From Nitrospinota bacterium (GTDB taxonomy: Bacteria > Nitrospinota_A > UBA7883 > JACRGQ01), in contig JACRGQ010000044.1 of assembly GCA_016217735.1 (NCBI GenBank), positions 1 to 37,052 on the forward strand: a stretch of DNA of 37,052 bases. Direction: 5' to 3'. The first letter of the stretch is position 1. Every line of letters starts with the position of its first letter. Under the pieces are notes generated by a model. It was not told where the DNA came from and made no database searches. It saw only the letters and a program-made list of their open reading frames with translations. Position numbers and translations under genes: made by a program. Of this stretch, positions 1 to 37,052 are shown one piece after another.

Positions 1-68
1 GAACGGATAATTTCCTGTTGAACGGCTATCTTCATTATTTCAGCGTCCTTGATTTCCAGTTTTCTCAT
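1..68 (-). CDS. Start of a possible IS630-type transposase (partial, runs off left edge)
   Basis: A minus-strand ATG at 68 opens a frame of 22 codons that continues past the window edge without a stop. A good ribosome site (AGGGGG) lies about 6 bases upstream. The peptide starts MRKLEIKDAEIMK and continues AVQQEII. From memory this resembles the N-terminus of winged-helix transposases of the IS630 group, but 22 residues is too little to prove it. The neighbouring AT-rich gene and the broken cobO remnant fit a mobile-element context. It could equally be the start of an unrelated small protein. Confidence 0.35.
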   Translation of the reverse strand, partial: MRKLEIKDAEIMKIAVQQEIIR

Positions 69-121
69 GGCTTGCCCCCTTTTGGTGCAGGATAAACCAT
101 TTTGCAGTTATGCGCAATTAC

Positions 122-2383
122 TTATGTCGCTATGTATAGAAGCCGATTTTTATACATCCAAAGCTCGTCGGGCACTTTTGTCTTAGCAAGATGGTTTAAG
201 AGGTAATCCTCAATCTGACTCTCAACAGCCGCTCTATATTCTTTATATTTTTGGGATTCATTTCGGTCTATCCATTCTCTTGAAAGTGATAGTTTTATGT
301 TCCCCCTTAAATCAAACCTGCGATTAATGCTTTTTTCGATGTAACGGCGTCGGAGGTCTAAGGCGAGATTCAGCCCCTGAATACATTCCACATCTCCAAT
401 CAGTGGAAGACGCTCTTGGTGGGGGTGGTTCCTAAAATAGGTTTCCATCCAATTTGCAGATTTAATTTCGATCCATTCCCTATGTCTATATAAATAGAAA
501 TATAATTCCCCTTCAAATCCATCCCCCTTCATGGGTACTGCGTCGATTTCAAAAAAAGCCCCTGCCTCGTCTGCCACCAGTACTTTTGCAATAAAGTCCT
601 CAGGCCGTTCAGCCTTTATCTCATGCTTTCCTCCTGGGCTGTCTATGTAAATTGGAAATTCAACGCGAAGGCATAATTTGCGCACTTGGGCAAACCCCCT
701 CCTTACTCGAAGTACTCGATCAGCCCCACTAGCATCTAGCCCGTTCATTAAGCGGACTTTTACTTTAGTTCCGCTCTTGCGCCGTTCACCCTCTTCCAAA
801 AGAATGAAAGACTGATACCCGCCTAAAGTAACTTTCAAATTGTTATGTACACTGCCGGAAGAATCCTTATAAGTCTCTACCTCAACATGGTCACTCGCCG
901 CAAACACCGAAAGAAAACCAACGCCGAACCGGCTCATTGGAATAAACTGAAATTTACTTCTAAACTCGTCTGTTACATAGTAGGAGCGGCCTGCTTGAAG
1001 AAAAAAACGGTGAAGGATTTCATCATCCATCCCAATGCCAGAATCTTCTATCTCAAAGACCTGATGGGTTTCAGTCCTATTTGCAAGGATATTTGGCACC
1101 TCTTCCTCATACCATCTAATATTTATGGGGTATTTCTGCCGTACGTCTTCTGGTACTTCCGTTGGGCATTTGGGCAGATCCTTGCCGTCACTTTTCAGAT
1201 CGAGATACATTTTGCAACGATTCGCATCCAAAGCATTTTGGATCAGTTCCCGGGCAAATGCAGATGGGTCGGCATATGCATCGCGTATCAATCGCTCAAA
1301 TATCGCCTTTTGATCAAGCTCAAATTTCCAGTCAAATGGGATATATTTTGCCGCAACGCTGCGGCCAATATTAATGGTTGCGCCTTCACCTTCCAGCTTT
1401 ATTATTGGTTTTTTCCATTCTTTATGCCTAGCGGCATTTTGCATGACTGATCCCGCGTCATTTACCTCATCCACCAGCCATTTGCACCACGACATGAGGA
1501 GTCTGTGTTCTTCTGGTGTATCACATTTTGCTGTTATCTCTATTTTGTCGGTCGCGGTCAGGCGGTGTACTATTTTTTGGTGTTTACTCCAGTGTGCATA
1601 ACTGGTGGACGGAAGCGGTGAAGCGGCATTTAGCAACAAGGGACAAGCACGGTCGTTACTGATGTCCAACAGGTCGCCAATGCGTAGCAAATAAGATAAG
1701 AACCGAAGGTTTACGATATCCCCTCTGATGTCTGTTCTTTCAGGATATCGATCCTTGTTTTCCAGATCGGCACGGTCAAGACCATGGGCCAAGCAGACAT
1801 CGCTAATAGCTTTTTTTAAGTTGGGATCGTCAAAGCCGAACTGGGCAAGGCTTTGTTCGTGCTGCGTAATCAATCTTGCAGATCGCGTATGGTGTTCCCT
1901 TCTCAAATATTCCGCGATAATCTGCCGCAAATAGACATTTGAATAATACTTCTGCTCTTCGTTAGTAGCCTTATCCTCCATCGCGCATATTTCTTTGTAG
2001 TCACTCGCTGCTTGTCCCCCTTCACCAACCCATTTCTTCCACCCTTCCGAGCTAAGGATTTTCGCCTTTTCATCGTTGGAAACCACCATCCCCGCATCGT
2101 GAAGATAAGCAGCAGCTATTAAAATATATACCTCCACGGCTGATAGCTGTACGGCCGGTTTTTCGAAATTACGTTCTATAAACAGAAGGCAGGAAAGCTG
2201 GCGGATGATCTCCTCACTATGCTCAATAGTGTGGGCCGTATAATGCTCAAAAGTGGGAATGGTGTACGAAAGCCAAAGTCCTACTTTCATTTTCAGTTCG
2301 GACAGTTTGCCTACATAGGATTTATCGTGATCTATTTTACTTAGATACTTCCAAAGAGCGGTGTTTTTAACGTCACCCGGCAT
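122..2383 (-). CDS. HD-domain plus HSP90-like ATPase fusion protein
   Basis: A 753-aa cytoplasmic protein with two recognisable parts. The N-terminal third looks like an HD metal-phosphohydrolase domain: H51/H55 in HTIEH, the H95-D96 doublet in YLHDAG, a second histidine pair near 164-165, and a late aspartate near 237 in LLRIGDLLD. The middle is a GHKL/HSP90-type ATPase: ELIQNALDA (E379, N383, D386), DSGIGM (447-452) and FGVGFLSVF (486-494). The last 250 residues lack the recognisable HSP90 dimer region. The start is set by GGAGGGG just upstream of ATG 2383. Codon usage is much more AT-rich than the downstream genes, and the gene lies between a transposase-like start and a gene remnant, so transfer is likely. 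HSP90-like ATPases fused to other enzymatic domains occur in prokaryotic defence loci. A defence role here is inference only. Confidence 0.8.
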   Translation of the reverse strand: MPGDVKNTALWKYLSKIDHDKSYVGKLSELKMKVGLWLSYTIPTFEHYTAHTIEHSEEIIRQLSCLLFIERNFEKPAVQLSAVEVYILIAAAYLHDAGMVVSNDEKAKILSSEGWKKWVGEGGQAASDYKEICAMEDKATNEEQKYYSNVYLRQIIAEYLRREHHTRSARLITQHEQSLAQFGFDDPNLKKAISDVCLAHGLDRADLENKDRYPERTDIRGDIVNLRFLSYLLRIGDLLDISNDRACPLLLNAASPLPSTSYAHWSKHQKIVHRLTATDKIEITAKCDTPEEHRLLMSWCKWLVDEVNDAGSVMQNAARHKEWKKPIIKLEGEGATINIGRSVAAKYIPFDWKFELDQKAIFERLIRDAYADPSAFARELIQNALDANRCKMYLDLKSDGKDLPKCPTEVPEDVRQKYPINIRWYEEEVPNILANRTETHQVFEIEDSGIGMDDEILHRFFLQAGRSYYVTDEFRSKFQFIPMSRFGVGFLSVFAASDHVEVETYKDSSGSVHNNLKVTLGGYQSFILLEEGERRKSGTKVKVRLMNGLDASGADRVLRVRRGFAQVRKLCLRVEFPIYIDSPGGKHEIKAERPEDFIAKVLVADEAGAFFEIDAVPMKGDGFEGELYFYLYRHREWIEIKSANWMETYFRNHPHQERLPLIGDVECIQGLNLALDLRRRYIEKSINRRFDLRGNIKLSLSREWIDRNESQKYKEYRAAVESQIEDYLLNHLAKTKVPDELWMYKNRLLYIAT

Positions 2384-2516
2384 TTACCCCTCCCACACAT
2401 TTACGGAGAACAAGGTTGCTTGATGCTTCCATCACCCTGTTTACAATGATATTTATGCTATGCCATCCGGCATATGCAGTCAAGAAATCCATGTTATTCA
2501 GTCAACTTTTTGTGGG

Positions 2517-2660
2517 TCAAAAGTCGAGTCCCTTTTGGGCGGAGATGCCGGCCTCATACGGGTGCTTGATAGAATCGATATTGCTCACCATGTCGGCCAG
2601 CGCAATCAGCTCCGGCGTTGCGCCGCGCCCGGCAAGAATAAGGTGCGTGGCGGTGTCATG
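2517..2660 (-). pseudogene. cobO: C-terminal remnant of cob(I)yrinic acid a,c-diamide adenosyltransferase
   Basis: Reading the minus strand from 2660 to the TGA at 2517-2519 gives 47 codons with the closing pattern of CobO/BtuR corrinoid adenosyltransferases. It contains THLILAGRGATPELI, then ALADMVSNID, then IKHPYEAGISAQKGLDF and a stop. The family normally ends HLVLTGR..PPELIE.AD.VTEM..VKHPY..GI.AQKGIEF. The roughly 130-150 upstream residues carrying the P-loop are absent: above 2660 the frame no longer looks like CobO. The natural stop is intact, so this is a 5'-truncated relic, not a functional gene. Confidence 0.75.
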
Positions 2661-3053
2661 CCGGGCTTGACTTGGGAGCGGCGAAATATAATGGAGCCTG
2701 CCGCGTACAAACCGTCGCGGAGGTACCCTTCAAAGGTACGGCACCCGGAAATATTTCCAAAGCTTTCTTCCTCCGGTGGGCATAAATCTGTTGAGTTGAA
2801 ATGCTATAAAGCAAGACCCCGTCCCGCCCGCCAATAAAGCCCGGCGTTAAGATCACAGATCATCGGGGCGCTGTTGGCGAATATCCATGCAAGAAAGCTC
2901 ATGCCTTGCGTTGAGCAGCGCGCCGCTGAATTCCAATACCGCTATCCAGTGCGCCGCGAACCATGCGGTCATCAGCCTCCGCTCCCCATAAAAATTTCGG
3001 CGATGCAATGTGAAGCGCCATTATGCGCATTTCGCGGGTTCCAGCCGCCGCCG
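2661..3053. other. Decayed or non-coding stretch between cobO relic and hydrolase gene
   Basis: No intact gene is visible in these 393 bases. On the minus strand, fragments look protein-like but sit in different frames. One is GYLRDGLYAAGSIIF (about 2,690-2,740). Another is a 39-aa frame at 2853-2972 that starts MTAWFAAHWIAVLEFSGALL behind a good ribosome site (GGAGG) and then stops. The pattern fits a gene broken by frameshifts. I cannot name the family. Confidence 0.4.
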
Positions 3054-3920
3054 TCACGGCAGCGCGGCAAGCCACGCCAAAAGCCGGGGGCGATACGCGC
3101 CCCCGTTCACATGAAAAGCCTCGATATGCCCGCCGCCGGGGATCTCCCAATATTCCTTTGGATCGCGCGCCAGTTCAAAGATCCTGCGCCCGTGTGAAAC
3201 CGGCACCACCGCATCGGCATCGCCATGCACCACCAGCAGCGGCACCGGCGCGATGGATGCGATATGCCGTTCGGGCGAATACTCGTCCGACACCAGCAAC
3301 AGGCCGAGCCACTGCATCGGCCACGTGAGCCACCACTGCGCCAGCTTCTGCCGCGCGATGGCCTGGTAGGAATAAAACCCCGCCTCTTCAATCACGCCGC
3401 TCAGCCGCGCCTTTTCTTCAAAATCCGCCAACGCCCGCGCCAGCGCCGCCCCGCCCAGCGATTGCCCGTAGGCTATCACCTTCAGCCGGCGCCCGATGTT
3501 CCGTTCCCGTTCGCGCGTGAGCTGCATTCCCGCCTCAAGCGCCGCCACTATGTCGCCATTGACATGCGCGGGAGTGGCCACCCCTTCCGACGCGCCATAC
3601 CCTTCGTAGTCGAACACAAAAAGGTTGTACCCCTCCTTCGCCAGCCACGCGACGTTCATGAAGTGCGCCGTCATGTTCTGCGCATTGCCGTGGCAGTGGA
3701 TGATCGTCCCCTTCTCTTCCGTCCCTTCGGCGGCGGGTATCCACCATCCTCCCAGTTGCGCGCCGCCCGGAGCGGTGAAGATATATTCGCGGTACGGAAG
3801 CCCCGCCTCGACCGGCGTGGCGTAAAGCCTGCCCGCCGGCTGGTAAAAAACGCCGGTGCAGGCCGGCACGGCCAGAAGAAAGGCCATCGTGACGGCGGCG
3901 AGTGCGAAGCGTTTGCGCAT
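3054..3920 (-). CDS. Alpha/beta-hydrolase lipoprotein (BEM46/ABHD13-like)
   Basis: A serine hydrolase of the alpha/beta fold, probably anchored to a membrane as a lipoprotein. Numbered from the ATG at 3920, residues 1-21 form a signal peptide (MRKRF, a hydrophobic core, then a lipobox-like VPAC with Cys21). The oxyanion region is HCHGNAQN (about 75-82). The nucleophile lies in GQSLGG (Ser154), the acid near GDADAVVP (Asp234/236), and the histidine in GGGHIEA (His265). Layout and length (288 aa) match BEM46-type hydrolases of unknown substrate. A TTG 18 bases further upstream (3938) could also serve as start, but the ATG gives a cleaner signal peptide. Nearest neighbours give no pathway clue. 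Confidence 0.8.
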   Translation of the reverse strand: MRKRFALAAVTMAFLLAVPACTGVFYQPAGRLYATPVEAGLPYREYIFTAPGGAQLGGWWIPAAEGTEEKGTIIHCHGNAQNMTAHFMNVAWLAKEGYNLFVFDYEGYGASEGVATPAHVNGDIVAALEAGMQLTRERERNIGRRLKVIAYGQSLGGAALARALADFEEKARLSGVIEEAGFYSYQAIARQKLAQWWLTWPMQWLGLLLVSDEYSPERHIASIAPVPLLVVHGDADAVVPVSHGRRIFELARDPKEYWEIPGGGHIEAFHVNGGAYRPRLLAWLAALP

Positions 3921-4136
3921 GCGCCTATTATGAAGCAATTTCCGGGGTTAACCCGCTTTATTCACCGAATATAGCGGGAAAACCGTCAAGCTTTTGAAAA
4001 GGCGCGGCGGCGAAGCATTTTTCGCGGGAAACATATTGACAGTATGTTGACCAAGAAAAATGCAAGCCAACGCGATAATTTTCAAAAGATCGACGGTTTC
4101 CGGATTATGAACGGCAACGCCGTGAATAATCCGGAG

Positions 4137-4511
4137 TTATTCCGCTTTGGCCTTTTCCAGCTTGAGCAGCAGGCGGATCGCCTGTTGCGTTTCACCGGAG
4201 GCCTTGCGGTAGGCTTCCACCAGCGCCCGCTCGGCGGGAGCCATCGGCGGACCGTATTTTTTCCGCACGTCGGCCACCGCCTTGGAATACTGATCCGGGT
4301 TGCGCCCGGTCAAAATCCAGTCCACGGTGACAAACCCGCGCGCCGCAATCCAAAAAAGATAGCTGGGGGGCGGATAGGCCATTCCCCGCTCGCAACGGGA
4401 AACCATGTCCTGCGATACGCCGGCCTCCGCGGCGGCGGCCTCCTGCGAAACATCCCCCCGCAGTTTTTTGAGGCGCTTCCCCACCTCGGCCAGATTCACC
4501 GCGCCGGACAC
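4137..4511 (-). CDS. XRE-family HTH transcriptional regulator
   Basis: A small DNA-binding protein of about 124 aa. The N-terminal half is a Cro/CI-type helix-turn-helix: VGKRLKKLRGDVSQEAAAAEAG, then VSQDMVSRCERG. The following DWILTG segment is common in phage-repressor-like XRE proteins. The C-terminal half (about 70-124) is a helical extension rich in Ala, Lys and Glu. I prefer the GTG at 4511 because a GGGGG ribosome site sits 4 bases upstream; another GTG exists at 4529. It is transcribed divergently from the CI-like gene at 4732, and a perfect 14-bp palindrome lies between them, which suggests autoregulation. Confidence 0.8.
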   Translation of the reverse strand: MSGAVNLAEVGKRLKKLRGDVSQEAAAAEAGVSQDMVSRCERGMAYPPPSYLFWIAARGFVTVDWILTGRNPDQYSKAVADVRKKYGPPMAPAERALVEAYRKASGETQQAIRLLLKLEKAKAE

Positions 4512-4555
4512 CAAACCCCCGCTACGCACATGGAATTATTTATCGCTTGACTTTT

Positions 4556-4569
4556 ACGCATATATGCGT
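4556..4569. promoter_or_regulatory. Perfect 14-bp palindrome, probable operator
   Basis: ACGCATATATGCGT is self-complementary over its full length. It lies about 45 bases upstream of the XRE gene start, in the space between the two divergent HTH genes. Placement and symmetry suit a dimeric HTH repressor, most simply the XRE protein itself. No binding data are available. Confidence 0.5.
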
Positions 4570-4628
4570 TTAACTCCACCACATGGGACGCCGCACGGTT
4601 TTATTATTACTACTTTCACCTCCCCCTT

Positions 4629-4662
4629 CCCCGTCCTCCGCGGAGGGCCGGAGGGGACGGGG
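4629..4662. repeat. GC-rich imperfect hairpin in divergent intergenic region
   Basis: CCCCGTCCTCC (4629-4639) can pair with GGAGGGGACGGGG (4650-4662), with a two-base bulge. It is followed by an AT-rich run. The C/G composition resembles the intergenic palindromes at 5571 and 29,820-29,900. It may be a repeat module or may act as a terminator; the sequence does not decide. Confidence 0.4.
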
Positions 4663-4731
4663 TAAATTATATACTTTATTTTCCATCATTCATAACCATG
4701 TCCGCCAAACCAACCATCCGGGAGAAATACC

Positions 4732-5118
4732 ATGACAGAAACGTTCAAGTACCGTCTCCAGGTGCTCATGAAAGGGGATCGCCCCTATACCTTCGCGCGC
4801 AAATGCGGCATCGAGAAAGGGCTGTTTCAGAACTACTGGCAAAAAGGGAAAATCCCCACCTATGAAAACCTGCTTAAGCTGCAAAGGGGCACCGGCTGCT
4901 CCATTGACTGGCTGCTCACCGGCCAGATACCGGCGCTGGAAGGAAGGATGGACAAACTGCGGTTTGTTGATTCCGGCGCCGAAACCGGCGCCCGCCAGCG
5001 CCGCTTCGTGCATACGGCGCTCATGCTCCGCAAAATCTTCCTGAACGCTCCCGAACGGGATATCACGGCGGTGGAGCTTCTGCTGAACTGCGTGCTGCGG
5101 CAGGCCACGCGCCGCTGA
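4732..5118 (+). CDS. Phage CI repressor-like HTH protein
   Basis: A 128-aa protein whose first 65 residues resemble the bacteriophage CI repressor N-terminal domain. YTFARKCGIEKGLFQNYW is the helix-turn-helix with its recognition helix, then GKIPTYENLLKLQ, then GCSIDWLLTG. The rest (70-128) is a basic helical tail with no peptidase domain, so it is not a LexA/CI self-cleaving repressor. The ribosome site GGGAGA is 6 bases before ATG 4732. It is divergent from the XRE gene at 4137-4511 and shares the DWLLTG/DWILTG element with it, so the two may form a switch pair. No other phage genes are nearby. Confidence 0.75.
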   Translation: MTETFKYRLQVLMKGDRPYTFARKCGIEKGLFQNYWQKGKIPTYENLLKLQRGTGCSIDWLLTGQIPALEGRMDKLRFVDSGAETGARQRRFVHTALMLRKIFLNAPERDITAVELLLNCVLRQATRR

Positions 5119-5128
5119 CGGCGCGGCG

Positions 5129-5159
5129 CGCCTCGCGGATGCCGGGCCGCCGCGAGGCG
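5129..5159 (+). terminator. Strong hairpin after CI-like gene
   Basis: CGCCTCGCGG (5129-5138) pairs perfectly with CCGCGAGGCG (5150-5159) around an 11-base loop, 10 bases after the stop codon at 5118. There is no clean T-run, only ACTTTTG a few bases on. It is a plausible but non-canonical terminator. Confidence 0.5.
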
Positions 5160-5247
5160 GCATGACTTTTGTGATACCTCCCCGCCCGTCCATGCGCTAT
5201 ATTTGCCCCTGCAATACCGCCGACACCATAATTGTGAGGGAATGCCG

Positions 5248-5547
5248 ATGGAAAAAATAACGCTGTCCGAACGTACCCGGTTTAACCCCATCTTCCAGCC
5301 GCAGATACTCCGCATGGCGGATGGCCTGAAAGTGCCGCTCATCTGCATGAACCCCGGCCAGTTCATCCCGCCCCACCCCGGCGGCACGGGGGTCTTTTAC
5401 ATCGTCGAAGGCAAGGCAACCATGACGATAGAGGGAAAAGATATCGCGGTATCGGCGGGCGACATGATATTCATCGAAAAGGGCGAAACCCGCGGCATCC
5501 AAGCGGTGGAAAAGCTGACCGCCTTCGCCGTCCACATCACCGGCTGA
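5248..5547 (+). CDS. Small cupin-domain protein
   Basis: A 99-aa single-domain beta-barrel protein of the cupin superfamily. It shows the first cupin motif in degenerate form (PGQFIPPHPGGTGVFYIVEGKATM) and the second as AGDMIFIEKGETRGI. The usual two-histidine motif 1 is reduced to a single histidine (PPHPGG), so metal binding and enzymatic activity are uncertain; it may bind a ligand or act as a sensor. The second of two nearby ATGs is preferred because GAGGGA is then 6 bases upstream. It stands alone between two hairpins, convergent with pyruvate kinase. Confidence 0.8.
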   Translation: MEKITLSERTRFNPIFQPQILRMADGLKVPLICMNPGQFIPPHPGGTGVFYIVEGKATMTIEGKDIAVSAGDMIFIEKGETRGIQAVEKLTAFAVHITG

Positions 5548-5570
5548 CAATTTTTCCCGGATTCCGAATT

Positions 5571-5596
5571 CTCCTCCCCTCATGTGAGGGGAGGAG
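5571..5596. terminator. Perfect 12-bp-arm hairpin between convergent genes
   Basis: CTCCTCCCCTCA (5571-5582) is followed two bases later by its exact reverse complement (5585-5596). It sits between the stop of the cupin gene (5547) and the stop of the convergent pyruvate kinase gene (5607), where a bidirectional terminator is expected. It lacks a long U tract, so it may instead be a dispersed palindromic repeat. Confidence 0.6.
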
Positions 5597-5606
5597 TGAG
5601 GCGGAG

Positions 5607-7037
5607 TTACGGGACGATCTCGACGCGCACCATGTTGGGCGCGGTGGGGCCGTCCATCCGCATACCGGAAACCAGCACCAGCCTGTTCCCCGTCTCCACC
5701 AATCCGCGCCGCTTGAGCTGCGCCAGCATGCCGGGCAGGCTTTGCGCTATCTCATTGCCGAATTTCTGCAAAAACGGCACCGCGCCGCGCACCAACGCCA
5801 GCTTGCGCAACGTATAATCGTAGCGCGTGAAGGCGAATAGCGGCGTGTTCGGGTGCAGGACGGCGATCTGCTTCACCATGTAGCCGCTGTCGGTTACCAC
5901 CATGATGCCGGAGGCGTCCAAAATGTCGGCCAAGCTCACGGCGGCGCGCGCAACGGCGTGGTTCACCTCGGTGATCTTATCGCGGGAAATATCCCAAGAG
6001 AGCACCCTGGCCTTATCGTGGTGGTAGCGTTCCATCTCTATCGCCGCGCCAGCCATCACCCGCACGCACTCTTCCGGATAACGCCCCACCGCCGTCTCGC
6101 CCGAAAGCATCAGCGCGTCGGCGTACGAATGCACCGCCACGCTCACATCCGAAATGTCGGCGCGCGTGGGCCGGGGGCTGTTCAGCATCGACTCCATCAT
6201 TTGCGTCGCCACGATCACCGGCTTGCCCGCGGCGCAGCACTTGTGGATTATGTCCCGCTGGATCACCGGCACCTGCACCAGCGGCATCTCGACGCCAAGG
6301 TCGCCGCGCGCCACCATGATCGCGCCCGAGGCCTCGATGATCGCATCTATGTTCCGCACCGCCTCGTGCCGCTCGATTTTTGCCACCACCTCGGCGTGCG
6401 AACCGGCGTGGGCAATCAGCTTTTTAAGCCGCAGCACATCATCCGCCTCGCGCACAAACGAAAGCGCCACATAGTCCACCCCCTCCGCCAAACCGGCCTT
6501 GAGGTCGCGCAAATCTTTTTCGGCAATGGGATCGGCGCTGATGGAAGCTTCCGGCAGGTTGATCCCTTTCTTGTTCTTCAAAGTGCCGCCGTTCAATACC
6601 TTGGCGTGGACGATGCCCCCCTTCTTTTCAACCACCTGAAGGGCCATTTTGCCATCGTCCAAAAGCACCCGGTTTCCCTTTGCCACGTCGCCATAAAACC
6701 CCTGATACTGCACGGGAATAAAGGAACCATCACTGACCGCGCTGGAAACCTTCAAGAGGACTTCTTTGCCATCGCGCAAGTCCGTTTCACCGGCGGCGAA
6801 TTCCCCCACGCGGATTTTGGGGCCGCCCAGATCGAGCAACACGGCGGCATGATAGCTGGTCGCTTTAGAGCCTTTCCGCACGTTGCGTATCTGGCGGCGG
6901 ATCTCCTCGGGTGAAGCGTGCGATGAATTGATGCGAAAGACGTTCGCCCCCGCGGCGATAAGCCGTTTGACCGCGGCGGGGCCGTCGGACGCAGGCCCCA
7001 GCGTAGCAATAATTTTTGTTTGTTTCATCACGCCCAT
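5607..7037 (-). CDS. pyk: Pyruvate kinase
   Basis: Catalyses phosphoenolpyruvate + ADP to pyruvate + ATP, the last step of glycolysis, in the cytoplasm. The 476-aa protein is full length for the family. The start shows TKIIATLGP (7-15). The active-site arginine is R35 in FRINSSH, where the common NFSHG has become NSSHA. GGPKIR (71-76), the metal/phosphate site VAKIE (K220, E222), ARGDLGVEMP (D246) and VATQMMESM (T278) are all present. The start ATG at 7037 has GGGGAGGAA 7 bases upstream. It lies 88 bp downstream of znuB on the same strand, but a TTGACG element in that gap suggests its own promoter. A hairpin at 5571-5596 lies after the stop. Confidence 0.96.
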   Translation of the reverse strand: MGVMKQTKIIATLGPASDGPAAVKRLIAAGANVFRINSSHASPEEIRRQIRNVRKGSKATSYHAAVLLDLGGPKIRVGEFAAGETDLRDGKEVLLKVSSAVSDGSFIPVQYQGFYGDVAKGNRVLLDDGKMALQVVEKKGGIVHAKVLNGGTLKNKKGINLPEASISADPIAEKDLRDLKAGLAEGVDYVALSFVREADDVLRLKKLIAHAGSHAEVVAKIERHEAVRNIDAIIEASGAIMVARGDLGVEMPLVQVPVIQRDIIHKCCAAGKPVIVATQMMESMLNSPRPTRADISDVSVAVHSYADALMLSGETAVGRYPEECVRVMAGAAIEMERYHHDKARVLSWDISRDKITEVNHAVARAAVSLADILDASGIMVVTDSGYMVKQIAVLHPNTPLFAFTRYDYTLRKLALVRGAVPFLQKFGNEIAQSLPGMLAQLKRRGLVETGNRLVLVSGMRMDGPTAPNMVRVEIVP

Positions 7038-7059
7038 ACCGCGTTCCTCCCCGGTTCAA

Positions 7060-7090
7060 GCCATAGCGAAAAGAACTCCCACTACGTCAA
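7060..7090 (-). promoter_or_regulatory. Possible sigma70 promoter of pyk
   Basis: On the minus strand TTGACG (7085-7090) is followed after 18-19 bases by CTATGG/TATGGC (7060-7066), about 25 bases before the pyk start. The -35 is good. The -10 and spacing are weak. Confidence 0.35.
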
Positions 7091-7125
7091 GTGTAACCCG
7101 AAAACGGCCCATGCGGCAAAAGGAG

Positions 7126-7935
7126 TTACAGTTGCGCGCCGAACCTTTTTAAGGGGAATGAGAGAAAGAAGAAAATGATGTTCACCAGCACGATGGCCGC
7201 GCCGCCGGGGATATTGCCATAAAACGAAAGCGCCATCCCGGCGATCACCGAAACCACCCCCAGCAGCGCGGCTATCGCCATCGTGACGCGAAAACCGCGC
7301 CCAAGCTGGATGGCGGTGACCGCCGGAATTATCACCAGCGCCGACGTAAGGAGCATCCCGACAATCTTGATGGTAAGCACCACCGCCACCGAGGTGAGCA
7401 ACGCCAGCAGGGTGTTTATGTAGCCGGTATTCACGCCGGAGACGGCGGCGAACTCCTCGTCGAATGAAACCGAAAGCAATGGGCGGTGGTAATACAGCAT
7501 GACCCCCGCCACCGCCACCGAAAGCGCCGCCGAGAGGTACATCTCCGCCGCGCCGATGGCTAAAATATTGCCGAACAGGTAGCTGAAGATGTCGACGTTA
7601 AAACCGCCGCCGTACGAGGCGAGGATGATCCCTCCCGCCACTCCGGCGGCCGACACCATGCCGATGGCCGCGTCGCCATAAAGCCGCGCCCGCTGCGCCA
7701 GCTTGAGAATGCCCAGCGAACTGGCCATCACCACCGGGATCGCCACAAACACCGGCGTGGCCCGCAGAAGCAGCCCGACGGCAACGCCGAAAAAGGATAC
7801 ATGCGCCAGTCCGTCGCCGATGAGCGATAGCCGCCGCAGCACCAGCACCACTCCCAGCATGGAGCAGATCACCGCCACGCAGCAGCCGGCCGCCAGTCCG
7901 CGCCAGACGAAACTATACGTTAAAAACTCAGCCAT
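7126..7935 (-). CDS. znuB: Zinc ABC transporter permease
   Basis: Membrane-spanning permease of the ABC-3 (zinc/manganese) family, 269 aa with about eight or nine hydrophobic helices. Recognisable family pieces are FVWRGLAAGCCVAVICSMLG at the start, LVLRRLSLIGDGLAHVSFFG (about 30-50), the DEEFAAVSGV loop (about 160) and IKIVGMLLTSALVIIPA (about 185-205). It would pair with the ATPase encoded just upstream (stop-to-start gap of 15 bp). Linkage to a Fur-type regulator favours zinc, though manganese cannot be excluded from sequence. No periplasmic substrate-binding protein gene is present in the window. Confidence 0.9.
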   Translation of the reverse strand: MAEFLTYSFVWRGLAAGCCVAVICSMLGVVLVLRRLSLIGDGLAHVSFFGVAVGLLLRATPVFVAIPVVMASSLGILKLAQRARLYGDAAIGMVSAAGVAGGIILASYGGGFNVDIFSYLFGNILAIGAAEMYLSAALSVAVAGVMLYYHRPLLSVSFDEEFAAVSGVNTGYINTLLALLTSVAVVLTIKIVGMLLTSALVIIPAVTAIQLGRGFRVTMAIAALLGVVSVIAGMALSFYGNIPGGAAIVLVNIIFFFLSFPLKRFGAQL

Positions 7936-7950
7936 AATTTCAATCCGGGT

Positions 7951-8700
7951 TCAATCATGCCGGTGGCAGATCACGTGCTGGCTGTATTCGCCGAAGTACT
8001 TTTTCATGTCGCCCGATCCGCAGAAATCGTTAAAGCCGCCGTGGAAAACCACTTTCTTGTCGAGGTAGAGCATTTGCGAAGCGTATTTGCCGATGGTGCC
8101 GATGTCGTGCGTCACCAGCACCACAGTTGTCTTCAGATCACGGTTGAGCGCCTCCAGCGTGGCATAAAACCGTTCGCGCGTTTCGGGGTCGAGCGCGGTG
8201 GTCGGCTCGTCCAGCAGCAGGATATCGGGGCGCCCGGCGATGGCGCGCGCCAGCAGCACCCGTTGCAACTGCCCGCCCGAAAGCTCGCCGATGAGCTTAT
8301 CCTTGATGCCGCCGATGTCCAGCAGGCCGAGCGCATCCTCCACCGCCGCGGTTTCGGCCGCGCGCTCCATCTTGCGCGAAAGAAGGCCCAGCGCCACGAT
8401 CTCGCCCACGGTCGCGGGGAAATACGGATTGAAATGCGAAATTTTCTGCGGCAGGTAACCGATGCGGGGCCACTCGCGGAAATCGGCGCGCTTGCGGCCG
8501 AGAAACCAGACCTCCCCGGCGGCGGCCTGCTTGAGGCCGAGCATCGCTTTTATCAGGGTGCTCTTGCCGCTGCCGTTCGGCCCCACGAGGCCAAGATAGG
8601 CGCCTTTGGCGACGCTGAACGTGATGTCGTCCAGCGCCACGCGGCTGTTGTAACTGACGGTAAGCCCCGTCACGGCGATGGCGCTGTTTTGGATGTCCAT
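7951..8700 (-). CDS. znuC: Zinc ABC transporter ATP-binding protein
   Basis: Cytoplasmic ATPase of a metal-uptake ABC transporter, 249 aa. It has Walker A GPNGSGKST (about 36-44), a Q-loop at LPQK, signature LSGGQLQR, Walker B ILLLDEPT and switch histidine VTHD. The ATG at 8700 overlaps the stop of the upstream Fur-family gene by one base (TGATG), so the two are translationally coupled. The frame is open much further upstream (to 9009), but that part overlaps the regulator and is not coding. The C-terminus ends in a histidine-bearing CHRHD, which may bind metal. It forms an operon with znuB. Confidence 0.93.
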   Translation of the reverse strand: MDIQNSAIAVTGLTVSYNSRVALDDITFSVAKGAYLGLVGPNGSGKSTLIKAMLGLKQAAAGEVWFLGRKRADFREWPRIGYLPQKISHFNPYFPATVGEIVALGLLSRKMERAAETAAVEDALGLLDIGGIKDKLIGELSGGQLQRVLLARAIAGRPDILLLDEPTTALDPETRERFYATLEALNRDLKTTVVLVTHDIGTIGKYASQMLYLDKKVVFHGGFNDFCGSGDMKKYFGEYSQHVICHRHD

Positions 8701-9131
8701 CACTGTTTTCCCGCGCAGCCGCCGCAAAGGCCGTTCACCTGCAGGATGTGCGATGTGACGGTTCCCTTGATGCGGCGCTTGATATCCCTTTCCATCTCGC
8801 GCACCGCGCAGACCGAAAGGTCCTCCACCATATGGCACTCCATGCAGACAAAGTGGTGATGGTGCCCCGCTTTGGGGCAGAAGTAGTAGTAGAGCTGCCG
8901 GTTGGAATGCAGCACTTTTGAAATGACGCCGTGGCGTTCCAGCTCTTCCATGTTGCGGTAGACGGTGGGCAGGCCGAGACTTTTGAATCGGCGCTTGAGT
9001 TTTTTCCATATCTCTTCGGGACTCAGGTAGCGGTGCTCTTCTTCCAAAACCGACAGCAAGGCCAGCCGCTTGGGCGTGGCTTTCAGCCCGAGGTTTTTAA
9101 GGAGCGCCGGATAATCGGTGTGTGTTTTCAT
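8700..9131 (-). CDS. zur: Fur-family metalloregulator, probably Zur
   Basis: A 143-aa Fur-superfamily repressor. The winged helix covers about 1-80 with the recognition segment LGLPTVYRNMEELERHGVI. The dimerisation/metal domain shows HHHHFVCMECH (H90-H93, C96, C99) and CGGC (C136, C139), the classic structural zinc cysteines. Its position as the first gene of an operon with znuC and znuB makes zinc the likely signal, but Fur or PerR specificity cannot be excluded by motif alone. The start ATG at 9131 overlaps a 25-bp palindrome by two bases and has no ribosome site, pointing to a very short leader and tight autoregulation. Confidence 0.85.
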   Translation of the reverse strand: MKTHTDYPALLKNLGLKATPKRLALLSVLEEEHRYLSPEEIWKKLKRRFKSLGLPTVYRNMEELERHGVISKVLHSNRQLYYYFCPKAGHHHHFVCMECHMVEDLSVCAVREMERDIKRRIKGTVTSHILQVNGLCGGCAGKQ

Positions 9132-9154
9132 AAATAGAAATGATTTCTATTTAT
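9130..9154. promoter_or_regulatory. 25-bp perfect palindrome, probable Zur operator
   Basis: Twelve-base arms (9130-9141 and 9143-9154) match exactly around one central base. The core GAAATGATTTC resembles Fur/Zur-family boxes. It covers the first two bases of the zur start codon and most of the -10 element, so a bound repressor would block RNA polymerase directly. Confidence 0.75.
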
Positions 9155-9178
9155 ACCCCTCTCCCGCCCGATAGTCAA
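9150..9178 (-). promoter_or_regulatory. sigma70 promoter of zur-znuC-znuB
   Basis: On the minus strand TTGACT (9173-9178) is followed by exactly 17 bases and TATAAA (9150-9155). The predicted transcript start lies only about 10-12 bases before the zur ATG, leaving no room for a Shine-Dalgarno site. Confidence 0.7.
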
Positions 9179-9179
9179 T

Positions 9180-9761
9180 CTATGGGCGGAAGTAATCCGG
9201 TTCGTTGCCCGGTTTCCATTTGATGTTGCAGCCCATGCCGGGACGCTGCTCGCCGGCGACTTCCGTGCCGCCCAACACCGCATCCAGCGCGCGGCGCACG
9301 TCCACGCCCGTAACCGGGATGTTGCCGCCGGGACGGCTGGCATCCATCTGTCCCCGGTAAACAAGCTTTTGGTTCCCGTCAAATACGTAAAATTCCGGCG
9401 TGCAGGCGGCGCGGTAGGCTTTCGCCACCGCTTGCGATTCGTCGAACAGGTAGGGAAAAACGTAACCCGCGGCTTTCGCCTCCCGTGCCATGTTGGCGGG
9501 ACTGTCATCGGAATATTTTTCCGCGTCGTTGCTGTTGATGCCGGCCACCGCCACCCCTTTGGCCATGTACTCCTTCGTCAGCGCGGCCAGTTCTTTGCCA
9601 ACGTGTTTCACGTAGGGACAGTGGTTGCACATGAAGATGACCAGCAATGCTTGTGCGGCGTTGAAATCGTTTAGCGAAACGGCGCGGCCGCCGGCGTCTT
9701 TCAGCGAAAAAGACGGAGCCTTGGTGCCGAGCGGCAGCATGGTGGAAGCGGTGAGAACCAT
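9180..9761 (-). CDS. Thioredoxin-fold redox protein (AhpC/TSA-like)
   Basis: A 193-aa thioredoxin-fold protein of the peroxiredoxin-like 1 group. It has the entry motif LGTKAPSFSLKDAGG (11-25) and an active-site FMCNHCPYVKH with the pair C45/C48. The family also keeps GINSNDAEKYSDDSP in the middle and CTPEFYVFD (cis-proline region) later. No signal peptide is obvious, so it is probably cytoplasmic. It starts 19 bp after the DUF255 gene that also carries a CxxC thioredoxin domain, so it is the last gene of the hsp20-lon-... run. The substrate is unknown. Confidence 0.85.
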   Translation of the reverse strand: MVLTASTMLPLGTKAPSFSLKDAGGRAVSLNDFNAAQALLVIFMCNHCPYVKHVGKELAALTKEYMAKGVAVAGINSNDAEKYSDDSPANMAREAKAAGYVFPYLFDESQAVAKAYRAACTPEFYVFDGNQKLVYRGQMDASRPGGNIPVTGVDVRRALDAVLGGTEVAGEQRPGMGCNIKWKPGNEPDYFRP

Positions 9762-9780
9762 AATCTCCTCCTTCGGTGAA

Positions 9781-11862
<2,082 letters not shown>

Positions 11863-11913
11863 ACATTCAATTATCCCCCATATGCGGAGAGCGCGGCACG
11901 CGAAAAAAACTCG

Positions 11914-12588
11914 TCAGATGTGGACGGGCGGGGGAGCCGGCTGTTCGGCCAGCTTCTGGAGTCCCGCCAGCTTGCGGTAGGCGGCGAACGTGGCAATATA
12001 GGTGACCGGTATGCTGACGAAAAGACCGACCAGAAGGCAGAGCGCCCCCAACAGATTCACCACCACCATGGCGCAAAGGAAAAAAATAAAGCCGATGGTA
12101 TCCTGCCGCACCAGTTGGCGGCTCGCCTCCATCGCCCGCCAAAAGCCGAACCCCCGGTCGGCGATAAAAAGGAAGGTGAACAGATACCACGCCATAACGA
12201 TAATGCCGGGGATGATAAGCAGGATGAATCCGATGATGGAAAAGAAGGTGACGGCCAAATTCGCGGCAAGGGCCGGAAGGAAAAATTTGAATCCCTCGAA
12301 AAGACGCCAGACGTTAAAAGCACGGCCAAGCGCCATATCGGCCACGACCAGATAGAAGCCAATGGTAAGGGGGCCGGCGATCAAAAGTCCCGCCAGCGGA
12401 ATATTGGCGGCGATGATCAACAGTATGCCGAAAATGGCGGTAACCAGCATGAAGACCAGCGGCTCCGTTTTAAAAATCCGCCACCCTTCGCGCAACCAGC
12501 CGGCGATATCGACCACGCCGTGTGGCCGCGCCGCCGGAGGTTCCATCGTCTTTATTTCCGGTGCCGGCCCCGCCTGATCTTCAGTCAT
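11914..12588 (-). CDS. Polytopic membrane protein of unknown function
   Basis: A 224-aa integral membrane protein with about five or six helices (roughly 43-62, 65-88, 105-135, 135-150, 170-200). The cytoplasmic N-terminus ends in an amphipathic WLREGWRIFKTEP. That lead-in and the Pro-Gly kinks (LLIIPGIIVMAW) are typical of the DUF975/DUF4013-like membrane families, but I cannot assign one with certainty. It starts 9 bp after lon, with GGGGGAG in the gap, so co-translation with lon is likely. A role in membrane proteostasis is suggested only by this neighbourhood. Confidence 0.7.
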   Translation of the reverse strand: MTEDQAGPAPEIKTMEPPAARPHGVVDIAGWLREGWRIFKTEPLVFMLVTAIFGILLIIAANIPLAGLLIAGPLTIGFYLVVADMALGRAFNVWRLFEGFKFFLPALAANLAVTFFSIIGFILLIIPGIIVMAWYLFTFLFIADRGFGFWRAMEASRQLVRQDTIGFIFFLCAMVVVNLLGALCLLVGLFVSIPVTYIATFAAYRKLAGLQKLAEQPAPPPVHI

Positions 12589-12597
12589 ACGCTCCCC

Positions 12598-15031
<2,434 letters not shown>

Positions 15032-15039
<8 letters not shown>

Positions 15040-15490
15040 ATATGCGCACCTTTATGGTATGTGAGGGTTTCCTTCTCTCCGCGACTTTCGGCAGCTTCAG
15101 CGCCAAAATGCCGTTTTTGCACTCCGCTTCGATATTCCGCTGATCCACCGCCGCGCCCAGCGTGAAGGTTCGTTTGAATGAACCGAACGTCCGTTCAACG
15201 CAGTGGAAGGCGGCGGCTTTCCCCTGCATTGCGGGCTCCTTTTTCACTCCTTCAATGGTGAGAATATCATTGTAGACCGTCACGCTGATGTCTTTCGGGT
15301 TAACCCCGGACAGTTCCACCTCGACGTTGATCGCCTCGTCGTCCTCGCGGATGTCCATCGCCGCAAAGCCGATGTCGCGCAGATACGCGTCGGCGGCGTT
15401 GACGGCGGCTTCGCCGATATATTTCGGACGGAAAACAACATCTTCCCCCCGGCCCGCCTTTTTCTTTTCTTTCCTGTCCCGTTCGCCCAT
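15032..15490 (-). CDS. Hsp20/alpha-crystallin small heat-shock protein
   Basis: A 152-aa ATP-independent holdase chaperone. The alpha-crystallin domain runs from about 45 to 140: [19 protein letters not shown], then [19 protein letters not shown], then [13 protein letters not shown]. It ends in the [13 protein letters not shown] signature. The N-terminus (1-20) is strongly charged. The C-terminal IxI-type element is replaced by IKVRIYE. It overlaps lon by 8 bp and is the first gene of the proteostasis run. No CIRCE element or clear heat-shock sigma box was seen upstream, and the ribosome site is weak. Confidence 0.92.
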
Positions 15491-15573
15491 TGCAATTGAA
15501 AGTCTACCATATCAACAGGAACGTTTTTTGACGGTTTGCGCGGCGCGCGCACGGCCCGGCGGCGGAACCGGCG

Positions 15574-17292
15574 TTAAAGAAACCGCCGCACGCACCGGAT
15601 AAACTCCTCTTCGATAACCGGCTTCTCCAGAAAATCGCTGGCGCCAATCGCCAAAAGTTCTTCGCGGAGCTTTTGCACGGCCTCCCGGCCCGCCCCCCGG
15701 TTCGAGGTGACGACAACGACCGGGATATCCCTGAAGCGGGGATCGCCGCGGACCGCGCTCAACAACGCGATGCCGTTCATCTCCGGCATTTCGATATCGG
15801 TGATAATCAGGTTGGGGGTGGAGCGCCGCAGTTCTTCCAGCGCATCGCGGCCGTTTTCGGCCTCGGCCACCGTCACATCCCCCACCTTCGCCAGCGCCCG
15901 CTTGAAGATGGCGCGGTGCGCCTCCAAGTCGTCCACCACCAGCGCCGTCCGGCCGGTCAGCGGCAAGCGGATGATGAAGGTGCTCCCCTCCCCCGGCCGC
16001 GAATCGGCCTCTATCGCGCCGCCGTGCGCCTTCATAATGTCCATGCAGAACGGCAGGCCAAGGCCGGTTCCCCGCTCGCCGCCCGTCCCCACCGTGGAGG
16101 TCTTTACCTCGTGCCGGAAAATATCCCCCACCACCCCGGGCGGGATGCCGATGCCGCGGTCTTCGATGGCGACCGCAAATGCCCCTTCCGCCGCGGGCGC
16201 GTATATCCGTATGACGCCGCCGGGACGGCTGAACTTTATGGCGTTTGAAAGGAGATTGCCGATCACCTGCCCGTACAAGGCGCGGTCGGCCAATACGCGC
16301 GCATCCTCTGGCAATTCGTTGCGGATGGCGATATTCTTCTGTTCCGCCGCCGGGGCGGCCATGAGCATCCGCTCCGCGGCGAGTTGCCGCACGAAAAACG
16401 TGCGGTTGATCGGCGTGATTTTCCCGGTCTGCAGACGGCTGATATCGAGGAGCTGATCCAGCAAATCCAGCAGCGCCGCGGCGAGTTCTGAAATGGAGAC
16501 GACGAGGCCGTCCGCCTTCTCCGCCCCATCCCCTTCCCGGAGCATCTGCCGGGTGAAATCAGCCGTCGACTTGATGCCCGCTATGGGTCCGCGGAGATCG
16601 TGCGAGACGAGCGAAACAAACTGATCCTTCAGGCGCGTCGCCTGACGCAGGTCCTCCACCAGCGCAAGATTTTTAAAATGAAGCGTGATGGATGAGGCAA
16701 TCGTCCGGTTGAGCCTGAATGAATAAAACCCGAGGGTCAGGATAAACAACGGCAATAACGTCCCGATGGCGTAGCCGAACAGGCCGCCGTCCATCAAGCC
16801 ACGCACGGCGAAAGGCAAGATGGCCGGAACCGTCCATAACAGCGGGGCGCTTTTTATCGATGAATGGGAAACGGTGGTGGTGGCCGCGAGCGTGGTCATA
16901 ACCAGAAGGAGCAATGACTGCATAACCTGATCGCCGGGCGGGAACAGCAAAATGGCCGACATGCCCCACAAAATTCCCGATACCAGCGTGCTGACTTCAT
17001 ACCGCCGCCGCCAGCTTTCACCGTCAAAAAACCCGTGCCCCGCGGCGTGGAACCAGACGTACAGGAAATACCGCGATACGGCAACCGCCGTTATCATCAG
17101 AACCCATGCCACCACCTGGGCATGCGGCACAAGATTCCAGTAGACCGCGGCGAGCACCACCGCAACCAGAAACGACGTCCCCTGCATCGGCGGTATCTGC
17201 CCGATGGCCAGGCGCATCTGCTCGCGCAGGACATCCCCGCGCGGGTCTCCCGGCAATGCGGCTCCATTCACCCTGTCGGCGGGATCGGACAT
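15574..17292 (-). CDS. Membrane hybrid histidine kinase with C-terminal receiver
   Basis: A 572-aa sensor. Residues 38-205 hold about six membrane helices with no large periplasmic loop, suggesting that it senses within or at the membrane. The HisKA box is SLVSHDLRGPI (His231). The ATPase has NLLSNAIKFS (N box), EDRGIGIP (D box) and RGTGLGLPFC (G2). A receiver from about 446 to 572 carries acidic DD (454-455), phospho-acceptor Asp499 in ITDIEMPEMNG, and Lys557 in EKP. It diverges from the cNMP/HDOD gene at 17640; the shared 340-bp region carries an inverted repeat and a structured leader. Output partner and stimulus are unknown. Confidence 0.92.
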   Translation of the reverse strand: MSDPADRVNGAALPGDPRGDVLREQMRLAIGQIPPMQGTSFLVAVVLAAVYWNLVPHAQVVAWVLMITAVAVSRYFLYVWFHAAGHGFFDGESWRRRYEVSTLVSGILWGMSAILLFPPGDQVMQSLLLLVMTTLAATTTVSHSSIKSAPLLWTVPAILPFAVRGLMDGGLFGYAIGTLLPLFILTLGFYSFRLNRTIASSITLHFKNLALVEDLRQATRLKDQFVSLVSHDLRGPIAGIKSTADFTRQMLREGDGAEKADGLVVSISELAAALLDLLDQLLDISRLQTGKITPINRTFFVRQLAAERMLMAAPAAEQKNIAIRNELPEDARVLADRALYGQVIGNLLSNAIKFSRPGGVIRIYAPAAEGAFAVAIEDRGIGIPPGVVGDIFRHEVKTSTVGTGGERGTGLGLPFCMDIMKAHGGAIEADSRPGEGSTFIIRLPLTGRTALVVDDLEAHRAIFKRALAKVGDVTVAEAENGRDALEELRRSTPNLIITDIEMPEMNGIALLSAVRGDPRFRDIPVVVVTSNRGAGREAVQKLREELLAIGASDFLEKPVIEEEFIRCVRRFL

Positions 17293-17350
17293 GTGCCACC
17301 CTTCTTCTGAAACATCACAAATACACGATCAATAGACACAATGACTGTTT

Positions 17351-17371
17351 GTTGCAAATTTTAATTGCAAC
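17351..17371. promoter_or_regulatory. Inverted repeat in divergent promoter region
   Basis: GTTGCAA and TTGCAAC (7-bp perfect arms, 7-base AT spacer) lie 59 bases upstream of the hybrid kinase start, within an AT-rich divergent region. Shape suits a dimeric regulator site. The identity of the regulator is unknown. Confidence 0.45.
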
Positions 17372-17523
17372 CACAACATTTTATGCGGCCCCACGGGTAA
17401 TTCCCATAAGAAAAAGTTGCGCGGGCCGGGAACGGGAGCCTTTTATGGAATATCAAACAGGCCCGAATATCCCCTTCCGCGTCCTATGATATAGTGTGTA
17501 ACGGTTTAGCATCTTTTCAGCAT

Positions 17524-17612
17524 AATTTCCGCCCCGATAAAAATGGGGAAAACGGAATTTGCCGCAAACCATTGTCAAAATGGCGGGCGCTAAAAGGCTT
17601 GAGGTCTAAACC
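17524..17612 (+). ncRNA. Structured leader, candidate riboswitch (partly GEMM-like)
   Basis: Three consecutive stems fit in 90 bases before the cNMP/HDOD start. Stem 1 pairs 17524-17531 with 17553-17560 (one mismatch) and holds an inner CCCC/GGGG pair. Stem 2 is CCATT(17569)-GTCAA-AATGG with an outer GCC/GGC. Stem 3 is AGGC(17595)-TTGAG-GTCT. The order GCAAACC, GG, CGC, AAA, GGC, GGTCTAAACC echoes the c-di-GMP-I (GEMM) riboswitch core. The AGGG that contacts the ligand and the second receptor arm are not seen, so it is not called as one. It may be a variant, a degenerate copy or a different leader. Confidence 0.4.
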
Positions 17613-17639
17613 TGTGCAATCACCATGCAGGGGATGTTA

Positions 17640-18959
17640 ATGCTTTCGAAAGACAAGATTCCGGCGTTCGCGGACTTGGGGCAAAAGGAACTTGCCACCA
17701 TCTACAACATTGCCAGGCAGCAACGCTTCGCCCCCGGCGATTTCATTATGAAAGAGGGGGACAAAGACAAAACCATCTTTCTCATCGTCGAAGGACAGGT
17801 GTCCATATACAGGAATGTATCCGGCGCCAAAATACCGCTTGCCACCCTGGGAATCGGCGAGTGGGTGGGAGAAATGGCGATGCTGCGGGATTCGCCCCGC
17901 GCGGCGACGGCGGTGGCAATCCGGCCGGCGCAACTGTTGGCGTTCAGCCCGCAGACGTTCGCGGCGCTCCCCGAAAAACTCCAGGTTCATGTGCAAAAAC
18001 ACCTGCTGGCGCTCGCCGGAAGCCGCATGGAAGCGCTGCAGGGGCAGATAGTGAACCGAATCGGCAAGATCGACCGGTTGGGAAACTATGCCGGCCACGA
18101 GGAGGCGCAAAGCGAGGCCTGCACCAACGCCGAGTTGATCCAGAATATCGTCAAAAAAATCCCCAAATTGCCGCGCTACGCCACCGAACTCGCCACAAAG
18201 CTGATGGACGAGAAAATAGGCATGGCGGAGATCGCCGAATCGATCAAGACGGACCCGTCGCTCACCAGCCTGCTTCTCAAATCGGTCAATTCCCCGTTTT
18301 ACGGCCTGCAGGAGAAGGTGGCCGACATCCACCGCGCCTTTATCTTCCTCGGCACCAACCAGGTTTACCAGATCGTCATGGATTCCGGCATCAAGGGCAC
18401 CATGCCGCCCACGCAGGAATTCACGCGCCTGCAACGCCACTCGTATCTGGTTTCCCTCATCGCCGCGGAACTGGCCGCCGCCATCGGCAGAAAAGAACTG
18501 GCCGGTATTGGCGGCACCATCGGCCTGTTGCACGATATCGGCAAGTCGGTGACGCTCCTCATGAAACGGCAGAACCCGCAGTTGGCCCCGTTCATCGGCC
18601 TGCTGCATCCGGCGCGCCTGGGGGAACACCTGCTGCAAACGTGGGAGCTTCCTCCCCTCATCTGCCGCGCCATCGGCATGCAGGAGCAGGCCCGGTACTT
18701 CCCGCCGGAGAAACTGCCGGACGATCTGCGCCCCCACATGGCATTGCTGCATGTGACGCACGCCTGCGCCGGCATGCTGGAAGGGGGGGAAGAGGAGGCT
18801 CCCGGCGTTTGGCTGGAGGAGTACATAGCCCTTCTTGCCAATAAGCCGGTTTCGCCCGGCGACCTTCTGGCGCGCCTGCTCCCCGCCCTGGCGAAAAACA
18901 AGCGGCTCTACCCCAAAGAGATGCGCGACATCATCGAGAATGCCGAGCGCAACCGGTAG
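17640..18959 (+). CDS. Cyclic-nucleotide-binding plus HDOD signalling protein
   Basis: About 439 aa in the preferred frame start. The N-terminal half is a CRP-like cNMP-binding domain: APGDFIMKEGDKDKTIFLIVEGQVSIY, then phosphate-binding GEMAMLRDSPRAATA with the expected Glu and Arg. The second half (about 165-370) is an HDOD domain (KKIPKLPRYATELATKL, SLLLKSVNSPFY, GLLHDIGKS), a degenerate HD fold used in regulation. There is no DNA-binding domain. Of three in-frame ATGs (17625, 17634, 17640) the last is best spaced from AGGGGA. It diverges from a hybrid kinase. It could read the product of the cyclase at 25467-27524. The ligand is inferred, not shown. Confidence 0.9.
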   Translation: MLSKDKIPAFADLGQKELATIYNIARQQRFAPGDFIMKEGDKDKTIFLIVEGQVSIYRNVSGAKIPLATLGIGEWVGEMAMLRDSPRAATAVAIRPAQLLAFSPQTFAALPEKLQVHVQKHLLALAGSRMEALQGQIVNRIGKIDRLGNYAGHEEAQSEACTNAELIQNIVKKIPKLPRYATELATKLMDEKIGMAEIAESIKTDPSLTSLLLKSVNSPFYGLQEKVADIHRAFIFLGTNQVYQIVMDSGIKGTMPPTQEFTRLQRHSYLVSLIAAELAAAIGRKELAGIGGTIGLLHDIGKSVTLLMKRQNPQLAPFIGLLHPARLGEHLLQTWELPPLICRAIGMQEQARYFPPEKLPDDLRPHMALLHVTHACAGMLEGGEEEAPGVWLEEYIALLANKPVSPGDLLARLLPALAKNKRLYPKEMRDIIENAERNR

Positions 18960-19037
18960 TCCCCCACCCTGACAAAAGTCAGCCAACTGTTTTCCACCCG
19001 GACGTATTATGGGGGCGGGAACATATAAGGAAAAATT

Positions 19038-19340
19038 ATGGCGACAAAAGATGAAGTGTTGGCCGCCCTTAAAGCGGTGATCGATCCGGAGGTCGGCGTG
19101 AATATCGTCGATCTGGGCCTTGTCTACGGCGTTGCCATCGACGGCGGCACGATGAAGGTGACCATGACCATGACCACCGCAGCCTGTCCGGTGACGGAAT
19201 ACATGAAGACCCAGGCGCGCGCCGCGGTGCTCGGCGCGCTGCCCGAGATCAGCGATGTCCAGGTGGAGATGGTGTGGGATCCGCCGTGGAAACCCGCCAT
19301 GATGTCGGAAGCGGCGAAACGGAAATTGGGGGTCGGCTGA
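19038..19340 (+). CDS. DUF59/MIP18-family iron-sulfur assembly protein (SufT-like)
   Basis: A 100-aa protein of the PaaD/SufT (MIP18) family, involved in maturation of iron-sulfur proteins. It shows DPEVGVNIVDLGLVYGV (16-32), the conserved Cys50 in TAACPVTEY, and VWDPPW near the C-terminus. AAGGAAAA gives a good ribosome site before ATG 19038. No suf/isc genes adjoin it; it precedes an NnrS-like gene by 11 bp, so the pair is probably co-transcribed. Clients could include the many Fe-S proteins here, such as NadA and the molybdoenzyme, but this is inference. Confidence 0.9.
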   Translation: MATKDEVLAALKAVIDPEVGVNIVDLGLVYGVAIDGGTMKVTMTMTTAACPVTEYMKTQARAAVLGALPEISDVQVEMVWDPPWKPAMMSEAAKRKLGVG

Positions 19341-19351
19341 AAGGCCGCGCC

Positions 19352-20464
19352 ATGAACAACATCTGGCTCCGCATCCGGTTCCCGCTGCTGGCGGCCGGGA
19401 TGTTCTGTCTGCTGGCCGGTGTTTACGCCGGCCTGTTGCGCGCCGGAATCGATATTCCCGTGCCGGCCCAAAACCTTGCCGCTTCCCACGGCGCGCTCAT
19501 GATCGGCGGTTTTCTGGGAACGGTGATCGGCCTCGAACGGGCCGTGGCCCTCGGCGCCCCGTGGGGCTACGCCGCCCCCGCGCTGGCGGGGTTCGGCACG
19601 TTGCTGTTCCTGGCCGGCGCCGAAATCGGCGCGGCGGCGGTGACGTTTTCTTCCCTGCTGCTTGTTTCAATGTACGGCGTGGTGCTCCGCCGCCAGCCGG
19701 CGTTTTTCAACGCCGTCATGGCGCTGGGGGCTGTGGCGTGGCTGGCGGGAAACCTCTACTGGCTTCGCGGTTACCCGCTCCCCGATTTCGTGTTGTGGTG
19801 GAGCCTTTTCCTTGTGCTCACCATCGCGGGCGAGCGGCTGGAATTGAGCCGCTTTCTCCAGCACCCGCCGCGCGTGAATGTCCTGTTCGCCGTCTTTGCC
19901 GCAATCACCATCGCCGGGGTTATCGCCGCCGCCGGCGGCGCGGGGTGGGGCAACCGGCTCACCGGCGCGGGCTTCATTCTGCTTTCGCTCTGGATGCTCG
20001 TGTACGATGTGGCCCGCCGCACCGTCAAACAGGAAGGGCTTACCCGTTTCGTGGCGGTCTGCCTGCTGGCCGGCTATCTATGGCTGGCGATGGCGGGGGC
20101 GATGCTGCTGGGGGGAACGGAGTTGGCTTCAGGATACCGATACGATGCCCTGCTGCATTCGCTTTTCCTCGGCTTCGCCTTCAGCATGATCTTCGGCCAC
20201 GCGCCGATCATTTTTCCCGCCGTGCTCAACCTGGGAGTGCCGTTCCGTCCCGTATTTTACCTGCATGTGGCGGTGCTGCACCTTTCGCTGCTGATGCGCG
20301 TGGGCGGGGATCACGCGATGAACGAAACAGTGCGCGCCGCCGGAGCGGCCCTCAACGGTGTTGCGCTGTTGATCTTTTTGATCAATACCGCGTTGGCGGT
20401 GCGCGCCGGCCTTATTTCCCGGCGGCGGGGGCCGGTTCCTCCGGCGCGGCGGGAAGGAGCTTGA
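19352..20464 (+). CDS. NnrS-like polytopic membrane protein
   Basis: A 370-aa integral membrane protein with about eleven or twelve helices and almost no soluble loops. Conserved-looking histidines sit in helices: SHGALMIGGFLGTVIGLERAVALG near the start, LLHSLFLGFAFSMIFGHAPIIFPAVL in the middle, and YLHVAVLHLSLL later. This His pattern and the GFLGTVIGLERA segment resemble NnrS, a haem-copper membrane protein linked to nitric-oxide stress, so haem binding is plausible but unproven. The start at 19352 has AAAGG 8 bases upstream; the open frame before it overlaps the DUF59 gene. Its last 53 bp overlap, convergently, the haem-binding gene on the other strand. Confidence 0.75.
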   Translation: MNNIWLRIRFPLLAAGMFCLLAGVYAGLLRAGIDIPVPAQNLAASHGALMIGGFLGTVIGLERAVALGAPWGYAAPALAGFGTLLFLAGAEIGAAAVTFSSLLLVSMYGVVLRRQPAFFNAVMALGAVAWLAGNLYWLRGYPLPDFVLWWSLFLVLTIAGERLELSRFLQHPPRVNVLFAVFAAITIAGVIAAAGGAGWGNRLTGAGFILLSLWMLVYDVARRTVKQEGLTRFVAVCLLAGYLWLAMAGAMLLGGTELASGYRYDALLHSLFLGFAFSMIFGHAPIIFPAVLNLGVPFRPVFYLHVAVLHLSLLMRVGGDHAMNETVRAAGAALNGVALLIFLINTALAVRAGLISRRRGPVPPARREGA

Positions 20465-20969
20465 TCCCATCAGTTGCCCACCGCAGGATGATTTGCTTCT
20501 CTTCGCCGGTGAGCCGCTCTTTCCAATGCGTGATTTTGTATCTCAGCGGCGGCATATCCCCCTCCTCCATCTCCTTTTGGATGGCTTTGAGGTCTTTCAG
20601 CGGGGTGCCGTGCCCCTTGAACGGATAATCGGCGTTCATGTCGATATGTTCCCGCGCCTCCCTGATATCGTGGTCGATCAGTTGGCGTATGCCGGGAATG
20701 ACGTAATACGCGGGATACCGGATCTGCTCGGAGTGACAGTCGAAACAAACCCTCTTGAAAATCGGCTTCACGTCCCGCAGGTAATGGTTGTTGATCACGT
20801 TGAGGGCGACCGCGTCGGGCGGCGGTGCGGCGGATTGACCGGCCGCCGCGGGCGTCTCTCCGCCTTTGCCGTGCTCCTTCCCCCCGTGGGCCAAGATGGT
20901 TACGGCGGGGAACAAAAAGGCGATTGCGGCCACAACCCCGGCAATATGTTTCAAACTCAAATGGCTCAT
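20412..20969 (-). CDS. Secreted single-haem cytochrome (haem-binding domain protein)
   Basis: A 185-aa exported c-type haem protein. Residues 1-28 are a signal peptide ending near ILAHG. The mature part begins with a His/Lys/Gly-rich linker, then VKPIFKRVCFDCHS with the CxxCH haem site (C75, C78, H79), then YPAYYVIPGIRQLIDHDIREAREHI. This matches the small Haem_bd family of cytochromes. The C-terminal tail is Pro/Ala-rich. A TATAAT at 20996-21001 with CGGACA 18 bases upstream may be its promoter. Its 3' end overlaps the convergent NnrS-like gene by 53 bp. An electron-transfer role in the periplasm is expected. Confidence 0.88.
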   Translation of the reverse strand: MSHLSLKHIAGVVAAIAFLFPAVTILAHGGKEHGKGGETPAAAGQSAAPPPDAVALNVINNHYLRDVKPIFKRVCFDCHSEQIRYPAYYVIPGIRQLIDHDIREAREHIDMNADYPFKGHGTPLKDLKAIQKEMEEGDMPPLRYKITHWKERLTGEEKQIILRWATDGIKLLPAAPEEPAPAAGK

Positions 20970-21020
20970 GATTCCCCCTTTGCTAAGTAGCGCACATTAT
21001 AAGTCATTTTGTGCTTTCAT

Positions 21021-21039
21021 GTCCGGGCGGGAACCGGAC
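21021..21039. promoter_or_regulatory. Hairpin between haem-binding gene and nadA
   Basis: GTCCGG (21021-21026) pairs with CCGGAC (21034-21039) around GCGGGAA, about 50 bases before the nadA start. It may be an operator or a leader stem; nothing distinguishes the two. Confidence 0.3.
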
Positions 21040-21073
21040 GGATTCCAAAACCGGTTGAATTGCGGAGGTTGAT

Positions 21074-21115
21074 ATGACACATTGGGGGCATGCAACACCA
21101 CAACGGCATCTTTGA
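21074..21115 (+). CDS. Possible 13-codon leader peptide overlapping nadA start
   Basis: An ATG at 21074 has an excellent ribosome site (GGAGG, 5-base spacing) and encodes [13 protein letters not shown] before a TGA at 21113-21115. This overlaps the nadA start in another frame. The nadA ATG itself has only GGGGG one base upstream, too close for a normal site. Translation of the short frame could therefore deliver ribosomes to nadA. It may also be chance. Confidence 0.3.
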
Positions 21116-22007
21116 TGAGATACGCCGCCTGCGCACAGAACGCGGCGCGGTGATTTTGGCCCACAACTATCAACGCGACGAAGTGCAGGAGATCGCCGAC
21201 CACTGCGGCGATTCGCTGGCGCTGAGCCAGATCGCGGCGGAAAGCGCGGCGGAGGTGATCGTCTTCGCCGGCGTTCACTTCATGGCGGAAAGCGCCGCCA
21301 TCCTCGCCCCGCGCAAAACCGTCCTGCTGCCAAATCCGGACGCCGGCTGCCCAATGGCCGATATGATCACCGCCGCCGCGCTGCGCGAAAAAAAGAAAGA
21401 GCTGAACGGCGCGCCCATCGTCTGCTATGTCAATTCATCCGCGGAGGTGAAGGCGGAATCGGACATCTGCTGCACCTCGGCCAACGCCGTGAAAGTGGTG
21501 GAAAGCCTTCCGCAAGACGAGGTCTACATGATCCCGGACATGAATCTTTCCCGCTATGTGGCCGGCAAGACAAAGAAAAAGCTTTCATACTGGAAGGGCT
21601 TCTGCCCCACCCACCAGCTTTTGACCGCCGGCGAAGTGCTGGAGTTCAAAGCCCGCCATCCCGGCGCGCCGTTCGTGGCGCACCCCGAGTGCCCGCCGGA
21701 CGTGCTGGCGCTGGCCGACGCCATACGGAGCACCAGCGGTATGTACGATTACGCCCGGAAAAGCGGCGCCCGCACCATTCTGATCGGCACCGAGATAGGG
21801 ATTATGTACCGGCTCCGGAAGGAAAACCCCGGCAAAGAGTTCATCCTCGTCTCGAAGAACCTCATCTGCCCGAACATGAAGATCACCACCATCGAAGACG
21901 TGCGCGATTCCCTGCGCGACATGAAGCACGTCATCAAAGTGGAGGAGCCGGTGCTTTCAAAAGCGCGCCTTGCGCTGGAACGGATGCTGGCCGTCCCGCG
22001 GGATTGA
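21090..22007 (+). CDS. nadA: Quinolinate synthase
   Basis: Makes quinolinate from iminoaspartate and dihydroxyacetone phosphate in NAD biosynthesis. It is a 4Fe-4S enzyme of the cytoplasm. The 305-aa chain is typical in length and shows [18 protein letters not shown] (20-37), GVHFMAESA (61-69), the cluster cysteines C87 (DAGCPMAD), C201 (HPECPPD) and C260 (LICPNMK), and the catalytic-region [10 protein letters not shown]. nadB and nadC are not in the window. The gene is convergent with the glycosyltransferase (26-bp gap). The start rests on the N-terminal fit; a better ribosome site lies before a short out-of-frame ORF. Confidence 0.95.
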
Positions 22008-22033
22008 ACGGTATAAAGCGGGGATAACCGGGC

Positions 22034-23440
22034 TCACCGCTCCAGGCCGCGGCGTTTCATCTCGCCCCACCCTCCGCGCTTGCCGGCGGCAAACCGCCAA
22101 AGCCCCACCACGCGCCACCAACTGTTGTACTGCCGATAGCCGAAGTTTTCCGCCACGGCGAACAGGAAAAGCGTCAGCGCGTTCGACGGCTTCTTGTACA
22201 CCTTGAATGAAAGCTCCTCGATGAGCAGCGAGTTCACCGAGAGCATGATCCCCAGCCCGATGGCGAGGAAGATAAACGCCAAAAACGCCTTGAGCGAAAC
22301 CACCCCCAGCAAAAAACCGATGATGGTGAAGAAGAACCCGGCCACCTCGATAACCGAGCCGAACAGCTCGAACGCGATGAGGAACGGCATGGTGAACCAC
22401 CCCACCATGCCGCCGTGGCGGCTGAAAAGAAGCGACCGGTTAAGATACATGCTCTCCGCCAAGCCCCGCTGCCACCGGATGCGCTGGCCGCGCAAAGTGA
22501 CAAGGTCTTCCGGCACTTCGGTCCAGCAGACCGGGTCCGGTATGAAACTGATGGAATATTTTTTCCTCTTTTCGCGCATAAGGCGGTGCAACCGCACCAC
22601 CAGTTCCATATCCTCCCCCACCGTCCCGGTATCGTACCCGCCCGCTTCGATGACGGCCTCTTTCTTGAACAGGCCGAACGCGCCGGAGATGATCATGAGC
22701 GAGTTAAGCTCGCTCCACCCCAGCCGCCCGATCAGGTATCCGCGAAAATATTCAATGATCTGGAACAGCGCCACCGGGTTTTTGGGAAGGGCCGACTTAA
22801 GCAGGTGCCCGCCGCTCACGGTACAGCCGTTCACGGCACGCACGCTGCCGCCGGCGGCGATGGTGTGCGGGTCTTCCAAAAACGGCTGCACCACCTTCGT
22901 CAGGCTGTCGTGCTCCAAAATGCTGTCGGCATCCACGCAACAAAAAAGCGGAAACCGGGAGGCGTTGATACCGGCGTTCAGCGAATCGGACTTGCCGCCA
23001 TTTTCCTTGTCGATCACCCGCAGCTTGGGGTGCAGGCGGGAGACGTACGCCCCCCGCACCGGCTTGGATTCCAGCCGCCGCCGCACCGCTTCCGGCACCA
23101 TCACCAGACCGAAATCGCGCTTAAGCGCCGCCAACGTATCGTCGCGCGAACCGTCGTTGATCACCACCACTTCGTATTCCGAATAATTGATCTGCAACAT
23201 GGAGCGGACAGACGAACTGATGGTGGCCGCCTCGTTATAGGCGGGAATGAGGATGCTCACCGGCGGCCTCAGGCGGGAGAACTGCTTCTCCATTCCTTCC
23301 ATCGCCCGCCGCTGCATATATTTATAGATGGCCGACAGGGCTACCGCGTTCAGCATCATGTAACCGAGGTTCACCACGACGAAGTAGAGAAAAAAGAACC
23401 ACTGTACCGCCGGGATAATATATGAAAACGCCAGGTTCAT
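22034..23440 (-). CDS. Processive family 2 glycosyltransferase (PgaC/BcsA-like)
   Basis: A 468-aa inner-membrane polysaccharide synthase. There is one N-terminal helix (about 8-38), a cytoplasmic GT-A domain, and three or four C-terminal helices (about 345-440). The D,D,D,Q..RW signature of processive GT2 enzymes is complete: INDGSRDD (D96), VDADS (D170, D172), GEDMEL (D277) and QRIRW (Q319-W323). It is closest in layout to the N-acetylglucosamine/hyaluronan/cellulose synthase group; the sugar cannot be read from sequence. ATG 23440 overlaps the stop of the HEAT gene by 4 bp; the longer open frame to 23779 is within that gene. As the last gene of the cyclase/cNMP operon it is the likely effector. 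Confidence 0.92.
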   Translation of the reverse strand: MNLAFSYIIPAVQWFFFLYFVVVNLGYMMLNAVALSAIYKYMQRRAMEGMEKQFSRLRPPVSILIPAYNEAATISSSVRSMLQINYSEYEVVVINDGSRDDTLAALKRDFGLVMVPEAVRRRLESKPVRGAYVSRLHPKLRVIDKENGGKSDSLNAGINASRFPLFCCVDADSILEHDSLTKVVQPFLEDPHTIAAGGSVRAVNGCTVSGGHLLKSALPKNPVALFQIIEYFRGYLIGRLGWSELNSLMIISGAFGLFKKEAVIEAGGYDTGTVGEDMELVVRLHRLMREKRKKYSISFIPDPVCWTEVPEDLVTLRGQRIRWQRGLAESMYLNRSLLFSRHGGMVGWFTMPFLIAFELFGSVIEVAGFFFTIIGFLLGVVSLKAFLAFIFLAIGLGIMLSVNSLLIEELSFKVYKKPSNALTLFLFAVAENFGYRQYNSWWRVVGLWRFAAGKRGGWGEMKRRGLER

Positions 23441-24498
23441 CGGCCCCGCTCCATCATCACGGTGTCCATAACGTCGCGCGCATAGCGGTCGGTCTGCGCG
23501 TCGCGGATGGCGGTTACTTCCTGATGCGTGAGGAACGGCATATCCGCCAACACGCTGGCGGCGCGGTAGCGCACCCACCACTCCTTGTCCGCCAGCAAGC
23601 CGACGATCATAGCCACATCGTTTCGGTGACCTATCCGTCCCAGGGTGGCGACCGCCTGCAAACGGAGATACCAGGTGGGGTGCTTGGTGTAGCTCCGCAC
23701 CAGCGGCAGATAGTGCGCGTCTTTCAGCATCTGGAGGCAAGCCGAGATGGTTTCGCCCTCCCGCGCCCGCTCCAGCCAATAGCCGATGCAGGCGGAGGCT
23801 GCCTCCTCGCTGGCTGAACCGAGCAGACGGATGAGGTTGGGGGCCTCCTTTTCGGCGGCATTCATGATGCTCTCGCGCAGCACGGGAGATACCGCCTCTT
23901 CCCCCGCCATGGCCAGCAACGTATCGATGTTGGATACCGGCCAGTCGGCGCGGTGCAGCAGCTTCGGCAAAAGCAGCGGCACGGCGCGGACGGGATCAAT
24001 CTGCACGGCGGCGGTGGCGGCCGCCTGCGAAAGCAGGGTGTTTTCGTCACTGGCCCCCTCTATCAATGCGTCAAAAACCGATTCGTCCTTCATGAATCCG
24101 AGTGCGTATGAGGCGACAATGCGGCGGGGCATGTTCCCCTTCCGTATCAAACCGCGGGCAAACGAGCGAATACCCGCCGCATCGGCCAAGCGATTGAGCT
24201 GTTCGCGGTTTTCCCCTTTCATGAGCGAGTGATAATGGTTAAACAGGTAGAGGAAATAGAGCCGCTCCTCCCCGCGCGGAAGGGGCATCGCCCCCGGCGG
24301 CTGGAATAGCGCCTCCACAAAAACCGGCCGCCACCGCTCCATAAACTCTTGGCGTTGCCGATCACGGCTTAAAAAAAGCCCCCGCATCAGAAGAATGGAT
24401 ACGATCATAAGAACCGTCATGGCAAGCGCCGCAACGCCGATACCGAGCGCAAAACGCACAATGAGATCGGTGTTTTCGCGGTAAACAATATCCATCAT
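23437..24498 (-). CDS. Membrane-anchored HEAT-repeat protein
   Basis: A 353-aa protein with a single membrane helix near the N-terminus (about 13-40). It is followed by a basic stretch (FLSRDRQRQEFMERWRP) and alpha-helical repeats to the end. HEAT/PBS-lyase-like units are clear at the C-terminus: TWYLRLQAVATLGRIGHRND, then EWWVRYRAASVLADMP. The cytoplasmic repeat platform probably binds a partner; the 4-bp ATGA overlap with the glycosyltransferase gene suggests that the synthase itself is that partner. A 66-bp gap separates it from the receiver gene upstream. No enzymatic motif is present. Confidence 0.85.
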   Translation of the reverse strand: MMDIVYRENTDLIVRFALGIGVAALAMTVLMIVSILLMRGLFLSRDRQRQEFMERWRPVFVEALFQPPGAMPLPRGEERLYFLYLFNHYHSLMKGENREQLNRLADAAGIRSFARGLIRKGNMPRRIVASYALGFMKDESVFDALIEGASDENTLLSQAAATAAVQIDPVRAVPLLLPKLLHRADWPVSNIDTLLAMAGEEAVSPVLRESIMNAAEKEAPNLIRLLGSASEEAASACIGYWLERAREGETISACLQMLKDAHYLPLVRSYTKHPTWYLRLQAVATLGRIGHRNDVAMIVGLLADKEWWVRYRAASVLADMPFLTHQEVTAIRDAQTDRYARDVMDTVMMERGR

Positions 24499-24564
24499 GG
24501 CTACCTAGACTAATGCAAAAGCGGTGAAAAACCGGAACGTTATTTTACAAATAAACGGGGGGAG

Positions 24565-24993
24565 TCAGCGGCGAAGAAGGCGGCGCAGGCGGGCGAGGAG
24601 TTCGGCGGTATCAAACGGTTTGACCATGTAGTCGTCGGCCCCGGAGTCGAGTCCGTGCAGCACGTCCTTTTGTCCCGATTTGGCGGTGAGCATGATGACA
24701 ACCACGTTGCGCCAAGAAGCTGACGCCCGGATTTTTTTCAGAAGGGTGAAGCCATCCACATAGGGCAGCATGACATCGAGCACCACCGCGTCGGGGGGCG
24801 CCGCGTCATCAATCATTTTTTCGGCCTGCCGCCCGTCGGCGGCGGTCAACACCTCAAATCCCTCCCGCTTGAGCAGGAAGCGGACGATGCTGAGAATGTC
24901 CTCGCTGTCCTCCACGATGAGAATTTTTTTGGGGACGGACTGCCCCGCCGCGCCGTCCGTCACTGGCGCCGCCGGCCGGATAGCGGAGTTCAA
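24565..24993 (-). CDS. Stand-alone receiver-domain response regulator
   Basis: A 142-aa protein that is essentially one receiver domain after a 20-residue flexible leader. Key residues are E28-D29, phospho-acceptor D73 (VVLDVMLPYVDG), T103 (MLTAKSG) and K125 (MVKPFD). There is no output domain, so it should act by protein contact, perhaps on the HEAT/GT2 pair that follows. It begins with TTG overlapping the cNMP gene stop by 4 bp (TTGA). The cognate kinase is not in this operon; it may be the hybrid kinase or an orphan elsewhere. Confidence 0.9.
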   Translation of the reverse strand: MNSAIRPAAPVTDGAAGQSVPKKILIVEDSEDILSIVRFLLKREGFEVLTAADGRQAEKMIDDAAPPDAVVLDVMLPYVDGFTLLKKIRASASWRNVVVIMLTAKSGQKDVLHGLDSGADDYMVKPFDTAELLARLRRLLRR

Positions 24994-25451
24994 ATAATAT
25001 CCCGGAAACGTCCCTGCGTGGCGCGCAGGCGCAGGCTGATGTTGCGGGCCAGCCCCTTCATTATCTTCATAGCCACCCGCGGGTTATCGTCCTGCAACAT
25101 GTCGAATTTCGACTTGGTGAGGATCAGGATTTCGCACGCGGTGGTGGCGCGGACGGCGGCGGAACGCTCATACTCGTCGATGAGCGCCATCTCGCCGATG
25201 GATGCGCCGGGGCCGTAGGTGGCGACGACTTTCTGCTGCCGGTTCTCGGCGGTGAGGATAATCTCCATCACCCCTTCCACGATAAAAAAAAGATAGTTCC
25301 CCATATCCCCTTCGTTGAACAGGGTGCTCCCCTCCTCCACCTGCCGCAGGCTCAGGTACGGGGCAAAGGCCTGGATATCCGCGTCGTCAAACGAATCAAA
25401 AAATGGCAACTCCCGCAGCAGGTTCATCACATTCTGTTTGGTACGTTCCAT
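24990..25451 (-). CDS. Single-domain cyclic-nucleotide-binding protein
   Basis: A 153-aa CRP-type cNMP-binding domain without a DNA-binding part. The core is EGSTLFNEGDMGNYLFFIVEG (about 40-60) and the phosphate-binding cassette GEMALIDEYERSAAVRA with Glu87 and Arg96, the two residues that hold cyclic nucleotide in the family. The C-terminal helix (about 125-145) is long. It sits 15 bp after the HEAT-cyclase gene and overlaps the receiver gene, so it is a natural reader of the cyclase product. cAMP versus cGMP cannot be told from sequence. Confidence 0.9.
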   Translation of the reverse strand: MERTKQNVMNLLRELPFFDSFDDADIQAFAPYLSLRQVEEGSTLFNEGDMGNYLFFIVEGVMEIILTAENRQQKVVATYGPGASIGEMALIDEYERSAAVRATTACEILILTKSKFDMLQDDNPRVAMKIMKGLARNISLRLRATQGRFRDII

Positions 25452-25466
25452 AATCGCGCCCCTCCT

Positions 25467-27524
25467 TCAGTCGGCGGTAACCTGATAAATCCGGTGCCTG
25501 CCCGGTATCCCCTTGAGTTCGAAAAAACCGATGAGCCGCGTTTTCGCCAGCCCGTTTTTTTCCAAGTCCTGTTTCACCGGCTCCGTCACCAAGATGCGGT
25601 TCAGCAACGGCATCTCTTCCGGTTTCATGCCCCCCTCGTCCGGTATCAGATCCTTCGGCTTGACCCCTTCCACGCGGAAGGTCATGTTCACGGCGGTTCC
25701 CAGCCGGTCTCCCTTGTCGTCGATGCGGGTTTCCCCCACGTTGATGGCGATGCGCACGTCGATCCGCTCCTGGGGGGGATGGGCGGCGTTGCTTTTCTTC
25801 AGGGTATCGAGGATATCCCGCGCAAAATTAACCGCGTGGGCGATTTCGTTGAAGGCCATAAGGTAACCGTCGCCGGTGCTCTTGGTGAAGCGGGCGCGGT
25901 GCTTGGTGGAAAGCGGCTTCGTTTCCTCCACCAAACGGTTCGTCAGCCGGAAAGCGAATTCATCGCCGTATTTCGCGCCGATATCGGTGCTGTTGGCGAG
26001 ATCCAGCACAAGGATCGCCTCCACCCGCACGCGCGCCCCATCCATAAACGGGCTGGTGAAAATGGTGCTGCCGCCGGACCATTTTTCACGCGTTTGCTCG
26101 GCAATGATCTGGTTCGCCTTCACGGCATGGCCGGTCATGTCCTTTATGATTTGAAGGGCCAGGTCGCGGATGTCGCCGTCGCTGTCTTTCACGGATGCCT
26201 TGATGACGCCGAGGGTATTCTTGTCCTTTATTTTCCCCAGCGATTTGAGCGCCTCCATCCGGACGTTGCGCTCCGGATCGTCCATGAAATCGCACAGGTG
26301 CTCCACCGCCAGCGCGCCGCCGATATCCCCCAGCGCCTGCGGCACCACCCAGCGAACGTCGTAGTCGTTCCGCAGTTCCATCACCAGGTCGATGGCCCGT
26401 TCGTCCCGCAGTTTGCCCAGGGCGGAAACCGCCTTTTCGCGCACCCACCAGTCCGGGTCTTTCAACACCGCCGCCAGCGCGTCGAAGGTGGCGGGATCCG
26501 GCAGGCGGTTGAAATATTCCACCGCGGCGCGGCGGACGTTTTCGTCGGGGCTGGCGAACAGCTCCCGCACCCGGCTTCCCACCTCCGGCTTATTCACCAG
26601 CGCCAACGCGTCGATGGCGATCTCGCGCACCCACCAGTCGGAGTCCTGTATGCACCGTATGAGCGTCTCGGCGGAATCGACGCTCTTGAGCTTGCTCAGA
26701 ATTTCCACTCCCGCGCGGCGCACGTTCACATCCGCCTCGCGCATGGAATTGATGATCTCCGGCACCAGCGATTCATCGGCGATATTCTCCAGCGCCTCCA
26801 CCACCATCTGGCGGACGACGAGGTCGTTATCGCCGATGCTGGAGAGGATGGCGCGCGCGGCGACGGCGTTCCCTATTTGCCCCAGCGTCTGGATAACGGT
26901 CATCTTTATCTTCGGATCCCGTTCCGCCTTCAGCAGATCGACCAACGGGCCGATACTGGCGGAATCCTTTACCTTGCAAATGGCCTCCACCGCCTTCTTG
27001 CGGAGCCACCAATCAGGCGAACTCATCAGCGGCATCAAATAACCCGCCGCTTGCGCCCCCCCCAGTTCCGCAATAAGTCCGATCACAATCCCTTTCAATT
27101 CCTTGTCGTTCTCTTGCAGGTACGGGGTGAGCTTATCGAGCGCGGCGGAAGAACCGATTTTTTTCAGAAGGTCGGCGATGCCGCGCCGGAGCATTACGTT
27201 CTGCTCTTTCAGCCTTTCGACAAGGCGGGGAATAGCGGTATGCGCGGCCTTCTTTTCCAGTATCCCGCGGGTAAGCGAGCGCACCAGTTCCTTGGGGTGT
27301 CCCAAAAGGCCGATGAAAAGCTCCATCTGCTCGCGTTCGTAAAAAGCGGTGAAACAGCGTTCGAAATCGGCATCGGTGATTTTATGCGCCACAAAGGCTT
27401 CCACCAGCGCATCAAGCCCATCCGCGCCATACGTGCGCAACGACCGCACATAGGGGCTGGTATCCTGCCCCGGCGAGCTGAGAATCTGGCTCACCAGCCG
27501 TTTTATTTTAAATCCGTCAAACAT
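25467..27524 (-). CDS. HEAT-repeat class III nucleotide cyclase
   Basis: A 685-aa soluble protein. Residues about 30-470 are tandem HEAT repeats of about 31 residues, several with the DWWVREKAV/DWWVREIAI helix pattern. Residues about 500-685 form a class III adenylate/guanylate cyclase catalytic domain: first metal Asp508 in VLDLANSTDIG, Lys548 and second metal Asp552 in TKSTGDGYLMAF, RIAINVGE (about 591), and transition-state Asn613/Arg617 in GTAVNMTFRV. The catalytic residues I can check are present, so activity is likely. A cyclase fused to a long HEAT scaffold is unusual. It follows a 43-aa membrane peptide with an 8-bp overlap and is followed 15 bp later by a cNMP-binding protein. Confidence 0.92.
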   Translation of the reverse strand: MFDGFKIKRLVSQILSSPGQDTSPYVRSLRTYGADGLDALVEAFVAHKITDADFERCFTAFYEREQMELFIGLLGHPKELVRSLTRGILEKKAAHTAIPRLVERLKEQNVMLRRGIADLLKKIGSSAALDKLTPYLQENDKELKGIVIGLIAELGGAQAAGYLMPLMSSPDWWLRKKAVEAICKVKDSASIGPLVDLLKAERDPKIKMTVIQTLGQIGNAVAARAILSSIGDNDLVVRQMVVEALENIADESLVPEIINSMREADVNVRRAGVEILSKLKSVDSAETLIRCIQDSDWWVREIAIDALALVNKPEVGSRVRELFASPDENVRRAAVEYFNRLPDPATFDALAAVLKDPDWWVREKAVSALGKLRDERAIDLVMELRNDYDVRWVVPQALGDIGGALAVEHLCDFMDDPERNVRMEALKSLGKIKDKNTLGVIKASVKDSDGDIRDLALQIIKDMTGHAVKANQIIAEQTREKWSGGSTIFTSPFMDGARVRVEAILVLDLANSTDIGAKYGDEFAFRLTNRLVEETKPLSTKHRARFTKSTGDGYLMAFNEIAHAVNFARDILDTLKKSNAAHPPQERIDVRIAINVGETRIDDKGDRLGTAVNMTFRVEGVKPKDLIPDEGGMKPEEMPLLNRILVTEPVKQDLEKNGLAKTRLIGFFELKGIPGRHRIYQVTAD

Positions 27525-27648
27525 GCTTTTCAGGATCGTCCGGCTTTGTCCAGCCTGCCGCCTTTTTCAGAAAACGCACCAGCATCCAAATGTTCACGAT
27601 TATTACAAAAACAACGATGCCAATGTACACCGTTGGCGAAAAATACAT
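27517..27648 (-). CDS. 43-aa single-span membrane protein, first gene of the cyclase operon
   Basis: A short frame with ATG at 27648, GGGAGAG 5 bases upstream, and a stop overlapping the cyclase start by 8 bp. The peptide is MYFSPTVYIG followed by a hydrophobic stretch (to about residue 27, ending WMLVRFL), then a charged tail KKAAGWTKPDDPEKHV. It is therefore a one-helix protein with a basic cytoplasmic side. Its ribosome site is far better than that of the cyclase, so it probably drives coupled translation. It may tether the soluble HEAT-cyclase to the membrane; that role is inferred. I do not recognise the family. Confidence 0.7.
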   Translation of the reverse strand: MYFSPTVYIGIVVFVIIVNIWMLVRFLKKAAGWTKPDDPEKHV

Positions 27649-27747
27649 CCGCGCTCTCCCATGATGATTCCGGTTACGGTCAAATGCCGCCTAACTGATA
27701 AAGTTTACCATAACCGCGGCGAAAAAAATGACGTCCCGTTTTTGTTG

Positions 27748-27866
27748 GTCTCAGTTTGAAATTAATGTTTGAATGGAGCACGAGATTGCTTCGCTAACGC
27801 TCGCAATGACAGCAATTTGTCATTGCGAGGCCATCGAAGATGGCCGCGGCAATCTCAAACTGAGAC
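27748..27866. repeat. 119-bp palindromic intergenic element (CATTGCGAG-type)
   Basis: Ends are a perfect 12-bp inverted pair, GTCTCAGTTTGA (27748-27759) and its complement (27855-27866). Inside are nested inverted repeats: GAGATTGC/GCAATCTC (27782-27789, 27849-27856) and TCGCAATGACA/TGTCATTGCGA (27801-27811, 27818-27828). The core GAGATTGCTTCGC...GCAATGAC is a widespread bacterial dispersed repeat. It is non-coding, so it is most likely a MITE-like or REP-like element; it lies about 100 bp upstream of the cyclase operon. Confidence 0.75.
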
Positions 27867-27924
27867 ATTTTTTTGTTCAACCGGTTGCGGAAGGCTGAAG
27901 GTATGTCAATCCCGGAAAGCGGCA

Positions 27925-27950
27925 AAGGGCGGAGAAAATTTCCCGCCCTT
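27925..27950 (-). terminator. Hairpin terminator after the NTF2-like gene
   Basis: AAGGGCGG (27925-27932) pairs with CCGCCCTT (27943-27950) around an AT loop, 13 bases past the stop of the NTF2-like gene on the minus strand. The T-run is short, so termination is plausible rather than proven. Confidence 0.5.
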
Positions 27951-27963
27951 CCCATAAAGGCCG

Positions 27964-28569
27964 TCAGAAAAGAGGATGCAGGGGCTTATCGAACCAGAGC
28001 CGCTTTTGCTCCGCGCCCGACGAACCGATGATCCTGAATTTCCCGCCTTCCCTGACAAGAACGTGGTCGGTATTCATCCACGAGTCAAGGGCGATCAGTC
28101 CCTTATCGACGCTAGGTACGCCGACCAATATCCCGCTGCAGCGGATTATTATCACATTGCTTTTGGGATCGGTGGTGACAAACCGCATATTGTGGGTCAT
28201 TGCCAGAGAGTTAAACTCCGCAAAAATCGTCTTCCATGTGGTGGCGATGTCGGCCTTCCGGTGTGTGCCGTTCGTGTACGCTTCCGAATACAGGCCCATC
28301 AGCTTGGCGACATCCTCGGTTTCGATGGCTTTTTCGGCATCGTTAAAGAACTCGCCAACCTCTTTGGCCACCGCTTTGCCGACAAGGTCGCTGGTGGCCG
28401 GGTCGATGTTCAGGACATAGCTTGGGGAAAAGTTATGCTGATGCGCCGTCTCTTCCTTCGCGGCCGAAATGCCCGGAAGGGCGATCATCAACATGCCCAC
28501 AACCAATGCCGCCGCTGAAGCCTTGCAATATCCGCGGACGTGCCAATAAACATACGTTGACGTTAACAT
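27964..28569 (-). CDS. Secreted NTF2-like (DUF4440/SnoaL-type) protein
   Basis: A 201-aa exported protein. The N-terminus has a signal peptide with a hydrophobic core (about 18-36) ending near ISAAKEE. The mature part carries NTF2-like features: an initial helix VAKEVGEFFNDAEKAIETEDVAKLMGLYSEAYTN (about 70-103), then beta strands ending NTDHVLVREGGKFRIIGSSGAEQKRLWF. GGAGG sits 8 bases before ATG 28569. No catalytic residues can be assigned; such domains often bind small ligands. It is downstream of the cytochrome peroxidase by 107 bp on the same strand. Confidence 0.7.
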   Translation of the reverse strand: MLTSTYVYWHVRGYCKASAAALVVGMLMIALPGISAAKEETAHQHNFSPSYVLNIDPATSDLVGKAVAKEVGEFFNDAEKAIETEDVAKLMGLYSEAYTNGTHRKADIATTWKTIFAEFNSLAMTHNMRFVTTDPKSNVIIIRCSGILVGVPSVDKGLIALDSWMNTDHVLVREGGKFRIIGSSGAEQKRLWFDKPLHPLF

Positions 28570-28676
28570 GACAGTATCCTCCGAAATAATATTTTCCCCG
28601 AAATCACAATTGACTTATTGAACAAAGGATTGCTCCTTGTTGCTTTCCCATCGTGTTTGCGTTTTTCCCGCAACCG

Positions 28677-29648
28677 TCACCTCGGAAACCCGGCGGGAGC
28701 GGTGATCCCCCGCCACCGCGCGCCGCTGAGGGATTTCATGAACGCCACCAGGTCTTCCTTTTCCCCTTGGTTCAAACCCAGCCTTTTCATGAGGCTGTCA
28801 AGGTTGGAATTCGGCACTCCCCCCCTGTTATAGAATTCCACGACATCTTCAAGCGTCTTTTCGCTGCCGTCGTGCATGTAAGGGCCGGTTGAAGCGATAT
28901 CCCGCAGCGTGGGGGTTTTGAATGCGCCCCTGTCCCGCTCCGCTTTGGTTTGCGAATACCTGCCAAGGTCGGGAGTTGGCTTATCCATCCCCACCCCCAG
29001 GTTATGGAACAACTCGTCCGTGAAATTGTTGCCACCGTGGCAGATCATGCACCGCCCCTTGCCTTTGAATACATCAAAACCGCGCCGTTCAGAAGCATTT
29101 AGCGCGTTTTGCTCGCCGGAAAGGTAACGGTCATAATTCGAGTCGTCCGAAACAACGGTTCGCTCGAACGCGGCGATGGCTTTGACCAAATCGTCGATAT
29201 TCAGTTCCCCGCCAAAAACCTTTTTGAACCATTCGGCGTATCCTTCAATGCCCTTCAGCTTCGCCACGAGAGTGGCATGATCTTTCATCCCCATTTCCAC
29301 CGGGTTCACAATCGGCCCCTTGGCCTGCTCTTCAAGCGAGGAGGCGCGGCCATCCCAAAACTGCGATTTGCCATACAACCTGTTGATCACCGTTGGGGAG
29401 TTCCGGCCGCCGGCCTGTCCGCGAATGCCGGTGGAGACCGTTTTGTTGTCGGTAAAGGCATGCTCGGGCGAATGGCATGATGAACAGGAAACCGTATCGT
29501 CCGCCGAAAGCCGGGGGTCGAAATAGAGAGAGCGGCCAAGCTCCACGATTCCGCCGAAGTTCCCATCGGCCGCATACGCGGTCATTGAGAGGGCCATCCC
29601 GGCCGCAATGGCCGCGGCCGCGAAATTCTTGTACCACAAGCCAACCAT
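28677..29648 (-). CDS. Di-haem cytochrome c peroxidase (MauG/CcpA family)
   Basis: A periplasmic enzyme that reduces hydrogen peroxide with electrons from small cytochromes. The 323-aa chain has a signal peptide (to about Ala27), the peroxidatic haem site CSSCH (C55-H59), FWDGRASSLEEQAKGPI, then the second haem site CMICH (C200-H204). It ends with TPTLRDIASTGPYMHDGSEKTLEDVVEFYNRGG. Length and motif spacing are typical. A GAGGGG site precedes the ATG. It is read from a perfect consensus promoter with an overlapping partial inverted repeat, so tight, probably redox-responsive, control is likely. Confidence 0.95.
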   Translation of the reverse strand: MVGLWYKNFAAAAIAAGMALSMTAYAADGNFGGIVELGRSLYFDPRLSADDTVSCSSCHSPEHAFTDNKTVSTGIRGQAGGRNSPTVINRLYGKSQFWDGRASSLEEQAKGPIVNPVEMGMKDHATLVAKLKGIEGYAEWFKKVFGGELNIDDLVKAIAAFERTVVSDDSNYDRYLSGEQNALNASERRGFDVFKGKGRCMICHGGNNFTDELFHNLGVGMDKPTPDLGRYSQTKAERDRGAFKTPTLRDIASTGPYMHDGSEKTLEDVVEFYNRGGVPNSNLDSLMKRLGLNQGEKEDLVAFMKSLSGARWRGITAPAGFPR

Positions 29649-29725
29649 ACGAACCCCTCTTGAAACCGGATTCCTGACCGGAACCCCGCTTCCATGTTCA
29701 GCGCCGCAGGTTTAATTGGAGTTTT

Positions 29726-29743
29726 ATTACCTATTTAGTCCAA
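29726..29743 (-). promoter_or_regulatory. Possible Rrf2/IscR-like operator of the peroxidase gene
   Basis: Directly after the -10, the minus strand reads TTGGACTAAATAGGTAAT, with a further TCCAA completing an inverted pair (TTGGA at 29739-29743, TCCAA at 29716-29720). The GACTAAAT core recalls Rrf2-family boxes, from memory only. Its position over the transcript start suits a repressor. Confidence 0.35.
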
Positions 29744-29771
29744 TTATAACCAGCGCCGGAAAATTTGTCAA
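29743..29771 (-). promoter_or_regulatory. Consensus sigma70 promoter of the cytochrome c peroxidase gene
   Basis: Minus-strand TTGACA (29766-29771), exactly 17 bases, then TATAAT (29743-29748). Both boxes match the consensus perfectly, about 95 bases before the start codon. Confidence 0.75.
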
Positions 29772-29788
29772 GCATCCACCTATTTCGG

Positions 29789-29935
29789 TAGTGGGTCAGT
29801 TTGAATTATCCCGTTTTTTTCCCCCCCTTGCAGTGCAAGGGGAGGTGCAGGAGGGGTTAAAAACCTCCCCTGTATCCCCTCCTTGCAAAGGAGGGGACTA
29901 CTCTGTTACCAAGTTAATTTCAAATTGACCCACTA
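29789..29935. repeat. 147-bp inverted-repeat-flanked element (MITE-like)
   Basis: The ends TAGTGGGTCAGTTTGAA (29789-29805) and TTCAAATTGACCCACTA (29919-29935) are inverted copies with one mismatch. Inside are GC-rich palindromes: CCCCTTGCA/TGCAAGGGG and CCCCTCCTT/AAGGAGGGG. It encodes nothing. The terminal TA on both sides could be a target duplication like that of IS630/mariner elements. The ends share TCAGTTTGAA with the element at 27748-27866. It lies between the peroxidase promoter and the LysR gene. Confidence 0.7.
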
Positions 29936-29965
29936 TCCCTATTTCCACCTATTGTTGATTTGCGG

Positions 29966-30895
29966 CTATTTCCTGCCGTGCGGCTGAACTTGAGCCGTGA
30001 TTTTCTTTCCGGCGTCGCGGCAGAGATTCAACATCTCCCTCACAGGTTGTGCGGCCTCCATGCCGCGGGGGAATACGAACGAAATCGGGCGGTAGATCGG
30101 ATACCCTTCCACCCGTAACACCTTCAGCGTCCCCAGCGCCAACTCGTGATCCAGCGTCATGCGCGAAATCAGCGATAGCCCCAGCCCCCCTTCCACCGTC
30201 TTTTTGATGGCGGTGCTGCTTCCCATCTCGAGGATGATGTTCCGCGCCGGAATGAGCGGCTTTCCCGCCACCTTGAGGCCGTCGATGACGGCGCGTGTGC
30301 CGCTGCCCGCCTCGCGCGAGACAAACGGTTCCTCCCCGACCTGTTTTTTGCTTATCACGCCGCGATGCTCGTGCGCGTAGTCCTTCGGGGCGATGACCAC
30401 CAGTTCATCGACGAACGCCTCTTCGGTGGCCCAATGTTTCGATTTCACCGGCCCTTCCACGATGGCGAAATCAATAATGCCGTCGGCAAGGTAGGTCAAC
30501 ACCTGATCGGTGTTATCCACCAGCAACTTAATCACAACGTTAGCGTGACTACGCTTGAATTTCGCCACCACCGGCGGCAGAAAGAAATTGCCGATGGTGG
30601 TTGACGCGCCGATGACGAGGGTTCCCCACGACTGGCCCAGCTTCTGCATCACCTTCTCCATCACCCGCCGGCTTTCCTGATGGATGTGGGCAAGTTCTTT
30701 ATAGAGAAGCTCGCCGACGGGGGTCAGCTCGATCCGGTTGGGATAGCGGACGAAAAGGCGCGCCTTGAACTGCTCTTCGAGGTGGCGTATCTGAAAGCTG
30801 ACCGCCGGTTGCGTGAGCGAAAGTTCCTTGGCCGCCTTTGAAAAACTCAAATGGCGGGCGACCGACAGAAACACGCTATAGCGGAAATCAAGCAT
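29966..30895 (-). CDS. LysR-family transcriptional regulator
   Basis: A 309-aa activator/repressor. The N-terminal winged helix is complete: FLSVARHLSFSKAAKELSLTQPAVSFQIRHLEEQ (about 9-42), followed by the linker helix. Residues 90-300 form a type 2 periplasmic-binding-like sensor domain (GASTTIGNFFLPPVVAKF, FAIVEGPV, SREAGSGTR). This layout is closest to CysB/CysL/CbbR-type regulators of sulfur or carbon metabolism. It is the last gene after the receiver-TPR and histidine kinase genes. The T-N11-A palindrome upstream of the molybdoenzyme gene (35372) is a possible target. Confidence 0.92.
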   Translation of the reverse strand: MLDFRYSVFLSVARHLSFSKAAKELSLTQPAVSFQIRHLEEQFKARLFVRYPNRIELTPVGELLYKELAHIHQESRRVMEKVMQKLGQSWGTLVIGASTTIGNFFLPPVVAKFKRSHANVVIKLLVDNTDQVLTYLADGIIDFAIVEGPVKSKHWATEEAFVDELVVIAPKDYAHEHRGVISKKQVGEEPFVSREAGSGTRAVIDGLKVAGKPLIPARNIILEMGSSTAIKKTVEGGLGLSLISRMTLDHELALGTLKVLRVEGYPIYRPISFVFPRGMEAAQPVREMLNLCRDAGKKITAQVQPHGRK

Positions 30896-30949
30896 AAGGG
30901 CATCTCCCGATCTGCAAAGTATGTTGCGGATTATATTTCATTCCAGACG

Positions 30950-33900
30950 TCAACCATTCGGGAAAAATATGTGGAAGGTTATGGCGGTGGCATCCTGATC
31001 CACGTATATTCCGCCACCCAACAGGTTCATGGTCTTATGGCAGAAGAAGAGGCCGATGCCGCTTCCCGACTCCGCATGGCCGTGCGTTTTGAATTTCTGG
31101 AAAAGGGCGTTTATCTTATTCTCCGTCAAAGGTTGCCCGGTATTTGCAACCGATATGACGATATTCTCGCAGCTTCCCCCTTTCTTCGCGCAATTCGCCT
31201 CGATGGTTATTGTTGTATTGGCGAAGGAGTACTTTACGGCGTTATCGACAAGGTTTTGCAGAACTCTTTTGAGCAACTTGAGATCGGCGATAACCGTGCC
31301 GGGGAACGCATTCCGTAATTCAATTTTCACCCCCTTGGCGGCGGCCCGTCCCCGGAAATCCCGCTCCAATTCCCCTAAAAGGTCATTCACCGCGAAGGGT
31401 TCGTAATACAATTCCAGTTTTTCCTCTTCGATCTCCCCCAGTTTAAGCAGGCTTTGTATCATTAGGTGAAGCTGGTCAATCCCCTCGCCTATATCGGCGA
31501 TTTTTTGTTTCAACGAGGCTTCATAACTGTTAAAAGTTTTTTGACACGGTTCCTTGGTGGAGCACTCCGCCGAAAATGAGGTGATTTGGCCTGCAAGCAT
31601 ATCCAGTTCCAATTTGATGCCGGTGATCGGGCTTTTGAGATCATGCACCACGGCATGGAAGAAATTATCCCTCATCTGCTCAAGATTTTTAAGTTCCGTT
31701 ATGTCGTCCACTATCCCTTGGTAGTAGACCACCCTCCCATCATGGTCATGTATGGGGGAGCATTTGTCCTCCAGCCATACATTTGAGCCGTCCCCGCATT
31801 TAATCCTGTATTGGAGCTTCTTGGTTTCGTTTGAAGCCAAAATGCCGCCCCTGAACTCCAAATATTTCCCCATGTCCTCCTTCATGACAAGGTTTTCCCA
31901 CAGAGAGTGTTTTTTCAGGCATTCATTTACACAGGCTCCCATAATCATTTCGGCCTCTTTGCTGATGAATGTCAGTTCGCCTGCGACGGAGAGCGTGTAA
32001 ATGACGCTGGAAACGTGATCTATTATTGCGCTGTATTTCAGATACGAGTCCCGCAGTTTTGCTTCCCTTTCCGCCAGCGCACGTTCCCACTGCTTGCGTT
32101 CGGTAATGTCGGCGGCAAATAAGGCAAACCTTGTCACCTGCGCGTTTTTATCAATAACGGGATAAATGGAATTTGAGAAAAACATGCCATTGCGCTCATC
32201 CTCATATTTAACGGGTTTGCCGGTGCGCGCCGCCTGTGCAAAATACTCCATCCTGCTCATGGCCAGTTCCAGCGGAAGAATCTGGAATATCGACTTCCCA
32301 ACAAGGTCGGCGCGGGTTGCGTTAAGCCGTTTCGCCCCGGCCTCGTTGAGGGCGATAATATCCCCCTCCTCACCTATTAACGCAAGCGTTTCGTCTGACG
32401 CATTCATAATGGCATCGCTGTTTCTTGCTGTTTCCATCAACGCGATTTTGGCTTCCCTGCGTTCCGTTACATCCTCCATTATCCCCACAAACACATCTTC
32501 ACCCGCCAGCGGAACTTCCTTGATGAAGAGGGAATTATAGAAAAATTCTCCGTTTTTCTTTACGGCAACCACTTCCTTGGGAGTTCTTACCGTATTCCTT
32601 TTTTCAGGCAAGCCGGTTTTCTTGAAATTGATGTAATCCTGAATGTATTTGAAATACTCATCTTCCTTGAAGGAAGGAGTAAGCGCCTTCACGCTTATCC
32701 CGATCATCTCCCCCGCCGCATACCCGAACATCTGTTCCGCCGCCGGATTGACGGAAATGATCGCTCCCCCGCTGTCGGCGATTATGTGGGCTGTGGGGGC
32801 GATGTCGGAAATGGATTTCGTCAGGGCCATAGACCTTTGAAGTTCAAGAGCCGTCCGGTTCAACCTGTCCGACATGGAGTTGAACGCGCCGGCGATTTCA
32901 CCTATCTCGTTTTTCGCGTCGGCGGGCGCACGGGCCGTCATATCCCCCGCCTCCAGTTTCCTTATAGCCGCCGTAACATCCTGCATGGGCCGCAAAGACC
33001 TGTATATGACCGCCACAACCAGGGAAAATCCCGCGAAAATGACCAAAACAAGAATTATGGCGCTTTTAACCAGGATACCCGTATACCCGCTTATGATGGA
33101 GAACTCGGGATACCGTTCCACGAAAACCCAGAAATGCGACTTGTCATCTTCCCGGTAAAACACCTTCCTCCATACCCGGTACTCCCCCCTCCCGCCATCG
33201 AAAATCACCATGGTATCTTTTTTGCCGAGGTTGATTTTCAATTGCGGGAGTTCCTCGAAGAGGTTGGCTTTTCGGCCATGTTCCCCGCCAAGCAGCAGAC
33301 TTGGGTCGCGGTGGCGCAGGTAATTTCCGGCCTCGTCGATAAACATGGTTCCCGATCCTTCGCCTTGGTTCTCGGGGCCGAATACGGCATCCGGATTAAC
33401 CGTCAGCACGAGAATGCCAAGCGTCTCTCCACCGTTCAGTACTATCTTCCGGCATAGCCTGATCACAGGCCTATGGGGCACGAGGATTTTACCGCGTTCC
33501 ACATCCAGTGTAATGGGATGGAGATAGACCTTCCCGGCGGGATAAGCCATGGCGTTTTTAAAATAATCGCGGCCGGATTTGTCCTCCAGTTCCCCGAACG
33601 GTATTTCCCTTATGTCGGATTTGATCCTGTCGAACCTGACGATTTCGCGCCCCGAATTGTTTATGACGCGCACCTTCAGGAACCCGTTGTTCATGAGAAG
33701 CATGGTTTCAAGGTCGTCCATGAAGTTCTTGTACTTGGCGGCCTTGTACCACTCCGGCGGCGGAACGCCGTTGGCGACGCCTTTTACCCCGCTGCCCAAA
33801 CCGGAAAAATGTTCCTCCAGATGTTTCGCTACTAACGAGAGGTCTTTCTCTATGAAATCCAAATTGCCGAGCGCCGTATCCGCCTTGTTCTTCAGCCTCT

Positions 33901-34066
33901 CTTCAATTTTGGAAAGCGTTACGTCCCTGACGTTTTCCCTCAGGTTATACGCAAGCGCAACAAGGATAAGAGCCGCCGGGATGATTATGATGAGGAAAAT
34001 ATCGGCGCCTATGCGGAAAAACAGGCGCCTGAAAAGGCATCGTAAATTCCCGGTTATGTCCGCCAT
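30950..34066 (-). CDS. Multi-PAS membrane sensor histidine kinase
   Basis: A 1038-aa sensor. A membrane helix (about 18-40), a large periplasmic Cache-like region to about 330, and a second helix (ILVLVIFAGFSLVVAVIY) lead to a HAMP linker. Three PAS units follow: IADSGGAIISVNPAAEQMFGY; a middle one with EGDIIALNEAGAKRLNATRADLVGKSIFQI; and one with VAGELTFISKEAEMIMG. The histidine is H808 in FHAVVHDLKSPITG. The ATPase has NLVDNAVKYS and GSGIGLFFC, but the usual DxGxG box reads ANTGQP (Asn near 975), a conservative change seen in some active kinases. It is 21 bp downstream of the receiver-TPR gene and AT-richer than the flanks. The stimulus is unknown. Confidence 0.92.
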   Translation of the reverse strand: MADITGNLRCLFRRLFFRIGADIFLIIIIPAALILVALAYNLRENVRDVTLSKIEERLKNKADTALGNLDFIEKDLSLVAKHLEEHFSGLGSGVKGVANGVPPPEWYKAAKYKNFMDDLETMLLMNNGFLKVRVINNSGREIVRFDRIKSDIREIPFGELEDKSGRDYFKNAMAYPAGKVYLHPITLDVERGKILVPHRPVIRLCRKIVLNGGETLGILVLTVNPDAVFGPENQGEGSGTMFIDEAGNYLRHRDPSLLLGGEHGRKANLFEELPQLKINLGKKDTMVIFDGGRGEYRVWRKVFYREDDKSHFWVFVERYPEFSIISGYTGILVKSAIILVLVIFAGFSLVVAVIYRSLRPMQDVTAAIRKLEAGDMTARAPADAKNEIGEIAGAFNSMSDRLNRTALELQRSMALTKSISDIAPTAHIIADSGGAIISVNPAAEQMFGYAAGEMIGISVKALTPSFKEDEYFKYIQDYINFKKTGLPEKRNTVRTPKEVVAVKKNGEFFYNSLFIKEVPLAGEDVFVGIMEDVTERREAKIALMETARNSDAIMNASDETLALIGEEGDIIALNEAGAKRLNATRADLVGKSIFQILPLELAMSRMEYFAQAARTGKPVKYEDERNGMFFSNSIYPVIDKNAQVTRFALFAADITERKQWERALAEREAKLRDSYLKYSAIIDHVSSVIYTLSVAGELTFISKEAEMIMGACVNECLKKHSLWENLVMKEDMGKYLEFRGGILASNETKKLQYRIKCGDGSNVWLEDKCSPIHDHDGRVVYYQGIVDDITELKNLEQMRDNFFHAVVHDLKSPITGIKLELDMLAGQITSFSAECSTKEPCQKTFNSYEASLKQKIADIGEGIDQLHLMIQSLLKLGEIEEEKLELYYEPFAVNDLLGELERDFRGRAAAKGVKIELRNAFPGTVIADLKLLKRVLQNLVDNAVKYSFANTTITIEANCAKKGGSCENIVISVANTGQPLTENKINALFQKFKTHGHAESGSGIGLFFCHKTMNLLGGGIYVDQDATAITFHIFFPNG

Positions 34067-34087
34067 ATCCCCGTCCGGCGCTCCGCG

Positions 34088-35173
34088 TCAGCCAACATTT
34101 CCGGTGATGAGCATAAGCATTCTTTTAGCGTCCTTCATGCCGGGATCGATTTTCAAAGCGTCCCTGAAACATACCGCGGCCATCTCCATCTGATCCATAT
34201 CCAGATAGGCCCGTCCAAGATTGTAAAGCAGGTACGGATTCCCCTGCGCCCGCTGGAGCGCATTTTCGAGTATCTTCACCGCCTCCCTGGGCCGCCCGGC
34301 CCGGCGGTGGCGTATGGCGATGTTATTCAGCATCGTAATGTCGTCCTCCCCGATATCGAGAAGCAGGGTCTCCGCTTTTTCAAAATGTTTCCTGGCGGAT
34401 TCCACGTTGCCCAGTTTCATGTCAACCTCGCCCAGACCCACGTATCCTTCAACCTGGGAAGGATCGGCGGTGACGGCCTCGCTGTATTTCGCCGCCGACT
34501 CCTTGAACAGGTCCTTGGCAAAGTCAATGTCGCCCAATTCCACCATCGCGGCGCTTGAGGCTTGCAGGATTTCCCTGGGTATCTCGCCTTTCATCATTTC
34601 GGAAAAGACCGAATAGGCTTTGTCGTAATCAAACTTTTTCATTAAAGTCGAGGCCAACTTCAGCTTCACCTCGGCATGCGCCGGAACAACATCAAGCGCC
34701 TTTGAGAAACAATTAAGGGCTTTGCCGTATTCTTCTTCCACCAGCAATTTATCCGCCTCGTCCAGATACTCCGATTCCTTCGGGGATATTCCGGAATAGT
34801 CCAGGACATATCGTATCTTTCTCGCAAAGGTATCCTTGTCAAACGGCTTTATGAGATAGCTCGTTATGCCCACATTCATCGCGTCGGAAACATCGGCTAC
34901 CCCCTTTTTCGAGGTAATCATGATAATTTTTGTTTTGTGGCGCATGGCATCCCGCCTGACGGTTTTCACGAAGTTATAGCCGTCCATCACCGGCATCATC
35001 CAGTCGACCAGAACGAGGGCAAAGGGTTTCCCCTCCAATGCTTTCCAGCCCAGCAGGCCGTTGCCGGCGGTCGTTATGTCTTGAATCCCGATTTCCGATT
35101 TGAGAAGGCCGGTCATGGCGTTTCTCATCGTCTGGTCATCGTCAATCACAAGCACCGATATGCCGGGTTTCAT
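34088..35173 (-). CDS. Response regulator with receiver and TPR domains
   Basis: About 361 aa in the preferred start. Residues 1-125 are a receiver domain: VLVIDDDQTMRNAM (D11-D13), phospho-acceptor D57 (VLVDWMMPVMDG), TSKK, and K109 (LIKPFD). Residues about 140-355 are tandem TPR units (EEEYGKALNCFSKALDVVPAHAE, EYVGLGEVDMKLGNVESARKHFEKAE, YLLYNLGRAYLDMDQMEMA). There is no DNA-binding domain, so it works through protein contacts. The ATG at 35173 has AAGGGA 4 bases upstream; TTG codons at 35203 and 35197 are weaker alternatives. It pairs with the kinase gene 21 bp downstream. Confidence 0.9.
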   Translation of the reverse strand: MKPGISVLVIDDDQTMRNAMTGLLKSEIGIQDITTAGNGLLGWKALEGKPFALVLVDWMMPVMDGYNFVKTVRRDAMRHKTKIIMITSKKGVADVSDAMNVGITSYLIKPFDKDTFARKIRYVLDYSGISPKESEYLDEADKLLVEEEYGKALNCFSKALDVVPAHAEVKLKLASTLMKKFDYDKAYSVFSEMMKGEIPREILQASSAAMVELGDIDFAKDLFKESAAKYSEAVTADPSQVEGYVGLGEVDMKLGNVESARKHFEKAETLLLDIGEDDITMLNNIAIRHRRAGRPREAVKILENALQRAQGNPYLLYNLGRAYLDMDQMEMAAVCFRDALKIDPGMKDAKRMLMLITGNVG

Positions 35174-35333
35174 CGATTCCCTTAGCGTCTTAGCCAAAAC
35201 CAACCTCCCGAAATTCCTGTTGCGGTAGAGTCATGTTTTTCTTCCATAGGTAAGCGCTTCACGGGTAATCCATTATATCCCATATCCATAAAACCATAAC
35301 TTTTAATGTCACATTATAATGCAAAACCGCAAG

Positions 35334-35345
35334 GCTTAGCTAAGC
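35334..35345. promoter_or_regulatory. 12-bp perfect palindrome upstream of two divergent genes
   Basis: GCTTAGCTAAGC lies in the AT-rich region between the receiver-TPR gene and the molybdoenzyme gene, beside ATTATAAT. It may be an operator. No regulator can be named. Confidence 0.35.
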
Positions 35346-35371
35346 GGAAAAATTCGGAATCCATCGCTTCA

Positions 35372-35386
35372 ATAAGCATTGCTTAT
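35372..35386 (+). promoter_or_regulatory. LysR-type (T-N11-A) palindrome upstream of molybdoenzyme gene
   Basis: ATAAGCA, one base, TGCTTAT is a perfect 15-base inverted repeat containing the T-N11-A pattern of LysR sites. Its centre is about 50 bases upstream of a possible -10 (TATAAC, 35429-35434), close to where LysR activators bind. The LysR gene at 29966 is a candidate regulator. Confidence 0.5.
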
Positions 35387-35469
35387 CGCCGTATCAGAAT
35401 TACTGCTTTGCGGAATTAACGGGCAATGTATAACATCCATGCCATACAATTGATCAATGGGGTGCCAAT

Positions 35470-37052
35470 GCCTGAATTTACGGTGAAAGACGGTCATCAA
35501 CTCGCGCCGGGCGAGGACATCAAATACAGCACCTGCTATATGTGCGCCTGCCGCTGCGGCATCAAGATCACGCTCAAAGACGGGCGGATAAAGTACATCC
35601 AGGGAAACCCGCACCACCCCACCAATCAGGGGGTGCTCTGCGCGAAGGGTTCTTCCGGCATCATGAAGCAGTTCAGCCCCGCGCGCATCACCAAGCCGCT
35701 GCTGCGAAAGAAGGGGGCCGAGCGCGGCCACGCCGAGTTCGATGAAATATCGTGGGAACAGGCGATGGAGATACTCACCGCGCGGCTGAAGCATATTCGC
35801 GCCACCGACCCGAAAAAATTCGCGTTCTTCACCGGGCGCGACCAGATGCAGGCGCTCACCTCGTACTTCGCCAAACAGTTCGGTACGCCGAACTTCTCCG
35901 CGCACGGCGGGTTCTGCTCCGTGAACATGGCCACCAGCATGATCTACTCAATGGGCGGCTCCAGTTGGGAATTCGGCGGCGTCGATTTCGAGCGCTGCAA
36001 GTACATGTTCCTCTTCGGCGTGGCGGAGGATCACGACAGTAATCCGATAAAGCTGGGCCTCGCCCAACTGAAAGACCACGGCGGCAAACTGGTGGTCATC
36101 AATCCGGTGCGCTCCGGCTACGGCGCGGTGGCGGACGAATGGATGCCGGTCAAGCCGGGCGCCGACGGCGCGCTCATTATGGGGATGATACATGTCCTGC
36201 TGAAGTACAACCTCTTCGACAAAGAGTTCCTCATCAATACCACCAACGCGGCCTACCTGCTCGACATGACCGAAGGGAGCGACCACGAAGGGCTGCCCTT
36301 CATGCTTGCCGAGAAAGATATGGAACAGACCCAGCATGTGGTCTGGGACCTCAAAACAAATAAGATGGTGGAAGCCCACCGGTTGGACACCGAACCGGCG
36401 CTGTTGGGGCGTTTCAAAAGTCCTGACGGGCGGACGCTGACCACTGGCTTCCAGCTTCTTTACGAACGGGTGATGAAGGAGTACTCGCCGGAGCAGGCCT
36501 CCAAAATCTGCGGCGTTCCCGCCGAACAGATAGAGCGCGTGGCGCTGGAGGCCGGCATCATGGCGCGGGACGAGGTCATCACCCTGCCGATAGAGTGGAC
36601 GGACGTGTGGGGACGCGACCACAAGACCGTCACCGGCAAACCGGTATCGGTCCACGCCATGCGCGGCATCGCGGCGCACAGCAACGGGTTTCAGACCGGC
36701 CGCACGCTTTCGATATTCATGATGCTCCTCGGCATTATCGACCGGCCCGGCGGTTTCCGCTACAAGGCCCCGTTCCCCAAGCCGATCCCCCCCTGCCCCA
36801 AGCCGGTCAACTCGCCCGACCTCATCAAGCCGAACACCCCGCTTCCCAATCCCGAACTCGGCTTCCCCTCGAACCCCGACCACCTGATGGTGGACAGCGG
36901 CGGCAACCCCGTCCGCATCGACAAGGCGTTTAGCTGGGAGTTTCCGCTGACGGCGCACGGCATGATGCAATCGGTCATCACCAACGCGCACAACTACGAT
37001 CCGTACCGCATCGACACGCTGATGTTCTTCATGGCGAACATGAGCTGGAACA
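35470..37052 (+). CDS. Molybdopterin oxidoreductase large subunit, SoeA/CISM type (partial)
   Basis: The frame opens with MPEFTVKDGHQ behind GGGG and runs off the right edge after 527 codons without a stop. The N-terminus carries the 4Fe-4S motif C23-x2-C26-x3-C30 (TCYMCACRCGI) and C58 (VLCAKGSSG). Then come SPARITKPLLRKKG and GGFCSVNMATSM, whose Cys150 is a likely molybdenum ligand. Later pieces are VVINPVRSGYGAVADEW, VKPGADGALIMGM and RTLSIFMMLLGIIDRPGGF. There is no twin-arginine signal, so it is probably cytoplasmic, as in quinone-linked sulfite dehydrogenase SoeA; polysulfide/thiosulfate-type relatives are alternatives. Expected FeS and membrane subunits would lie beyond the window. Confidence 0.9.

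Follow-up and report, generated by a model that had tools for sequence, protein, structure and literature searches.

The window analysed here, a stretch of 37,052 nucleotides, makes up the whole of contig C44 in the 2.53 Mb, 76-contig assembly of a Nitrospinota bacterium (G000). Near its left end the reverse strand carries an uninterrupted open reading frame of 753 codons (positions 122-2383), with a Shine-Dalgarno-like GGGAGGGG read from the sequence at 2387-2394 of the same strand, 3 bases from the ATG. The native part of this gene, as delimited by the reading frame, Pfam, an insertion sequence (IS) boundary and the AlphaFold model, comprises codons 1-749 (137-2383, reverse strand) and encodes three regions on that strand: (i), an HD-CE domain (residues 45-308; 1460-2251), which matches Pfam PF24391 at 169 bits against a cut-off of 27, over profile positions 1-262 of 263, and contains H51, H55, H95-D96, R161, H164, H200, D237 and R245; (ii), an Hsp90/GHKL N-terminal-type ATPase (residues 353-545; 749-1327) with E379, N383, D447xG449xG451, FGVGF at 486-490 and G538-T539, matched by HATPase_c_3 (PF13589) at 28.1 bits over residues 379-517; (iii), a region resembling the Hsp90 middle domain (residues 556-749; 137-718), which was recognised with Foldseek, has lower model confidence and includes R702. 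A sequence search of the PDB (phmmer) likewise matched residues 353-581 to TRAP1/Hsp90 with an E-value of about 1e-8 (9e-9). The first-pass annotation had described an HD phosphohydrolase fused to an HSP90-type ATPase and had proposed a structure search of the chain; Pfam places both domains, HD-CE first, in one chain, and the AlphaFold model of the native 749 residues (mean pLDDT 81.7, pTM 0.79) gives an Hsp90 N-terminal plus middle fold for the second half in Foldseek (409-475 columns aligned to TRAP1/Hsp90, E-values down to 9.6e-13), as does a full-length homologue. The key residues, said earlier to be kept in both halves, are invariant or nearly so in an alignment of 70 full-architecture homologues from about a dozen phyla, archaea included: each of the nine HD residues listed above is retained in 66-69 of 67-70 homologues, E379, N383, D447, G449, G451, G487, G489 and G538 are invariant (70/70), and D386 and T539 are invariant or nearly so across the same 70 rows. 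R702, in the segment SLSREWI, is arginine in 62 of 65 homologues and lysine in the other 3; by alignment and fold it would correspond to the catalytic-loop arginine of the Hsp90 middle domain.

The HD half had been taken for a nucleotide-cleaving enzyme. In the dNTPase sense, it would be an effector that depletes dNTPs as do SAMHD1, SpdGTPase and Clover CloA, and the Hsp90 half would act as its sensor; membership of the HD superfamily and the existence of anti-phage dNTPase effectors (PMC12265719) speak for this, but we consider it unlikely on several counts. In Clover CloA an HE dyad (H126/E129) follows soon after H117/D118, and defence dNTPases conserve this dyad (PMC12265719); no HxxE follows H95-D96 in the query (HDAGMVVSNDEKAK), and none is conserved there in the alignment of 70. 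The additional invariant histidines H51, H164 and H200 would better suit the multi-metal sites of phosphodiesterases, and when a profile of the HD domain was compared with the PDB, class I cyclic-nucleotide phosphodiesterases ranked first, with weak E-values (9e-4 for PDE6 to 0.07) and over the first motif region only. The HD activity is better termed phosphodiesterase-like than nucleotide-cleaving. These nearest solved sequence relatives, together with the HxxxH...HD...D spacing, are also what a signal-degrading phosphodiesterase would lead one to expect, that is, an HD domain that cleaves a cyclic or oligonucleotide messenger and makes the protein a regulator or stress switch, not a killing effector. 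We regard this too as improbable, given that the loci are single-gene, with no conserved nucleotidyltransferase partner, and that the phosphodiesterase matches are weak.

The 3' end of the gene is not its own. Read as its reverse complement, window 1-138 is an exact repeat of positions 10312-10449 of contig C22 of the same genome, where unrelated sequence precedes it, meaning that the last four codons of the open reading frame (YIAT, residues 750-753) and the stop (122-136, reverse strand) belong to the IS and are not native. The repeated stretch, read from 138, begins with TATACATAGCG. The left IS end occupies positions 1-136 (reverse strand) and holds the first codons of a transposase, which runs from position 68 down to the contig end at position 1; the transposase-like start noticed earlier beside the gene lies there, at 1-68 of the reverse strand. 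A TA dinucleotide at 137-138, the target site, separates it from the gene, and TA is likewise found next to the right end of the IS on C12. Left ends lie on two contigs (C22 and C44) and the opposite end on five others (C54, C12, C16, C35 and C8), where, turned round, it reads TATACACAGCG; an ungapped comparison of the two ends gives 24 matches in 33 positions. Judged from the TA target and the terminal repeats, the element would be IS630/Tc1-like; Pfam assigned no family to either end, including the 22-residue transposase stub. On this sequence evidence the gene is cut at its 3' side by an IS inserted at the TA, and the first-pass annotation, which had taken it as intact with its 3' end at 122, has to be corrected: the native part stops at 137. 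The element is multicopy, with TA-flanked, imperfect terminal repeats; many contig ends of the assembly fall at its copies, which probably account for a large part of the fragmentation of this genome.

The severed C-terminus can very probably be located. On C12, 304 codons at about 39% GC lie open in the required phase after the right end of the IS. Among the other four right-end flanks, two meet early stops in that phase (after 15-16 codons), a third has 96 open codons (47% GC), and the fourth is open at 60% GC and looks PAS/kinase-like by eye. The C12 frame contains NKRHPL, fitting an N..HP[LFI] motif near the C-termini of 8 homologues, and its score against a profile built from the C-termini of homologues is a weak 9.2 bits, where the highest of 200 shuffled versions reached 3.4; plain BLAST of the C12 fragment against the homologues gave nothing significant. 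The fragment is thus tied to the family by profile, motif and phase, and the C44 and C12 pieces were analysed separately. Of the traits that define the fusion subfamily, HD followed by GHKL/Hsp90 in one chain is present; the C-terminal extension has been split off by the IS, its probable remainder lying on C12. Could the truncated 753-residue protein nevertheless work as a short form, the HD and Hsp90 head being sufficient? Both of its enzymatic halves are complete, free of stops and modelled with high confidence, and one relative (L010), 44% identical, is 760 residues long. We give this a small chance: nearly all other long homologues extend well beyond this point or run off their contigs (relatives are about 820-1300 residues long, median 1025), L010 itself ends 101 bp before a contig end and may be cut too, and the query closes with residues that come from the IS. 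We hold instead that the copy in this genome lost its C-terminus and is probably inactive or misregulated.

In composition the gene stands apart, in agreement with the AT-rich patch reported earlier: the GC content of its native coding part is 44.5%, that of the remaining window 58.3%. Upstream lies a 3'-terminal fragment of cobO (about 2517-2657, reverse strand; Pfam CobA_CobO_BtuR, positions 127-172), so that the truncated cobO mentioned in the first-pass annotation does sit beside the gene. That the HD gene had cut it can be ruled out, since an intact cobO is found on contig C26 (10551-11069) and the fragment, 87% identical to it over 137 nt and 84% identical to the cobO of sister genomes, is a diverged duplicate. 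In the sister genome G003, cobO and an FAD-dependent oxidoreductase are convergent on one contig, about 5.7 kb apart; the same oxidoreductase flanks the C12 fragment in our genome, where the HD-HSP90 gene takes the place beside it and the cobO relic lies upstream. The cobO/oxidoreductase locus is rearranged or variable; it is surrounded by metabolic genes and so does not itself form a defence island. Elsewhere in the window, two small divergent helix-turn-helix regulators, one of them weakly like phage CI repressors, are encoded at 4137-4529 (reverse strand) and 4732-5118 (forward strand), and at about 27000-35500 the GC content drops a second time below that of the remaining contig, to 47-57%.

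Relatives were found by an alignment-based scan of GTDB genomes, which returned 325, of which 80 were kept; scans of genome contigs and viral contigs with the single protein had found none. No bona fide HD-HSP90 member was detected in 23 other genomes of the phylum, including those of the same family and class. One of them, G017, gave a single partial match (E-value 5e-4, 75 profile positions); HD-CE matches below the cut-off in the sister genomes G003, G005 and G010 were dropped because the longer family profile finds none, and HtpG matches in G040 and G028 were set aside as covering the ATPase part only. The closest kin are metagenome-assembled genomes of Pseudomonadota (44%) and Myxococcota (36%), grouped with the query at support 100, and Acidobacteria (47%) and Actinomycetales (38%) supplied fragments that are equally close in sequence. 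Across the tree, 12 phylum labels change 30 times, the minimum possible being 11. Within the Aeromonas family the full domain occurs in 1 of 75 genomes, with a partial match in one other; the Enterobacteriaceae and Aeromonas copies have no homologue by DNA similarity in 5,426 E. coli genomes. Copies are also carried by plasmids and by one contig filed as phage. Absence from the phylum, the mixed-phylum tree and the plasmid copies together form the pattern of a transferred accessory gene, and the HD-HSP90 family is such a mobile gene, patchy across phyla; the horizontal transfer proposed earlier from composition is supported by the 23 phylum genomes that have no bona fide copy and by nearest relatives that belong to other phyla. 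An ordinary, vertically inherited housekeeping chaperone of the Hsp90/HtpG type with an accessory domain, to which the Hsp90 fold and sub-threshold HtpG-family matches might point, is highly improbable, as the curated HtpG/HSP90 models score 48.9 and 57.8 bits against cut-offs of 371 and 455 and the gene is missing from all other genomes of the class, is extremely patchy and mixes phyla in its tree.

Some individual copies have features of their own. The contig filed as bacteriophage, from human feces (L009; MT837299.1), encodes a 1257-residue member at 483-4256, with ORFs for an AAA-type ATPase (407 residues) and a 278-residue protein downstream, from 4553 and 5701; the cluster looks defence-like, on a possible phage or mobile contig. 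Two divergent family genes lie at 6146-9901 (reverse strand) and 9998-12892 (forward strand) of L046, and several stand side by side, tandem or fragmented, at 6648-14980 of L067. On an Aliarcobacter plasmid (L007) the family gene is apparently split within the ATPase domain (ORFs 11878-13092 and 13137-14699), which may be another decayed copy.

The neighbourhoods of the homologues bear on function. In Rhodocyclus tenuis (L026), the gene (9938-13057) lies between Wadjet JetBCD (595-5886) and the PADLOC candidate PDC-S06 (13291-15861); a Pantoea plasmid copy is downstream of GajA/GajB (Gabija), a Niallia copy comes after a methyltransferase/specificity-type restriction-modification (RM) protein, an Aliarcobacter plasmid copy is near Shedu and RM genes, a Hymenobacter plasmid copy near recombinases and AbiEii, and a Lachnospira eligens plasmid copy near an Abi protein, while an Acidobacteria relative adjoins a resolvase and an integrase. 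The commonest Pfam families among the 150 nearest neighbours were phage integrase, N6 methylase, resolvase, DDE transposase and HsdR (Type I RM); around pyruvate kinase in the same genomes, taken as a control, they were phosphofructokinase, acetyl-CoA carboxylase, ketoacyl synthase and similar genes of glycolysis and lipid metabolism. PADLOC families matched numbered 240 against 100 in the control, with 150 neighbours each, a contrast that we take as supportive in a qualitative sense, many of the models being redundant. Many neighbours of the homologues are ordinary or unknown genes; Wadjet, Gabija, Shedu, RM systems or integrases stand beside several intact copies. The first-pass annotation had named core, vertically inherited homologues that never lie near defence genes as the pattern that would speak against a defence role; the pattern found is clearly a different one.

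A defence reading of the family is therefore plausible, and on balance we lean towards an immune switch that is encoded by one gene and gated by ATP, with an HD phosphodiesterase under the control of an Hsp90-type clamp; the copy described here is very probably a broken one. On this view, the window preserves the 5' three quarters of a one-gene system that was acquired. Its intact relatives carry an HD phosphodiesterase-like domain at the N-terminus, followed by an Hsp90-type ATPase (N-terminal and middle domains) and a variable C-terminal region. The C-terminal/middle region may meet an infection cue, upon which the Hsp90-like half would bind ATP and close as a clamp, probably as a dimer; closure, aided by the middle-domain arginine, would switch on the HD metal centre, which could hydrolyse phosphodiester bonds in nucleic acid or in a cyclic or oligonucleotide, and phage growth would thereby stop, perhaps at the cost of the cell. 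In the genome studied, IS insertion at the TA would have detached the final ~304 codons, which now lie on C12, from the part encoding HD and ATPase. We infer the anti-phage role, the clamp mechanism, its trigger, the HD substrate and the pairing of C44 with C12. More generally, and only as a tentative proposal, the family could be a single-protein immune sensor-effector of bacteria and archaea in which an Hsp90-type clamp, in place of a STAND/NLR module or a nucleotide messenger, detects the infection cue and triggers, by allostery, an HD nuclease of the phosphodiesterase type.

Should the family work in the way proposed, bacteria would have, besides NLR-like and CBASS-type switches, Hsp90-type clamps as a further means of sensing phages, and the link between ATP-driven clamp closure and the HD enzyme would be testable. 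Members occur in about a dozen phyla, and the literature searched seems to contain no test of them. The copy studied here is in effect a knock-out made by nature: an accessory gene was acquired by transfer and later disrupted by an IS, as is typical of dispensable, costly immune genes. Disruption of the gene by the IS is new here; the HD-CE/Hsp90 domain family was already known.

Compared with known systems, PADLOC has no model for the HD-HSP90 family itself, and neither a tested biochemical function for the sequence-defined HD-CE family nor a tested HD-CE/HSP90 protein was found in the open literature; subscription papers were mostly outside its scope, and an earlier description elsewhere is possible. 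With the HD-CE family (PF24391) the protein shares nearly the full profile and the HD residues, the metal residues H55, H95, D96, H164, H200 and D237 being present in the query and in at least 66 of 67-70 rows, while the copy here is without its native C-terminus. Clover and SpdGTPase have in common with it an HD-superfamily metal enzyme as a possible effector, and differ in the HE dyad and the nucleotidyltransferase partner that the query does not have. With class I cyclic-nucleotide phosphodiesterases (PDE5/6/9, PDEB1) it shares the HxxxH...HD motif region; the match covers only about 67 residues, and R161, H164 and R245 are extra, family-specific residues of the query. Like Hsp90, HtpG and TRAP1, it has a GHKL ATP site, lid glycines, the middle-domain fold and, by the presumed equivalence of R702, the arginine; unlike them, it is fused to an HD enzyme and has another C-terminal region. 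Viral structural matches to the Hsp90-like half include phage RIIA proteins, and these matches lie in the ATPase/Hsp90 part. A link to a defence model lies in the HD half: residues 47-282 match positions 698-913 of the PADLOC model RT_UG24 (DRT UG24) with an E-value of 2e-21, in its HD part only, meaning that the same type of HD domain occurs in a candidate defence reverse transcriptase; Pfam finds no reverse transcriptase domain in the query.
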